NCBI RefSeq assembly: GCF_002197755.1
Contig: NZ_NHOT01000002.1
Span: forward strand, 248,001-312,000
Origin: Pedobacter sp. AJM
GTDB lineage: Bacteria; Bacteroidota; Bacteroidia; Sphingobacteriales; Sphingobacteriaceae
Direction: 5' to 3'
DNA length: 64,000 bases
A program made the translations under genes and the position numbers. Below are positions 1 to 64,000 of this stretch, in pieces. The notes beneath the pieces were generated by a model. It had not been told where the DNA came from. It made no database searches and saw only the letters and a program-made list of their open reading frames with translations. Position 1 is the first letter of the stretch. Each line of letters opens with the position of its first letter.

Positions 1-1
1 A

Positions 2-64
2 CAGGCTGTTTTCCTTTTACAGAAAAAGAATGATGATTTGATTGTGCTAAAACGTTTAATTTAA
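2..64 (+). CDS. possible 3' end of a gene entering from the left
   Basis: One frame is open from the first bases of the window to a TAA at 62-64, giving a 20-residue tail ending in LIVLKRLI. It could be the C-terminus of a plus-strand gene that starts outside the window. The tail is too short to recognise, and an open frame of this length arises easily by chance in AT-rich DNA. The shared terminator at 194-224 between it and the convergent gene fits a real gene end. Confidence 0.25.
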   Translation, partial: QAVFLLQKKNDDLIVLKRLI

Positions 65-193
65 AAAACAAAAAGCAATAAGTTAACCGGATAAAAAATT
101 TCATTATGTGTTATTAATATCTGGCCAAAATAATATTTTAGCATGAAGTTGCTGTTATGTTACCATTTCTTTACATAACAGCTGGAAATAAAT

Positions 194-224
194 AAGGCCA
201 TTTCAAATCAGTGAAATGGCCTTT
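194..224. terminator. bidirectional intrinsic terminator
   Basis: Arms AAGGCCATTTCA (194-205) and TGAAATGGCCTT form a 12-bp perfect stem around a 6-base loop, flanked by A/T-rich sequence on both sides. It lies 24 bases past the stop of the minus-strand DUF2911 gene and would also stop any plus-strand transcript entering from the left. Confidence 0.75.
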
Positions 225-247
225 GAAATAATATTAATTTTCTGTTT

Positions 248-766
248 CTATTTAATAGATACCGGTACGGAAACCTTATCCCAATCTAAAGAGAAGCCAG
301 TTTTAGTAATTTTATAAACCAAACGTTCCTGAGTGGCTTTCAATACTTTGGTTTTAACATCAACACGTAAAGCATCTTTGCCTTCTTCATATTTATATGC
401 ACCCCATTGCTTTGGTTCTTTGTTAAAAATTGCCGTCCATGTTCCGCTTTCTTTAGGGATTAAAAAGAAGCTATATTTTCCAGCAGCCAATGGTTTTCCT
501 TCCACCATAATGTCTTTATCCGTTTCAAAAGTAGTGGCTTCGTTTGCACCGGCGCGCCAAACTTTATCATAAGCTTCCAAACCTCCCCAGATTTTACGGC
601 CTTTTACAGCCGGGCTGCTATAGTTAATGGTAATGGTGGCACCTTTTACTTTTCCGGTAACCGTTGCCGCAGGACTCGGTTTAGGCTGGGCATCCTGAGC
701 CATTGCACTTACAGAGAATGTAATGGCTGCAAAAAGCAGGGTGATTGATTTAATCATCTTTTTCAT
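248..766 (-). CDS. DUF2911 domain-containing exported protein
   Basis: 172 residues. An N-terminal signal peptide (about 1-23, ending VSAMAQ) is followed by a single DUF2911 domain with the typical stretches [10 protein letters not shown] and [12 protein letters not shown] near residues 54-82 and a basic/aromatic C-terminus. Members of this family are common secreted or periplasmic proteins of Bacteroidota with no known activity. It stands alone, with its own terminator downstream. The family assignment is secure; the function is unknown. Confidence 0.85.
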
Positions 767-797
767 ATGGTATATATTTGTTTTGTTGTTTTGAGAT

Positions 798-2489
798 TTA
801 CGAAAATAAGTTTTTAAGCCGATAAAACCATAATCCTAAAGTCGAAAAAATGATTACGGTTGCGGCACCAATTACATTTAACCAGAGGAATGACACCACA
901 TCGAATTTATAAACAGCAATTACGGCAATTTCAGAAAGGATAGCGGAAATAAATACCAGCGGGCCATCGATTTTTTTAAAATAAAAAGCCACCAGGAAAA
1001 TACCGAGAATTGGTCCGTAAAAAAGTGATCCCAAAACATTTACTGCCTCAATTAGCGAACCCATCTGGGTAGCGAACATCGCCACTGCAATAGAAAATAT
1101 ACCCCAGCCTAAAGTATGTAGTCGGCTATATTTCAACTCCGTAGTGTCATCAATTTTTTTATTGCTAAAAAGAAGATGTATATCTTTTAATGAGCAGGCT
1201 GCCAATGAATTTAATGCCGCAGAAATAGACCCCCAGCTGGCCAGGAAAATGACGGCAAATAATAATCCGATCATCCCGACAGGCAAAGTGTTTTTAACAA
1301 AGTATAGAAAGATATAATTGGTATCTGTTTTCTCGGCATTAAAGTTGGATTGGTTAATGGCTTCTTCTACCCTGCCATGCAAATCTTTAACCTCAATTTG
1401 GGTAGATTTAAATTTCGCAACAGAAGCATTTAATTCCGGTGATTGGCTTTCCTTCTGCAGGAGAATAATTTTGGATTCCTGATTAAATTTTGCCGCTAAA
1501 GCCTGATGCTCTTTTTCAAATATGGCCGCTTGTTTGGGTTGAGTTTCTTTTAAATATTGATATGACCTTTCATTGAAATAGATGGGTGCCGGTTTTAGGG
1601 AAAAGAAAGCAAATAATAAGGCTCCAATTAAAAGGATGGCAAACTGCATGGGTATTTTGACCAAACCATTCAGCAGCAAACCCATTTTGGCATTGGTGTT
1701 ATCCTTTGCGGTAATGTATCGCCCCACCTGACTTTGATCGGTGCCGAAATAGGATAGTGCCAGGAAAAACCCGCCAATCAATCCACTCCAGATGTTGTAT
1801 TTATCTTTCCAGTTGAAATCAGTAGTGATCACATTCAGTTTTCCGGATTTTCCGGCCAGGTATAGGGCATCACTGAAGCCAATTCCATTTGGCATATTTT
1901 GCACCAGTAAATAACCGGCAAAAGCCATGGTTCCTAAAATGATCAGGAATTGCAGTTTTTGGGTATGTGCAATGGCTTTTGCCCCGCCAACGTAGGTGTA
2001 AATTAAAAGGATGCCACCAGTTAGCACATTGGTGAGGTAGATGTTCCAGTTTAATACGCTGGATAAAATAATGCTTGGCGCATATATACTGATCCCGGTT
2101 GATAAGCCTCGGGAAAACAGGAAAAGCAGAGAAGTTAAAACCCTTGTTTTTTTATCGAAACGGTTCTCCAGATACTCGTAAGCAGTGTATACATTTAACC
2201 GTTGAAATATTGGAATAAAGGTTACACAAATTACAATCATGGCCAATGGCAAACCGAAATAGTATTGCACGAAACGCATGCCATCGGTATAAGCTTGCCC
2301 CGGCGCCGACAAAAAGGTAATTGCACTTGCCTGCGTAGCCATGATCCCCAGCAGCACGATGTACCAGGGCATCTTACTATCGGCCTTTAAATATGATTCG
2401 TTACTTTTTTGTCCGCGACCGATGAAAACACCGTAAACCACAACGGCTAATAACGTGAAAATGAGTACACACCAATCGATATTACTCAT
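798..2489 (-). CDS. sodium:solute symporter (SSS family)
   Basis: 563 residues with about 13 predicted membrane helices and the SSS core, including [13 protein letters not shown] near residues 245-258. The fold is that of SglT/PutP-type Na+-coupled uptake systems; the substrate cannot be read from the sequence. A charged, soluble insertion of roughly 90 residues (about 305-395, rich in K, E and Q) sits between membrane helices, as in many Bacteroidota SSS proteins. The start codon overlaps the stop of the tiny upstream membrane peptide (ATGA), so translation is probably coupled. A PIG-L deacetylase lies just upstream on the same strand. Confidence 0.85.
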
Positions 2490-2590
2490 GCCCAGAATTT
2501 AGTGAAAAAATAATAAAATACCACCTGAAACACCAGGGCCAGCGCTAGTAAAATATACCAGGTATTCCAGTTTTTGAACTGATTTTTCAT
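2486..2590 (-). CDS. 34-residue single-span membrane peptide coupled to the symporter
   Basis: A short reading frame begins MKNQFKNWNTWYILLALA and ends YYFFTKFWA. It has a polar start, one hydrophobic helix of about 20 residues and an aromatic tail. Its TGA overlaps the ATG of the SSS gene in an ATGA arrangement. Small hydrophobic partners are known beside other SSS transporters (for example the DUF3311 proteins), which makes a subunit or folding partner plausible. This is inference from position and composition, not from recognised homology. Confidence 0.65.
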   Translation of the reverse strand: MKNQFKNWNTWYILLALALVFQVVFYYFFTKFWA

Positions 2591-2657
2591 TTAATTTAGA
2601 TGTGAATTCATAATTTAGGTGTCTGAAAACATAAGATAGCAATTATTCCATAATGGC

Positions 2658-5126
2658 TTACTTCCCTGCTGATATAAAATTAAAAAACAGCCTTGCTGCA
2701 CCTACATTACCTGCCGGCAATTGCCTGAAAAATGCCAGTGGTGAATAAATGAAATTCCCCTTACCGTATTTCGCATACAATGTGGCTCCTCTTAAAGGCT
2801 CTTCTCCGGTATCGTTCATTTCAAAAAGCGGTTCATATTTATCATCCCATTTATCTGGAAAATAGGCACCACGCTCCTGCACCCAGCCGTTAAAATCTGC
2901 TGCTGTAATCTTATTCGGATAGTTTAAAAGCTTATGATTTGGAACCAGGAATTTAACTGAAGCATTTTCTTCAGTAACTCTTTTTCCGCTTATGCTAAAA
3001 GGATAAACACCAAAATCCTGTAAGGCCATATCCTGGGTAGTATTGTATTGCATTACCATGGTACCACCGTTTTCTACATAGTTTTTCAAAGCCGGCTGCC
3101 AGTTCTTGATTCTCTTTTCGGTATTGATCACCCTTACCCCTGTTACAATGGCATCGTATGTAGCCAGTTTTGCAGGGTTCAAAATATCAGCTTCCGTTAA
3201 TACATCCACCTGCAAACCAGCCTGACGTAAAAACTCCGGAATCAGATCTCCTGCACCTTGAATATACCCTATTCTTTTTGCCAGCACCTTGATATCGCCT
3301 TTTAATAACCAGGTTGTTGCCGGTACAAAATATTGCAGGGAAGGCAGGTGCGGATACTGAATCAATACCTGTCCTTTTGTAAAAGTATTTTGCTCTGCTG
3401 AAAAAACAGCTTCAAGTTTATTCTGACTGCTTTTAATTTTTGATAAATCTTCAGCAGGAATTAAAAAGTCTTTAATGGTAACGGTATTTTCAGGTAAATT
3501 GATTCCGTTAAAGGTTTTGACGATCACATTTCCAATCTTAAAATCAACCTTACCATAATTGATGGATTTATTAGCCTTCAACCTCAGGGTAACGGCTAAT
3601 CCTTCTTTTTCCCTGGCAAAATATACCGGCTCGGCAAAACTTAAACCAAGTGCCGGAACAATCCTTAATTGCTCGACCACATCACCTTTAACCGGGTCTA
3701 ACTTTTTGAACGATAAAGGCAGTTTTACTTTAAATTGTTCCGTACCGATTTTAAGCGACAAAACAACATTCAGTGCAGCTTCATTCTCAGCCAAACCGAT
3801 TAAGGTATCATTGGCCACACTAAAAGTAGCTGCATTTTTTGCAGGTTTTTCTAACCAGTAGGGTTCAGTTAACCCTGCTCCTGCCGGGATTTGAATCTTA
3901 CGCTCAATGGTCAGCAGGGAATCGCCCGAAACCCTGCGGTTTAAATTATCTGTTTGGTTGATCCAATTTACCTGTTCTAACAATACCGGAACCGAGGACC
4001 GGGCAATTACATTTAAACGAAAGCTGTAACTGTTGCCTGCAATGGCTTCTGCCTGGTCGGTAACCACTTCACCCATAAAACCGGTACAGCTTAAAATAAT
4101 GTGGTCGATAGCAACTAGTTTATCTTTCCGAAGATTCGCATCCTGCAGTTCAGCAATCTTCTTGCGCAACATCAATAAACCATGTAAACTCTTATCGGGA
4201 TGGTTATAATCAAAAGACAAGAGGGTAATATCAATTAACTCATCAATGTCATTGATTCCCCTGTCAGACCAGTTCATCGGGATTCTTTCAAACAAATTTG
4301 CTTTGGCCTGATCACCTAAAACCGGCGAAAAATATTCCGTTCGTACGCCAGCCACGGCTTGTGTGCCTGCACCCTGGCTTTTGTGTAAACTTCTGCTGAG
4401 TCCTGCCAGCTCACCATAACCCAATCCGAGCTGGGCATCATACTGCCCAACAGTTGCCTTCAACTGGTTTTCGGCTGTGGTATTGGTTGATCCAAATCTG
4501 AAAGTATTCCAAAGGATGCGTTTGGGTTGCCAAACACTTACATATTTCAATTGATTGGGGAATGCCGTTTGATCTCCTGCCAATTTAAAAGCCTTTTCAG
4601 CTATCACTGCAGAAGCCGCATGTTGTCCGTGGCCTGCTGCTGCTGTTGGCGGAAAACGACAAATAATGACATCAGGTCTGAATTTGCGGATTACCCAAAC
4701 TACATCAGCCGTAAGGCTGTCGGCATCCCATTGTTTAAAGGTATCTTCTGTATTTTTGGAAAAACCAAAATCAATGGCCCGTGTAAAAAACTGCTGCGCA
4801 CCATCCAGTTTCCTTGCTTCCAGTAATTCATGTGTTCTGATTAATCCCAGGGCTGCACCCTGCTCGGTACCTAAAAGGTTCTGACCGCCATCTCCCCGGG
4901 TAAGCGACAGATAGCCGGTTTCCACGTTCTGCTCATTAATTAACCAGGAAAGTAAGCCTGTATTTTCATCATCAGGGTGGGCCGCCAGATAAAGTACCTT
5001 TGGAAGATGCTTAAGCGTTTTCAGTTCCCGGTAAATTGCTGAAGATTTCGCCGGCCGCACTTGCTGGGCAGCGCAAAAACTGACAAAGAAACTGAGGACG
5101 ATTACTGGGCTTAATTTTTTAAACAT
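2658..5126 (-). CDS. PIG-L family deacetylase, exported, multidomain
   Basis: 822 residues with a signal peptide (1-20). The N-terminal PIG-L/LmbE domain has the zinc motif AHPDDE at 49-54 and a later GHGQH element near 165. This family removes N-acetyl groups from GlcNAc-type sugars. A long beta-rich middle region follows. The C-terminal 200 residues look like a glutamine-amidotransferase/ThuA-type fold (YDAIVTGVRVINTE, then NGGTMVMQYNTT). Large PIG-L proteins of this layout are frequent in Sphingobacteriaceae. The substrate is unknown; periplasmic glycan or glycoconjugate breakdown is likely. It lies upstream of the SSS genes on the same strand, so uptake of the product is possible. Confidence 0.85.
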   Translation of the reverse strand: MFKKLSPVIVLSFFVSFCAAQQVRPAKSSAIYRELKTLKHLPKVLYLAAHPDDENTGLLSWLINEQNVETGYLSLTRGDGGQNLLGTEQGAALGLIRTHELLEARKLDGAQQFFTRAIDFGFSKNTEDTFKQWDADSLTADVVWVIRKFRPDVIICRFPPTAAAGHGQHAASAVIAEKAFKLAGDQTAFPNQLKYVSVWQPKRILWNTFRFGSTNTTAENQLKATVGQYDAQLGLGYGELAGLSRSLHKSQGAGTQAVAGVRTEYFSPVLGDQAKANLFERIPMNWSDRGINDIDELIDITLLSFDYNHPDKSLHGLLMLRKKIAELQDANLRKDKLVAIDHIILSCTGFMGEVVTDQAEAIAGNSYSFRLNVIARSSVPVLLEQVNWINQTDNLNRRVSGDSLLTIERKIQIPAGAGLTEPYWLEKPAKNAATFSVANDTLIGLAENEAALNVVLSLKIGTEQFKVKLPLSFKKLDPVKGDVVEQLRIVPALGLSFAEPVYFAREKEGLAVTLRLKANKSINYGKVDFKIGNVIVKTFNGINLPENTVTIKDFLIPAEDLSKIKSSQNKLEAVFSAEQNTFTKGQVLIQYPHLPSLQYFVPATTWLLKGDIKVLAKRIGYIQGAGDLIPEFLRQAGLQVDVLTEADILNPAKLATYDAIVTGVRVINTEKRIKNWQPALKNYVENGGTMVMQYNTTQDMALQDFGVYPFSISGKRVTEENASVKFLVPNHKLLNYPNKITAADFNGWVQERGAYFPDKWDDKYEPLFEMNDTGEEPLRGATLYAKYGKGNFIYSPLAFFRQLPAGNVGAARLFFNFISAGK

Positions 5127-5203
5127 AGCATTTGGTTTACGAGGTCAAATATGCTTAAAAAGGATTTATTTCAGGCGGTCGTAAACGAAAAAGTACATAA
5201 AGC

Positions 5204-6310
5204 TTATGCACCTTGCTTAAAAAGCGATTCCAGCAGACGAATATAGATCGTTATTCCTTCTTCAATTTCATCGATGTAAACAAATTCATCAGCTGTATGT
5301 GATCGTGCAGACTCTCCCGGTCCCATTTTTATGGAAGGCATATCCAACCATCCCTGATCTGAGCTGGTAGGTGATAAATAGGTTTTTCTGCCTAAACCCA
5401 AACCCGCCACCACAATAGGATGCAACAAGCTGATGTGGGATGGCTGTAAAATATTTGGCCTGACATTGAAGCTTGAAATGGTATGGTTGATGATGGTGTT
5501 CAGAATTTCTCTGGATGTATAATTGTGATCGAACCTGATATCCACGGTAAAGTGGCAACAGCCCGGAACAATATTATGTTGCATGCCCGCATCAATTTGC
5601 GTTACGCTCATTTTTACAGGTTGCGGGGCACCATCCTCAATCGGGAACTGATAGCTGGAAAACCAGGCAATATCCCTCATGGCTTTGTAAATGGCGTTAT
5701 CGCCCTCCTCTCTCGCGGCATGACCAGATCGACCTTTCGCCGTACAATCAATCACCATCGAGCCTTTTTCTGCAATTGCCATTTGCATGTTTGTAGGTTC
5801 ACCAACAATAGCGAAAGAAATCGGTTCCAATTCATCCAGAATACATTTGATGCCGTTTCCACCTGAAGTTTCTTCTTCCGCCGTTGCGGCTAAACAAAGG
5901 TTGAAAGGCAAATTTTCGTCTTCATAGAAATAAATGAAAGCAGAGATCAGCGATACCAGTGCAGCACCGGCATCGTTGCTTCCTAAACCATACAGCTTGT
6001 CATCGTAAACAACCGCTGCAAATGGATCACGCGTATATTGTTCATTTGGCCTTACCGTATCGTGATGTGAATTGAGTAAAATAGTAGGCTTCTGCGGGTT
6101 AAAGAATTTATTGTAACACCATACATTATTCCGCTTGCGGATGGTATTGATATGATGTTTCGTCAAATGCAATTCAATTTCATCAGCTGTTTTATCTTCA
6201 GCACCGCTATAAGATGGCATACTGATCAAGGTGGTTAAAAGAGCGATCGCTTCGTTATAAAGCCTGTTTAAATCTGGATGTGCTGTTGCCCGTTTATCTG
6301 AAATATTCAT
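5204..6310 (-). CDS. M20 family metallohydrolase, ArgE-like
   Basis: 368 residues. Metal-binding motifs of the M20 family are clear: SHHDTV at 81-86, GSNDAGA at 110-116 with the bridging Asp, and the catalytic EEE at 145-147. The dimerisation domain covers about 185-280. It most resembles the acetyl/succinylornithine deacetylases of Bacteroidota, which complete ornithine formation in arginine synthesis. The GNAT gene 12 bases upstream on the same strand supports an arginine link, because both types flank the arg cluster in relatives. None of the other arg genes is present here, so a paralogous role is possible. Confidence 0.75.
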   Translation of the reverse strand: MNISDKRATAHPDLNRLYNEAIALLTTLISMPSYSGAEDKTADEIELHLTKHHINTIRKRNNVWCYNKFFNPQKPTILLNSHHDTVRPNEQYTRDPFAAVVYDDKLYGLGSNDAGAALVSLISAFIYFYEDENLPFNLCLAATAEEETSGGNGIKCILDELEPISFAIVGEPTNMQMAIAEKGSMVIDCTAKGRSGHAAREEGDNAIYKAMRDIAWFSSYQFPIEDGAPQPVKMSVTQIDAGMQHNIVPGCCHFTVDIRFDHNYTSREILNTIINHTISSFNVRPNILQPSHISLLHPIVVAGLGLGRKTYLSPTSSDQGWLDMPSIKMGPGESARSHTADEFVYIDEIEEGITIYIRLLESLFKQGA

Positions 6311-6322
6311 GGTTCGGTTTGA

Positions 6323-6928
6323 TTAATGGATGGCTAATGATTGTTGTTTTTTATCTGCTAAAGCGGCTTGGGTGACGATTTGTTCAATGTGCTCAGGAGT
6401 AAACAGCATGGCAGTGCATAAGCAGTTACGCCGTTTTTTTCTTTTCAGAATATCGAAGTTGGTACAACTTGCGCAACCCGCCCAAAAGGCTTCATCTTGG
6501 GTAATCTGATCAAAAGTTACCGGCTCAAAACCCAGCTGGCTATTCATTTTCATAATGGCTGCGCCCGAGGTAATGCTGAATATCCTGGCCTGCGGAAAAT
6601 GACGCCTTGACAAGTTGAAAATTCTGTTTTTAATGCATTTCGCCACGCCTGAATTCCGGAACTTTGGCTTCACAATTAATCCGGAATTGGAGATGAATTT
6701 GCCATGTTCCCAGTTTTCGAAGTAGGAAAAGCCTACCCATTCACCACCACTGGTTACCGCAATAATCGCTTTGCCGGTTTCCATCTTTTCAATGATGGAT
6801 GCGGGTGTTCTTCTGGAGATTCCAGATCCTCTGATGATGGCCGAGTTCAGCGTTTCATCTACAATTTCACCTGCATAAATGGCATCTTCTTTTGTGGCAA
6901 GGCGGACAAATATTATTTGATTGTTCAT
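6323..6928 (-). CDS. GNAT family N-acetyltransferase, arginine-cluster type
   Basis: 201 residues. The GNAT core is visible as a beta-strand/acceptor part (about 5-75) and the acetyl-CoA loop KPKFRNSGVAKCIKNR near 88-103. The C-terminal part is unusual for GNATs: it carries a Cys cluster (CASC near 151, later NCLC) in a very basic context, which might bind metal. Proteins of this length and tail precede argG in many Bacteroidota arginine clusters and are suspected to perform the first acetylation of glutamate. Here the gene sits directly upstream of the ArgE-like hydrolase, probably in one transcript. Confidence 0.7.
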   Translation of the reverse strand: MNNQIIFVRLATKEDAIYAGEIVDETLNSAIIRGSGISRRTPASIIEKMETGKAIIAVTSGGEWVGFSYFENWEHGKFISNSGLIVKPKFRNSGVAKCIKNRIFNLSRRHFPQARIFSITSGAAIMKMNSQLGFEPVTFDQITQDEAFWAGCASCTNFDILKRKKRRNCLCTAMLFTPEHIEQIVTQAALADKKQQSLAIH

Positions 6929-6948
6929 TTTTCTAAAATTTCATCATC

Positions 6949-6967
6949 CACCAGGACAAACCTGGTG
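6949..6967 (-). promoter_or_regulatory. hairpin just upstream of the GNAT start
   Basis: Read on the minus strand, CACCAGG and CCTGGTG form a perfect 7-bp stem with a 5-base loop, 21 bases before the GNAT start codon. It lies in the 5' leader and has no U-tract, so a terminator is unlikely. A role in translation or as a protein-binding site is possible but unproven. Confidence 0.35.
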
Positions 6968-7164
6968 CCCTGCAAACAACAAACCCATATCTATCTGATT
7001 GTCTGCATAAAAACTTTCAAAAAAAGGATTACTAAGCATTACCGGCAAAACGAAACACACCAAAATGGAAAGCTTTTTCCCAATATGAAAAGATTGCAGC
7101 TTAACCATTCCAAAATGATTGCTTCGAATGGAAAAAATGCAGGATAGATTATATTTTAATTTCT

Positions 7165-7194
7165 GTTGATTCGCCTTTTTTATCCTTAATATTG
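7165..7194 (+). promoter_or_regulatory. Bacteroidota-type promoter of the sigma-54 activator gene
   Basis: TTG at 7165-7167, 19 bases of spacer, then TAATATTG at 7187-7194, one mismatch from TAnnTTTG. Transcription would start near 7200, leaving about a 12-base leader before the ATG at 7212. Confidence 0.55.
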
Positions 7195-7211
7195 TAGCTT
7201 ATTTCAAACCT

Positions 7212-8549
7212 ATGAACGGGATCATCCTCATCATTGATGATGAAAAAAAAATCAGCAGTTTACTGTCCAGAATTATAGAACTGGAAGGTTTTAGAACTTT
7301 GCAGGCCGCTACAGGCAAAGAGGGCTTAAAACTTTTAAAAAACAATGATGTAAGTATTGTAATTAGCGATGTAAAATTGCCCGACGTAAACGGCGTGGCC
7401 ATGGTGAAGGACATTAAACTGATCAAACCTTTTGTGGAGGTAATCAACCTTACCGCATACGGAACGATATCAGACGGTGTTTTGGCGATTAAAAATGGTG
7501 CTTTCGATTACCTGGTTAAAGGAGATGACAATGATAAAATAATCCCTTTACTTTATAAAGCAATTGAGAAAGCAAATCTGCAGCAACGTGTTGCCGAACT
7601 AGCACAAAAAATTGCCGGCAAACATCACTTCAGCACGATGATCGGTCATTCCAAAAAACTCACCGAAGCAGTTGATTTGGCGAAAAGAGTAAGCCAGACC
7701 GATACAACCGTTTTGCTTTTAGGTGAAACCGGAACCGGGAAGGAAGTTTTCGCACAATCCATTCATTATGAAAGTCCGAGGGCAGCAAAGCCTTTTGTAG
7801 CCTTAAACTGTAGTGGCTTTAGTCCTGATTTATTAGAAAGCGAACTATTTGGTTACAAAGCAGGTGCTTTTACCGGTGCGAATAAAGATAAAAAAGGCTT
7901 ACTGGAAGAAGCCAATGGCGGCACCCTATTCCTGGATGAAATAGGTGAAATGAACCTCGATTTACAAGCCAAGCTTTTGCGGGTGCTGGAAAATCAAAGT
8001 TTTATTAAAGTTGGGGATACGCACACACAACAGGTAAATGTACGCATATTGGCCGCCACCAATAAAGATCTTAAAGCAGATGCTGAATCTGGAAAGTTCC
8101 GTTCTGATTTATATTACCGCCTTTCGGTTTTCACGATCATGCTGCCGCCTTTGCGCGAACGCAAAATAGATATCCCTTTGCTGGCAAAACATTATTTGGC
8201 AGAATTTGCTGTTAAATCCAATCGGGCTCAGCTTAAAGCAGACGATAAACTGCTGGAAATATTGGAGAAACATCAATGGCGTGGTAACATCCGGGAGCTC
8301 AAAAATGTGATGGAGCGGCTGGTGATCCTATCTGACGGCGCCGAACTTAATTTATCAGCCTTACCACCAGAATTTTTTGAATTTGTGCCTGTTCAGAATC
8401 ATTTCAATCTTCATCAGATAGAAAAACAGCATATCCAGAAGGTGCTGATTCATACCAAAGGCAATAAAACGGAAACTTCCAGGTTACTGGGGATTGGCCT
8501 GACAACCTTGTATAGAAAAATTGAAGAATACGGAATTTTGGAAATATAA
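7212..8549 (+). CDS. sigma-54-dependent response regulator (NtrC family), probable Kdp regulator
   Basis: 445 residues in three parts. The receiver domain (1-120) has the acidic pocket D9-D10, phospho-acceptor D53, T81 and K103. The AAA+ sigma-54 activation domain has Walker A GETGTGKE at 171-178, the sigma-54 contact loop GAFTGA at 218-223 and Walker [11 protein letters not shown] at about 236-245. A Fis-type helix-turn-helix ends the protein ([20 protein letters not shown]). It should activate -24/-12 promoters after phosphorylation. The nearest partner kinase is the HAMP kinase at 18147-19886, and a -24/-12-like site lies before the kdp genes. No KdpE is present, so this regulator probably replaces it; that link is inference. 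Confidence 0.9.
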
Positions 8550-8597
8550 ACAGGGGAAGGCAAAAGGTCATTTAAAAAAAATCATTAAATTTGGTAT

Positions 8598-8831
8598 ATG
8601 AGCATTCAATATTTATCAAATGAGCATGGACAAATCACTGCGGTTCAACTTACTATTGAAGATTGGGAAAAGATTAAAGACCTGCACCCAGAAGTAGAAT
8701 CGATTGATGCTTCTTTACCAGAATGGCATAAGGAAGTTCTGGATACCAGATTGCAATCCCTGTCCAAGGATTCAAATAAAATAGTGCCGCTATCCGCATT
8801 AATGGAGGAGCTTGATCGAAATCAGGTATAA
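8598..8831 (+). CDS. antitoxin of a type II (ParE/RelE-class) system, partner decayed
   Basis: 77 residues, acidic, beginning MSIQYLSNEHGQITAVQL and ending in a flexible tail with PLSALMEELD. Length and layout match the small addiction-module antitoxins of Bacteroidota: an N-terminal binding domain with a C-terminal helix that covers the toxin. The gene is intact, but the reading frames right behind it hold only the C-terminal half of a ParE/RelE toxin, disrupted by a frameshift. TAAATTTG at 8586-8593 matches the -10-like consensus very close to the start. It may be an orphan antitoxin without activity. Confidence 0.6.
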   Translation: MSIQYLSNEHGQITAVQLTIEDWEKIKDLHPEVESIDASLPEWHKEVLDTRLQSLSKDSNKIVPLSALMEELDRNQV

Positions 8832-8971
8832 AAAACATCTGGTCAGCCTTTACAGCTGTTTTTCCGTATTCCATTTATTTTATCATTGATGATGAACTTA
8901 GCCGGATCGTAATTATCGGCATTTTACATCAAGCCAGGAATCCGGCACTTCAGTACAATAGAAATAGATAG
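8812..8971 (+). pseudogene. remnant of a ParE/RelE-family toxin
   Basis: After the antitoxin, one frame encodes IEIRYK. One base later in a run of six A (8830-8835) the next frame continues NIWSAFTAVFPYSIYF and ends ILHQARNP plus a short tail, with a stop at 8969-8971. This is the recognisable C-terminal half of a ParE/RelE toxin. Removing one A would join the two pieces into IRYKNIWSAFTAVFPYS. The first half of the toxin, including any start, is missing. So an internal deletion and a frameshift have killed the gene. Confidence 0.65.
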
Positions 8972-9080
8972 TTTCGCAAATCATTTAAGATAGACCTTAA
9001 TGCAAGCCCTGGCAGAAACATTAAAAATATTCAATCAATTACATTATTCATTTTAAATACATTACCATTAATTCATCAGC

Positions 9081-10661
9081 ATGCAGAAATATATTCTAAT
9101 ATTATTATTATCAACACTATCTTTTTCCATCTTCGCACAGGAAAATTATTTTCAGCAAAAATTAACCTATAACATTGATGTTACTTTAAACGATAAAGAA
9201 AAATCACTCAAAGGATTCGAAACCATTGTTTATAAAAACAATTCACCATCCACACTTGATTTTATCTGGTTTCACATCTGGCCAAATGCCTATAAAAACG
9301 AATCAACTGCACTTTTTCAGCAAATCAGGAATGATACTTCCCGCAAGGAAAAACTTAAAAACGTAAGCTACGGCAGTATTGATGGCTTAGGTTTCAAGGT
9401 AAATGGAAAATTGGCTGAAACAAAAGCACACCCTAACCCACAGTACATTGATATTGTGAAAGTCATGCTTCCTGCCCCCTTAAAATCCGGTGATTCTGTA
9501 ACTATTACAACTGGTTTTAATGTGAAATTACCCAGCTATTTCTCCCGGTCCGGCTATGCCGGTACCGAATTTATGGCAACACAATGGTACCCGAAACCCG
9601 CCGTGTTTGACAGAGATGGATGGCATGAGTTCCCTTACCTGGATATGGGTGAATTTTACAGCGAATATGCAGACTATAAGGTAAACATCACCCTTCCCAC
9701 CAATTATGTAGTTGGTGCTACGGGCGTTCTGCAGAATGCAGATGAACTTGCTGCTTATAAAAGTATAGGTGCAAAAAATACAGCGGCCAGAAACAACAAG
9801 CCTGCATTATACCGTGCTAAAAGCAGTTCAGGCACCAAAACCCTGACTTACCTGATAAATGATGTGCCTGATTTTGCCTGGTTTGCTGATCAGGACCTGG
9901 TCATTCAATACGATACCATAAAACTTGCTTCAGGAAAAGTTGTGGATGCTTTCAGCTATTACCATAATAAGGAAAATACACTTTGGGTAAATAGTATTGA
10001 CTACATTAAAGATGCAACTAAAAAGTACAGTCAATGGATTGGCGAATATGAATACCCGGTGGTACAAGCCATTGAGGGGCCCAAAAACAATGCCAGCGGC
10101 GGAATGGAATACCCTACTATTACCCTGATAACCAGTCCGGATGCGAAAAAAGAAACCCTTGATGGGGTAATTACCCATGAAGTGGGCCACAACTGGTTTA
10201 TGAGTATGCTGGGCAATAACGAAAGAATACATACCTGGCAAGACGAGGGTTTTAATACCTTTTTCCAGTTCCGTTATGAAGCCGAGAAATACAGATCGAA
10301 TTCTATTTTTGGCGATGCCATTCCGGCAAAGATTAAGGAACTACCTGCTGATCGGTTTCTGGCCAGTGTTTATGGTGCCTTGTCAAATGTACCTATGCAA
10401 TCAGCCATTGAAACACCCGCAGCTGATTTCAAAACTTCTGAAGAATATAGTTTAATCTCATATGCCAAGACGGCCCTCTGGCTTTATATTTTGGAATCGC
10501 AGGTGGGAAAAGAAAAATTTGATCAGGCCTTTAAAAATTATTTCAGTGAATGGAAAAATAAACATCCGCAACCATTAGATTTTAAAATCTCTATGGAAAA
10601 ATCATTGGGTGTTAATCTGGATAAATATTTCAGCTTGCTGAACCAACAGGGGAAGTTTTAG
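9081..10661 (+). CDS. M1 family metallopeptidase (gluzincin aminopeptidase type)
   Basis: 526 residues with a signal peptide (1-19, ending SIFAQ). An N-terminal beta domain is followed by the catalytic domain, with the substrate loop GGMEYP at 340-345, the zinc site HEVGH at 366-370 and the third ligand E389 in WQDEG. The family removes N-terminal residues from peptides; export implies periplasmic action. It ends soon after the helical region (LDKYFSLLNQQGKF), shorter than many Bacteroidota M1 proteins, and nothing resembling a lost C-terminus follows. It stands between the sigma-54 activator and the kdp genes with its own terminator, so a Kdp role is unlikely. Confidence 0.85.
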   Translation: MQKYILILLLSTLSFSIFAQENYFQQKLTYNIDVTLNDKEKSLKGFETIVYKNNSPSTLDFIWFHIWPNAYKNESTALFQQIRNDTSRKEKLKNVSYGSIDGLGFKVNGKLAETKAHPNPQYIDIVKVMLPAPLKSGDSVTITTGFNVKLPSYFSRSGYAGTEFMATQWYPKPAVFDRDGWHEFPYLDMGEFYSEYADYKVNITLPTNYVVGATGVLQNADELAAYKSIGAKNTAARNNKPALYRAKSSSGTKTLTYLINDVPDFAWFADQDLVIQYDTIKLASGKVVDAFSYYHNKENTLWVNSIDYIKDATKKYSQWIGEYEYPVVQAIEGPKNNASGGMEYPTITLITSPDAKKETLDGVITHEVGHNWFMSMLGNNERIHTWQDEGFNTFFQFRYEAEKYRSNSIFGDAIPAKIKELPADRFLASVYGALSNVPMQSAIETPAADFKTSEEYSLISYAKTALWLYILESQVGKEKFDQAFKNYFSEWKNKHPQPLDFKISMEKSLGVNLDKYFSLLNQQGKF

Positions 10662-10740
10662 TTTGGAGTCTGAAGGCCGAAGCCTATAAACGAATGCGAA
10701 AATCCTCTTCTGAAAAATAAACCATCCTTCCATAACGATA

Positions 10741-10770
10741 AAAACCCTTCCAAAACGGAAGGGTTTTTTT
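10741..10770 (+). terminator. intrinsic terminator after the M1 peptidase
   Basis: AAAACCCTTCC and GGAAGGGTTTT form an 11-bp stem with a 5-base loop, followed by a run of T to 10770. It separates the peptidase from the kdp operon. Confidence 0.9.
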
Positions 10771-10848
10771 ATGCCTAAAAATTTAATCCCGACTAAAATA
10801 AAACATAAATCAATACAAATCAGCAACTTATAAAAACACATCTATCTG

Positions 10849-10866
10849 CGGCACAACAGTTGGCAA
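10849..10866 (+). promoter_or_regulatory. candidate sigma-54 (-24/-12) promoter of the kdp operon
   Basis: GGCAC (10850-10854), five bases, then TTGGCA (10860-10865). The consensus is TGGCAC-N5-TTGC. The GG, the CAC, the spacing and the TTG match; the base before GG is C, and the expected C after TTG is G (a GC follows one base later). Transcription would begin near 10875, about 16 bases before the first kdp leader ORF. The sigma-54 activator gene lies 2.3 kb upstream. The match is good but not perfect. Confidence 0.5.
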
Positions 10867-10890
10867 TAGCTTTCAAAAATTAATAAAGTT

Positions 10891-10971
10891 ATGACCATAA
10901 TCCTGTTTTTAATTATCCTTTTGCTCTGCTGGGCAACTTATAAATCAATTGATTGGTTCGAAAAAATTTAA
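10891..10971 (+). CDS. 26-residue membrane peptide at the head of the kdp operon
   Basis: MTIILFLIILLLCWATYKSI continues DWFEKI and stops. There is one hydrophobic helix (residues 2-15) and a short polar tail. It ends five bases before kdpF and has a similar size and layout, so it may be a second KdpF-like peptide or a conserved operon partner. Its position directly behind the candidate sigma-54 promoter argues for a real gene. The function is unknown. Confidence 0.55.
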   Translation: MTIILFLIILLLCWATYKSIDWFEKI

Positions 10972-10975
10972 AGCC

Positions 10976-11053
10976 ATGTTAGCATTATTCATCATCGCCA
11001 TCGCCGTATTTATCTATATGATTTACGTGCTGATCAAACCCGAAAAATTTTAA
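10976..11053 (+). CDS. kdpF: KdpF, small stabilising subunit of the K+-transporting ATPase
   Basis: 25 residues: a single helix (MLALFIIAIAVFIYMIYVLI) followed by KPEKF. The tail resembles the ending seen in KdpF proteins of other phyla (tyrosine and leucine, then PE-F). KdpF stabilises the KdpABC complex and is not strictly needed for transport. The gene sits 94 bases before kdpA, in the usual operon order. The call rests on size, motif and context. Confidence 0.75.
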   Translation: MLALFIIAIAVFIYMIYVLIKPEKF

Positions 11054-11147
11054 TGGAGGAAATAGAAAATCGGTAAAAGAAAATTGATAAATCCATCTCA
11101 AATCTATTCCCTATTGACTAATTCCTATTCTCCAAAAAACAAAAAAA

Positions 11148-12866
11148 ATGAACACTGAATTAACCGGCATTATTGCCACATTCCTGCTTACTTTGGTCAT
11201 CGCCATTCCCTTAGGGAAATATCTGGCCAAGGTTTTTGCAGGAGAAAAGGTCTGGACAGACTTTTTAAAACCGCTTGAAAACTTAATCTATAAACTTTCG
11301 GGCATCAATATTAAAGTACAGATGGACTGGAAACAGCAACTGAAAGCTTTATTAGCCATTAATGTATTGTGGCTGGTATATGGCTTTTTCGTACTGATTT
11401 TCCAGAATCACCTTCCATTAAATCCGGATGGAAATCCAGGCATGACACCTGATCTGGCCTTTAATACCATCATTAGCTTTGTGGCCAACTGTAACCTGCA
11501 GCATTATTCTGGCGAAAGCGGCGTAAGTTATTTAACGCAGCAATTTGTATTGATGTTTCTTCAGTTTGTAAGCGCTGCAACGGGTATTGCTGCTGCAGTG
11601 GTCTTTTTTAAAGCATTCAGAGACAAAACTACTACACAACTGGGTAACTTCTGGGAATTTTTTGTAAAAGCCATCACCCGGCTATTGCTTCCGTTATCGG
11701 TAATTGTTGCTTTAATCTTAACCTTCAATGGTACACCTGCCAGTTACGATGCAAAGGATCAGTTTATATCGGTTCAGGGCGATACCGTAAATGTTTCTCG
11801 TGGACCAGCCGCTCAGTTTATCGCTATTAAACACTTGGGAACGAATGGAGGTGGGTATTTTGGTGCAAATTCTGCTCACCCATTCGAAAACCCAAGCTAT
11901 TTAACCAACATGGTGGAAGCAATTTCGCAAACGATTATTCCATTGGCGATGGTCATTGCTTTCGGTTACTTTATTCGCAGGCGTAAACTGGCCTGGACTA
12001 TTTTTGGAGTGATGACCATTGGTTTATTTATGTTGCTGATTCCAACCATTACTTCAGAATTAGGTGGAAATCCGGCATTAGCCAAAATGGGAATTTCTCA
12101 GGCCACAGGCGCTATGGAAGGGAAAGAAGTTCGCTTCGGACCAGCCGCTACAGCTTATTGGAGTACCTTAACCACTGTTATTTCAACTGGTTCGGTAAAC
12201 GGAATGCACGACAGTACTATGCCACTCACTGGTTTATGGCAACTGTTAGCCATGATGATTAATGGCTTTTATGGAGGCTGCGGTGTAGGTATATTGAATT
12301 ATTTCATCTATCTGATTATTGCTGTATTTATTTCAGGTTTGATGGTAGGCAGAACCCCTGAATTTCTGGGACACAAAGTGGAAGCCAGGGAAATCAAAAT
12401 TGCTGCGTTAATTACTTTGTTAAGTCCTTTTCTAATTCTTGCAGGTACCGCAATTGCAAGTTATGTTTTTACCAATCATGCCGATGCCGCCTGGGCTGTT
12501 CAGCCTAAAGCATGGTTAAATAATCCTGGTTTTCATGGTTTCTCTGAAATGCTGTACGAGGTAACTTCATCTAACGCCAACAATGGTTCAGGCTTCGAAG
12601 GTTTGGGAGATAACAATGTTTTCTGGAACGTATTAACCGGGGTGATCATCTTTCTCGGTCGTTTCCTGCCCATTATCGGCCCGGTAGCGATTGCTGGTTT
12701 ATTAGGTGCTAAAAAATTCATTCCTGAATCTGCAGGAACCTTAAAAACTGACACCAAAACATTTGCGCTGATGACTTTAGCCGTGATTTTAGTGTTGAAT
12801 GCCCTTTCTTATTTCCCGGCACTGGCCTTAGGCCCGCTGGCTGAATATTTTACCATGCTTAAATAA
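11148..12866 (+). CDS. kdpA: potassium-transporting ATPase subunit KdpA
   Basis: 572 residues, about ten membrane helices, full length for KdpA. Four pore-like repeats carry K+ selectivity segments: SFVANCNLQHYSGE near residue 110, LGTNGGGYFGANSAHP near 231, then STGSVNGM and the NNGSGFEGLGDNN stretch. KdpA is the channel-like subunit that selects and passes K+ inward, driven by ATP hydrolysis in KdpB. It belongs to the kdpFABC transcript unit for scavenging K+ at very low supply. Confidence 0.97.
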   Translation: MNTELTGIIATFLLTLVIAIPLGKYLAKVFAGEKVWTDFLKPLENLIYKLSGINIKVQMDWKQQLKALLAINVLWLVYGFFVLIFQNHLPLNPDGNPGMTPDLAFNTIISFVANCNLQHYSGESGVSYLTQQFVLMFLQFVSAATGIAAAVVFFKAFRDKTTTQLGNFWEFFVKAITRLLLPLSVIVALILTFNGTPASYDAKDQFISVQGDTVNVSRGPAAQFIAIKHLGTNGGGYFGANSAHPFENPSYLTNMVEAISQTIIPLAMVIAFGYFIRRRKLAWTIFGVMTIGLFMLLIPTITSELGGNPALAKMGISQATGAMEGKEVRFGPAATAYWSTLTTVISTGSVNGMHDSTMPLTGLWQLLAMMINGFYGGCGVGILNYFIYLIIAVFISGLMVGRTPEFLGHKVEAREIKIAALITLLSPFLILAGTAIASYVFTNHADAAWAVQPKAWLNNPGFHGFSEMLYEVTSSNANNGSGFEGLGDNNVFWNVLTGVIIFLGRFLPIIGPVAIAGLLGAKKFIPESAGTLKTDTKTFALMTLAVILVLNALSYFPALALGPLAEYFTMLK

Positions 12867-12900
12867 ATCTGCGAAATCACTTTAATCTGTGAAATCAATT
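12866..12900 (+). repeat. dispersed ATCTGTGAAATCA-type repeat between kdpA and kdpB
   Basis: Two tandem versions of the motif (ATCTGCGAAATCA and ATCTGTGAAATCA, spaced by CTTTA) fill the kdpA-kdpB gap. Related copies stand before kdpC, ilvC and leuD and in the GH97 duplication region. Confidence 0.55.
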
Positions 12901-12913
12901 TAAAATAAATAAA

Positions 12914-14941
12914 ATGAAACCCAATAATAAATTGTTTGAACCAGCTTTGGTCAAAACAGCATTGAAAGAATCATTCATCAAACTCGATCCCAGGGTAATG
13001 GTGCGCAACCCGGTCATGTTTACCGTTGAAGTAGGCACTTTGGTAATGGCTTATGTTACTGTATACTCCTTTAGTCACAGCGGGCAGGGATCGCCATTGT
13101 ATAACTTCTGCATCTTTTTGGTACTTCTGCTTACCGTAGTATTTGCCAACTTTGCAGAAGCTATTGCGGAGGCCAGAGGAAAAGCCCAGGCAGACAGTTT
13201 GCGGAAAACCCGTGAAGAAACACCTGCAAAAGTCCTTTTAGAAAATGGTACAATTGAAATCCGTTCTTCAAACCAATTGCAAAAAGGCGACGTATTTGTT
13301 TGCGAAACCGGCGATACCATTCCAACCGATGGAGAAATCATTGAAGGTATTGCAACTATCGATGAATCAGCCATTACAGGAGAATCTGCGCCGGTAATCC
13401 GGGAATCAGGTGGTGATAAATCATCAGTTACCGGTGGTACAAAAGTATTATCTGATGAAATCAAAGTACAGGTGAGCACAGCGCCTGGTGAAAGCTTTCT
13501 GGATAAAATGATTGCCCTGGTAGAAGGTGCTTCACGCCAGAAAACACCAAATGAAATTGCATTAACGATACTCTTGGCAAGCTTTACGCTGGTATTTATT
13601 ATCGTTTGCGTTACCTTGAAACCATTTGCCGATTACGCCAATACACCAATTACGATTGCAGCATTAATATCGCTTTTTGTTTGCCTGATCCCAACAACTA
13701 TAGGTGGTTTATTATCAGCCATCGGTATTGCCGGAATGGACCGGGCGCTACGGGCAAACGTGATTACCAAATCAGGTAAAGCAGTAGAAACCGCAGGAGA
13801 TATAGACGTGCTCTTGTTGGATAAAACCGGAACCATCACCATTGGTAACCGCAAGGCAACCCACTTCTATCCTACTGCAGGTGTTGTAATTAAAGATTTT
13901 ACGGATGCCTGCGTATTAAGTTCGCTGGCAGATGAAACACCTGAAGGCAAATCGATTATTGAATTGGCTAATGAACAGGGCTTTAAAACTGCCGGAACAC
14001 CACAAGGTTCTACCTTTATCAAATTCACAGCCGAAACCCGCTCCAGCGGATTGGATACTGCCGATGGTAGACGCATCAGAAAGGGGGCTTTCGATTCCAT
14101 CAGAAATATCGTGGAAAAAGCAGGGAATATTTTTCCATCTGATATTGAAAGTCATGTAAAAAATATTGCCACCAATGGCGGAACCCCTTTAGTGGTGTCA
14201 GAAAATGAGAAAGCACTTGGCGTAATTGAGTTGCAGGACATCATTAAACCAGGTATCAGTGAACGTTTTGAACGCTTGCGCAAAATGGGTGTTAAAACTG
14301 TAATGGTTACAGGAGATAATCCTTTAACAGCCAAATATATTGCAGAAAAGGCTGGTGTAGATGATTTTATTGCAGAGGCTAAGCCAGAAGATAAAATGAA
14401 CTACATTAAGGATGAGCAGGCACTAGGAAAGCTTGTGGCCATGATGGGTGATGGTACCAATGATGCTCCGGCACTTGCCCAGGCTGATGTTGGTGTGGCC
14501 ATGAACAGTGGTACCCAGGCCGCGAAAGAAGCAGGTAATATGGTCGATTTAGATAACGATCCTACGAAATTAATTGAGATTGTAGAAATCGGGAAACAGC
14601 TCCTCATTACACGCGGAACACTGACCACTTTTTCCATTGCCAATGATGTGGCGAAATATTTCGCCATTGTTCCGGCACTATTTATTGCCGCTATACCGGC
14701 ATTGCAAAGCCTCAACATTATGGCCTTACATTCACCAGAAAGTGCAATTATGTCGGCTGTGATTTTTAATGCGATTATCATCCCGATATTAATTCCGCTC
14801 GCCTTAAAAGGTGTGGCCTATAAACCTATCGGTGCAACGGCATTGCTGCGCAGGAACTTATTCATTTATGGCATTGGAGGGGTTGTCGCTCCGTTCATCG
14901 GCATCAAATTAATTGATTTAGTAGTTGGGTTATTTGTATAA
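12914..14941 (+). CDS. kdpB: potassium-transporting ATPase ATP-binding subunit KdpB
   Basis: 675 residues, a complete P-type ATPase. The actuator loop TGES is at 155-158, the phosphorylation motif DKTGT begins at D303, and the hinge motif [10 protein letters not shown] and [14 protein letters not shown] follow in the C-terminal half. Membrane helices flank the cytoplasmic domains. KdpB hydrolyses ATP to power K+ uptake through KdpA. The serine of TGES corresponds to the residue that is phosphorylated to switch off the E. coli enzyme, so that control could exist here too. No key residue is missing. Confidence 0.97.
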
Positions 14942-14947
14942 ACATAC

Positions 14948-15004
14948 TGTCAAGTTGAGCTTGTCGAAAAGAAGATTAATTTCTTCGGCAAGCTCAGGAT
15001 GACA
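14948..15004. repeat. REP-like imperfect palindrome between kdpB and kdpC
   Basis: TGTCAAGTTGAGCTTGTCGAA faces TTCGGCAAGCTCAGGATGACA across a 15-base centre; about 17 of 21 positions pair. It is a recognisable intergenic hairpin element of Sphingobacteriales (GAGCTTGTCGAA type). It has no U-tract and lies inside the operon, so transcription presumably continues. Confidence 0.65.
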
Positions 15005-15052
15005 AAACTAAATCTTCATCATCATTTAAAATCTGTGTAATCACATAATATC

Positions 15053-15613
15053 ATGAAAAAATACATCATTCCATCCATACGCTTAACATTAGTTTTAATC
15101 GTATTGTTATGTATCATCTATCCCATCAGTATTGCATTGGCAGGCCGGTTTTCTAAAGGAAATGGTGCTGGTGAGAAAATCACTAAAAATGGAAAAACAA
15201 TTGGCTATGCCTTATTAGGTCAATCATTTACTAAACCAGCATATTTCTGGGGAAGACCATCAGCAGTAAACTACAACGCCGCAGGCTCTGCAGGTTCAAA
15301 CAAAGGACCTTCTAATCCTGATTATCTGAAAGAAGTACAATCAAGAATAGACACCTTGCTAAAATATAATCCCGGATTAAAAAAATCGGAGATTCCTGCT
15401 GATATGGTTACGGCATCAGGAAGTGGCTTAGACCCAAATATTTCTGAACAAGGCGCTACCATTCAAATTGCCAGAGTAGCTAAAACAAGGCATATCAGTG
15501 AACAGAAAGTTAAAGAACTGGTTGCCCTTAATACCATCAAACCTTTAATGGGTTTATTCGGCCCGTCATCAGTAAATGTATTAAAACTGAACCTGGCACT
15601 AGACAATCTGTAA
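15053..15613 (+). CDS. kdpC: potassium-transporting ATPase subunit KdpC
   Basis: 186 residues with one N-terminal membrane helix (about 9-30) and the extracytoplasmic KdpC domain. Typical segments are LLGQSFTKPAYFWGRPSA near 56-73, ASGSGLDPNISEQGA near 121-135 and the C-terminal PLMGLFGPSSVNVLKLNLAL. KdpC assists complex assembly and raises nucleotide affinity of KdpB. It is full length and in the expected operon position. Confidence 0.96.
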   Translation: MKKYIIPSIRLTLVLIVLLCIIYPISIALAGRFSKGNGAGEKITKNGKTIGYALLGQSFTKPAYFWGRPSAVNYNAAGSAGSNKGPSNPDYLKEVQSRIDTLLKYNPGLKKSEIPADMVTASGSGLDPNISEQGATIQIARVAKTRHISEQKVKELVALNTIKPLMGLFGPSSVNVLKLNLALDNL

Positions 15614-15764
15614 CACATCGTCATTTCTACCGGAGCAAAGGAAAATGGAGGAGGTCCTTGAAATTTAGTTGTTATACTTCAACGCTTTCTCCCCTCCAGG
15701 TTGAAAAGACCATCAATTGATCATGTTTAAAATCACCTTTAACAGGTGTAATCACCATACAAAA

Positions 15765-16835
15765 ATGAAAAAACTCGTTATCCTTATTACCACTTTAACC
15801 GCATCAATTACCGCTTTCGCACAAGAAGCACCTAAAGTAAAATTTTCAGGTTATATTGAAGCTTACTATGGCTACGACTTCAATAAACCTGCCGACCATA
15901 ACCGACCTGCATTTATTTACTCTCATAACCGCACTAATGAAGTTAACCTCAATTTAGGCTTTATCAAGGCTGCTTATGACGATGGTGCCATCCGTGCCAA
16001 CCTGGCTGTAATGGCTGGAACGTATGCTAATGCCAACTTAGCTGCCGAGCCAGGTGTACTTAAAAATATTTTCGAAGCCAATGCAGGCGTTAAACTCTCT
16101 AAATCAGCAAACTTATGGATTGATGCCGGTATCTTTTCATCGCACATTGGTTTTGAAGGCGCCATATCGAAAGATTGTTGGGTTTTAACCAGAAATATTG
16201 CTTCAGAAAACACACCCTATTATGAATCAGGGGCAAAACTAACCTATGGTACCCAGGATGGAAAACTTACCGCCACGCTCCTTTATTTGAACGGATGGCA
16301 AAGAATTACCCGCCAGAATGGAAATGACAAACCTGCGGGCGGCTTGCAGTTAAGTTGGAAACCCACACCAAAAATCACAGTTAATTACAGCAATTATCTG
16401 GGAACAGAGGGTGTTGATTCTGTTCGGGTGAACCGTTTCTATCATAATCTGTATGGTATTTTCCAGTTAACAGATCAATTTGGATTAACCCTTGGCTTGG
16501 ATTATGGTACCCAACAAAAAGCTAAAGGTAGCAGCAGCGTTAATGAAGTCATTTCACCGGTAGCCATTGTGCAATATAAATTTGCAGATAAATGGGCTAT
16601 GGCAGGAAGATTTGAATATTACGAAGATAAAAATGGTATTTTTATCTCAACGGGAACGCCAAACGGATTTAGAACAAAAGGCTATTCCTTAAATTTAGAT
16701 TATTCACCAATCCCGAATGCAGTTGTTCGCTTGGAAGGAAAAACTTACGACAGCAAGGATAAAATTTTTAATCGTGGAACGAATTCCATAAATGCCAGTA
16801 CCACATTAACAGCCAGTATAGCCGTGGCCTTTTAA
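15765..16835 (+). CDS. outer-membrane beta-barrel porin (BBP2/OmpL-like) in the kdp cluster
   Basis: 356 residues from the ATG at 15765, chosen because it begins directly with a signal peptide (MKKLVILITTLTASITAFAQ); an earlier in-frame start would add an unlikely 16-residue extension. Alternating beta-strands run through the mature protein, with the BBP2-like features SGYIEAYYGYDFN, GIFSSHIGFEGAISKD and TPYYESGAKLTY. Location between kdpC and kdpD suggests it lets K+ cross the outer membrane when the Kdp pump is needed. That role is inference; the barrel family is well supported. Confidence 0.8.
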   Translation: MKKLVILITTLTASITAFAQEAPKVKFSGYIEAYYGYDFNKPADHNRPAFIYSHNRTNEVNLNLGFIKAAYDDGAIRANLAVMAGTYANANLAAEPGVLKNIFEANAGVKLSKSANLWIDAGIFSSHIGFEGAISKDCWVLTRNIASENTPYYESGAKLTYGTQDGKLTATLLYLNGWQRITRQNGNDKPAGGLQLSWKPTPKITVNYSNYLGTEGVDSVRVNRFYHNLYGIFQLTDQFGLTLGLDYGTQQKAKGSSSVNEVISPVAIVQYKFADKWAMAGRFEYYEDKNGIFISTGTPNGFRTKGYSLNLDYSPIPNAVVRLEGKTYDSKDKIFNRGTNSINASTTLTASIAVAF

Positions 16836-16936
16836 ATTGCCGCGTAACAAATGCAATATTTAAATATTGCCACGGAAATGCAGTGATAAAGGAAGATTTA
16901 CCTTATGAAACTGTATTTCCGTGGTTAAAGAAGACA

Positions 16937-18061
16937 ATGCAAAATAAAGAAGATTCTGTACAACATTTCCTTGAACTGATTCAGAAATCCAGGCGGGGAA
17001 AGCTCAAAATTTATATTGGGATGAGTGCCGGTGTAGGCAAAACCTACCGGATGCTGCAGGAATCTCATGCCCTGTTGCGAAATGGTGTTGATCTTTGTAT
17101 TGGCTACGTAGAAACACACCGAAGAAAAGAGTCAGCAGCTTTGGTTGATGGTTTGCCAATGATTGCCCGAAAGAAAATCTTTTATCGCGGTAAAGAAATC
17201 GAAGAAATGGATTTACAGGGTATTCTAAACCGTCATCCTGAAATTGTGGTGGTAGATGAATTGGCCCATACCAATGCCGAAGGCAGTAAGAACAGCAAAC
17301 GCTGGCAGGATGTTTTCGATTTACTTGAAGCTGGTATTAATGTTATTTCAGCAGTGAATATCCAGCACCTGGAAAGCATCAACGAAGAGATTGAACAGAT
17401 CACGGGTATCAGCGTAACCGAGCGGATTCCCGACAAAATACTGGAACTGGCAGATGAAATCGTGAACATTGATTTAACTGCAGATGAACTGATTACACGT
17501 TTAAAAGAAGGGAAGATTTATGATCAAAGTAAAATAGACAAGGCACTAGGTAACTTTTTTCAGGCAGATAAGATATTGCAGCTCAGGGAATTTGCATTAA
17601 AAGAAGTGGTACACCAGGTGGAAAGAAAAATTCAGATTGAAATTCCGAAATCAGTAAAACTACGTTCGGAACGTTTTCTGGCCTGTATTTCCTCAAACGC
17701 AGCAACGGCAGGTGTCGTCATCCGGAAAACAGCCCGGCTGGCTTCCTATTATCATTCTCCATGGATTGCGTTGTATGTACAAAGTGATGCCGAAAGCTTT
17801 GATAAAATCAAACTGGATAAACAACGGCACTTAATTAACCATTTTAAACTGGCCACTGAGCTGGGTGCCGAAGTGATCAAGGTAAAAAGCAATCAGGTTA
17901 CACAAACCATCATTAATATGGCAACCGAAAAAGAAATTTCCACCATTTGCATTGGTAAGCCTCATTTAAATATTTTTCAGGTGATCATGCGAACGGCTAT
18001 TTTTAATCAGTTGTTACGTAATTTAGCTGCAAAAGAAATTGATTTGGTTATACTTTCTTAA
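16937..18061 (+). CDS. kdpD: short KdpD-type sensor protein without kinase domain
   Basis: 374 residues from ATG 16937; a GTG at 16883 would add 18 residues, but the ATG gives the N-terminus expected for KdpD. The KdpD domain has Walker A GMSAGVGKT at about 28-36 and a Walker B-like VVVDELAHTN. A universal-stress-protein-like domain fills the last 130 residues (SNAATAGVVIRKTARLA, ICIGKPHL). The membrane helices, GAF and kinase domains of E. coli KdpD are absent. Kinase function is probably supplied by the separate HAMP kinase 85 bases downstream. Confidence 0.88.
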   Translation: MQNKEDSVQHFLELIQKSRRGKLKIYIGMSAGVGKTYRMLQESHALLRNGVDLCIGYVETHRRKESAALVDGLPMIARKKIFYRGKEIEEMDLQGILNRHPEIVVVDELAHTNAEGSKNSKRWQDVFDLLEAGINVISAVNIQHLESINEEIEQITGISVTERIPDKILELADEIVNIDLTADELITRLKEGKIYDQSKIDKALGNFFQADKILQLREFALKEVVHQVERKIQIEIPKSVKLRSERFLACISSNAATAGVVIRKTARLASYYHSPWIALYVQSDAESFDKIKLDKQRHLINHFKLATELGAEVIKVKSNQVTQTIINMATEKEISTICIGKPHLNIFQVIMRTAIFNQLLRNLAAKEIDLVILS

Positions 18062-18080
18062 AATCTAATCTAATAAATTT

Positions 18081-18131
18081 TACCACCTAAGCACATCTAA
18101 ACTTAAATATACTAAGGCTTCTTAGGTGGTA
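18081..18131. repeat. ACCACCT hairpin element between kdpD and the kinase gene
   Basis: TACCACCTAAG (18081-18091) and CTTAGGTGGTA (18121-18131) form an 11-bp stem with a long loop. A related element with the same left flank occurs at 52531-52582. It might reduce read-through into the kinase gene or affect RNA stability. Confidence 0.5.
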
Positions 18132-18146
18132 ATAAACAACTTCACC

Positions 18147-19886
18147 ATGAAAATAAAAACCAAGCTCCGTCTCGGATTCGGCTTCCTCTTCATCATCGTT
18201 TTATCTTTTGGTCTGATCGCCTTATTCTTTCTGAATGAATTGTCTGATAAATCCAAAGTAATCCTGAAAGACAATTATAAATCGCTCAAATATGTCAGTG
18301 CCATGCGGAATGTTGTAGATGAAAGCAATTTTCCTTTATCATCCGCAAAAGCAAAAATATTTGAAGAAAATTTAAAAAACGAAGGCCGGAATATTACAGA
18401 ACAAGGTGAGAAAATAGCCTTTCAGAAACTTTTATCAACTTACAAATCTTTACAGGTTTCTTCCAGTACGAACAATATAAAAAACATGCGTACCGCCCTG
18501 CAAAGCATTGAAGAGGTAAATATGAAGGCCATTTACAAAAAGAACGACCAGGCAAATGCGGCATCAGCAAGGGCCAATTTATACATTTCAATTGCGGCCG
18601 TGCTGAGTTTTCTCATTCTGTTTACGTTTATTGTCAACTTCCCTGGTTTTGTTGCCAATCCACTAGCTGAATTTAGTGCCGCTATCAAACAAATCAGCAG
18701 AAAGAATTACAAACAGCGGCTTCATTTTAAAAACCACGATGAGTTCACCGAACTTGCTGATGCCTTTAATGGGATGGTGGTGAAGCTGAATGAATGGGAA
18801 AACAGCAATCTTTCAAAAATCAAATCTGAAAAATCGCGGATTGAGGCCATCATCGCACAGATGCAGGATGCCATCATCGGCTTAAATGAAAAGGGTGAAA
18901 TCCTGTTTTTAAATCACCTGGCAGCAAAGCTGATGAATCTGAATGAAGGAAAAGTCATCGGCCAGAATGCTACAGAACTGATAAAAAAGAACGAACTATT
19001 AAAGCGCATCATTAAACCGGAAACCAAAGACAAAACCTTAAAAATTTATGTGGATGAAAAAGAATCTTATTTCTTACTGGAGCATCGCGAAATTGTAATT
19101 CCGAATTATGAAGATCAGGATGAAAAGACATTAATCGCATCTTCAAAATCGGCAGGCAGTGTTTACGTACTGAAAAACATTACTCAATTCAAAGAATTGG
19201 ATGAGGCCAAAACCAATTTCATTGCAACAGTATCTCATGAACTGAAAACACCCCTTGCATCCATAAAAATGAGTTTAAAGTTGCTTGGCGATGAACGTGT
19301 TGGCCTGATGAATGAAGAACAAAACCAGCTTTTAACCCATATCAAAGAAGATAGCGACCGGCTGTTAAAAATCACAAGCGAGCTTCTGGATTTATCGCAG
19401 GTAGAAACCGGAAACTTAAAACTAACCTTTGCGATAACCAAACCTGAGGATATTGTACAATATGCCATTGATGCGGTAAAATTTCAGGCCGAACAAAAAT
19501 CAATTAAACTGGAATTAAACTGCGACGCGAACTTACCGAAAGTGAATGCCGACATCCAGAAAACAGCCTGGGTACTGGTTAATTTTTTATCAAATGCTTT
19601 GCGTTACAGTTCGGAGAAATCCAAAGTGGTAATTGATATTTTGCAAAAGGATAAATTTGTTCAGTTCTCAGTAAAAGACTATGGAAAAGGCATTGATGAA
19701 AAATATCAGAAACGCCTGTTTGAACGCTATTTCCAGGTGCCGACTGATGGGCAGAACAAATCAGGCTCCGGCTTGGGCTTAGCCATTTCGAAAGACTTCA
19801 TTGAAGCAGAAGATGGAAAAATCTGGGTAGAGAGTGCTATTGGCGAAGGAAGTAAATTTAGCTTTGCCTTACCTGTTATAGACTAA
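18147..19886 (+). CDS. HAMP-PAS sensor histidine kinase, probable partner of short KdpD
   Basis: 579 residues from the ATG at 18147 (MKIKTKLRLGFG), preferred over an upstream GTG. It has two membrane helices (about 8-30 and 155-175) enclosing a short periplasmic helical domain, then a HAMP domain, a PAS domain (about 230-300), HisKA with the phospho-acceptor in SHELKTPLASIK, and an HATPase domain with NFLSNALRYSS, DYGKGI and GSGLGLAIS. As the last gene of the kdp cluster it likely phosphorylates the sigma-54 regulator at 7212-8549. Its stop overlaps by two bases the stop of the convergent thioesterase gene. Confidence 0.88.
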   Translation: MKIKTKLRLGFGFLFIIVLSFGLIALFFLNELSDKSKVILKDNYKSLKYVSAMRNVVDESNFPLSSAKAKIFEENLKNEGRNITEQGEKIAFQKLLSTYKSLQVSSSTNNIKNMRTALQSIEEVNMKAIYKKNDQANAASARANLYISIAAVLSFLILFTFIVNFPGFVANPLAEFSAAIKQISRKNYKQRLHFKNHDEFTELADAFNGMVVKLNEWENSNLSKIKSEKSRIEAIIAQMQDAIIGLNEKGEILFLNHLAAKLMNLNEGKVIGQNATELIKKNELLKRIIKPETKDKTLKIYVDEKESYFLLEHREIVIPNYEDQDEKTLIASSKSAGSVYVLKNITQFKELDEAKTNFIATVSHELKTPLASIKMSLKLLGDERVGLMNEEQNQLLTHIKEDSDRLLKITSELLDLSQVETGNLKLTFAITKPEDIVQYAIDAVKFQAEQKSIKLELNCDANLPKVNADIQKTAWVLVNFLSNALRYSSEKSKVVIDILQKDKFVQFSVKDYGKGIDEKYQKRLFERYFQVPTDGQNKSGSGLGLAISKDFIEAEDGKIWVESAIGEGSKFSFALPVID

Positions 19887-20359
19887 ACTATATAGGGTTC
19901 CATCTCCTTATCAATGCTTTTACGGAGCTCCATCAGTTTAATGGCATAACCATGCATGGCAATTTCTTTTTCCGTTTTTGGTTTAAAGGCAGGAACGGCT
20001 TTAGGCTGCCCTTCATGGTCAACAGCAACAAAAACAATGATACAATGTGTATTTTTAACAAAATCAGCCTGATCAACAGGTTTTGAAAAGGCATCTACAG
20101 CAATATGCATACTGGTTTTACCGGTGTAAATAATCCGTGCTTCCATTTTAACCAAATGTCCGATATGAACCGGATGAAAAAAACGGATTCCACCAACATA
20201 AACAGTTACACAATATGTTTGACTCCATTGTAAGGCACAGGCAAAAGCAGCCTGGTCAATCCATTTCATCATCATTCCCCCATGTACTTTACCGCCATAG
20301 TTTACATCTGATGGTTCGCTTAAAAACTGAAGTTCGATGTGATTTTTTGTTCTGGCCAT
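19883..20359 (-). CDS. acyl-CoA thioesterase (hotdog fold, YciA/BACH-like)
   Basis: 158 residues from the ATG at 20359 (MARTKNHIELQFL); a start 54 bases upstream lacks family support. A single hotdog domain shows NYGGKVHGGMMMKWIDQAAF near 20-40, including the Asp that is catalytic in the YciA/BACH group, and a strand ending in CIIVFVAVD. These enzymes hydrolyse acyl-CoA esters in the cytoplasm. It is monocistronic, convergent to the Kdp kinase. Confidence 0.85.
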   Translation of the reverse strand: MARTKNHIELQFLSEPSDVNYGGKVHGGMMMKWIDQAAFACALQWSQTYCVTVYVGGIRFFHPVHIGHLVKMEARIIYTGKTSMHIAVDAFSKPVDQADFVKNTHCIIVFVAVDHEGQPKAVPAFKPKTEKEIAMHGYAIKLMELRKSIDKEMEPYIV

Positions 20360-20368
20360 GATTCTTAG

Positions 20369-20398
20369 CTCCCGCAGATTGAAATAATTTATACAGAT
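20369..20398 (-). repeat. inverted copy of the ATCTGC-type repeat upstream of the thioesterase
   Basis: The sequence starting CTCCCGCAGATTGAAATAAT is close to the reverse complement of the 30-base stretch (ATCTGCATATAT... to ...ATCTGCGGGAG) in the tandem units at 20702-20943. It sits in the leader of the thioesterase gene. Confidence 0.5.
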
Positions 20399-20458
20399 AC
20401 TTGTTGACAGCAATATGCGAAAATTATGGTATCTAAGAAACAGTACTAAAGAATTTCT

Positions 20459-20697
20459 GCTGATAAAACCAAATCTGCGTATATTATTTTAAATCAGCAG
20501 GCGCATTTTAAACAGGTAATCATAAACAAAAAAGTCGTAGTTAAGCACTACGACTTAATCTTTACATCATTTGCAATAAAACTCAGCCTTCCCGGCCATT
20601 AAACACAAAACTTATTTTGCCATAATACTGATCGCATAGCCACCACCCGGTGCACAATACTGCGTTAACTTCGTTTTATTGGTTACTTCCATTTTAC
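20459..20697. repeat. 239-bp direct repeat, outer copy (duplicated GH97 gene end)
   Basis: Identical, as read by eye, to 20932-21170, with a constant offset of 473 bases. The copy contains the last 86 bases of the GH97 gene, its stop codon and its downstream hairpin terminator (20532-20556). The identity suggests a recent event. Between the thioesterase start and the GH97 stop (20360-21084) there is no other gene. Confidence 0.9.
20612..20697 (-). pseudogene. detached 3' fragment of the GH97 gene
   Basis: Within the outer repeat copy, the minus strand encodes the last 27 residues of the GH97 protein, ending [11 protein letters not shown] and the stop. It is cut off from the rest of the gene by two tandem 121-base units. 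It has no start and is a by-product of the duplication. Confidence 0.85.
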
Positions 20698-20701
20698 AAA
20701 A

Positions 20702-20931
20702 AAATCTGCATATATCATTTTAAATCTGCGGGAGTTTTTTTATTACTGAACTTAATTAACCAAATAGCTTCGAGACAATATAATATTTCCAGCTGATCAC
20801 ACAGATAACCGCTGATAAAACCAAATCTGCATATATCATTTTAAATCTGCGGGAGTTTTTTTATTACTGAACTTAATTAACCAAATAGCTTCGAGACAAT
20901 ATAATATTTCCCGCTGATCACACAGATAACC

Positions 20932-20943
<12 letters not shown>
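20702..20943. repeat. two tandem 121-bp units
   Basis: Units 20702-20822 and 20823-20943 differ by a single visible base (TTCCAGCTG versus TTCCCGCTG). Each begins AAATCTGCATATATCATTTT and ends in ACCGCTGATAAAACC. That same ending also opens both 239-bp copies, so it probably served as the recombination point. Confidence 0.85.
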
Positions 20944-23337
<2,394 letters not shown>

Positions 23338-23367
23338 TTATTGTCGGACATCATATGTGTGATCATT

Positions 23368-24621
23368 TTAATCCAGCAACAACGTTTCATCATCGTCATC
23401 TGTCAAACTTAACTGAATACTGTCATTACCCGCAATGCCTTCAATGGAGCCTCGGATATGCGTGGCGTTCAACAATACTTTTTCAAGCTGCTTCTCACGG
23501 GCTTTCCATAAACGTTCCATAGCATCCCGTTCGCGCTGAATGGAAAGTTTCATACTCATAAAACCTTCGCGAATGGCTTTCCATTGCTCTGAAAATTCTG
23601 TACCCGTGAGATAATCATAAAGCATGTGCATTTTATCACCCCGGTTTTCCTGTGATTTAATGGCAGTTGACAAACGCAAAATTCCATCGCGCAGCACATA
23701 AGCCACAGCATTTACCTCTTCAAAAGAACAGATCCATACCCCATCGCGCTGACCGAAACTGCTCATGCCTTTTGGATAACACTGACTGACAATCACCGCC
23801 ACATCAACGCCCATACTCCGCATGTCTTTTTTTAATTTTTCAATCCAGTCGCCACCAAAATCTTTAGTACGCTTACTTTCATAGATAATTTTGCCGCATT
23901 CCTGCCCAAACTGGTTGCGCACCACCTGCACACAATCTGCCCCACGAACGCCTTTACCTACTTCTTCAATTAAGTCGAAAGGAAAATTGCTGCGCAACAG
24001 TTCTTCCAGAATCAGTTCCTGCACTTCACCCTGCAACTGCATACTGCCTTGCTCGGCTTTACGCTTCATTTCTTCAGCCAGTTTTTTCTGATCATCAAGC
24101 TGTTTTTCCAGCTCTCTTAAACGCAACTGGTGTTCAGTATCTTTAATGCTATTTTTTTCTGCCTCCTGCTTACGGATCTGTTCTACAAGTTCATTGCGCT
24201 GCTCTTGCATTTTACGTTGAAAGGCCAGCTCCATCTCCTCTTCCTTTACCTTCAAACTTTGCTCACGGCGTAAAAATTCCAGCTCCTTTTCGCGGGCTAG
24301 TTTCAATTTTTCTTCATTATCCTTCGCATTGCCTTCCAGCATCTGTAATTTGGTTTCAAAATCCGCAGCAATACTTTTACGCAGATTGCCTTCCAAATCA
24401 TCTTTTAATTTGGTTTTTTCTTCAGCCAACTTTAATTCAAAAGCTTTTTGCTGAAGTTGCTTATCATGCTCCATTGCGGCAAGCTTCCGCTGAAATTCCT
24501 CGTCCTTTTGCCGGGTAAAAGTGACCATTTTTTCACGCAGCTCTTTCTTATAATCTTCGGCCATGGCTTCTTCCATCGGAAAAACATGGGCACAATTCGG
24601 ACATTTAATTTCAGTAGCCAT
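23368..24621 (-). CDS. DUF2130 domain-containing coiled-coil protein
   Basis: 417 residues. An N-terminal zinc-ribbon-like start (IKCPNCAHVF at 4-13) precedes a long charged coiled coil (about 25-200, dense in K, E, Q and R). The DUF2130 domain follows (SNFPFDLIEEVGKGVRGADCVQ, IIYESKRTKDFGGDW, VIVSQCYPKG). This domain resembles restriction-endonuclease-like folds. Its cellular role is unknown. It is monocistronic. Confidence 0.88.
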   Translation of the reverse strand: MATEIKCPNCAHVFPMEEAMAEDYKKELREKMVTFTRQKDEEFQRKLAAMEHDKQLQQKAFELKLAEEKTKLKDDLEGNLRKSIAADFETKLQMLEGNAKDNEEKLKLAREKELEFLRREQSLKVKEEEMELAFQRKMQEQRNELVEQIRKQEAEKNSIKDTEHQLRLRELEKQLDDQKKLAEEMKRKAEQGSMQLQGEVQELILEELLRSNFPFDLIEEVGKGVRGADCVQVVRNQFGQECGKIIYESKRTKDFGGDWIEKLKKDMRSMGVDVAVIVSQCYPKGMSSFGQRDGVWICSFEEVNAVAYVLRDGILRLSTAIKSQENRGDKMHMLYDYLTGTEFSEQWKAIREGFMSMKLSIQRERDAMERLWKAREKQLEKVLLNATHIRGSIEGIAGNDSIQLSLTDDDDETLLLD

Positions 24622-24700
24622 AGTTATTTACTCCAGATAAAACTGAGTGATACAAAGATATTAAAGCTTTTCAGGAATGTGTAAATGAGTTTTACACCTT

Positions 24701-25090
24701 TTAAAGCACCTTTGATCTGACCTCATGTCCAACAGTCAGCATTTTACTCACCGGGCATTTGGCTGCGATATCTTCCAAACGGCTTTTTTGTTCATCAGTT
24801 AACTCCCCGGTACAGGTTATTTCTTCGAAGAATACCATTTCACCATTCTCCGTATCAACATTTACCTCCACTTCTATTTTATCAACAGGCCATTCTTTCC
24901 GGTCGGCATACATCCTTAAGGTAATGGCCACACACGAAGCCAATGATGCCATTAATAATCCCTTTGGTGCAAACCCCTTATTTGTTCCGCCCAAGTCGAA
25001 AGGTTCATCCACTATAATATCGTGTGAACCATTTGTAACCGAACAAGCATAATGTTCCCTGTTTATTGTTGCCTTTACCATTTTCTGCAT
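24701..25090 (-). CDS. OsmC family peroxiredoxin-like protein
   Basis: 129 residues covering a single OsmC/Ohr domain. The two family cysteines are in ASLASCVAITLRMYA and AAKCPVSKMLTVGHEV. OsmC proteins reduce organic hydroperoxides, although the YhfA-like subgroup to which this length points is less well understood. It is monocistronic. Confidence 0.87.
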   Translation of the reverse strand: MQKMVKATINREHYACSVTNGSHDIIVDEPFDLGGTNKGFAPKGLLMASLASCVAITLRMYADRKEWPVDKIEVEVNVDTENGEMVFFEEITCTGELTDEQKSRLEDIAAKCPVSKMLTVGHEVRSKVL

Positions 25091-25286
25091 TTATGTTAAG
25101 CTTAAACTTACCAAATCTTTTGCGCATCTGCAGCTGATTTAGATTTATTGAAACATTATACTTTAGCGATTGTTCCTTTTAAAAACGCATCGTGATGAAT
25201 CCGAGGTCATTAACATTTTATAAGCACAATTGGCTTATTTTTAATACCGGGTTCCATCATATAATCTATACCTAAAACATAAACAG

Positions 25287-25652
25287 ATGAAGTACAGAAA
25301 ATTAATCGGAAAATATTTAGACCACAAATCAAATAACAACAGCCAGGTTGCATTGGCATTGGTTGCAGGTTTGGCAGCAGGAGCAATTGTAAGCATCTTA
25401 TTTGCACCTGATAGCGGAGCCGGAACAAGAGATAAAATTGCCGGTGGCGCAAAAAACCTGCGTTATGGCTTTCAGGATAAATATAATTTATTGAAAGAAA
25501 AAGTATTTGGAGTTGAAGCCATTGAAGAAGACATTGTAGAACATGAAATACCTCATTTTAAGCATAAGGTGGAGAAGAAACCAAAATCCGACATCAGGGA
25601 ATTGATGGACAACGCACATGAAAATGTTCAGGTTCAGGAAGGACAAGGCTAA
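25287..25652 (+). CDS. YtxH domain-containing protein
   Basis: 121 residues. A glycine/alanine-rich membrane helix (about 20-37, ALVAGLAAGAIVSILFAPDSG) with the typical APDSG exit of YtxH proteins is followed by a charged helical tail. YtxH proteins are small stress-associated envelope proteins of unknown mechanism. The next gene (ydcF-like) follows 54 bases later, separated by a strong hairpin. Confidence 0.82.
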   Translation: MKYRKLIGKYLDHKSNNNSQVALALVAGLAAGAIVSILFAPDSGAGTRDKIAGGAKNLRYGFQDKYNLLKEKVFGVEAIEEDIVEHEIPHFKHKVEKKPKSDIRELMDNAHENVQVQEGQG

Positions 25653-25667
25653 CCAACCAGTTAGATC

Positions 25668-25720
25668 AAAATAAAAATCATAGTTTTAAGGTGTAATTGC
25701 CTGACTATGATTTTTATTTT
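25668..25720 (+). terminator. 17-bp hairpin overlapping the start of the YdcF-like gene
   Basis: AAAATAAAAATCATAGT (25668-25684) and ACTATGATTTTTATTTT (25704-25720) pair perfectly around a 19-base loop. The 3' arm contains the ATG (25707-25709) of the next gene. It looks like the ytxH terminator, but in a longer transcript it would hide the downstream start codon. The stem is A/U-rich, which makes it weaker than its length suggests. Confidence 0.6.
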
Positions 25721-26447
25721 TTCTAAAGTTTTTTTATTTCTTCTCCGGCCACTAGTATGGATTTCTATCCTACTGTTGGTTGCATTATTGTCTAAACGAA
25801 GAAAAAAGCAATTGTTAATCGCCGCAATATTATCACTGTTATTCTTTTCTAATAACTTTATTGCAGGGCAGGTTGCACATGCATACGAATCCAGCTATCC
25901 GTTACGCAATCATCATGATATTGGTATCGTTTTAGGCGGTTATTCATCCCTTAACTTAAGGACAAACGACATCGCTTTTGGGCCCAGCAGCGACAGGTTA
26001 TTTCAGGCAGTTAAACTTTTAAAAGCGGGAAATCTCAAAAAAATCTTGCTAAGCGGGGGCAGTGCAAATTTATTAGATACCACAACCAAAGAGTCTGATC
26101 TGACCTATAATTTTTTAAGACAAATCGGAATCCCCGACTCTTCCATATGGGTTGAAAATTTGAGCAGGAATACAGTAGAAAATGCGCAGCGGAGTATTGA
26201 TATGATCCACCGCAAACAACCAAATGCAAGTATCCTGGTGATTACCAGCGCCTGGCACATCCCCAGATCACGAATTATATTTGATAAAATTGCGAAGCAA
26301 AAACTGGATTATTACCCCACAAATTTTATTGGAAAATCTGCGTTCGAACTGACTGATTTTATCATTCCGGATGCAGCAGCATTTTCCATTTGGGATGTAT
26401 TATTAAAAGAATGGGTAGGCTGCCTGGTAGACAGGACAAGAGCTTAA
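25707..26447 (+). CDS. YdcF family protein (ElyC/SanA-like, DUF218)
   Basis: 246 residues. Two membrane helices at the N-terminus (about 5-25 and 33-52) precede a periplasmic DUF218 domain with GIVLGGYSSL, ILLSGGSAN, ENLSRNTVENAQRS and VITSAWHIPRS. ElyC and SanA of this family influence envelope integrity and peptidoglycan precursor metabolism in E. coli. The precise role here is not known. The start codon lies inside a hairpin. Confidence 0.82.
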   Translation: MIFIFSKVFLFLLRPLVWISILLLVALLSKRRKKQLLIAAILSLLFFSNNFIAGQVAHAYESSYPLRNHHDIGIVLGGYSSLNLRTNDIAFGPSSDRLFQAVKLLKAGNLKKILLSGGSANLLDTTTKESDLTYNFLRQIGIPDSSIWVENLSRNTVENAQRSIDMIHRKQPNASILVITSAWHIPRSRIIFDKIAKQKLDYYPTNFIGKSAFELTDFIIPDAAAFSIWDVLLKEWVGCLVDRTRA

Positions 26448-26525
26448 CTCCTGATTGTCAGCCAGTTTAACTACCCAGATTATTACGAAGCAAAATATAC
26501 TGTTGACCCTATTTAGTTAAAAGGT

Positions 26526-27521
26526 TCAGCCTTCAATCGCTTTCCAGAGCAAATCTTTTAATTCCAGTATGTTTTTCTCCGCAACAGAGGAGATAAATAT
26601 GGATGGAATACCTGGCAAATCCTGTTTCATTTCAGCAACCAATTCATCATCCAGCATATCAGATTTTGTAATGGCCAGAATATGTGGTTTCTGCATTAAT
26701 TCAGGATTATAAGATTCAAGCTCACGTTTTAAAATCTCGTATTCTTCCTTTATTGATCTGCTGGTATCTGCCGGAACCATGAATAAAAGCACAGAATTAC
26801 GTTCAATGTGACGCAGGAAGCGATAGCCTAAGCCCTTTCCTTTTGATGCGCCTTCTATAATTCCCGGAATATCAGCCATAACGAAAGATTTTCCGCCACG
26901 GTAACTTACAATTCCGAGATTAGGTACGATAGTCGTAAAAGGATAATCGGCGATTTCTGGTTTGGCTGCTGAAACTACAGACAATAAAGTAGATTTACCT
27001 GCATTAGGGAAACCAACTAAACCCACATCAGCTAAAACCTTCAGTTCAAGAATATTCCAAACTTCTTTTCCCTGTTCACCTGGTTGTGCGAAACGGGGGG
27101 TCTGCTGAACAGCATTTTTAAAGTGGGCATTTCCCAAACCGCCACGGCCACCTGGAGTTAAAATTTTTGTTTCGCCATGTTTGGTGATCTCAAAAAGCAC
27201 CTCACCGGTTTCTGCATCTTTGGCAATGGTTCCGAGTGGCACCTCCAGAATTTCATCTTTACCCTGACGACCGAATTTATGTGAACTCCCGCCGGCCAGT
27301 CCGTCTTCGGCAATAATATGTTTACGGTATTTAAGGTGCAATAATGTCCAGATATTGCTGTTCCCGACCACGATGATATGGCCACCACGACCACCATCAC
27401 CACCATCAGGACCACCCATTGATGTTAAAATATCACGATGCAAATGTGCTGAACCTGCCCCGCCCTTACCCGAACGGCAACAAATTTTTACATAATCCAC
27501 GAAATTCGAACCCTGCGACAT
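26526..27521 (-). CDS. obgE: GTPase ObgE/CgtA
   Basis: 331 residues. The glycine-rich Obg fold (about 1-158, with [15 protein letters not shown] and [13 protein letters not shown]) precedes the GTPase domain, with P-loop GFPNAGKST near 168, switch [10 protein letters not shown] near 214 and the TKSD motif near 285. Obg assists large ribosomal subunit maturation and the stringent response. The C-terminal OCT domain of Gram-positive Obg is absent, as expected in Bacteroidota. The adk gene is upstream on the same strand with a hairpin between. Confidence 0.96.
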
Positions 27522-27578
27522 ATTGCTTTACAATTTTAGATTTACGATTTCAGATCACCAAAATCGCTAAAAAACAAA

Positions 27579-27614
27579 CATCCGCAAAAAATAACTGATT
27601 ATCTTTTGCGGATG
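27579..27614 (-). terminator. hairpin terminator after adk
   Basis: CATCCGCAAAA and TTTTGCGGATG form an 11-bp stem 22 bases beyond the adk stop; on the minus strand the stem is followed by TTTGTTTTTT. obgE may therefore need its own promoter in the remaining 57 bases. Confidence 0.7.
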
Positions 27615-27636
27615 AGATTTATTTAATTTTTTAATA

Positions 27637-28206
27637 TTAGAACTGATCAATTACAGCGCAAAGATCACTATAAACTTTTTCTATATCACCAATTCCATTT
27701 ACTTTTTTCAATTTTCCCTGCTCCTCATAATAAGGTAATACATGAATGGTTTTATCAAAGTATTCTGAAATCCGTTTTTTCAATTTTTCTGCATCGTCAT
27801 CAGGTCTGCCACTCACCTTATGGCGTTCGGCGATACGTTTGGTTAATTCAACCTGATCAACATCTAAAGCAATAACACCAGCAATTTTACTGCCTTTACG
27901 CTCTAGAAATAAGTCGAGTTCTTTTGCTTGTGGCACAGTACGTGGAAATCCATCAAAAACAAATCCTTTTGCATCTGGATTTTTATCCACTTCTTCTTCA
28001 AGCATCGCTATTGTAATCGCATCCGGAACCAATTCGCCATCTGCCAACAATTGACTTACTTTTATTCCTAATTCTGTTTCACCTTTTACGTGTGCCCTAA
28101 AAAGATCGCCTGTTGAAACATGTACCAACTGATATTTTGCAATCAGTTTTTCAGATTGGGTGCCTTTACCCGCCCCTGGAGGGCCAAAGAGAACTAAATT
28201 AAGCAT
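27637..28206 (-). CDS. adk: adenylate kinase
   Basis: 189 residues, short form. P-loop GPPGAGKGT at 8-16, AMP-site STGDLFRAHV near 32-41, FDGFPRTVPQA near 83-93, and the reduced lid with GRPDDD. It balances ATP, ADP and AMP in the cytoplasm. The lid lacks the zinc-binding insertion of long-form enzymes. Length and motifs are typical for Bacteroidota. Confidence 0.97.
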   Translation of the reverse strand: MLNLVLFGPPGAGKGTQSEKLIAKYQLVHVSTGDLFRAHVKGETELGIKVSQLLADGELVPDAITIAMLEEEVDKNPDAKGFVFDGFPRTVPQAKELDLFLERKGSKIAGVIALDVDQVELTKRIAERHKVSGRPDDDAEKLKKRISEYFDKTIHVLPYYEEQGKLKKVNGIGDIEKVYSDLCAVIDQF

Positions 28207-28518
28207 TAACGTGGTTTAGGTTATCTTTAAAATTAAAAAGCCTTATTCCTATGGCTATACTATCAGAAAGCGAAACACAAAGTGTTGCCTTTCAAGGCTG
28301 CAAATATATAATTATTAATTTATAAGGCATTTATTATTCAGAATTTATTTAAAAAACAAGGTTCTGCAAACTCAATTCGAAGTATTTACATGAATAATCC
28401 TGAAGATTATTTAACATAAACCAAATATCACCACCATTTTAGAATAGTTTCTTAAAAAACAGTGCATTTAAGTAAAAAAGCCGGACAAATTTAATGCAAA
28501 TCTTACGCATATAAAACA

Positions 28519-28555
28519 ATAAGCGGCTGACCATGATAATGATGCAACCGCTTAT
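28519..28555 (-). terminator. hairpin terminator after the nuclease-lectin gene
   Basis: ATAAGCGG and CCGCTTAT arms with further possible pairing inside, 18 bases beyond the gene stop at 28573 on the minus strand, followed by a T-rich tract. The rest of the 366-base gap 28207-28572 is A/T-rich DNA in which no gene or clear signal was seen. Confidence 0.55.
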
Positions 28556-28572
28556 GCTTATGTTTAATATGA

Positions 28573-29949
28573 TTAGTTTTTAGTGTAAATAACACCTAAT
28601 TTATCTATCTCGTCGCCTGCATTACCATAAAAACCGGTAATTTTATAACCAGTCGGAGCAGTATAGGTTACTACATTTGAAGTTGCTGTACCAACTGCCA
28701 GTGTTCGGCCTGAACTGGTGGTAAGTTTAACGTAAAATATTCGTGTGCGACCTGAGTATTCACCTGAACATAACATTGCCGATGTAACAGTTTCGCCGTT
28801 CTGCAAGGTAAGTGATTGTGCAGTACCACCGTTACCACCATGTTTTAGAATGGTTCCATCTGCAAAAGTCACTCCTATACCATCAACACGATTGGCTCCT
28901 TGCAAGGTAAACACTTTAGCGTTATGTGCTGAGGTAAGGGTTTCCAGATCATTAAATGGATTACCATGCGGACCTCCAAATAAATCACTTGCTCCAAAAG
29001 CAGACTGAAGCGTATAGGTAAAATTAGTTGTTAATGGCATATGGTCTGATAACTGCTGACCGGCATCATTTACAAAACTTTTTACCACATTATAACCAGA
29101 GGCCTGCAGCTTTATAAATTTGCTGCTGCGATAATATATTTTATCTACAATTTCACAAGTGTTACTGATATTAGGAAAATCGCACACAATAGCCGCACTG
29201 CCCAATACCGGAATATTACCACCACGGATCAGTTCAATCCAGGGATCAGTCATTCCATTTACATTCAGAAATAAATGCAGGTTATTATCGCGGGTATACC
29301 TGCCGTTAGAATCACCCATTACAATGACAGCATTTCCTTTAGAATTGGCAGCAATATAATTACTCAATTGCAATAGGTTATCGGCACGTGCATCTATAGA
29401 AGCCTGATCAGACTCCGCATTGGTATGCATATTATAAACATCTATATACACGCCACCGGCTATTCTGTAACGGCAATATGTAAATCCCTTCGGAATAAGT
29501 GCATTCTCATTAATGCGTTTGTTCCAGGTAATACGCGCAAAATCTGTCATAGGAAAATAAGACAGGGAATTTAAACCATCTCCAAAAGGCACTCCGCCAC
29601 TTGTAGATGAACGATAAGGGTGGGCATTCCCTTTATCATATAATTCTGCATGGTAGTTAAAATCTTCCTGTACATGCACAATATCATAGGCATTCGCCAT
29701 TTTACCTATTAACGCAGTACTGGCTGCCCGGGGTGTTTGTGCACTGGAGGCTATTTCTGGCAAACCCGCAACATTATAAGTTAATACCGAAAATGTACCA
29801 CCTGTGGCCGTAATTACCCGGTTACTGGCAAGTGATAGCTTGGATTTAGCACCTGATAAAGCTACAGGCTGCTCCTGCTGTTTATTACAGCTGGCTAAGG
29901 CAAGCAGTGCTGACATGGTAAGCCCAATTAATTTTTGAGATGACTTCAT
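28573..29949 (-). CDS. lipoprotein with endonuclease/exonuclease/phosphatase and jacalin-like lectin domains
   Basis: 458 residues from the ATG at 29949, chosen because it starts directly with a lipoprotein signal (MKSSQKLIGLTM, then ALASC lipobox). The EEP domain (about 45-310) shows LTYNVAGLP, HVQEDF with the metal Glu, VMGDSNGRY and the catalytic SDHMPL. The last 140 residues form a jacalin-like lectin domain (GGPHGNPFND, VDGIGVTFADGT, NAGDEIDKLGVI). It is likely anchored to the cell surface or outer membrane, cleaving nucleic acid or a phosphoester such as a phospholipid after sugar binding. The substrate is unknown. Confidence 0.83.
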   Translation of the reverse strand: MKSSQKLIGLTMSALLALASCNKQQEQPVALSGAKSKLSLASNRVITATGGTFSVLTYNVAGLPEIASSAQTPRAASTALIGKMANAYDIVHVQEDFNYHAELYDKGNAHPYRSSTSGGVPFGDGLNSLSYFPMTDFARITWNKRINENALIPKGFTYCRYRIAGGVYIDVYNMHTNAESDQASIDARADNLLQLSNYIAANSKGNAVIVMGDSNGRYTRDNNLHLFLNVNGMTDPWIELIRGGNIPVLGSAAIVCDFPNISNTCEIVDKIYYRSSKFIKLQASGYNVVKSFVNDAGQQLSDHMPLTTNFTYTLQSAFGASDLFGGPHGNPFNDLETLTSAHNAKVFTLQGANRVDGIGVTFADGTILKHGGNGGTAQSLTLQNGETVTSAMLCSGEYSGRTRIFYVKLTTSSGRTLAVGTATSNVVTYTAPTGYKITGFYGNAGDEIDKLGVIYTKN

Positions 29950-30042
29950 TTGAATGGCGATGTTTTTTATACTTAAGATTAAATAATTAATTATCAATCA
30001 AATATGTAAACACACTTTTATCTCGAAGTTAACTCTGTATTA

Positions 30043-30050
30043 CAAAATTA
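30043..30050 (-). promoter_or_regulatory. -7-like element of the nuclease-lectin gene
   Basis: On the minus strand the sequence reads TAATTTTG, an exact TAnnTTTG match, about 94 bases before the gene start. No TTG is found at the expected -33 distance. Confidence 0.35.
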
Positions 30051-30124
30051 ATCCGCTCATCAACTGAAAACTTTTCACTGCTCTTGCGACATTATGCAAC
30101 CAACAACTTTATGAGAACAGGCCA

Positions 30125-30144
30125 TTTTTTTTTTTGGGGGGGGG
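30125..30144. repeat. T11-G9 homopolymer tract
   Basis: Eleven T are followed by nine G. Such a G run is exceptional in this AT-rich window. It lies upstream of the nuclease-lectin gene and next to the tRNA terminator. Confidence 0.9.
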
Positions 30145-30147
30145 TAT

Positions 30148-30181
30148 AAAAAAAGCGGCTGATGATCATCAGCCGCTTTTT
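30148..30181 (-). terminator. terminator of tRNA-Arg
   Basis: GCGGCTGATGATCATCAGCCGC (30155-30176 region) is a self-complementary 22-base core flanked by A-runs and T-runs on both sides. It starts directly beyond the tRNA 3' end and could work in both directions. Confidence 0.9.
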
Positions 30182-30182
30182 G

Positions 30183-30256
30183 TGCACTTGTAGGGATTCG
30201 AACCCCAAACCTTCTCATCCGTAGTGAGATGCTCTATCCAATTGAGCTACAAATGC
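30183..30256 (-). tRNA. tRNA-Arg (anticodon ACG)
   Basis: Read on the minus strand, a full cloverleaf is visible: acceptor stem GCATTTG/CAAGTGC (one G-U pair), D-arm with GCTCAATTGGATAGAGC, anticodon stem TCTCA/TGAGA with loop CTACGGA giving anticodon ACG, and T-arm with GGTTCGAATCC. The discriminator base is A; CCA is not encoded. A34 would be modified to inosine for reading CGN codons. Confidence 0.97.
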
Positions 30257-30280
30257 ATTTTCCGTATCGTTAACGGACTG

Positions 30281-30311
30281 CAAAGGTATAATTTGAGATT
30301 TTAATTTCCAA
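30281..30311 (-). promoter_or_regulatory. promoter of tRNA-Arg
   Basis: On the minus strand TTG, 20 bases, then TACCTTTG, an exact match to the Bacteroidota TTG-N19/20-TAnnTTTG consensus. The tRNA 5' end is 25 bases beyond the -7 element. It is the clearest promoter in the window. Confidence 0.8.
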
Positions 30312-30355
30312 TTAATTTTTAAAAAAATCTCAAATTATATTCACCATTTTTTTGA

Positions 30356-30820
30356 TTAAGCCTTCAAAACATCATCAATTGCTTTAAAATCAGGCAATTC
30401 TCCGGCATTCTCTAAAACTTCAGCATAAGCGATCTTACCTTCTTCATCTACCACAAAAGCTGCTCTTTTTGAAACACCTTTCAAACCAAATGCAAATTCA
30501 GGATAAAAAGCACTATATGCTTCTGATACATCTTTATTAAAATCAGACAATAAAGGAAACTGATAACCCTGCACTTCTTTAAACTTGGCTAAAGAAAATG
30601 GAGAATCTACAGAAATACCCAATACCTGCGCATTAATACCTTCATAAAAGCTAAAGTTATCACGCATGGCACATAATTGTTCTGTACAAACTCCGGTGAA
30701 AGCCATCGGAAAAAAATGAATGATGACCTTTTTCCCTTTAAAAGCTGATAATGAAACCTCTGTTAAATCAGAGCTGTATAATTTAAAATCCGGGGCCTGA
30801 TCGCCTATTTGTAGTGACAT
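30356..30820 (-). CDS. peroxiredoxin (AhpC/TSA family, PrxQ/AhpE-like)
   Basis: 154 residues, a single thioredoxin-fold domain. The peroxidatic Cys is C45 in FTGVCTEQLC, and a second Cys at position 50 matches the resolving residue of PrxQ-type enzymes. FPLLSDFNKDVSEAY and the C-terminal VDEEGKIAYAEV fit the family. It reduces H2O2 and organic peroxides in the cytoplasm. It is followed on the strand by tRNA-Arg, with no sign of cotranscription. Confidence 0.9.
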   Translation of the reverse strand: MSLQIGDQAPDFKLYSSDLTEVSLSAFKGKKVIIHFFPMAFTGVCTEQLCAMRDNFSFYEGINAQVLGISVDSPFSLAKFKEVQGYQFPLLSDFNKDVSEAYSAFYPEFAFGLKGVSKRAAFVVDEEGKIAYAEVLENAGELPDFKAIDDVLKA

Positions 30821-30895
30821 ATTTAATTGTTTTATTGTTAAATGTTTTATTTTTATTATTAAGCTTGCCTGCCTAATGAACTAGTGACAAGTGAA

Positions 30896-31804
30896 CTAAT
30901 TATTTTTTTTCATCTGCTCGTCCAAGATTTTCAACCCTTCTTCAAAGCTATGCGGTTGGTAATTTAAATCATTCATCGCTTTATCCAAAATAAAACCTGT
31001 TTTAGCAGGGCGTTTAGCTGTTTGGTTTAAGCTTTCAGAACTGATCTGCGAAATCAACGATTGATCCAGCATCCAATAATCGGCAACTTTTTTTACTAAA
31101 TCTGCAATACTCATGTAATCTTTGCCTGAAATATGGTATATGCCCTTCGCATTATTTTCTACCGCCAGCAAACAGACCTCGGCTAAATCTTCCGCCAGTG
31201 TTGGTGTGCGCCACTGGTCGTTAACCACCTGAATGGGCTGGCCTTTTTCTAATGCATTCTTTGCCCATAGCACGATATTGCTTCTGCTCATATCAGAATT
31301 AATTCCGTAAACCAGTATGGTGCGCAAAATAGCCCAGCTTACTTTCGATGCTTTAACGGCATCTTCTGCTTTAAGTTTAGTTTCGCCATAATAACTAAGT
31401 GGTCTGGGTACATCCTCCTCCCTGTAAGGGCCGGCCGACCCGTCAAATATAAAATCAGTACTTAAATGTATAAAATGGATACGGTATGCTTCACAAATGG
31501 ATACCAGATTTTTAGTAGCCTGAACATTTAACTGATCACATAAAGCTTTATTTTCTTCACTGGTATCAACATTCGTCATTGCAGCAGTATGAACAACCGC
31601 ATCAGGTTGATGAATTTTTAGAATTTGTTTCACCTGATCAAAATCTAAAATATCCATTTCAACATATTGATAACCTCGAACAGCAGGATACCGGTTTGCG
31701 CCCTTTGAAGTTGCAATTAGGTTTACTCTTCCTTCCTTTAAAATTTTTTCCGTTATTTTCTGGCCTAAAAGACCATTGCTTCCGGTGACTAAAATGGTTT
31801 TCAT
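30896..31804 (-). CDS. RmlD-like NAD(P)-dependent sugar reductase (extended SDR)
   Basis: 302 residues. The Rossmann motif GSNGLLGQK at 8-16 and the SDR catalytic YYGETKLK near 148-155 are present, with STDFIFDGSAGPY preceding. It matches dTDP-4-dehydrorhamnose reductases (RmlD), but no rmlA, rmlB or rmlC gene is adjacent, so the substrate may differ. The peroxiredoxin gene lies 75 bases downstream on the same strand. Confidence 0.82.
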   Translation of the reverse strand: MKTILVTGSNGLLGQKITEKILKEGRVNLIATSKGANRYPAVRGYQYVEMDILDFDQVKQILKIHQPDAVVHTAAMTNVDTSEENKALCDQLNVQATKNLVSICEAYRIHFIHLSTDFIFDGSAGPYREEDVPRPLSYYGETKLKAEDAVKASKVSWAILRTILVYGINSDMSRSNIVLWAKNALEKGQPIQVVNDQWRTPTLAEDLAEVCLLAVENNAKGIYHISGKDYMSIADLVKKVADYWMLDQSLISQISSESLNQTAKRPAKTGFILDKAMNDLNYQPHSFEEGLKILDEQMKKNN

Positions 31805-31886
31805 TCGATTTTTTAAAGCCCTAAATTACCTATTAAAACCCTGTTAGAAAAATTTCTAATATATATTTAAAATTTACTAATAATAA

Positions 31887-33467
<1,581 letters not shown>

Positions 33468-33548
33468 GAGAGACGTGAGACACTAGATAGGAGATATGAG
33501 AGAGACCTGGTCTCAAAGCTCATGTCTCAAATCTCAAATCTATTCAAA

Positions 33549-33794
33549 ATGAATTTAGAAATATTAACTCCAGATAAAAAAGTATTCGAAGGTGAAGTAA
33601 CAGCAGTTACTGTTCCTGGTACTTTAGGTTCTTTTCAGATCTTAAAAGACCATGCTCCGATCATCTCAACTTTGGAAGATGGAGAAGTTATTATAAAAGC
33701 AGGTAAAACTGATGAACAACGTTTTTTTATTAAAGGTGGCGTAGTTGAAGCCATTCATAATAAAATTGTCGTTCTGGCAGAAGGTATTGCTTAA
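33549..33794 (+). CDS. atpC: F1F0 ATP synthase subunit epsilon (short form)
   Basis: 81 residues from the ATG at 33549 (MNLEILTPDKKVFEGEV). The beta-sandwich domain is complete (GSFQILKDHAPIIS, RFFIKGGVVE), but the C-terminal two-helix domain that inhibits ATP hydrolysis in other bacteria is absent. Short epsilon proteins are usual in Bacteroidota. The 81-base gap after atpD is unusually rich in GAGAC/GTCTC repeats. Confidence 0.93.
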   Translation: MNLEILTPDKKVFEGEVTAVTVPGTLGSFQILKDHAPIISTLEDGEVIIKAGKTDEQRFFIKGGVVEAIHNKIVVLAEGIA

Positions 33795-33800
33795 TAAAAT

Positions 33801-33830
33801 TCGTCATGCTGATTTTATTTCAGCATCTCA
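33801..33830. repeat. REP-like CGTCATGCTGA element after atpC
   Basis: ATGCTGA and TCAGCAT arms around TTTTATT, within TCGTCATGCTGATTTTATTT. A similar element lies before hemE (61798-61866). Confidence 0.6.
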
Positions 33831-33831
33831 A

Positions 33832-33870
33832 AGAAAAGCCTTTTCGATTAATTTCGGGAAGGCTTTTTTC
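33832..33870 (+). terminator. terminator after atpC
   Basis: AAAGCCTT and AAGGCTTT arms with a 16-base loop, followed by TTTTC. The following stretch 33871-34181 (about 310 bases) is A/T-rich and shows no gene or clear signal. Confidence 0.75.
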
Positions 33871-34181
33871 TTTAGAACTGAATACAATAAAGCAATGCCT
33901 GATAAAATTGAATGTATTAAAATTTACATTCCCTGAAAACGCCTAAAAAATCTAGTTTTTAAACTGTTCTTATTTTCAATTTTCTTTAGTTAAAAACCCA
34001 TTTTAAGAAGAAAACCATAAAAATTGCAATGCAAGCATAACAAACAGACTGTATACCGTTTTGATATTTAGTCTACCATCACCCATGGTATATCAGTAAT
34101 TCTTATTAAAAATGGAATTATATTTCAAATTATCAAGTTATTAAAGAATTATATTCTGATTTCTTTTTTTTTCTATTTCTC

Positions 34182-34212
34182 TTGTTTATTAATATACCAA
34201 AAACTAAATTGG
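34182..34212 (+). promoter_or_regulatory. promoter of the ilv-leu operon
   Basis: TTG at 34182-34184, 20 bases, then TAAATTGG at 34205-34212, one mismatch from TAnnTTTG. Transcription would start near 34218, about 18 bases before the leader peptide ATG. Confidence 0.55.
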
Positions 34213-34235
34213 TATTTATAAAGAAACAGAAAACC

Positions 34236-34373
34236 ATGGCAATTCAAAGCAATACTTTTTCACATTATACTACAGCAATTTCTGCAGTAAATGTTGTATT
34301 GTTACCTGTCATTACGCCGAACCTACTCCTACTGAATATTTTATGGAGCAGTAAGCAGGCGCAGATTAAATAG
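34236..34373 (+). CDS. ilvL: ilv leader peptide (attenuator ORF)
   Basis: 45 residues from the ATG at 34236. Residues 18-36 run VNVVLLPVITPNLLLLNIL: thirteen of these nineteen codons specify Val (4), Leu (7) or Ile (2). The four consecutive Leu codons at 34323-34334 are CTA CTC CTA CTG, codons used sparingly in the surrounding genes. The ORF ends 23 bases before the first arm of an intrinsic terminator that precedes ilvE. Composition and position are those of a ribosome-sensing leader peptide; it probably has no function as a protein. The same frame is open back to 34182, but that start would coincide with the promoter. Confidence 0.85.
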   Translation: MAIQSNTFSHYTTAISAVNVVLLPVITPNLLLLNILWSSKQAQIK

Positions 34374-34429
34374 ATTTTTCAAAAAAAATGATACTTAAAG
34401 CGTCCTGACACAAACAGGACGCTTTTTTT
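34323..34429 (+). promoter_or_regulatory. transcription attenuator of the ilv-leu operon
   Basis: Terminator: AAAGCGTCCTG (34397-34407) pairs with CAGGACGCTTT (34415-34425), an 11-bp stem with a 7-base loop and seven T (34423-34429). Competing antiterminator: CAGGCGC (34356-34362), at the end of the leader ORF, can pair with GCGTCCTG (34400-34407) with one bulged base. A weaker upstream pairing, TACTG (34330-34334) with CAGTA (34349-34353), overlaps the Leu codons. A ribosome stalled on the Val/Leu/Ile run would free CAGGCGC and favour read-through. Confidence 0.8.
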
Positions 34430-34449
34430 AAATAACAAAACGCAGTATT

Positions 34450-35340
34450 ATGAAATATTATAATTCTAATACGATTATTTACCTTGACGGACGGTTTGAA
34501 AAAGCTGTAGATAGCAGTACTGATCTTTATGGTCAATCGCTACATTATGGTTATGCAGCTTTTGAGGGCATCAGGGCTTACAAAACCCATAACGGCAACC
34601 GTATTTTTAAGGCAGCAGCACATTTCGATCGTTTGGAGCGCTCCTGCCAATTAGCTAATATTCCTTTCCCCTGGGATAAGCAAGAATTAATCAAAGAAAC
34701 TTATAAGCTATTAACCCTGAATAAATTAAAAGACGCTTATATCCGCCCTTTGGTTTTTTGCCACCCAAACATGAAATTGAATGGCCCGAGCGGGGTTTCT
34801 ATTTTAATTTGTGCCTGGGATTGGGATGCTTACTCAGGTAATAAACTGTTGAAATTAACCATTTCGGATTACGAACGACCAAACCCGAAATCAACTCCTA
34901 TGGAAGCAAAGTTGAGTGGAAATTACATAAACTCCATCCTGGCAACTACCGCAGCGAATATTAAAGGCTACGATGAGGCTTTGCTTTTAGATATGCATGG
35001 ATTTGTTGCTGAAGCATCTGGTGCAAATATCTTCATTGAAAAAGATGGCAAAATTTATACGCCGTCATTAGGGAATATTTTACCCGGAATTACCAGGGCA
35101 ACAGTGAAAGAACTTTGTACCATATTAGATATTGAATGTATGGAGAAAAAAATAACGGTAGAAGATTTAAAAAATGCCGATAGTGCTTTTTTATGTGGAA
35201 CGGCCACAGAAATTGCGGGCATTGCTTCCATTGATGACATTGTTTTCCGCAACCTTTGGAGGGAGTCTATTGGTTATACCATTCAGCGTGCTTACAAAAA
35301 TCTGGTATTGGAAAAAGTAAACTATGAGGTAATTATCTAA
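34450..35340 (+). CDS. ilvE: branched-chain amino acid aminotransferase
   Basis: 296 residues, fold-type IV PLP enzyme. SLHYGYAAFEGIRAY near 30-44, the PLP lysine region EAKLSGNYINS near 152-162, ASGANIFIEKDG near 190-202 and LPGITRATVKEL near 214-225 are all present. It transfers the amino group from glutamate to the keto acids of Val, Leu and Ile. It is the first structural gene after the attenuator. Confidence 0.95.
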   Translation: MKYYNSNTIIYLDGRFEKAVDSSTDLYGQSLHYGYAAFEGIRAYKTHNGNRIFKAAAHFDRLERSCQLANIPFPWDKQELIKETYKLLTLNKLKDAYIRPLVFCHPNMKLNGPSGVSILICAWDWDAYSGNKLLKLTISDYERPNPKSTPMEAKLSGNYINSILATTAANIKGYDEALLLDMHGFVAEASGANIFIEKDGKIYTPSLGNILPGITRATVKELCTILDIECMEKKITVEDLKNADSAFLCGTATEIAGIASIDDIVFRNLWRESIGYTIQRAYKNLVLEKVNYEVII

Positions 35341-35345
35341 AAATA

Positions 35346-35933
35346 ATGAATCAAGAGATCAACCAGCAATTTCCGAATACCTACCAGCAAATTTTACGTG
35401 CGACTAAAGCATCAGGATTTGATATGGCATCTGATGTGCTGACTTGTTCCTTATTAAGAACACTTGCAAGTTCAAAACCTGGCAGCACTTTTCTGGAATT
35501 AGGTACAGGAACAGGTTTATCAACTTCATGGATATTGGATGGAATGGATGCATCATCTACGCTGACATCTATTGACAATGATGAAAAATTTTTAAGCATT
35601 GCGAAGGATTTCTTGGGAAATGATACCCGGGCAAATATAATTTTAACGGATGGAGGCGATTGGATTAAAAAAAATAAACACAAAAAGTTTAATTACATCT
35701 TTGCAGATACCTGGAATGGAAAGTATTTGCTTTTGGATGAAGTCATTGCCATGTTGAATCCAGGAGGACTTTATATTATAGATGATATGCTTCCTCAATT
35801 AAATTGGCCTGACGGTCATCAGGAAAAAGCAATCAAGTTAATAGCAGATTTAGAATCGCGCAATGATTTGCAAATAACTAAACAGGTATGGGCCTCAGGC
35901 ATTGTAATCGGCGTAAAAAAAACAACAAACTAA
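35346..35933 (+). CDS. class I SAM-dependent methyltransferase (O-methyltransferase-like)
   Basis: 195 residues. Motif I is FLELGTGTGLSTSW near 48-61, followed by LTSIDNDEKFL and FNYIFADTWNGKY; the layout resembles catechol-type O-methyltransferases. It starts five bases after ilvE, so it is almost certainly co-transcribed and perhaps coupled. It has no known step in branched-chain amino acid synthesis, and the substrate is unknown. Confidence 0.78.
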   Translation: MNQEINQQFPNTYQQILRATKASGFDMASDVLTCSLLRTLASSKPGSTFLELGTGTGLSTSWILDGMDASSTLTSIDNDEKFLSIAKDFLGNDTRANIILTDGGDWIKKNKHKKFNYIFADTWNGKYLLLDEVIAMLNPGGLYIIDDMLPQLNWPDGHQEKAIKLIADLESRNDLQITKQVWASGIVIGVKKTTN

Positions 35934-35959
35934 CAGAACCAGTATATACATTTTAAACC

Positions 35960-37642
35960 ATGAGCGAATTAAACAAATACAGTAAAACATTTACACAAGA
36001 TCCCACACAACCGGCGGCGCAAGCCATGCTTTATGGAATCGGATTAACCGATGCGGATATGTCAAAGGCACAGGTTGGCATTGCAAGCATGGGTTACGAT
36101 GGCAATACCTGCAATATGCACTTAAATGACCTTGCAAAAGATGTTAAAGCCGGGGTTTGGAAAAATGATTTAGTGGGTTTGGTTTTTAATACCATTGGTG
36201 TAAGTGATGGAATGAGTAATGGTACTGATGGTATGCGTTATTCATTGGTGAGCCGTGATGTGATTGCAGATAGTATTGAAACCATTTGCGGGGGGCAGTA
36301 TTATGATGGTATTATTTCTATTCCGGGATGTGATAAAAATATGCCGGGAGCAATTATGGCAATGGCCCGTTTAGATCGCCCGTCTATCATGGTTTATGGT
36401 GGTACAATTGCACCAGGACATTACAAAGGAGAGGAATTGAATATCGTTTCTGCCTTTGAAGCTTTAGGACAAAAAATTTGCGGTAATTTATCGGAAGAAG
36501 ATTATCAGGGCATCATCAAACATACTTGTCCGGGTGCAGGTGCCTGCGGTGGCATGTATACGGCCAATACGATGGCCTCGGCAATTGAGGCTTTAGGAAT
36601 GAGTTTGCCTTACTCCTCTTCGAACCCGGCCATTAGTCCGGAAAAAAAACAAGAGTGCTTAGATGCCGGGAAATACATTAAAGTTTTATTGGAAAAAGAT
36701 ATTAAGCCATCTGATATCATGACGAGAAAGGCATTTGAAAATGCCATTCGTTCCATCATCATATTAGGCGGAAGTACCAATGCCGTATTGCACTTTATCG
36801 CAATGGGCAAAGCCATCGGCATCGACATTACACAGGATGATTTCCAGAGAATGAGCGATATAACCCCTGTACTGGCCGATTTTAAACCAAGTGGTAAATA
36901 CTTAATGCAAGATTTACACCAGTATGGCGGCATCCCTGCAGTATTGAAATACTTGCTAAACGAGGGTTTATTACACGGCGATTGCTTAACCGTAACCGGC
37001 AAAACAATGGCTGAAAACCTGGCTGATGTAAAATCAATTATGGATTATGATCAGAAAATTGTTCAGAAATTAAGCGAACCCATCAAACCAACTGGTCACT
37101 TGCAAATCCTTTACGGCAACTTAGCCGAAAAAGGTTCAGTTGCAAAAATCTCCGGTAAAGAAGGTGAAAAGTTCGAAGGTCCGGCGCGTGTATTTGATGG
37201 TGAGCATGATTTAATTGCAGGTATTTCAAGTGGTCGTGTTCAGCCTGGTGATGTAATTGTGATTAAAAATTCTGGTCCGGTAGGTGCACCGGGCATGCCT
37301 GAAATGTTGAAACCTACTTCTGCTATCATTGGTGCTGGTTTAGGTAAATCAGTTGCTTTGATTACTGATGGACGTTTTTCAGGTGGTACACACGGTTTTG
37401 TAGTTGGGCACATCACTCCGGAATCATACAAAGGTGGCTTAATCGGCTTGGTGGAAGATAACGACCCAATTTTGATTGATGCCGTAAATAACATCATCAG
37501 TTTGCAAGTAAGCGAAGAAATTATCGCAGCACGAAGAGCAAAATATGTTCAACCAGAATTAAAAGTTACAAAAGGTGTTTTATACAAATATGCTAAAACA
37601 GTATCAGACGCAGCAAGTGGCTGTGTAACTGACGAATACTAA
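35960..37642 (+). CDS. ilvD: dihydroxy-acid dehydratase
   Basis: 560 residues, complete. Iron-sulfur ligand regions are GNTCNMHL near 49-56, [12 protein letters not shown] near 118-130 and [18 protein letters not shown] near 190-208. The C-terminal part has [19 protein letters not shown]. It dehydrates dihydroxy-isovalerate and its isoleucine-pathway homologue. The ORF6N gene follows after 77 bases. Confidence 0.97.
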
Positions 37643-37719
37643 ACCCTATCCCCTTTGAAGGGAGAAGGAAATAACAAAAAGTCATCCCGACTATAAATTA
37701 ATATTTAAATGAAAAAGAT

Positions 37720-38313
37720 ATGCAAATTATTAAAAGCATTGAAAGTAGAATTTATACAATCAGGGATGAAAGGGTAATGTTAGATTTTGATCTGGCATCA
37801 CTTTACGAAGTAGAGACAAAAGTATTGAATCAGGCAGTGAAACGAAACATCACACGCTTTCCTGAAGATTTTATGTTTCAACTTACTTCAAAAGAATGGG
37901 AAAGTATCCGATCACAAATGGTAACCGGATGTGAAAAAGTTAACCCATTAAAAATTGAGTTGACTAATAACCCCAACTTGAAGTCACAATTTGTGACTTC
38001 AAGTTGGGGAGGCACCAGAAAAATGCCATATGCTTTCACAGAGCAAGGCGTAGCCATGCTAAGTGGCGTATTGAAGAGTGAAAAGGCAATTAATATGAAT
38101 ATTGCCATCATGAGAGTTTTTGTTGATGTTCGAAAAATTTTGCTAAAACAAAGTAATATGAATGAACAACTAACAGCAATTAAAGAACGGATTGGTGAAC
38201 ACGATGTTCAATTGAATGAACTATATGATGCAATGGAAAATTTAATAGACGAAAAAATCACTCAGTTGAAATGGAAAGATAGAGAGCGGATTGGGTTTAA
38301 AATCAAAGAATAA
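37720..38313 (+). CDS. ORF6N domain-containing protein
   Basis: 197 residues. The N-terminal ORF6N domain (about 5-95) reads IESRIYTIRDERVMLDFDLA then YEVETKVLNQAVKRN. A conserved PYAFTEQGVAMLSGVL follows near 105-120, and the C-terminus is a helical, charged tail. ORF6N proteins are DNA-binding-like factors frequent in phages and Bacteroidota genomes; their function is unclear. It lies between ilvD and ilvB in the same orientation, 21 bases before ilvB. An extraordinary palindrome lies inside the coding sequence. It may be an insertion that became part of the operon. Confidence 0.85.
   Translation: MQIIKSIESRIYTIRDERVMLDFDLASLYEVETKVLNQAVKRNITRFPEDFMFQLTSKEWESIRSQMVTGCEKVNPLKIELTNNPNLKSQFVTSSWGGTRKMPYAFTEQGVAMLSGVLKSEKAINMNIAIMRVFVDVRKILLKQSNMNEQLTAIKERIGEHDVQLNELYDAMENLIDEKITQLKWKDRERIGFKIKE
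37971..38009. repeat. 19-bp perfect inverted repeat inside the ORF6N gene
   Basis: CCCCAACTTGAAGTCACAA, one T, then its exact reverse complement. It encodes NPNLKSQFVTSSWGG just before the conserved aromatic motif. As RNA it could form a 19-bp hairpin, although a one-base loop would force the innermost pairs open. Confidence 0.95.
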
Positions 38314-38334
38314 TAGAACCGTAAAAATATAATT

Positions 38335-40086
38335 ATGGAAACTGCACAAGATACACTACAACAAACCGAGACTAAGGCAGAAGCCTCAAAAACCCTCTTT
38401 AAAGGAACAGGATCTCAGGTTTTGTTGAATGGATTAATTGAAGAGGGTGTAACCACCATCTTTGGCTATCCCGGCGGTGCCATCATGCCAATTTATGATG
38501 CACTTTATGACTATGCTGACAAATTAGAACATATTTTGGTCCGCCATGAGCAAGGTGGTATCCATGCCGCACAAGGTTTTGCAAGGGCAAGTGGTGAAGT
38601 TGGTGTAGTGTTTGCCACCAGCGGCCCTGGTGCTACAAATTTAGTTACTGGCTTAGCCGATGCCCAGATTGATAGCACGCCGCTAGTTTGTATTACCGGA
38701 CAAGTTTTTGCTCATCTTTTGGGAACTGATGCTTTCCAAGAAACAGATGTCATTAACATTACTACGCCAGTTACCAAATGGAACTATCAGGTTACTGATG
38801 CAAAAGAAATTCCTGAAGTTTTGGCCAAAGCTTTTTATATCGCTAAAAGCGGCAGACCAGGACCGGTTTTAATTGATATTACCAAGAATGCACAATTACA
38901 GGTAGAGGAATTTCCTGAATATGTAAAATGCAATCATATCCGCTCTTACCGCCCTAAGCCCAAAGTTCGTGTAGAATATATTGAGCAAGCAGCTGCACTA
39001 ATCAACGAAGCAAAAAAACCATTTGTTCTTTTCGGACAGGGTATTGTTTTAGGCAAAGCTGAAACAGAATTTAAAGCTTTTATAGAGAAAACTGGCATTC
39101 CAGCGGCCTGGACTATTTTGGGCGAAAGCGCGATCCCCACCGCCCATCCTTTAAATGTAGGGATGTTAGGAATGCATGGCAACTATGGCCCTAATGTTTT
39201 AACCAATGAATGTGATGTTTTAATCGCAATCGGGATGCGTTTTGATGATCGGGTAACCGGGCGTTTAGATAAATATGCAAAACAAGCCAAAATCATTCAT
39301 TTGGATATAGACCCAGCTGAAATTGATAAAAATGTTAAAGCTGATGTAGGGGTTTGGGGCGATTGTAAGGAAACTTTACCCCAGTTAACCAAACTGGTGC
39401 ATGAAAACAAACATGAAGACTGGCTGGCCAAATTCAGAGAATATAACCAACAGGAAATTGATCAGGTAATTACTCCTGAACTGTATCCAACCAGTGAGGA
39501 AATGACTATGGGCGAGGTATTGCGCAACATCAATGAAATTTGTGGTGGCGATGCCGTAATTGTGACTGACGTTGGTCAGCACCAGATGGTGGCCTGCCGT
39601 TATGCCAAGTTTAATAATACCCGTAGTAATATTACATCTGGTGGTTTAGGTACCATGGGCTTTGGCTTACCTGCAGCAATTGGTGCTAAATACGGTGCTC
39701 CTGATAAAACGGTAATCGCCATTATTGGAGATGGTGGTTTCCAGATGACCCCACAGGAACTGGGTACCATTATGCAATTCGGGGCAGCTGTTAAAATCCT
39801 GATTTTAAACAATCGTTTTTTAGGGATGGTTCGTCAATGGCAACAATTATTTCATGATAAACGTTATTCATTTGTGAACATTACCAGTCCTGATTTTGTG
39901 GCTTTAGCTAAATCTTATTACATCGAAGCTGATAAAGTTGATGATCGTGCTAACCTCAGAAAAGCTTTGGAAACGATGATCAGCCACGAGGGTTCTTATC
40001 TGTTAGAGGTGATGGTAGGAAGAGAAAATAACGTTTTCCCTATGGTTCCTCAAGGAATGAGTGTAAGCGAAATCAGGTTGAAGTAA
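38335..40086 (+). CDS. ilvB: acetolactate synthase large subunit
   Basis: 583 residues, a TPP enzyme. The N-terminal domain has the catalytic Glu in HEQGGIHAAQGFARASG near 70-86. A central FAD/ROK-like domain follows, and the TPP motif IGDGGFQMTPQELGT is near 465-480. It condenses pyruvate to acetolactate (Val, Leu) or pyruvate with 2-ketobutyrate (Ile). The regulatory subunit gene follows. Confidence 0.97.
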   Translation: METAQDTLQQTETKAEASKTLFKGTGSQVLLNGLIEEGVTTIFGYPGGAIMPIYDALYDYADKLEHILVRHEQGGIHAAQGFARASGEVGVVFATSGPGATNLVTGLADAQIDSTPLVCITGQVFAHLLGTDAFQETDVINITTPVTKWNYQVTDAKEIPEVLAKAFYIAKSGRPGPVLIDITKNAQLQVEEFPEYVKCNHIRSYRPKPKVRVEYIEQAAALINEAKKPFVLFGQGIVLGKAETEFKAFIEKTGIPAAWTILGESAIPTAHPLNVGMLGMHGNYGPNVLTNECDVLIAIGMRFDDRVTGRLDKYAKQAKIIHLDIDPAEIDKNVKADVGVWGDCKETLPQLTKLVHENKHEDWLAKFREYNQQEIDQVITPELYPTSEEMTMGEVLRNINEICGGDAVIVTDVGQHQMVACRYAKFNNTRSNITSGGLGTMGFGLPAAIGAKYGAPDKTVIAIIGDGGFQMTPQELGTIMQFGAAVKILILNNRFLGMVRQWQQLFHDKRYSFVNITSPDFVALAKSYYIEADKVDDRANLRKALETMISHEGSYLLEVMVGRENNVFPMVPQGMSVSEIRLK

Positions 40087-40162
40087 GCTGAAAGACTAAA
40101 GCGAAAAATAGCATAAACAAAACCTTCATGGCCTTTGTGCCTTGGTGGTAAAAATTTTGGAC

Positions 40163-40801
40163 ATGAGTACTGAAAATACAATACAACATAAAATAGACAA
40201 GGCTGATTTAGACGGAAAGCAGGAATACACCATCACCGTATATGCAGAAAACCGTATTGGTCTGTTAAACAGGATTGCGATCATTTTCTCTAAAAGAAAA
40301 ATAAATATCGAAAGTTTAAACACTTCGCCATCAGAAATAGATGGGATTCACCGTTTTAACATTGTAATTACGGAAAGTTACGAAGTAGTGAGAAAACTTG
40401 CACGCCAGATTGAAAAGCAAATTGAGGTATTGAAAGTCTATTTCAACACTAATGAGGAAATCATCTGGCAGGAACTGGCACTATATAAAGTTTCTACTGA
40501 TGAAATTGCAGAAAAAGTAACGGTAGAGCGTTTGCTTAGGCAATATGGCGCAAGTGCCGTGGTAATCCGGAAAGATTATACGGTTTTTGCTGTAACCGGA
40601 CACAGAGAGGAAACAGATGCTCTGGTAAAGGCCCTGGAGCCATATGAGTTAATTGAATTTGTTCGTTCTGCAAGAGTTGCCATTATAAAAGACAGTGCAG
40701 GCTTCCACGAAAAGCTGAAAGAATTTGAAGCCTTTGAACCAGGGGAAGAATTAGTAGAGAATGAATTTTTAGATAAGGGAGAGAAGATTTTTACGATGTA
40801 A
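40163..40801 (+). CDS. ilvN: acetolactate synthase small (regulatory) subunit
   Basis: 212 residues from the ATG at 40163 (MSTENTIQHKIDKADL); an earlier start would fall in the intergenic repeat. An ACT domain (about 20-95, TVYAENRIGLLNRIAIIFSK, then KINIESLNTSP) is followed by the IlvN C-terminal domain with VERLLRQYGASAVVIRKD. It gives valine feedback to the large subunit. It is somewhat longer than E. coli IlvN/IlvH because of N- and C-terminal extensions. The gap before it contains a CTTTGTGCCTTGGTGGTAAA stretch, a small dispersed motif. Confidence 0.93.
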   Translation: MSTENTIQHKIDKADLDGKQEYTITVYAENRIGLLNRIAIIFSKRKINIESLNTSPSEIDGIHRFNIVITESYEVVRKLARQIEKQIEVLKVYFNTNEEIIWQELALYKVSTDEIAEKVTVERLLRQYGASAVVIRKDYTVFAVTGHREETDALVKALEPYELIEFVRSARVAIIKDSAGFHEKLKEFEAFEPGEELVENEFLDKGEKIFTM

Positions 40802-40885
40802 TACAAAGGTGAAAGGTAGAAAGGCATAAGGTGAAGGTAAACAACACGATGCTTAGCGCTCTTTGCGGTTAAAAATTAAAGAAAT

Positions 40886-41251
40886 ATGAAATGCAATAAA
40901 ACCATACCGATTTTAAGAATATTCGATTATGATAAAGCAATCGAGTTTTATGTAAACTGGCTTGGATTTAAAATAGACTGGGAATACCCCTTGGAAAAGA
41001 ATTCCCCGGTTTATATCCAGGTTTCATTAAACGGTCTTGAACTTCATTTAAGCGAACACCATGGAGATAGCGCCCCTGGTGCGCACGTTTATGTTGACTG
41101 TGTAGGTTTAAAGGAATTCCATAAAGAAATAACAGCAAAGAATTACAAATATAATAGTCCAGGCTTAGAGGAAACTTTTCATGGAACCTGGGCAGTAACC
41201 ATAAATGACCCATTCTTTAACCGGATCACTTTTAACGAAGAGCGAAACTAA
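40886..41251 (+). CDS. VOC (glyoxalase/bleomycin-resistance) superfamily protein
   Basis: 121 residues, one vicinal-oxygen-chelate domain: IPILRIFDYDKAIEFYVNWL near 7-26, LELHLSEHHGD near 52-62, a short C-terminal VTINDPFFNRITF. These domains include glyoxalases, dioxygenases and drug-binding proteins; this small form is often annotated as a bleomycin-resistance-like protein. It lies in the ilv operon with no evident pathway role. Confidence 0.78.
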   Translation: MKCNKTIPILRIFDYDKAIEFYVNWLGFKIDWEYPLEKNSPVYIQVSLNGLELHLSEHHGDSAPGAHVYVDCVGLKEFHKEITAKNYKYNSPGLEETFHGTWAVTINDPFFNRITFNEERN

Positions 41252-41280
41252 GCTGAAAATACAAAGATTAAAGAAAAAAT

Positions 41281-41742
41281 ATGAACGAAGTATTTGATTT
41301 CATAATAAACTCACGTAAGGCATTTATTAAGTTAATAGATGGCTTAACAATCGAAGAATTGAATAAAATTCCCGATGGATTTAACAACAACATCATCTGG
41401 AACTTTGGCCATATTGTAGTGAGCACGCAAACGCTTTGTTATGTTCGTACCGGTATATTACAAGATGCTGCTTCGGTAAAATTTAACGAATATTATAAAA
41501 AAGATACAAAGCCATCTTATACAGTAACTAAAGAAGAAGTAGCAGAATTAAAAGCTACTGCATTACAGAGCATTGAAAAAATTAAGGAAGATTATGCAAA
41601 TGGAAAATTTTCCATCATTACTCCTTTCACAACAGCTACCTATGGCGTGCAGATGAACAGTATAGAAGATGTACTGATCACCACGATTGGTCATGATAAC
41701 TTGCATTATGGCTATGCATGGGCACAAAAAAATAAAATTTAA
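41281..41742 (+). CDS. DinB family protein
   Basis: 153 residues, a four-helix bundle with metal-ligand type histidines: WNFGHIVVSTQTL near 40-52 and IGHDNLHYGYAW near 136-147. DinB-like proteins include thiol transferases and many of unknown role. It follows the VOC gene after 29 bases and precedes ilvC after a repeat-rich gap. No role in the pathway is known. Confidence 0.8.
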   Translation: MNEVFDFIINSRKAFIKLIDGLTIEELNKIPDGFNNNIIWNFGHIVVSTQTLCYVRTGILQDAASVKFNEYYKKDTKPSYTVTKEEVAELKATALQSIEKIKEDYANGKFSIITPFTTATYGVQMNSIEDVLITTIGHDNLHYGYAWAQKNKI

Positions 41743-41763
41743 AGATTGAAGATGAATGATATG

Positions 41764-41886
41764 ATCTGTGAAATCAACCCATCTGTGTAATCAAACCGAA
41801 GGAAAAAATTGGAAGATATCAGATGTAAAATGGATAAAAAATCTGCATAATCACTATATCTGTGTAATCAAACCGAAGGAAAAAAA
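41764..41886 (+). repeat. ATCTGTGTAATCA repeats upstream of ilvC
   Basis: The stretch holds ATCTGTGAAATCA, ATCTGCATAATCA and two copies of ATCTGTGTAATCAAACCGAA, 77 bases apart, each followed by GGAAAAAA. It fills most of the 186-base gap before ilvC. Confidence 0.75.
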
Positions 41887-41928
41887 ATATATAAACCGAT
41901 AATTAAATAGAAATAAACCAATAAAACG

Positions 41929-43410
41929 ATGTCAAATTATTTTAACACATTACCTCTCAGAGAAAAATTAAACCAACTTGGTGTTTGCGATTTCATGGAT
42001 AGCAACGAATTTTTAGATGGCGTTAGCGCTTTAAAAGGCAAAAAACTGGTAATTGTTGGTTGCGGCGCGCAGGGCTTAAACCAGGGTTTAAATTTAAGAG
42101 ATAGTGGTTTAGATGTAAGCTATACGTTGCGCAAAGAGGCGATTGAAGGCAAGAGAGATTCATGGAGAAACGCAACTGAAAACAACTTTAAGGTTGGTAC
42201 CTACGAAGAATTAATCCCAACTGCAGATGTAGTAATCAACCTTACGCCTGATAAACAACATACAGCTGTGGTGAATGCCATTATGCCATTGATGAAAGAT
42301 GGTGCTACTTTATTATATTCTCACGGTTTTAATATCGTGGAAGAAGGCATGCAAATCCGTAAAGATTTAACGGTGATTATGGTGGCTCCTAAATGCCCGG
42401 GCAGTGAGGTGAGAGCCGAATATGTTCGTGGTTTTGGTGTACCTACTTTAATTGCTGTACACCCTGAAAACGATCCTCAAGGTAAAGGCTTGGCACAAGC
42501 TAAAGCCTATTGCGTAGGTACAGGCGGTCACAGGGCTGGTGTATTAAAATCATCTTTTGTTGCAGAGGTTAAATCTGATTTAATGGGCGAGCAAACCATC
42601 CTTTGTGGTTTATTGCAAACAGGTTCTATCCTATCATTCGATAAAATGGTCGAAAAAGGAATCGATGCAGGATACGCTTCCAAACTGGTTCAGTATGGTG
42701 TTGAGGTAATTACTGAAGCTTTAAAGCAAGGCGGTATTACAGCCATGATGGACAGGTTAAGTAACGTTGCCAAAATCAAAGCTTTTGAAATCTCTGAAGA
42801 ACTAAAAGACATCATGCGTCCGTTGTTTCAAAAACACCAGGATGATATCATGAGTGGCGAGTTTAGCCGCACCATGATGGAAGACTGGGCTGCCGGAGAC
42901 AAAAACTTGTTAAAATGGAGAGCTGAAACAGGTGAAACTGCTTTCGAAAAAACACCCGCCGGCGATGTTAAAATTGGTGAGCAGGAATATTTTGACAACT
43001 ATACACTTATGGTGGCATTTGTACGTGCCGGTGTAGAACTGGCTTTTGAAACGATGGTACAGGCTGGTATTAAACCAGAATCTGCTTACTATGAATCACT
43101 GCATGAAACACCTCTTATTGCAAACACCATCGCCCGTAAGAAATTGTTCGAAATGAACCGTGTAATTTCTGATACCGCTGAATATGGTTGTTACTTATTT
43201 GATCAGGCTTGTAAACCATTATTGGCTGACTTCATGAAAAAGGTAGACACTGATTTGGTTGGTAAAAACTTTAATGAAGGCAAGGATGGCGCTGTAGACA
43301 ATAGAAAATTAATTGAGGTGAATGAGGCCATCCGCTCACATGAAGTAGAACAAATTGGTGCTACTTTACGCAAAGCAATGACTGCAATGAAAGCCATTAA
43401 AACTGCATAA
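41929..43410 (+). CDS. ilvC: ketol-acid reductoisomerase, class II
   Basis: 493 residues, the long E. coli-like form with a duplicated knotted C-terminal domain. NADPH-binding [20 protein letters not shown] near 39-58, [19 protein letters not shown] near 151-169 and [20 protein letters not shown] near 265-285 are visible. It isomerises and reduces acetolactate to dihydroxy-isovalerate, and the isoleucine homologue. It is complete. Confidence 0.97.
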
Positions 43411-43417
43411 CCTCACC

Positions 43418-43453
43418 CCTAAATCCCCTCTCTTTTAGTAGAGGGGATTTAGG
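43418..43453. repeat. 14-bp hairpin element between ilvC and leuC
   Basis: CCTAAATCCCCTCT and AGAGGGGATTTAGG pair perfectly across an 8-base loop. No U-tract follows. A second G-rich small palindrome (CCCCCATTAGGGGG) lies near 43492. This is probably an intra-operon stability or partial-termination element. Confidence 0.7.
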
Positions 43454-43517
43454 ACAGGTCTTAGAAAAATAATAATTACAAACTTAAATTCCCCCATTAG
43501 GGGGCTAGGGGGTAAAA

Positions 43518-44930
43518 ATGTCAAAAACATTAGTAGAAAAAATTTGGGATGCTCACGTTGTAAAAAGTGAAGAAGGATTTCCTGACATTTTATACATCGA
43601 TACACACCTCATTCACGAGGTAACTTCTCCTCAGGCTTTTGATGGTTTGCGCAAAAGAGATTTGCCTGTCTTGCGTCCGAAACAAACGGTGGCAACAGCC
43701 GACCATAATGTGCCTACTTTAAACCAGTCGTTACCCATTAAAGAGGAACTTTCCCGCTATCAGGTGGATATGCTGACTAAAAATTGTGCAGAATTCGGCA
43801 TTGAACTTTATGGTTTAGGACATCCATTCCAGGGAATTGTTCACGTCATCGGTCCTGAATTAGGTATAACCTTACCAGGAAAAACAATGGTTTGCGGCGA
43901 TAGTCACACCTCTACACATGGTGCTTTTGGTGCAATTGCTTTCGGTATCGGCACCTCGCAGGTAGAACAGGTTTTCGCCACGCAATGTTTATTGCAATCG
44001 AAACCCAAAACCATGAAAATTGAGGTAAATGGTGAACTTGGTAAAGGCGTTGGCGCAAAAGATATTATTCTTTATATCATTTCACAAATCTCTGCAGCAG
44101 GTGGTACCGGATACTTTATTGAATATGCAGGTTCGGCAATAGAGGCTTTAAGTATGGAAGCCCGGATGACGATCTGTAACATGAGCATTGAAATGGGTGC
44201 CAGAGGAGGATTAATTGCACCAGATCAAACCACTTTCGATTATATTAAAGGAAGAGAGTTTGCGCCCGCAGGTGAAGAATGGGACAAATCATTAGCCTAC
44301 TGGAAAACTTTATACAGCGATGCTGATGCAAAATTTGATAGCGTACTCACTTTTGATGCAGCGGATATTGCGCCAATGATTACTTATGGAACCAACCCTG
44401 GAATGGGTATGGGCATCCAGGAACATATCCCCGCAACCAATGCACAACCAGAGAAAGAAAAGCTTTCTTATCAAAAGGCACTGGATTATATGGGCTTCGA
44501 TGATGATGCATCCTTAATCGGCAAACCGGTCGATTATGTTTTCATTGGCAGTTGTACCAATTCACGCATTGAAGATTTACGCGAAGTAGCAGATTTCGTT
44601 AAAGACAAACGCAAGGCAGATAACGTAACGGTTTGGATTGTTCCAGGCTCAAAACAAGTGGAACAACAGGCTAAGAATGAAGGTTTAGATCGGATTTTTG
44701 AAGCAGCAGGTTTCCAGTTACGCGAACCAGGTTGCAGCGCATGTTTAGGTATGAATGAAGATAAAATCCCTGCTGGTAAATATTGTGTGTCTACATCGAA
44801 CAGAAACTTTGAAGGTAGACAAGGACAAAATGCCCGTACACTCTTGGCTAGTCCGTTAACGGCTGCCGCCGCCGCTGTTACTGGTGTAATTACTGATGTG
44901 AGGGAAATGCTTTTGCAAGAGCAAGGATAA
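43518..44930 (+). CDS. leuC: 3-isopropylmalate dehydratase large subunit
   Basis: 470 residues, aconitase family. [11 protein letters not shown] near 57-67, [14 protein letters not shown] near 129-142, and the iron-sulfur ligands in [15 protein letters not shown] near 345 and [13 protein letters not shown] near 405 are intact. With LeuD it isomerises 2- to 3-isopropylmalate. Two unrelated genes separate it from leuD. Confidence 0.97.
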
Positions 44931-44995
44931 TAAAGAAAGATTAAAGATTGTAAAATACCTATTCATTAGTAATTGCGATAACAGAAACATAAAAC

Positions 44996-45283
44996 ATGAT
45001 TTTAGAGGTTGCGATATTACATGTAAAAGCAGGTTTATCTGCTGATTTTGAAAAGGCCTTTAGCGAAGCTCAAAAAATCATTTCATCAATGAATGGCTAC
45101 ATTTCGCACCAATTAAAAAAATGCCTTGAAGAAACTGGTAAATATATTCTGCTGGTCAATTGGGAAACATTGGAAGATCATACTGAAGGCTTTAGGGGTT
45201 CAGCTGCCTATCAGGATTGGAAAAATTTATTACATCACTTTTATGATCCTTTTCCAACAGTTGAACATTATACTGAGGTTTAA
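44996..45283 (+). CDS. antibiotic biosynthesis monooxygenase (ABM) fold protein
   Basis: 95 residues, one ferredoxin-like ABM domain: ILEVAILHVKAGLSADFEKA at the start, YILLVNWETLEDHTEGFRGS in the middle, and an HHFYDPFPTVEHY ending. Such proteins include quinone-forming monooxygenases and heme-degrading relatives; the activity cannot be assigned. It is co-directional in the leu part of the operon. Confidence 0.8.
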   Translation: MILEVAILHVKAGLSADFEKAFSEAQKIISSMNGYISHQLKKCLEETGKYILLVNWETLEDHTEGFRGSAAYQDWKNLLHHFYDPFPTVEHYTEV

Positions 45284-45339
45284 GGTAACAAAATCTTAAA
45301 TGTACATAGGTTGTAAAATACGAAGGCTATAAAATAAAA

Positions 45340-46029
45340 ATGGAAAAATTACAAGAAATACAAAATCAGTTTAATGCCGTATCGGAAAAGTACGATAGGC
45401 AAAGGCGTTTTCTGATTCCTTGTTTTGATGATTTTTATGGAACAGCTTTAGCCTTATCTGAACAAGTTTCAACTGTAAAGAACATTTTGGACGTTGGTGC
45501 CGGAACAGGATTAATGAGTGCTTTTTTTCAAGAAAAATATCCCGACGCTAAAATCACACTTGTAGATATTTCTCAGGATATGCTTAAAAAAGCAAAAGAA
45601 CGCTTCGTAGGAAATGAGAACATCAGCTTTTTGAATGCGGATTTTGCAACCATTGATTTACCTGAAAATCATTACGATTTGGTAGTTTCCGGCTTAGCCA
45701 TACATCATTTACCAGATGAATTGAAACAACAGTTATTTGGGAAAATCGCAAAAACACTAAAATCTGATGGCTGGTTGATTAACGCCGACCAGGTTTTAGG
45801 TGAAACCGATTTAGCAGAAAAGATTTATACTGAAAACTGGAAAAACCACGTAAAGCAACATCCAAATTTAACAGAAGATGAAAAGCAAAGTGCCTTCGAT
45901 CGAATTAAAGTTGATATGATGGCATCATTAAACAACCAGTTAAAATGGTTGGAAGAAGCAGGATTGCAAAATGCAAACTGTTATTATCAGTATTACAATT
46001 TTGTAGTCTTTGCTGCAAATAAACAATAA
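45340..46029 (+). CDS. class I SAM-dependent methyltransferase
   Basis: 229 residues. Motif I is NILDVGAGTGLMSAFF near 48-63, followed by ITLVDISQDMLKKAKERF and YDLVVSGLAIHHL; the UbiE/small-molecule methyltransferase type. It lies between the ABM gene and leuD. The substrate is unknown, and no branched-chain step needs it. Confidence 0.82.
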   Translation: MEKLQEIQNQFNAVSEKYDRQRRFLIPCFDDFYGTALALSEQVSTVKNILDVGAGTGLMSAFFQEKYPDAKITLVDISQDMLKKAKERFVGNENISFLNADFATIDLPENHYDLVVSGLAIHHLPDELKQQLFGKIAKTLKSDGWLINADQVLGETDLAEKIYTENWKNHVKQHPNLTEDEKQSAFDRIKVDMMASLNNQLKWLEEAGLQNANCYYQYYNFVVFAANKQ

Positions 46030-46035
46030 TTAATC

Positions 46036-46080
46036 AATGAAATCACTTTAATCGGTGAAATCTTTTAAACCAGTGAAATC
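46036..46080 (+). repeat. GTGAAATCA-type repeats before leuD
   Basis: Three successive variants of the dispersed motif (AATGAAATCACTTTAATC, GGTGAAATC, AGTGAAATCA) fill the gap before leuD. Confidence 0.5.
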
Positions 46081-46088
46081 ATATTAAA

Positions 46089-46673
46089 ATGAAGAAGTTC
46101 ACAACATTAACATCGGCCGTAGTGCCCTTAAATATAGAAAACATCGATACCGATCAGATTATTCCGGCGAGGTTTTTAAAAGCGACTACGCGTGAAGGTT
46201 TTGGCGAAAACTTGTTCCGCGACTGGCGTTACGAAAATGATAATCAACCTAAAGCTGATTTCGTTTTAAACGACCCGACTTATAGCGGTAAAATTTTGGT
46301 TGCCGGTAAAAACTTTGGTTGCGGAAGTAGTCGTGAACATGCAGCCTGGGCTATTCAGGATGCAGGTTTTGATGCTGTGATCAGCAGCTTCTTTGCTGAT
46401 ATCTTTAAAGGCAATGCGCTAAATAATGGTTTATTGCCCATTCAGGTGAGTGAAGAATTCCTGTCCCAGATTTTTAAAGCGGTGGGTCAGAATGCTAAAT
46501 CGCCACTGGAAGTTGATTTGGAAAATCAAACGGTAACCATTATTGAAACCGGTGCTCAGGAATCTTTTGAGATCAATCCTTACAAAAAATCATGCCTGAT
46601 TAACGGTTATGATGATATCGATTTCATCTTAAACCAAAAACAATTAATTGAAGAATTCGAGCAAGCAAGATAA
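46089..46673 (+). CDS. leuD: 3-isopropylmalate dehydratase small subunit
   Basis: 194 residues. [14 protein letters not shown] near 19-32, [16 protein letters not shown] near 75-90 and the later [17 protein letters not shown] are the swivel-domain signatures. It is the partner of LeuC. Its stop overlaps the start of the ATPase gene by one base (TAATG). Confidence 0.97.
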
Positions 46674-48163
46674 TGTTTAAACCATTCGTTCACATACAGA
46701 ATTTAAATCTGAGTTACCACAACAAAGTGGTGCTAAAGGATCTGTATTGGGCAATGAATGTTTGCGAAAATTATGTAATTGGTGGTAAAAGCGGAACTGG
46801 AAAAACTTCGTTAGCAAAAGCAATTGCAGGTTTAATTCCAGCTCAGGGAAGTATTGAGATTGATTTTGATGAATTGAGCACACTACCAAAAGAAGTACTT
46901 TATGTAGAAAGCTGGTACCAGTTTAAAAACTTAGAAGGTGTTGCCAATTTTTATTACCAGCAACGTTATACCAGTCAGCAGGCTAAAGAAACTTTAACCG
47001 TTCATGCAGAGTTGGTCAGTTATGGTAAAGAAAAAGGGCTTCACTTCGATCAGGTAGAACCGATATTAGAAGCTTTAGGTTTTGCGACATTTGCAAGTTC
47101 ACAATTAATTGAATTATCCAGCGGCGAACATAAAAAACTGCAACTGGTTAAAGCACTTTGGTTAAAACCACAGTTATTAATTGTCGACCAACCATATACA
47201 GGTTTAGATGCGGCTTCGCGCAAGAACCTTAACATTTTATTGGACCGGGTTGCTGAAGAAGGGGTTCAATTGATTTTGATCTGTAATGAAAGTGAATTAC
47301 CAACCTGTATCAATTCTTTTGCCGAAATAAGAGATGGACAATTAGTTCAAGTAGATGCTTTAGAACCCTCTGTCAGTTCCGAAATCCATTTAAGAGAAAT
47401 TCCGGATTTCTTAAAAGAATCGCCGGTTTATAGTTCGCAGAATATTGTAAAAATGGTTAATGTGAACATTAGCTATGGCGAAAAACAGGTATTGAAAAAT
47501 ATCAACTGGGAAGTTAAGGCTGGCGAAAAATGGCTTTTACAAGGGCATAATGGTTCTGGAAAATCGACCTTGTTAAGCTTGGTAAATGGTGATCATCCAC
47601 AATCTTATGCCAACGAACTTTATTTATTCGGCAACAGGCGTGGAAGTGGTGAAAGCATCTGGGACATTAAACAGCATATAGGCTTAATCTCTCCCGAGTT
47701 TCACTGGTATTTTGATCCAACCGCTACTGTTTGGCAAAGCATCGCCTCGGGCTTTTATGATTCCGTAGGTTTATTTCAGCAACTGCCCTATTCAAAAAGT
47801 GAACAGGTAAATGAACTGATCAACTATTTTGGATTAACAGAAAGCCGAAATGAGTTATTAAGTACGCTCCCATTGGGTCAACAACGATTGGTTTTACTGG
47901 CCAGAACCATTATCAAAAATCCGGAGCTGTTAATTCTCGATGAACCCTGCCAGGGATTGGATCAGCAGCAAACACAACATTTTAACCAACTGGTTGATGA
48001 ACTGTGTAGCAATGGCATGACCTTAATTTACGTTGGCCATTTTGAATCGCAGTTGCCAACCTGCATAGAAAAAAGAATATTATTAGAAAAAGGCGAGGTA
48101 AAAGTCGTCGAAAGTTTAAATACCAAAACTCGTCATTACGAGGTACAAAGCAATTCCATCTAG
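46673..48163 (+). CDS. ModF-like protein with two ABC ATPase domains
   Basis: 496 residues, two nucleotide-binding domains in tandem and no membrane part. Domain 1 has Walker A GGKSGTGKTS near 37-46 and signature LSSGEHKKLQL; domain 2 has GHNGSGKST near 297-305 and the Walker B LLILDEPCQGLD near 422. FGNRRGSGESIWDIKQHIGL is typical of ModF. ModF-like ATPases are proposed to act in molybdate metabolism or as soluble regulators. It starts on the last base of leuD, so it is translationally coupled to leucine genes, for an unknown reason. Confidence 0.85.
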   Translation: MFKPFVHIQNLNLSYHNKVVLKDLYWAMNVCENYVIGGKSGTGKTSLAKAIAGLIPAQGSIEIDFDELSTLPKEVLYVESWYQFKNLEGVANFYYQQRYTSQQAKETLTVHAELVSYGKEKGLHFDQVEPILEALGFATFASSQLIELSSGEHKKLQLVKALWLKPQLLIVDQPYTGLDAASRKNLNILLDRVAEEGVQLILICNESELPTCINSFAEIRDGQLVQVDALEPSVSSEIHLREIPDFLKESPVYSSQNIVKMVNVNISYGEKQVLKNINWEVKAGEKWLLQGHNGSGKSTLLSLVNGDHPQSYANELYLFGNRRGSGESIWDIKQHIGLISPEFHWYFDPTATVWQSIASGFYDSVGLFQQLPYSKSEQVNELINYFGLTESRNELLSTLPLGQQRLVLLARTIIKNPELLILDEPCQGLDQQQTQHFNQLVDELCSNGMTLIYVGHFESQLPTCIEKRILLEKGEVKVVESLNTKTRHYEVQSNSI

Positions 48164-48219
48164 AAAATATAGTGCAAAAAATTGCTTCGTAACTGGCAAA
48201 GACGATAATATATCATACA

Positions 48220-49311
48220 ATGAAGAAGAACATTTTAGTAATACCTGGAGACGGTATCGGACCTGAAGTAACCACATGGGGAAAAGCAGCATTAGAGAAA
48301 ATTGCAGAAATTTTCGGACATGAGTTTGTTTTTGATGAAGCTTTAATGGGACATGCAGCAATTGAAGTTACAGGCGAGCCACTGCCTGACGAAACTTTAG
48401 ATAAAGCAAGAAAAAGTGATGCCATCCTCTTTGGTGCCATTGGTCACGCCAAATACGATAACGACCCAAGCTTAAAAGTAAGACCTGAACAGGGCCTGCT
48501 AAAAATCCGCAAAGAACTGGGTCTTTTTGCCAATCTCCGTCCGATATTACTATTTGATGAACTTCTGGAAGCCTCAAGCATTAAACCGGAAATTTTAAGG
48601 GGAACCGATATTTTGTTCTTCCGCGAATTGACAGGAGATGTTTATTTCGGAGAAAAAACCCGTTCAGAAGATAGGAACACGGCTTCCGATTTAATGATCT
48701 ATCACCGTTACGAAGTGGAGCGTATTGCACATAAAGCCTATCAGGCGGCGCAGCAACGCAATAAGAGATTATGTTCGGTAGATAAAGCAAACGTTTTAGA
48801 GAGTTCACGCCTATGGCGCGAAACCATTCAGGAGATTGCAAAACAATACCCAGATGTAGAAACGGAGCACATGTTTATTGATAATGCGGCCATGCAATTA
48901 ATCAAAAATCCAAAGAAATTTGATGTGGTTTTAACTGCAAATTTATTTGGCGATATCTTAACTGATGAAGCTTCTCAAATTGCGGGATCAATGGGCATGT
49001 TAGCCTCCGCATCTGTTGGAGAAAGCACCGGTTTCTTCGAGCCTATTCATGGCTCTGCACACGATATTACAGGTAAAGATTTAGCAAATCCATTGGCCTC
49101 TATCCTATCAGCAGCATTAATGCTTGAAATTGGCTTCGGGCTCAAAGAAGAAGCTAAATTATTGGTAGACACGGTTGATGAGGTTTTGAAAGAAGGTTTC
49201 AGAACGCACGACATTGCTGATCAAAGCACTAACCGATTTAAAGTTTTAGGCACTGCCGAAATGGGCAAATTGGTATTAAAATTCTTATCTCAAAAAATTA
49301 CTCACTCTTAA
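48220..49311 (+). CDS. leuB: 3-isopropylmalate dehydrogenase
   Basis: 363 residues. [11 protein letters not shown] at 7-17, [19 protein letters not shown] near 126-145 and [19 protein letters not shown] near 237-255 are the signatures of the NAD-dependent beta-decarboxylating dehydrogenases. It makes the direct precursor of leucine. It ends ten bases before leuA. Confidence 0.96.
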
Positions 49312-49321
49312 ATTTAAGATT

Positions 49322-50482
49322 ATGATTCACGACCCAAACAAAGTTTATATATTCGACACAACCTTACGTGATGGTGAGCAGGTTCCGGGCTGCCAGTTAG
49401 ATACAAACCAGAAGGTAGAAATCGCAAAATCTCTTGAACGACTAGGCGTTGATGTTATTGAAGCTGGTTTTCCCGTATCCAGTCCGGGAGACTTTAACAG
49501 CGTAATCGAATTATCAAAAGCTGTAACCAACCCTATTATTTGTGCGTTAACACGTGCCAATAAAAATGATATTGATGTAGCAGCTGATGCTTTACGTTAT
49601 GCAAAAAGACCACGGATTCATACCGGGATTGGTTCTTCTGATTTCCATATCAAACATAAATTTAACAGTACCCGCGAAGAAATTTTAGAACGTGCTGTAG
49701 AAGCGGTAAAATATTCGAAAAAATTTGTAGAGGATGTAGAGTTCTACGCAGAAGATGCCGGCCGTGCAGATATTGAATTTTTAGCTAAAATGGTTGAAGC
49801 GGTAATTGCAGCTGGTGCTACTGTAGTCAATATTCCGGATACAAATGGTTATTGCCTTCCAGACCAATACGGTTCTAAAATTCTTTATCTAAAAGAAAAC
49901 GTAAAAAATATTGACAACGCAATTATTTCAGTTCACTGCCACAATGATTTAGGCCTGGCTACGGCAAATTCAATTTCAGGCTTACAGCATGGTGCCCGGC
50001 AGGTAGAATGTACCATTAACGGTATCGGTGAACGTGCAGGAAATACGTCGATGGAAGAAGTAGTGATGATTTTAAAAACCCATAAAATTTTGGGATTAAA
50101 CACCCAGATTGATGCTACCCGCTTTTACGAAATGAGCCACATGATCAGAAACCAAATGAATATGCCTGTTCAACCAAATAAAGCGATTGTTGGTGGAAAT
50201 GCGTTCTCGCACAGTTCCGGCATTCACCAGGATGGTTTCTTGAAAAACCGTGAAAACTACGAAATTATTAAACCTGAAGATGTAGGTTTCCCGGATGCAA
50301 CAATTGTATTGACAGCGAGGAGCGGTCGACATGCATTGAAACACCATCTGGATCGCTTAGGCCATAGATTGGAAAAAGACAATCTGGATATGGTTTATAA
50401 ACAGTTTTTGGTTTTAGCAGATGGCAAACAAGGCATTAATGATCATGATTTAAACCAGCTGGTTGCCCTGCATTTAGCATAG
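49322..50482 (+). CDS. leuA: 2-isopropylmalate synthase, short form
   Basis: 386 residues. The catalytic TIM barrel is complete: [16 protein letters not shown] at 11-26, [15 protein letters not shown] near 202-216 and the [15 protein letters not shown] stretch. The linker with [13 protein letters not shown] is present, and the protein ends about 50 residues later. The C-terminal LeuA dimer domain that binds leucine in typical enzymes of about 500 residues is missing, so classical feedback inhibition may be absent. A homocitrate-synthase-like role is possible, but adjacent leuB, leuC and leuD argue for LeuA. Confidence 0.92.
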
Positions 50483-50592
50483 AACTTGAAAGGTTAAAGA
50501 CTAAACTAAAAGTGAGCCGCGAATGGCGTGAAAAGTTAAGGGTTTTGCATTAAACAGTTAGCATTTTCAATTTAATGCACTGACTTAAGCTT

Positions 50593-50756
50593 CCTAAACC
50601 TGATAGCAGTGGAAATACTTTTTAATTGCAGCAACCTTAAATATCATGTGATGCTGAGGCACGAAGCATCTGGAACCGATGAAAATGGATCTTCATTCTT
50701 CTGCAGGACAGGAGTTTTAAAAAGATTGGAACGAATAGCAGGACTGCAATAACCAA
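50593..50756 (+). repeat. dispersed CTAAACCTGATAGCAG element, between leuA and ilvA
   Basis: It begins CCTAAACCTGATAGCAGTGG and ends near ACGAATAGCAGGACTGCAAT. The same two ends occur in reverse orientation at 58111-58196. An inner ATGCTGAGGCACGAAGCAT palindrome lies at 50650-50668. The gap 50483-50826 holds nothing else recognisable and shows no trace of a lost LeuA C-terminus. Confidence 0.5.
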
Positions 50757-50826
50757 AAAGTACAGTAACCTGCTTTACAAAAATAGAAGAGAATAATGGT
50801 CTTATACTGAGTTCTCTTTACCTGAT

Positions 50827-52086
50827 ATGACAACAATGAACACAACAATACTGAATACATTGGATTTTAATGCTGCATCGCAACAACTTAAAGGCGTGGT
50901 AAAACGTACGCCTTTAGAATTTAACGCCGGTCTTTCTGCTCGTTATAATGCAAATATTTATTTAAAAAGGGAAGATTTGCAGATTGTTCGTTCCTATAAA
51001 CTGCGTGGTGCATACAACAAAATCAGTTCATTGCCGCAAGAGGCCTTAATAAATGGCGTGGTTTGTGCAAGTGCCGGAAATCATGCCCAGGGTGTAGCTT
51101 ATTCATGCAAGAAGCTAGGGATTAAGGGTGTGATATTTATGCCTGAGATTACGCCAAAGCAAAAGATTAAACAGGTTAATATGTTTGGGGGCGATAATAT
51201 TGAAATCATTTTAGTTGGCGATACCTTCGATGATTGTTTAAAGGAAGCCCTGATTTATGCTGAAGAAAAAGCCTCAACCTTTATCCCTCCCTTTGATGAC
51301 GATAAAGTAATTGAAGGCCAGGCTACCGTTGCGATGGAAATTTATGAAGATCTGCCAGAGTTAGATGCCATAATCGTTCCGGTTGGTGGTGGTGGTTTAG
51401 CTTCAGGCGTGATTGCCTACCTGCAAACCGTAAAGCCTGCTGTAAAAATTTTCGGTGTAGAACCAATGGGCGCACCATCATTAAGCGAAGCATTAAAAAA
51501 TGGCGGACCAATAACTGTTGAAAATATAGAGCGTTTTGTAGACGGTGCAGCGGTAAAAAGAATGGGATGGATCACCTATCAGTATTGTAAAGAATTGCTA
51601 AGTTCTACTTATTTAATCCCTGAAGGACAAATTTGCACCACCATTTTAAAGCTTTATAATGAAGATGCGATTGTTGTAGAACCTGCCGGTGCTTTATCTG
51701 TTGCTGCATTAGAACAGGTAAAAGATCAGATTGCAGGCAAAAACGTGGTATGTGTGATTAGTGGTGGCAATAACGACATTGAGCGCATGCAGGAAATTAA
51801 AGAGAAATCTTTACTTTTTGAAGGCCTGAAACATTATTTCATTGTTCGTTTCCCACAGCGACCAGGTGCCCTAAAATTATTTGTGAATGAAGTTTTAGGT
51901 CCGCAGGATGACATTACCCGCTTTGAGTTTATCAAAAAAACCAATAAAGAAAATGGGCCAGCCTTAGTTGGAATTGAACTTTCAAATAAAAACGATTATG
52001 CCAGTTTATTGCAGCGCATGAAAGATTTTAAATTCGAGATTATTGAGTTGAACCAGGATCAGACTTTATTTGAGTATTTAGTTTAA
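50827..52086 (+). CDS. ilvA: threonine ammonia-lyase (biosynthetic, single regulatory domain)
   Basis: 419 residues. The PLP lysine is in VRSYKLRGAYNKIS near 55-68, and the phosphate loop VPVGGGGLASGV is near 185-196. One ACT-like regulatory domain (about 335-419) ends the protein, as in Bacillus IlvA; E. coli IlvA has two. It makes 2-ketobutyrate for isoleucine. It is separated from leuA by a 344-base gap but has the same orientation, and may have its own promoter. Confidence 0.95.
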   Translation: MTTMNTTILNTLDFNAASQQLKGVVKRTPLEFNAGLSARYNANIYLKREDLQIVRSYKLRGAYNKISSLPQEALINGVVCASAGNHAQGVAYSCKKLGIKGVIFMPEITPKQKIKQVNMFGGDNIEIILVGDTFDDCLKEALIYAEEKASTFIPPFDDDKVIEGQATVAMEIYEDLPELDAIIVPVGGGGLASGVIAYLQTVKPAVKIFGVEPMGAPSLSEALKNGGPITVENIERFVDGAAVKRMGWITYQYCKELLSSTYLIPEGQICTTILKLYNEDAIVVEPAGALSVAALEQVKDQIAGKNVVCVISGGNNDIERMQEIKEKSLLFEGLKHYFIVRFPQRPGALKLFVNEVLGPQDDITRFEFIKKTNKENGPALVGIELSNKNDYASLLQRMKDFKFEIIELNQDQTLFEYLV

Positions 52087-52174
52087 AGGAGTTAACCGAA
52101 AAGGATGCCAATCTATTCGCAGGGAAAACAATAGATCTTAACTTACATTTCTTACATGGTAAATAAAACGCATC

Positions 52175-52522
52175 ATGAATTTTAAAGATTTACCCAACAA
52201 AACATTAATAGAAGATAACGATATCGATTGGGACGATTTAGGTGCTGGTGTAAAGCGTAAAGTAATGCCATTTGATGAGCACCTGATGTTGGTAAAGGTC
52301 AGCTTTCAGAAAGGTGCAATTGGTACCATTCACAACCATCCGCATTTGCAATTGAGTTATGTAGCCAAAGGAAGCTTTGAAGTGACCATGGGCGATGATA
52401 AAAAGATTCTTAACGAAGGGGATATCTTTTTTGCGCCAACACGCGTGTACCATGGTGTAGTTTGTTTAGAAGCAGGATTGTTAATTGATATTTTCAATCC
52501 TCACCGGGAAGATTTTTTATAA
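52175..52522 (+). CDS. cupin domain-containing protein
   Basis: 115 residues forming one cupin barrel. Metal ligands are in IHNHPHLQLSYVAKGSFEV near 50-68 and the second motif FAPTRVYHGV near 88-97. Small cupins range from isomerases to binding proteins; no specific activity can be read. It follows ilvA by 88 bases on the same strand. Confidence 0.85.
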   Translation: MNFKDLPNKTLIEDNDIDWDDLGAGVKRKVMPFDEHLMLVKVSFQKGAIGTIHNHPHLQLSYVAKGSFEVTMGDDKKILNEGDIFFAPTRVYHGVVCLEAGLLIDIFNPHREDFL

Positions 52523-52530
52523 TAAATTTA

Positions 52531-52582
52531 ACCACCTCAGCAACCCAAAACTACTCAAACGTTATCAGGTGTCTGAGGTGGT
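52531..52582. repeat. ACCACCT hairpin element between cupin and DUF4230 genes
   Basis: ACCACCTCAG (52531-52540) pairs with CTGAGGTGGT (52573-52582). It resembles the element at 18081-18131, including the AATAAATTT left flank. Between convergent genes it could serve both as a terminator. Confidence 0.6.
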
Positions 52583-52592
52583 ATATGTATTG

Positions 52593-53153
52593 CTACTCAA
52601 AAGTCAAACGTACATTTTTATAGCCCAGGCCTTCAATTATAGGTTTCAGTACACTTGCTGCATTAGTTTTGGTCTGTGCTAAAATATCTGATTTTTTCAC
52701 TTCAGAGGTTATCTTTTGTTCAGCGGCCTTATAAGCTTCATCTACCAGCTTAGCCTCCCTGAAATAAGCCATTTTAGTATCGTAAACCCTGGAGTTTTTG
52801 TGGTCAATTTTTACATAGCAAATCTCTGGCTGTGGTAAATTTACTACAGCAGAATCAGCATTGACCTGGATATGGTCTCTTGTAACTTTTGTGAGATCAA
52901 TACAACCTACAGCTTCTGCTTTTACAATGAGTAAAACGCTGGCCTCCGGTAAAAAATCTGTTTTATTTTTGTGTTCCAGTACATCACTAATCTGATAGCG
53001 AACCAGCTCCAATTTGCCTATAGCCTCTATTTTCTCTACCAGAAGTTGATGTTTACTTTCAACAGATGTACTGATGCTGAACTTTTTGGAGATAAAAAAA
53101 TAGCCGGCTATCAGTAAAATTAACCACGGTAAAACCCTAAAAAATATTTTCAT
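52593..53153 (-). CDS. DUF4230 domain-containing membrane-anchored protein
   Basis: 186 residues. One N-terminal membrane helix (about 5-23) anchors a periplasmic or external DUF4230 domain: KLELVRYQISDVLEHKN near 47-63, LLIVKAEAVGCIDLTKV near 77-93, and a long helix with VDEAYKAAEQKI. The function of the family is unknown. It is monocistronic, divergent from the small lipoprotein gene. Confidence 0.85.
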   Translation of the reverse strand: MKIFFRVLPWLILLIAGYFFISKKFSISTSVESKHQLLVEKIEAIGKLELVRYQISDVLEHKNKTDFLPEASVLLIVKAEAVGCIDLTKVTRDHIQVNADSAVVNLPQPEICYVKIDHKNSRVYDTKMAYFREAKLVDEAYKAAEQKITSEVKKSDILAQTKTNAASVLKPIIEGLGYKNVRLTFE

Positions 53154-53288
53154 GATGCAGGAATTAATCTAAATTTCTTTGTTGTGTGATACCGGTTAAA
53201 CAATTATTAATCCACATTGTGTGATTCAGCATTTTTGGCAGTTGTTTTGTAATATGAAGTTAAACACACACAAATAAACAAAATCAAC

Positions 53289-53726
53289 ATGAAAAAACTT
53301 ACTATCCTCATGCTTTGCATCGCCACACTAGGTTTGGCATCTTGCAAGAAAGATACACTCGTTCAGAACCCAACTAATAAAACTATTATAGTGGATGTTC
53401 TTCCGAGCGATTGGCAATTATCAGCTGACAGAAATACTTATACCGTTCAGCTTGATAAAATAACAAACTTAAAAGAAATAGATGACTTTCATATTGATAA
53501 CGAAGGAACTATTGTTGCAATATCTTATCCTAATTCAAGCGGGAATTTCACGAATTATTCGGCTTTACCGTTCGTATATAATTTACAATCTTATAGCTAT
53601 ACAGTTTATTCAGGAGGAATACTTATAGAAGTACAAAATTCAGATACTCAAACTGTTGATCCGATAAGACCTAGCACCAAAGTAAGAATTAAAATTACTT
53701 TAGTCGCAGCAGAAAATGTAACTTAA
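53289..53726 (+). CDS. small putative lipoprotein
   Basis: 145 residues. The signal peptide MKKLTILMLCIATLGLASC ends in a lipobox (LASC). The remaining part is beta-rich with a repeated Val/Ile/Thr pattern. No family was recognised. A strong terminator follows inside the convergent gene's 3' end. Confidence 0.7.
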   Translation: MKKLTILMLCIATLGLASCKKDTLVQNPTNKTIIVDVLPSDWQLSADRNTYTVQLDKITNLKEIDDFHIDNEGTIVAISYPNSSGNFTNYSALPFVYNLQSYSYTVYSGGILIEVQNSDTQTVDPIRPSTKVRIKITLVAAENVT

Positions 53727-53733
53727 TATTTTC

Positions 53734-54726
53734 TTAAAACTCCAAAAAACGACTAATGTTCAACTGAACGTAGTCGTTTTTTTTATGTTCACCCCTATTC
53801 AGCTGTAAAGCACGAATGGTTACACCGTTGCGTTCCAATAGCAGTTCATCATAAAAACCTTTGTAATAAACGTCTTTCACTTCAAAACGCCTGCTACTCC
53901 AATTGTTAGAGATTTCTGCCCATTCCGGATAAAAAACCACATGAGCTGAAAATGTTTTTAGTCCGATTTTTTCAGCGTCACCACGGGATAGCACCACAGC
54001 ATTGCCCAAAATCTGGGCCGTATAAATGTGTTTAGGTTTTTGATAAATTTCTGATGGCTTACCGGTTTGCAAAAGTTCTCCCTCACGAACAATCAATAGT
54101 TGATCGGCGAGAAATAAACCATCAGCCGGATCATGAGAAACCAGGATTACAGTAACACCGGTTTCGGCGGCAACACGTTTGATATCCGCCCTTAACTGGT
54201 TTTTCAATAAGGCATCCACCTGACTAAAAGGTTCATCTAACAACAATACCTTTGTATCAGAAACCATGGCTTTAGCAATCGCCACACGTTGTTGCTCACC
54301 ACCACTTAGTTCAATAATCTTCTTGTTTTTTAAGGGAAGAATCCGAAGGTGTTCCATTATGGCCAAAGTTTTTTCAGCCTTGGTTTTAAGATCAGTATTG
54401 GATAATTGTGAGGCAATATTATCATAAACCTTTGCATAGATATTCAGTGAAAAATCCTGCGTTACCATTTTCATCTGTTTATGCCCAGGGATTAGTTGTT
54501 CATCTGGTCCTTTAATACGTTCGTTTTCAAAAAAGATTTCGCCTGAATCTGTTTTTAATAGACCATAAATGGATTTTAACAAGGTTGATTTACCGCTTCC
54601 GCTTTCGCCAATAATGGCTACCACATCCCCCTTATTAATATCAAAACTAATGTTTTTAATTCCACCAGCCTGATCAGCCTGGTATTGTTTGGTTAAATTT
54701 CTTACGCTGATAATGGTATCGCTCAC
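53734..54726 (-). CDS. ABC transporter ATP-binding protein, orphan
   Basis: 330 residues. The ATPase domain (1-235) has Walker A GESGSGKST near 39-47, signature LSGGEQQRV near 141 and Walker B VLLLDEPFSQVDAL near 161-174. The C-terminal 90 residues resemble the TOBE-like extension of PotA/FbpC-type importers for iron, polyamines or similar solutes. No permease or binding protein is adjacent, so the partner is elsewhere or lost. The last bases of the coding sequence also encode the terminator of the convergent gene. Confidence 0.82.
   Translation of the reverse strand: MSDTIISVRNLTKQYQADQAGGIKNISFDINKGDVVAIIGESGSGKSTLLKSIYGLLKTDSGEIFFENERIKGPDEQLIPGHKQMKMVTQDFSLNIYAKVYDNIASQLSNTDLKTKAEKTLAIMEHLRILPLKNKKIIELSGGEQQRVAIAKAMVSDTKVLLLDEPFSQVDALLKNQLRADIKRVAAETGVTVILVSHDPADGLFLADQLLIVREGELLQTGKPSEIYQKPKHIYTAQILGNAVVLSRGDAEKIGLKTFSAHVVFYPEWAEISNNWSSRRFEVKDVYYKGFYDELLLERNGVTIRALQLNRGEHKKNDYVQLNISRFLEF
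53744..53784 (+). terminator. terminator of the lipoprotein gene, within the ABC gene end
   Basis: AAAAAACGACTA (53744-53755) and TAGTCGTTTTTT (53771-53782) form a 12-bp stem; an inner GTTC/GAAC stem extends it. T-tract to 53784. Its DNA is shared with the last codons of the minus-strand ATPase. Confidence 0.85.
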
Positions 54727-54830
54727 AGAGGTAAAGATAAAGCTTAAAGCAGAAAGACTAAAGTTTAAAGCAAAAGAATATTACACAATTAAATAAACTA
54801 AGAGACTAAAGCTCATAGCTTAAAAATATC

Positions 54831-54905
54831 ACACGTGTATTCTTATTAAAATTTGCACGTGTAAACACATCCATGTATCTTTACATCAATACATCTTGAC
54901 GTCAA
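54831..54905 (+). promoter_or_regulatory. promoter and operator-like sites of the DUF6364/PIN locus
   Basis: Promoter: TTG (54853-54855), 20 bases, TATCTTTA (54876-54883). Two related sites, ACACGTGT (54831-54838, a perfect palindrome) and GCACGTGT (54855-54862), lie 24 bases apart and flank or overlap the TTG. A second palindrome, TTGACGTCAA (54896-54905), lies between the start point and the antitoxin gene. Such sites fit autorepression by a toxin-antitoxin complex. Confidence 0.55.
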
Positions 54906-54918
54906 TAATAAGAAGATT

Positions 54919-55200
54919 ATGAATACCAAGCTAACCTTAACCATAGATGAGTCTGTTATTAAACGGGCGAAGGCTTATGCACAAGAGCAAGGGAGAAGTT
55001 TATCTGCTGTTGTAGAAAACTACCTTAAAGCTGTAACTACAAGAGAAGAAATTAAGCCTGTTGAAGAAGAACTTTCTCCACTGTTAAAATCATTATTAGC
55101 TAATCGTCCTAAAATTAATTTGCCTGCAGATTATGATTATAAAAAAGAATTAGAGAAAATTAGGGATGAAAAATATAAAAAATACTGGGATAATGAATAA
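54919..55200 (+). CDS. antitoxin, DUF6364 family
   Basis: 93 residues. The N-terminus KLTLTIDESVIKRAKAYAQE with SLSAVVENYLKAVT is ribbon-helix-helix-like and should bind DNA as a dimer. The charged C-terminal half (KELEKIRDEKYKKYWDNE) is the expected toxin-binding tail. It overlaps the PIN toxin gene by eight bases. Confidence 0.85.
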   Translation: MNTKLTLTIDESVIKRAKAYAQEQGRSLSAVVENYLKAVTTREEIKPVEEELSPLLKSLLANRPKINLPADYDYKKELEKIRDEKYKKYWDNE

Positions 55201-55606
55201 CATTGTTATCGATTCTGATATTTTATTAGACTTTCTTCTTCAAAGACAACTATTTTTTGATCACTCTTCAAAGGTTTTAGCACTCTGTGAAAGAGGAAAG
55301 GTTAAAGGATTTATTACAGGTTTAATAATAAGTAATACTTATTATTTGTTAAGGAAACATTTTCAACATAAATTGATTATGAATGACTTTAAACAGTTAT
55401 TAGTTTTCTTAGATGTATTAACGATTGAAAAAAATACTATTTTAAAAGCTATTGATTCTGAATTTTCTGATTTTGAAGATGCCCTTCAAAATTTTTCAGC
55501 CGAAAGTAATGGCATCATTAATGCCATCATCACTCGTAATATTAATGATTATAAGAAAAGTAAGCTTAGCGTACTTACACCAACTATGTTTTTAGAAATA
55601 TTATAA
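55193..55606 (+). CDS. PIN domain toxin
   Basis: 137 residues from the ATG at 55193 (MNNIVIDSDILLDFLLQR), preferred over a start 27 bases upstream because it begins directly with the PIN strand and first acidic residues. Further PIN features are a central ISNTYYLLRK helix, SDFEDALQ and the C-terminal ITRNINDYKKS. PIN toxins are Mg2+-dependent ribonucleases, VapC-like. Together with the DUF6364 protein it makes a type II toxin-antitoxin pair. All acidic positions expected appear present. Confidence 0.85.
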   Translation: MNNIVIDSDILLDFLLQRQLFFDHSSKVLALCERGKVKGFITGLIISNTYYLLRKHFQHKLIMNDFKQLLVFLDVLTIEKNTILKAIDSEFSDFEDALQNFSAESNGIINAIITRNINDYKKSKLSVLTPTMFLEIL

Positions 55607-55612
55607 AACAAA

Positions 55613-55644
55613 AAATCCTGCCTCGCCTAACCGAAACAGGATTT
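55613..55644 (+). terminator. terminator after the PIN toxin gene
   Basis: AAATCCTG and CAGGATTT form an 8-bp stem with a 16-base loop just past the stop. A small ACCCTTTTCAGGGT hairpin near 55667 could terminate the convergent barrel gene. Confidence 0.6.
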
Positions 55645-55687
55645 ACTGTGTGTTGTTTTGATCAAATACCCTTTTCAGGGTTTAAAA

Positions 55688-56500
55688 TCAATTTAGTCCA
55701 AAGGTTACGCCGAAGCTCATGTTTTTCAAACCTGCCTGTGCTGTTGTATTAAACATATCGTTGAAATAGTATTTGGTAAATAAACCAAAACCACCATACC
55801 CTAACCTGAATGTACCACCATAACGCACCGACTGGAAGTGGTAATTATCATATTGTTTTTCTTTTCCACGTTCATCGCTAATCTGTTTTATTTTTCCATT
55901 TAAAAGGAAGCTCACTTCGGGGCCTAAAATAAAATAGAACCTTTTGCCTTTGTCGTTTTCTTTGGTGCGCAATTCAAAGTTTAAAGGAATGTGAACATAG
56001 CTACTGGAAAAACGATTTTTGGAGAAAGCGATATTTTCATTTACATAGGCTAATGTAGGTTGATTTTTCTGAATGGTAATGTTATCCCTTAAACGAATTA
56101 ATGTCCAGTCGAAACCGCCCGCTACATAAACCTTAAAGTTCGAATTAAAACGATAACCAAATTGTAAAACATCGAAAGAGAACGTACTGGTTTTACCACC
56201 TTTATAATCTAAAAATTCATTGGTAGGTGATAAATTAAAACTACCATTATCAACTAACCTCGAAAAGCCCAGATCAACTCTGGTAAAAGTAATACCACCA
56301 ACAAAACGACCTTTCTTAACTTTATCTAAAGAATCTGTATTTTTTGTGATCAGGCTTCCCCCCCCAATATTTATCGTATATTTTGCTTTCTTTTTCATCA
56401 CCGTATCTTTCACTACGGTATCTTGTTGTGCAAAAGCACCTGGAGCCATAACACCGGTAAGCCCGCTTACCAAAAGTGTTGTAAAAATGAGATGTTTCAT
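55688..56500 (-). CDS. outer-membrane beta-barrel protein
   Basis: 270 residues with signal peptide (1-24, ending GAFAQ). The mature part alternates polar and hydrophobic residues in strands (FSFDVLQFGYRFN, FYFILGPEVSFLL, LGYGGFGLFTKYYF) and ends in FGVTFGLN, as expected for an eight-stranded-like barrel. The DNA carries a run of seven C (about 56358-56364) within the codons for IGGGS. It lies downstream of the ECF sigma/anti-sigma pair on the same strand and may belong to its regulon. Confidence 0.75.
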   Translation of the reverse strand: MKHLIFTTLLVSGLTGVMAPGAFAQQDTVVKDTVMKKKAKYTINIGGGSLITKNTDSLDKVKKGRFVGGITFTRVDLGFSRLVDNGSFNLSPTNEFLDYKGGKTSTFSFDVLQFGYRFNSNFKVYVAGGFDWTLIRLRDNITIQKNQPTLAYVNENIAFSKNRFSSSYVHIPLNFELRTKENDKGKRFYFILGPEVSFLLNGKIKQISDERGKEKQYDNYHFQSVRYGGTFRLGYGGFGLFTKYYFNDMFNTTAQAGLKNMSFGVTFGLN

Positions 56501-56636
56501 ATGTTGTGTGTTTTTTTAAATGAGAATTATTGAATGAGAGAATTATAAAATGAATGAGTTGTTTTTAATTAAATGATTGATCAGTTGAATGAAAGAATGG
56601 TTGAACCTACCAAGTCTTATCACCCTCTAATTTGGT

Positions 56637-57392
56637 TTATTTCCTGTTTTTCTTACCAATTCTAAAAGGCCCGATGTTTACTGCAGATATGGAAGAATCA
56701 TCATCATCTGTTCTGAACTGGATTAATTTATCTTTCCTTTTATCCATTTTATTTACGATCAGGTTAACTACATCACCCACATTACGGATTCCTCTTTTTT
56801 CAGGTTGATCATTTTCTCCTGCCACCTCATCCGGTAAAATAGTGCTGGTATTTGCAGCCAGAATAACTTCTTCCTGAGGTTTTAATATCGCTTCCTCAAT
56901 TTTAGTTTTAAGATCCTTCTGAGGTGTTTCAGTTTTAGCCATTAAGGTTTCCTGCTTTGGTATTTCAGGCGAAGTAATTGGCTTCTGACTTCCAGCAGGA
57001 GCAGTCTTTTCTTTTTCTGAACTTTTTGCAATCATTTCAACGGGTTTTGAAGCCTCAGGTAAAACCCGTTCTATTTTTTCAGCTGGAGTGATTACAGCCT
57101 TAGCAGTATCTGTAACTGGTAATTTTTCAATTGCTGGTTTAGCTACTTTAGGTGTTATATGATTTGCAAACTGTTTCGGTTTAACATCCTGCTGCTGATA
57201 AACCAAAACACTCACAGTAGCGATTAATAGCACTGCTGCTGCCGATAACCAGTAAATGGGTATAATTCTTTTACTCTTTGGTTCTATTTTACTTTCAATG
57301 CTGCCCCATAAATCTTTAGCGGGTGCGATTTCTGCATCTTCAAAAGCATTTTTAAATAACTGATCAAAATCTTTATCCTGTATAGGTTGCAT
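56637..57392 (-). CDS. probable anti-sigma factor, single-span membrane protein
   Basis: 251 residues from the ATG at 57392. The cytoplasmic start (DKDFDQLFKNAFEDAEIAPA, then W) resembles the N-termini of Bacteroidota anti-sigma factors. One membrane helix (about 45-65) leads to a Pro/Lys/Glu-rich, low-complexity external region and a basic end (KRKDKLIQFRTDD). It overlaps the ECF sigma gene by 20 bases, which supports a regulatory pair. No enzymatic motif was found. Confidence 0.65.
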   Translation of the reverse strand: MQPIQDKDFDQLFKNAFEDAEIAPAKDLWGSIESKIEPKSKRIIPIYWLSAAAVLLIATVSVLVYQQQDVKPKQFANHITPKVAKPAIEKLPVTDTAKAVITPAEKIERVLPEASKPVEMIAKSSEKEKTAPAGSQKPITSPEIPKQETLMAKTETPQKDLKTKIEEAILKPQEEVILAANTSTILPDEVAGENDQPEKRGIRNVGDVVNLIVNKMDKRKDKLIQFRTDDDDSSISAVNIGPFRIGKKNRK

Positions 57393-57942
57393 AACCAAAT
57401 CCCTCCATTTTTATAATTTCTTCTTTTAATATCGCCCTTGCCCTTGATAATTGCGATTTACTTGCACCCTCAGAAATACCAAGTGTTTCACCGATTTCCT
57501 TGTGCGAATAACCTTCAATTACATACATATTAAAAACCATCCGGTAACCATCTGCTAATTTTTGTATTACCTTCATTAGATCCTGCATACCCAGTGTACC
57601 AAAATCAAATCCGGTTGAAGGTTGTTCGTATGCTTCATCAATATCAACTACATTCAGACTCCGTAAATTTTTCCGGTAACTTTCAATGGCAGTATTTACC
57701 ATTACCCTTCTGATCCAACCTTCAAAAGAACCATCACCCCTGTATTCCTTTATCTTTTGAAAAATCTTGATGTAACCCATTTGCAATACATCTTCAGCTT
57801 CCATTTTATCTTTTGCGTAACGCATACAAACAGCCAACATTTTCGGTGCAGTTTGCCTGTAAAGCAATTCCTGCATTTTCCGGTCACCGGTTTTGCAGCC
57901 TTCCATCAAATCGTTTATTGTATAGCTTCGCGTCAATTTCAT
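57373..57942 (-). CDS. ECF-type RNA polymerase sigma factor
   Basis: 189 residues from the ATG at 57942 (MKLTRSYTINDLMEG); an upstream start would add 12 unlikely residues. Region 2 shows CMRYAKDKMEAEDVLQMGYI near 40-59 and region 4 shows MYVIEGYSHKEIGETLGISE near 145-165, with SKSQLSRARAIL as recognition helix. It should direct polymerase to its own set of promoters under control of the adjacent anti-sigma protein. Confidence 0.92.
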   Translation of the reverse strand: MKLTRSYTINDLMEGCKTGDRKMQELLYRQTAPKMLAVCMRYAKDKMEAEDVLQMGYIKIFQKIKEYRGDGSFEGWIRRVMVNTAIESYRKNLRSLNVVDIDEAYEQPSTGFDFGTLGMQDLMKVIQKLADGYRMVFNMYVIEGYSHKEIGETLGISEGASKSQLSRARAILKEEIIKMEGFGYATYTG

Positions 57943-58110
57943 TGTGTGTTTGTATATAGAAGATGGCAGATAACACACATTGGTTGCATGGGAGGCAAAA
58001 AAAAGTTAAATAAAGTTAAAATTATCAGATAGATATTGATTTTCAGATGGATATCTGATGTTTAATTTTTAGAAAGTTATAGTTTTTTGATTTGAAAAGC
58101 AAAGGCAGAG

Positions 58111-58196
58111 CATTTTTTAAGTGTTCGTCCCGCTATTTGCTTCAAAGCCTTGGCTCGTTCCTCACCTTCATGTTTTTCGCTGCTATCGGGTTTAGA
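58111..58196 (-). repeat. inverted copy of the CTAAACC-GATAGCAG element
   Basis: On the minus strand the stretch begins CTAAACCCGATAGCAGCGAA and ends near GCAAATAGCGGGACGAAC, matching both ends of 50593-50756 with a shorter middle. The 349-base gap 57943-58291 holds this element and the hairpin at 58222; no gene was seen. Confidence 0.5.
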
Positions 58197-58221
58197 AATC
58201 AGGGAACAGTTTAAAAACAAG

Positions 58222-58254
58222 AAACCTCGTAGGTTTTGAAAACCTACGAGGTTT
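58222..58254. terminator. 16-bp palindromic hairpin, probable bidirectional terminator
   Basis: AAACCTCGTAGGTTTT and its exact reverse complement separated by one G. It lies 38 bases beyond the stop of the minus-strand barrel gene. The AAACCTCGTAGGTTTT type is a common intergenic element in Bacteroidota. Confidence 0.75.
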
Positions 58255-58291
58255 GAAATGGATCAGCTGAATCACCCTAAACCTTACACTT

Positions 58292-59449
58292 TTACCTTTC
58301 GGCTTTCTTCACCTTAAACAATTTAAAATCCTGTTTATACGTTAAGAAAAAAGAGTGGTTAAACTGCAATTGTTTATCGGTATGATCCAGATCAATATGT
58401 GGTTCGAACCGAACATCCAGATATAAATGTGGAATAAGTTCCTTCTGATAGGCATAACGCAGCGAAATGATATTTCTTCCACTTTGCTTTAAACCATTGG
58501 TATATAAATTACTCGAAACAGATTCATACAAAGGCATACCTTTTATCGAAATAAAATTATTCCCTTTCCAGTAAGATGCCACTAAGCTGCCCCATTTACT
58601 TTCCACGCCAGCATTCAGCCACATACCAAAACCACCTTGATAGGCTCGTCTTTTATCAGGCGAAAAATCTTTGTAAACCGCAATATAGTTATCGGTATAA
58701 ACCTGTTTGATATTCGCACTAATATCTTTATGCAGTTTTAAACCCGCAGCGCCGTTAAAAACCGTACTAATCGGAATTTCCTTTAACACATCAATTTGTC
58801 CGCCCTGGTGGAAAGCCAGGAATTGTGCAGGAAAACTAAACTTCCATCCATTATTTTCAGCAATAGTAGTTTCGGTTGATAAACCACCTATTATTTCCTC
58901 TTTCGCAGCCTCTCCGGTGTAAATCATTTTCTGCCAGGCAATCCAGGCATCTAAACTAAATTTCTTCCGCTCTATCAATAGCTGTGTTCCATATTCAATT
59001 GGCGTAGTAATTATTCTTTCAAAATCATAAAGTGGTTCTATGTATTTATGCTGAATTCCTCCTTCCAAACTTCCGAAAACAAGGGTTAAATTTCTTTTAT
59101 GGTATTTTAAGCTAAACAATGGTTTGGCATCTGTAACCCCATTTCTGCCAAAATCTTTTCTTATAAATGCACCTGCGGTGATGGCCAGATTTGGATGTGC
59201 ATAATAAACGATCTGTGGCTGTAACTGTGTCCCGTAAAGGGTATAACCATCATGAAAATCGTTAGTATATTCGTAGTTCCGAACATAGTTTAAATTGTAA
59301 AAGTTAAAATGAACTTCATTGATTAAACTGCTGTCAGGACGGATTCTGTTTTCAAAAGCCGATTGATTGAATTGTGCTGCTGCGAAATAGGATGTGAATG
59401 AAAAAGTTAGGAAGAGTAAGGCCTTTTTCAAACCTGTGTTTATGAACAT
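58292..59449 (-). CDS. putative outer-membrane protein of unknown family
   Basis: 385 residues. The signal peptide (1-25) ends FAAAQ. The rest is rich in aromatic, alternating strands (VHFNFYNLNYVRNYEY, VVYYAHPNLAITAGAF, ISLRYAYQKELIPHLYL), suggesting a beta barrel of 12 or more strands, and the final strand region HSFFLTYKQDFKLFKV is followed by KKAER. No known family was recognised. It is monocistronic. Confidence 0.65.
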   Translation of the reverse strand: MFINTGLKKALLFLTFSFTSYFAAAQFNQSAFENRIRPDSSLINEVHFNFYNLNYVRNYEYTNDFHDGYTLYGTQLQPQIVYYAHPNLAITAGAFIRKDFGRNGVTDAKPLFSLKYHKRNLTLVFGSLEGGIQHKYIEPLYDFERIITTPIEYGTQLLIERKKFSLDAWIAWQKMIYTGEAAKEEIIGGLSTETTIAENNGWKFSFPAQFLAFHQGGQIDVLKEIPISTVFNGAAGLKLHKDISANIKQVYTDNYIAVYKDFSPDKRRAYQGGFGMWLNAGVESKWGSLVASYWKGNNFISIKGMPLYESVSSNLYTNGLKQSGRNIISLRYAYQKELIPHLYLDVRFEPHIDLDHTDKQLQFNHSFFLTYKQDFKLFKVKKAER

Positions 59450-59611
59450 GTGCTTGGATTTTATCGCTCAAATTTAGAATAGTTTTTCGTAAAGTATAAA
59501 GGCGTGAGGATCAAAGTACCTAGAATTGAATACAAGTTTACGAAAAGCAAACAAAGCACTTCATTGGATTTTGACTTTCTGATTTAATCTTTCAGTTCTA
59601 TTCTTAAAAGC

Positions 59612-60166
59612 TTATTTCTTCAGCCGGTAATTCTTGTACAGCTTAACTGCAATCATAATCGCCATTGCTACCCCCATGATGCCAATTAAACCATAAATCC
59701 AATTAATCGCATCTTTAAGAATAACCACAAAAACGATAGCAATCATAAAGATTGTTGCCAATTCCCGCCACAGGCGCAACTGAAAACTGCTCATTTTAAA
59801 TTGATTGTTTTTAAGTTGCTTCACAATATTCTGGCAGATGAAATGATAGATTAGCAAACCGATTACAAAACCAAGTTTAACATGCATCCAGGGCATCTGT
59901 AACAGCATAGGATGTAATGTCAGCATGGAAACACCTGCCATAACAGAAATAACCATTGCCGGAACAGCAATAATTTTCCACAAAGTAGCTTCCATTTTAG
60001 TGAATTGCTGGAGAAGAATACTTTTTTCAGGCTCCGGCTTTTCAGTTGCCTCGGTATGGTAAATGAAAAGACTCAAAATATAAAATAACCCAGCCATCCA
60101 GCTGATGACAAATACAATATGTACCGCAAGAAAGTATGGATAATAGGGCTGCAGGGTTTCTATCAT
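59612..60166 (-). CDS. hemJ: protoporphyrinogen IX oxidase HemJ (UPF0093/CopD-like)
   Basis: 184 residues with four or five membrane helices. The N-terminal LAVHIVFVISWMAGLFYILS near 13-32 carries the His of the HemJ heme-binding site, and MPWMHVKLGFVIGLLIYHF near 90-108 provides the further conserved His and Lys. HemJ oxidises protoporphyrinogen IX in heme synthesis. The nearby hemE gene on the same strand, with a toxin-antitoxin pair between, supports the assignment. Confidence 0.85.
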   Translation of the reverse strand: MIETLQPYYPYFLAVHIVFVISWMAGLFYILSLFIYHTEATEKPEPEKSILLQQFTKMEATLWKIIAVPAMVISVMAGVSMLTLHPMLLQMPWMHVKLGFVIGLLIYHFICQNIVKQLKNNQFKMSSFQLRLWRELATIFMIAIVFVVILKDAINWIYGLIGIMGVAMAIMIAVKLYKNYRLKK

Positions 60167-60193
60167 TAGACGTTGAAGAAATAAATGTTTGAT

Positions 60194-60475
60194 TTAAAAT
60201 AAATCAGAATGTGTTCCAACTCTTAATAAGATTTTTTCTCTTTCTTCCGTTACTTCAAACCAAATGATTAACAAATCAGGTTTAATATGAGCCTCCCAAT
60301 TATTGTTATAATTTCCAATTAATTTATGAGGGCGATATTTCTTTTCAATTCCAACAGCTCCATCAATTTCTAATTTAAACAAAAAATCTTTAATGAAATC
60401 AGCATTCTTTGTTGAATGCTTTTTCATTAACCTAACATCCTTATTAAATTGATTAGTTGGTTTTAAAACAAACAT
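60194..60475 (-). CDS. YafQ-family toxin (type II)
   Basis: 93 residues, RelE-like fold. The HKLIGNYNNNWEAHIKPDLL stretch near 50-70 and the ending LRVGTHSDLF carry the catalytic-type His residues of the YafQ group. These toxins cleave mRNA on the ribosome. Its start overlaps the antitoxin stop by one base. It sits between hemE and hemJ. Confidence 0.88.
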   Translation of the reverse strand: MFVLKPTNQFNKDVRLMKKHSTKNADFIKDFLFKLEIDGAVGIEKKYRPHKLIGNYNNNWEAHIKPDLLIIWFEVTEEREKILLRVGTHSDLF

Positions 60476-60687
60476 TATAATAAGTCGATATAGGTTTTTA
60501 TATCTGTAATTGGTTCACCTATTCCAATACCATTATGAGCATCGTTAATCGTTTTTAATGTGATTGAATTAGGAACAGGATTAGAATTATTAGAATTTTC
60601 TCTTTTAAAAGTAACACCAAGCTCTTTTAGTAGCTGTTTAACTAACTCACTTTTTTTTTCAGGAATATTTATAATAAGTGTTTCCAT
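60475..60687 (-). CDS. antitoxin partner of the YafQ-family toxin
   Basis: 70 residues from the ATG at 60687 (METLIINIPEKKSELVKQLL); an upstream start would add 11 residues. The N-terminal IINIPEKKSELVKQLLKELG is a short strand plus helix of the type found in small Bacteroidota antitoxins. The C-terminal tail (NAHNGIGIGEPITDIK-like) would bind the toxin. The call rests on overlap with the toxin gene. Confidence 0.72.
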   Translation of the reverse strand: METLIINIPEKKSELVKQLLKELGVTFKRENSNNSNPVPNSITLKTINDAHNGIGIGEPITDIKTYIDLL

Positions 60688-60732
60688 ATTTAAATATAAC
60701 AATTTATATCCGCCGTTCAAAGCCTACCTTAG

Positions 60733-60761
60733 GGAATTTAGGGCTTTAATACCTAAATTCC
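60733..60761 (-). promoter_or_regulatory. hairpin spanning the hemE stop codon
   Basis: GGAATTTAGG (60733-60742) and CCTAAATTCC (60752-60761) form a perfect 10-bp stem around a 9-base loop that contains the hemE stop. It might limit transcription or translation running from hemE into the toxin-antitoxin genes. Confidence 0.5.
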
Positions 60762-61771
60762 TTTACCACCTCAATTGCATACTTTACGTTGTCGAAAGGA
60801 ATATCCGGCATAATACCATGTCCTAAATTGAAGATAAAACCTTCAGTTCCACGCATGCGCTCGAATAACTTATGAATCTGTGCTTTAATTACGGATTGAT
60901 CTGCATATAAAATATGTGGATCTAAATTTCCCTGAACGGCAATACCCGCAGGCAAAGCATTCTTGATATTTAATAAATCAGCATTCCAGTCAACCGAAAT
61001 TACGTCTGGTTTAGCTTCTGCCATAATCGGCGCAAAAACCGAACTTCCTTTACAGAAAGAAATTACCGGAATATCTTTTCTATTTAGGTTGGCAATAATT
61101 TCCTGAATGTAACGATGCGAAAACTCTTGGTAATCATTCCATGATAAGGCAAGCGCCCAACTATCGAAAATCTGAACAGCATTTACGCCAGCAGCAATCT
61201 GCAGGTTCAGATAATCTGCGGTTACCTTTGCAATTTTACCCAAAAGTTTGTGCGCTAACTCTGGTTGGTTATGTATAAAAAGCTTTGTTAATTTGAAATC
61301 TTTAGACGATCCACCTTCAATTAAATAGCTCATTACCGTAAAAGGTGCGCCAGCAAAACCAATTAGTGGTATATTTCCATCTAAACGTTGTTGAATTACT
61401 TTAATCGCATCAGCTACATATTGTAACTCATCCAAACAATCCACATTTAAATTTTCAATGTCCTGAGCAGTACGTACCGGATTGGCAAATTTAGGACCAA
61501 CGCCTTGAGTGAAACTCAAATCGCCACCCATTGCTTCGCCCGTTACTAAAATATCGCAGAATAAAATCGCGGCATCAATTCCTAATAAATCTACAGGCAA
61601 CATGGTAACATCGGCTGCAATTTCAGGCGTTTTACACATCTCTAAAAAAGAGTATTTGTTTTTGATCTCCCAATATTGCGGCATAAAACGACCAGCCTGA
61701 CGCATCATCCATACTGGCGGACGTTCTGTTTGTTTTGAGAATGCAGCGTCTAAAAATAAGTTATTCTTCAT
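60746..61771 (-). CDS. hemE: uroporphyrinogen decarboxylase
   Basis: 341 residues. PVWMMRQAGRFMPQY at 19-33 contains the substrate-binding Arg residues. GFAGAPFTVMSYLIEGG near 137-153, the later VQGNLDP and the C-terminal FNLGHGIMPDIP are family signatures. It converts uroporphyrinogen III to coproporphyrinogen III in heme synthesis. It is complete. Confidence 0.97.
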   Translation of the reverse strand: MKNNLFLDAAFSKQTERPPVWMMRQAGRFMPQYWEIKNKYSFLEMCKTPEIAADVTMLPVDLLGIDAAILFCDILVTGEAMGGDLSFTQGVGPKFANPVRTAQDIENLNVDCLDELQYVADAIKVIQQRLDGNIPLIGFAGAPFTVMSYLIEGGSSKDFKLTKLFIHNQPELAHKLLGKIAKVTADYLNLQIAAGVNAVQIFDSWALALSWNDYQEFSHRYIQEIIANLNRKDIPVISFCKGSSVFAPIMAEAKPDVISVDWNADLLNIKNALPAGIAVQGNLDPHILYADQSVIKAQIHKLFERMRGTEGFIFNLGHGIMPDIPFDNVKYAIEVVKEFRY

Positions 61772-61797
61772 GATTTGTAGTTGCTATTCCATTAAAT

Positions 61798-61866
61798 CGC
61801 CATACTGAATTTATTTCAGCATCTTTCTTTATAATTAAAACCTGAACTAAATTCAGGATGACGAAC
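61798..61866. repeat. REP-like CTGAATTT element in the hemE leader
   Basis: Starts CGCCATACTGAATTTATTTC and ends CTGAACTAAATTCAGGATGA. It resembles the shorter element after atpC. It would form a hairpin in the 5' leader of the hemE transcript. Confidence 0.55.
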
Positions 61867-61884
61867 GGAAAAAAAATAATGATG

Positions 61885-61892
61885 CAAAGCTA
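61885..61892 (-). promoter_or_regulatory. -7 element of the hemE promoter
   Basis: On the minus strand TAGCTTTG, an exact TAnnTTTG match. It implies a leader of about 105 bases before hemE that includes the REP-like element. Confidence 0.45.
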
Positions 61893-61896
61893 TAAA

Positions 61897-61943
61897 TAAA
61901 AAAAAAACGAAGTACCTTTTTATTCCTAAACTGATGCTTCGTT
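61897..61943 (-). terminator. terminator after the TPR-like protein gene
   Basis: On the minus strand AACGAAG and CTTCGTT arms (61937-61943, 61906-61912) with a 24-base loop, then ten T. It ends the operon containing the two-component genes. Confidence 0.65.
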
Positions 61944-61965
61944 ATTCAAAATGACAATATTAATA

Positions 61966-62481
61966 TTATAATTTGCTGATTTCCCTTTCAACCTTCGCAA
62001 TAATTTCTTTTGATCGGGTCGATTCTGCCAGTTCTTTAGCCAGTTTTGTATAGGCTTCTGCTTTTTCTTTATCTTTCTTTCTTAAGGCAAGATTGGCAAG
62101 ATGAATCAGCACATAACCTTTCTGGTTCTTACCGCCCACCGGGAACCGGCTGGCCAGTTGAAAATGGTATTCGGCCTTATCATAATCTTCTTCTTTCAAG
62201 GCCATATTGCCCTGCATAAATTCATAATAGCCCCTCCGGTTTCTTGATAATCTTTCTGGATTAGGTACTTCAGCCAACATTAGTTTAGCTTTTACAAAAT
62301 CATTATTTTTAAAATATTTGGATGCCATTAAAACAGAACTATGCCTAAAGTGACTCCAAATGATAAAAAGAAAAAGAAAACCAGCGACAGCCGCCAGCTC
62401 ATACTGAGTATAAAAGATACAAACCAATGCTGCCAGTAAAAAAACAGCCATCAATACATACCTGCCAAGACTGTTATACAT
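61966..62481 (-). CDS. membrane protein with TPR-like C-terminal domain
   Basis: 171 residues. Two N-terminal membrane helices (about 8-25 and 28-45) are followed by helical repeats of the TPR type: YFKNNDFVKAKLMLAEVPNP, then NMALKEEDYDKAEYHFQLAS and LALRKKDKEKAEAYTKLAKE. It probably holds partner proteins at the inner membrane. Its start touches the response regulator stop, so it is co-expressed with the two-component system; the function is unknown. Confidence 0.7.
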   Translation of the reverse strand: MYNSLGRYVLMAVFLLAALVCIFYTQYELAAVAGFLFLFIIWSHFRHSSVLMASKYFKNNDFVKAKLMLAEVPNPERLSRNRRGYYEFMQGNMALKEEDYDKAEYHFQLASRFPVGGKNQKGYVLIHLANLALRKKDKEKAEAYTKLAKELAESTRSKEIIAKVEREISKL

Positions 62482-63185
62482 TAATGGATATCAGTGAATT
62501 TATAGCCTACCCCCCGAATCGAATGAAAATAAACCGGATTTTTCTGGTCTGGCTCAAAATACTTTCGGAACGTTAAAATAAAGTTATCAATTGTTCTGGT
62601 TGATGGATAAACATCATAATTCCAAACGGTTTCTAAAATTTGCTCACGAGAAACGGCATCATTCTTACGCTCAATTAAAAGCTTTAACAACATCGTTTCT
62701 TTTTTGGTCAATGGTGTAATGGTACCATCATCATTTTTCAATTCAAAAGAATTAAAATAGATTGTTTTATCACCGATTTTATAAGAGTTTAACTCCTTCA
62801 GATCATCAGATTTTAAGCTGCGTTTAACTAAAATACCCACACGAAGAATCAATTCTTCTAAGTTGAAAGGCTTAACTAAATAATCATCTGCTCCTTTTTT
62901 TAAACCTAAAACACGGTCTTCAGAAGTGTTTTTGGCTGTCAGGAACATAATCGGAACTTCTGCATTTTCCAGACGAATCGTTTCACACACCTGGAAACCA
63001 TCCATTTCGGGAAGCATAACATCTAATACAATAAGATTAAAACGCTCCTCTTTAAAAACTTTAAGAGCTGTTTTGCCATCTTTAACGGCGTGAACTTTAT
63101 AACCTTCCAGTTCGAGGTTTAATTTGATAGCATCTAACAAGTGATCCTCGTCTTCTACCAATAGAATTCTTAATTTTTGTGACAT
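62481..63185 (-). CDS. OmpR-family response regulator (RprY-like)
   Basis: 234 residues. The receiver domain (1-120) has the acidic pair E11-D12, phospho-acceptor in VLDVMLPEMDGF near 52-63 and KPFNLEEL near 104. The winged-helix output domain shows LTKKETMLLKLLIERKNDAV and ILETVWNYDVYPSTRTIDNF. RprXY is the corresponding pair in Bacteroides. It shares the transcript with the kinase upstream and the TPR-like gene downstream. Confidence 0.93.
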   Translation of the reverse strand: MSQKLRILLVEDEDHLLDAIKLNLELEGYKVHAVKDGKTALKVFKEERFNLIVLDVMLPEMDGFQVCETIRLENAEVPIMFLTAKNTSEDRVLGLKKGADDYLVKPFNLEELILRVGILVKRSLKSDDLKELNSYKIGDKTIYFNSFELKNDDGTITPLTKKETMLLKLLIERKNDAVSREQILETVWNYDVYPSTRTIDNFILTFRKYFEPDQKNPVYFHSIRGVGYKFTDIH

Positions 63186-63193
63186 AATTGAGA

Positions 63194-64000
63194 TTAACTA
63201 AATGTTACTTCAAAAATACTTCCTTGAGGCAGATTATCTTTTACTGTAATATCTGCATCATGGTATTGTAAAACCTCTTTCACAATAAACAAGCCTAAAC
63301 CTGTTCCTTTCGCTTTCCTGACATTCTCATTACCAACCCGGTAAAACTTATCAAATATCAACATTTTTTCTGCATCTGAAATACCCGGCCCTTTATCAAT
63401 TACACTGAATTGAATATGCCCTTCAACCTGATGCAAAAGCACATTTATCTCATCACAAGGGCTCGAATACTTTACTGCATTTTCTATCAAATTCGTCACG
63501 ACTGACGATAAGGCAAATTTGTCACCTACAATCTGCAGATTTGGCTGAATTTGCGCATTAATCAATTGCTCATTACCGCAGGAGTGAACTTGCAACCTAT
63601 CTGTGATCTTATAAACCAATTCAGAAAAATTAAATTCTTCCTTTGGAAAACTATAGGAACGATTTTCAATTTTAGTAGCCAATAACATGTTTTCAACCAG
63701 ATCATCCAAACGTTCAATATCTTTTAATGAATTATTTAACAAAGAAACCTGACGGGCTTTATCCAGATCTCTTTTAACAATGGTTTGGATAGAAAGTTTT
63801 ATGGCCGCCAGTGGCGATTTTAATTCATGCGTAATCGACATTAGGAAATTCTGCTGTTGTTCACGAAGTTTATCTTCACGTTTAAGCGACTGATGCAGAA
63901 AATAACCGCCGATACAAAGCAAAAAAAGAAAGACGGACCCTTCCCCCATAATCATTGTCATGCGGCTTGGCTGCAAACGCACAACCAAAGTTCCCCATGA
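63194..64000 (-). CDS. sensor histidine kinase, cut by the right edge (RprX-like)
   Basis: At least 268 residues are encoded and the frame is open to the window end, so the N-terminus is missing. A membrane helix (VFLFLLCIGGYFLH) leads to HisKA with the phospho-acceptor in SITHELKSPLAAIKLSI and an HATPase domain with LIENAVKYSS, DKGPGI and GTGLGLFIV. It should sense an envelope signal and phosphorylate the OmpR-type regulator 8 bases downstream. Confidence 0.9.
   Translation of the reverse strand, partial: SWGTLVVRLQPSRMTMIMGEGSVFLFLLCIGGYFLHQSLKREDKLREQQQNFLMSITHELKSPLAAIKLSIQTIVKRDLDKARQVSLLNNSLKDIERLDDLVENMLLATKIENRSYSFPKEEFNFSELVYKITDRLQVHSCGNEQLINAQIQPNLQIVGDKFALSSVVTNLIENAVKYSSPCDEINVLLHQVEGHIQFSVIDKGPGISDAEKMLIFDKFYRVGNENVRKAKGTGLGLFIVKEVLQYHDADITVKDNLPQGSIFEVTFS

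Follow-up and report, generated by a model that had tools for sequence, protein, structure and literature searches.

The ilv/leu genes of Pedobacter sp. AJM are in all probability (we estimate about 0.9) controlled by ribosome-mediated transcription attenuation, carried out by a putative leader at positions 34236-34373 on the plus strand of the window, as we call the whole 64,000-nucleotide stretch of DNA that was analysed. RNA polymerase would start at about 34218, with a ribosome trailing it into the leader ORF. In the presence of ample Val, Leu and Ile, this ribosome would reach the stop codon and cover the motif CAGGCGC in the last codons, upon which a terminator would form and end transcription ahead of ilvE. 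If any of the charged Val, Leu or Ile tRNAs ran short, the ribosome would stall on the respective codons, and the free CAGGCGC could pair with GCGTCCTG, preventing terminator formation and allowing the ilv/leu genes to be read. A preliminary description of this DNA had already proposed that the leader, terminator and alternative pairing constitute an attenuation switch, and this prediction from sequence is now supported by comparison across the genus.

Leader, terminator and gene run in the window

The promoter that had been claimed upstream of the leader was recognised by eye on the plus strand as TTG (34182-34184), a spacer of 20 nt and TAAATTGG (34205-34212), which we take to be a promoter of the Bacteroidota type; it was not flagged in a sigma-70 scan of the window. 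The sequence TAAATTG recurs 5' of the leader ORFs in most of the genus loci inspected (L034-L058 being inspected only in part), and the transcription start would be located at about 34218. An ORF resembling atpC (33522-33794, named by inspecting its sequence) lies 5' of the promoter. The -7 element is spanned by an inverted repeat, ATACCAA-N8-TTGGTAT (34194-34215), and because the corresponding sequence ACCAAAAACTAAATTGGT is found again in many relatives, this site may represent an operator.

The leader ORF reads directly from an ATG at 34236-34238 through 45 sense codons (MAIQSNTFSHYTTAISAVNVVLLPVITPNLLLLNILWSSKQAQIK) to a TAG at 34371-34373. As initially described, 13 of the 19 consecutive codons 18-36 (34287-34343) specify Val, Leu or Ile, including a run of four Leu codons, CTA CTC CTA CTG, at 34323-34334; the leader thus has codons for each amino acid that the pathway makes. 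In the window, at least 10 Val/Leu/Ile codons per 15 occur in 4 of the 425 small ORFs of all six frames, the leader included, and at least 8 per 15 in 30 of them.

The intrinsic terminator expected ahead of ilvE was located at 34397-34429 on the plus strand. Its stem of 11 pairs extends from 34397 to 34425 and is followed by a run of seven T (34423-34429), the first three of which also belong to the stem. The proposed alternative pairing is likewise present: CAGGCGC (34356-34362), situated within leader codons 41-43, is predicted to pair with the GCG/CCTG of the terminator 5' arm GCGTCCTG (34400-34407), leaving U34403 bulged, so this arm is common to terminator and antiterminator. The entire leader of the window is more structured than its shuffled versions (z -2.90), and the folding of the antiterminator-only stretch was equalled by 22 of 200 shuffles (z -1.09). 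Taken by itself, the window therefore provides modest evidence that does not strongly beat chance, and it is the conservation in the genus which places the putative attenuator far above chance.

The leader stop codon and the ATG of ilvE (34450-35340, plus strand; PF01063, branched-chain aminotransferase) are separated by 76 nt containing the terminator. ilvE is the first gene of the presumed operon and is followed on the same strand (35346-50482) by genes for a methyltransferase, ilvD, an ORF6N-domain protein, ilvB, ilvN, a glyoxalase, a DinB protein, ilvC, leuC, others, leuD, an ABC ATPase, leuB and leuA. The ten proteins from ilvE to leuC were assigned by Pfam, and leuD, leuB, leuA and the remaining genes past leuC were named by sequence inspection, as was the ORF for the threonine dehydratase ilvA (50827-52086, plus strand), which is possibly the end of the operon. 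No strong terminator-like site was seen on the plus strand between 34450 and 52000, and the whole ilv/leu run may be read as a single transcript. The ORF6N-domain (37720-38313), glyoxalase-like (40886-41251) and DinB-like (41281-41742) genes are interspersed among the ilv/leu genes, and a Flavo-1 RNA, an Rfam family of unknown function, is found between leuA and ilvA (50592-50749).

Conservation of the leader and of the arm-terminator match

Among named species, those of Pedobacter are closest by IlvE, with identities of up to 97%. We searched 99 genomes of the genus, the window's own included, and detected IlvE in 95; the four genomes without a match are 80-84% complete. We inspected about 1000 nt upstream of ilvE at all 95 loci and took the most Val/Leu/Ile-rich ORF within 400 nt as the leader, a choice that favours the resulting count: every locus (95/95) contained an ATG-initiated ORF with at least 8 Val/Leu/Ile codons per 15, followed by a terminator with a T run before ilvE. 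The Val/Leu/Ile codons are thus retained, as is the pairing at most loci (see below); a loss of either in relatives would have spoken against the preliminary description. Four further ilvE loci of the genus came from the family search; three contained a leader (L098, L099, L104) and one (L102) did not. Within this one genus, IlvE falls into two sharp classes which parallel two leader types: group 1 comprises 41 loci with IlvE at least 87% identical to that of the window and leaders of 42-45 codons, and group 2 comprises 54 loci with IlvE at most 73% identical and leaders of mostly 27 codons. In 14 of the 95 loci (L004, L019, L020, L022-L025, L027, L029, L031-L033, L037, L040), the terminator is separated from ilvE by about 97 extra nt that include a hairpin. 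Because similar stretches match 2-5 times in each of three genomes, with the ilvE site included and some matches partial and weak, this insert may be a dispersed repeat.

For the pairing, the whole leader of each locus was searched for the segment most complementary to the terminator 5' arm. This segment ended within -20 to +6 of the leader stop in 93 of the 95 loci, the exceptions being L024 and L073, compared with 18.6% in shuffled leaders. When the ORF ends and terminator 5' arms were aligned with the 3' arm left out, RNAalifold returned the arm helix as the only consensus structure, with a weak energy of -2.5 and a z of -5.9 in group 1 (41 loci) and an energy of -8.7 and a z of -19.2 in the 36 group 2 loci with leaders of 27-28 codons (the other 18 being excluded); both z values refer to column shuffles, a lenient control in that stacking is broken as well. 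Adding the 3' arm turned the consensus into the terminator. The predicted antiterminator helix would accordingly exclude the terminator, which is the arrangement expected of a ribosome-mediated attenuator.

The arms and terminators were also found to have changed jointly between lineages, with the match remaining intact in GGACGC/GCGTCC (L019), GGCGCT/AGCGCC (L058), GGAGACG/CGTCTCC (L068) and, in another genus (g18), GAAGGCATG/ATGCCTTC; the three-way match is retained as the sequences vary by lineage. The loci's own arms pair better than shuffled arms (mean z -2.5), and swapping arms between loci weakened the pairing from -12.8 to -11.3 kcal/mol, a mean cost of about 1.4, and at 82 of the 95 loci the own pair was superior to the average swap. 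The modest size of this effect is explained by the GCG core which the arms have in common. Group 1 leaders moreover end in two different reading frames, shifted by 1 nt against each other (23 and 18 of the 41 loci), and the peptide ends differ accordingly (KRTQFK, KKTGSF and similar), whereas the RNA is the same and the stop codons lie within a few bases. Because the shift alters the peptide end and retains the RNA, the C-terminal codons seem to serve the RNA rather than the peptide.

Counted from its first base, the last regulatory codon precedes the arm by 15 nt in the window and by a median of 14 nt over the 95 loci, with 67 at 11-17 nt and 28 at less than 11 nt. A ribosome stalled at the last regulatory codon would just leave the arm free, and a ribosome that had reached the stop codon would mask it. 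A 1:2 hairpin in the leaders is possible. It is missing from the RNAalifold consensus and visible in single leaders, where it is formed by the Leu codons. Compared with synonymous shuffles, its mean z was -1.0 and -1.3 in the two groups, and p values of at most 0.05 were reached in 8 of 41 and 15 of 54 leaders. The arms pair upstream with a mean probability of 0.60 in leaders folded alone, a value obtained without a control. In the window, a CGCC upstream of the arm could pair with the arm's GGCG, but the remaining 40 leaders of group 1 have a different sequence at this site. A leader-internal hairpin, CTGC-N4-GCAG, was considered and rejected (88% of cells paired, yet 76% when slid by +3).

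If no 1:2 helix is acting, a leader that is not translated would be expected to permit read-through by default, contrary to the E. coli trp leader. Bacteroidota might then possess a two-helix attenuator with the arm in the last leader codons, no anti-antiterminator, and read-through as the default of the untranslated leader; we regard this as possible but rather doubtful, and the upstream pairing of the arm makes default read-through less likely.

Codon choice and related leaders

We compared the codons in the dense 15-codon core of the leaders with those of 36 long ORFs of the window; because the leader sequences are related, all of the following percentages are only descriptive. CTA and CTC together account for 46% (group 1) and 25% (group 2) of the core Leu codons against a background of 9%, GTC for 32% and 55% of the Val codons (background 6%), and ATT for 96% and 93% of the Ile codons (background 59%). 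TTG is less frequent than in the background (12% and 2% vs. 20% of Leu codons), CTG is the commonest core Leu codon in group 2 (41% vs. 18%), and GTG represents 33% of the core Val codons in group 1 (vs. 20%). The leaders thus broadly favour CTA, CTC and GTC, which are rare elsewhere in the window, although not all of the favoured codons are rare. According to ARAGORN, the Leu tRNAs of the window's genome consist of two with anticodon taa and one each with caa, tag and gag. The selective tRNA charging theory, as set out in a passage of PMC1183508, states that leaders use those codons whose charged tRNA is most sensitive; for Leu in E. coli, the same passage rates CUA as best, CUG as a reasonable alternative and UUA/UUG as poor. 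The codon bias of the leaders is broadly in line with this theory.

Outside the genus, we inspected 56 loci of the family upstream of ilvE or ilvD (16 + 40). Judged by reading, 13 of them contain a leader, a terminator and an arm: all nine examined of genus g18, both of g7, one of g22, and L107 of g21. Partial sets occur in four further loci (L109, L171-L173), and 39 of the 56 show no leader-terminator pair, two of these loci (L108, L119) having a terminator only. Other ORFs reaching 8 in 15 among the 40 family loci were sorted by eye, and many of them proved to be AtpC fragments. An AtpC-like coding sequence is found upstream in 14 of the 40 loci, both with and without a leader, which suggests gain or loss of the leader at a fixed position. 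From other families, 40 ilvD loci were inspected, and 20 of them contained an ORF with at least 7 Val/Leu/Ile codons per 15. Fifteen of these were tested (L202, L203, L220, L236 and L239 being left out); a terminator was present in 14, and the best arm ended within -20 to +8 of the stop codon in 11. For the other-family and family loci combined, the arm is near the stop in 23 of 27, a count without a shuffle control, and several of the other-family pairings are weak, at about -6 kcal/mol. Four loci of family f4 (genus g29) and five of f22 show both leader and terminator clearly. Because ilvD may not be the first gene, the absence of a leader at ilvD loci means little. Leaders of this kind also occur elsewhere in the family, in some of its other genera, and in two further families of Bacteroidota.

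The same genome contains candidate leaders before two other amino acid operons. trpE is preceded by MINNIHTWLWQSNSNELRWLRMNKI with three Trp codons (L194, 698-840), followed by a strong terminator and with an arm, GCGCTGGCTG, near the ORF end, a design which looks similar to that of the ilv leader. hisG is preceded by MNLTLNHHLHLHHRR with 5 His per 15 codons (L123, reverse complement, 1224-1305). No matching arm was seen in this leader, and the only hairpin after it is weak, A+T-rich and accompanied by a T run, so the his leader may operate by a different mechanism from the ilv leader.

Competing explanations, known systems and implications

The ORF might encode a small functional hydrophobic peptide, the hairpin being merely its terminator. 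Codons 20-33 do look membrane-like and are well conserved, with a mean pairwise identity of 0.82 (an ungapped comparison of 40 leaders out of the 41 in group 1), but the identity drops to 0.41 for codons 2-15 and 0.51 for the last six, and between groups and genera it is the composition rather than the sequence that is kept. The preference for rare codons and the one-base shift of the C-terminal frame over an unchanged RNA also argue against a selected peptide, which would moreover leave the match between arm and terminator unexplained, and we consider this explanation very improbable. An effect of the leader on translation rather than termination, for instance by reinitiation at ilvE, is slightly less probable still. 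Short leader genes near structural genes have indeed been proposed to raise translation via reinitiation, as described in a passage of PMC4833913, but the leader stop codon is separated from the ilvE start by 76 nt and an intrinsic terminator, and this terminator is kept with its T run in 95/95 loci.

The least probable of the alternatives is a metabolite riboswitch or T-box in which the ORF is incidental. The excess of structure in the window's leader over shuffles (z -2.90) and the position of a terminator before an amino acid operon would fit such an element. Searching the leader region for T-boxes and other cis-regulators of Rfam gave no match at the gathering cut-off, however, and the consensus consists only of the terminator and an arm helix inside the ORF, whose Val/Leu/Ile codons are conserved. 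Several results count against attenuation: the arm helix of the window is bulged and equalled by 22 of 200 shuffles, the effect of swapping arms is modest, the arm distance is below 11 nt at 28 of 95 loci, L102 has no leader, 39 of the 56 family loci outside the genus show no leader-terminator pair, and the commonest core Leu codon of group 2, CTG, is not a rare one. Attenuation by a translating ribosome remains the reading we prefer.

Enterobacterial ilv and leu leaders possess a Val/Leu/Ile-rich ORF, a terminator and an alternative antiterminator, and include CTA among their Leu codons. The Pedobacter leader is like those of ilvGMEDA, ilvBN and leu in its Val/Leu/Ile-rich ORF, the terminator before the operon, the predicted antiterminator and the use of CTA. 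Unlike in the E. coli trp leader, where the arm follows the stop codon, the Pedobacter arm is contained in the final codons of the ORF itself, and unlike in enterobacterial leaders, neither a conserved 1:2 hairpin was shown nor an Rfam match at cut-off obtained. The score for the Rfam family Leu_leader (RF00512) was 17.8 bits, below the gathering cut-off of 50, which fits the earlier proposal that this leader is independent in sequence from the enterobacterial ones. Vitreschak 2004 is said to mention Bacteroidetes/Chlorobi.

The enterobacterial ilvGMEDA, ilvBN and leu attenuators are listed as known systems in a passage of PMC1183508. According to a 2010 survey (PMC2965389), the only groups with demonstrated leader peptides of which its authors were aware were Proteobacteria and Actinobacteria, to which they added Firmicutes. 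Among open-licence PMC papers, we found one clear precedent in the phylum, a transcriptome study of Flavobacterium psychrophilum which reports strong indications that leader peptides attenuate operons for amino acids (PMC9723704). It concerns the same phylum and proposes the same mechanism upstream of amino acid biosynthesis operons; its section on these elements names those of pheA and hisG, with no ilv leader and no comparative pairing test. A map of B. thetaiotaomicron also contains sORFs described in passing as reminiscent of leader peptides (PMC7366714). Leader attenuation of branched-chain amino acid genes is further known from ilvBNC of Corynebacterium glutamicum, a member of another phylum, for which the relevant passage assumes three hairpins (PMC11857589), compared with the two helices supported for the Pedobacter leader. 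Since attenuation was already suggested for flavobacterial amino acid operons (PMC9723704), the novelty is limited: the mechanism is textbook, and what appears to be new is a well-supported ilv leader in Pedobacter with an unusual position of the arm.

For Pedobacter, these results provide a well-supported, testable candidate regulator of the Ile/Leu/Val gene cluster, and they show similar leaders in three families of Bacteroidota. Through their codon bias, the leaders allow the selective tRNA charging theory presented in part of PMC1183508 to be tested in bacteria other than E. coli. Because the attenuating ribosome has to follow RNA polymerase closely, the leaders may serve as natural probes of transcription-translation coupling in Bacteroidota, whose mRNAs are described in a passage of PMC6847099 as being without Shine-Dalgarno sequences. 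The spread of the tentative two-helix attenuator, if true, would mean that translation stays abreast of transcription in this phylum without Shine-Dalgarno sequences in its mRNAs.
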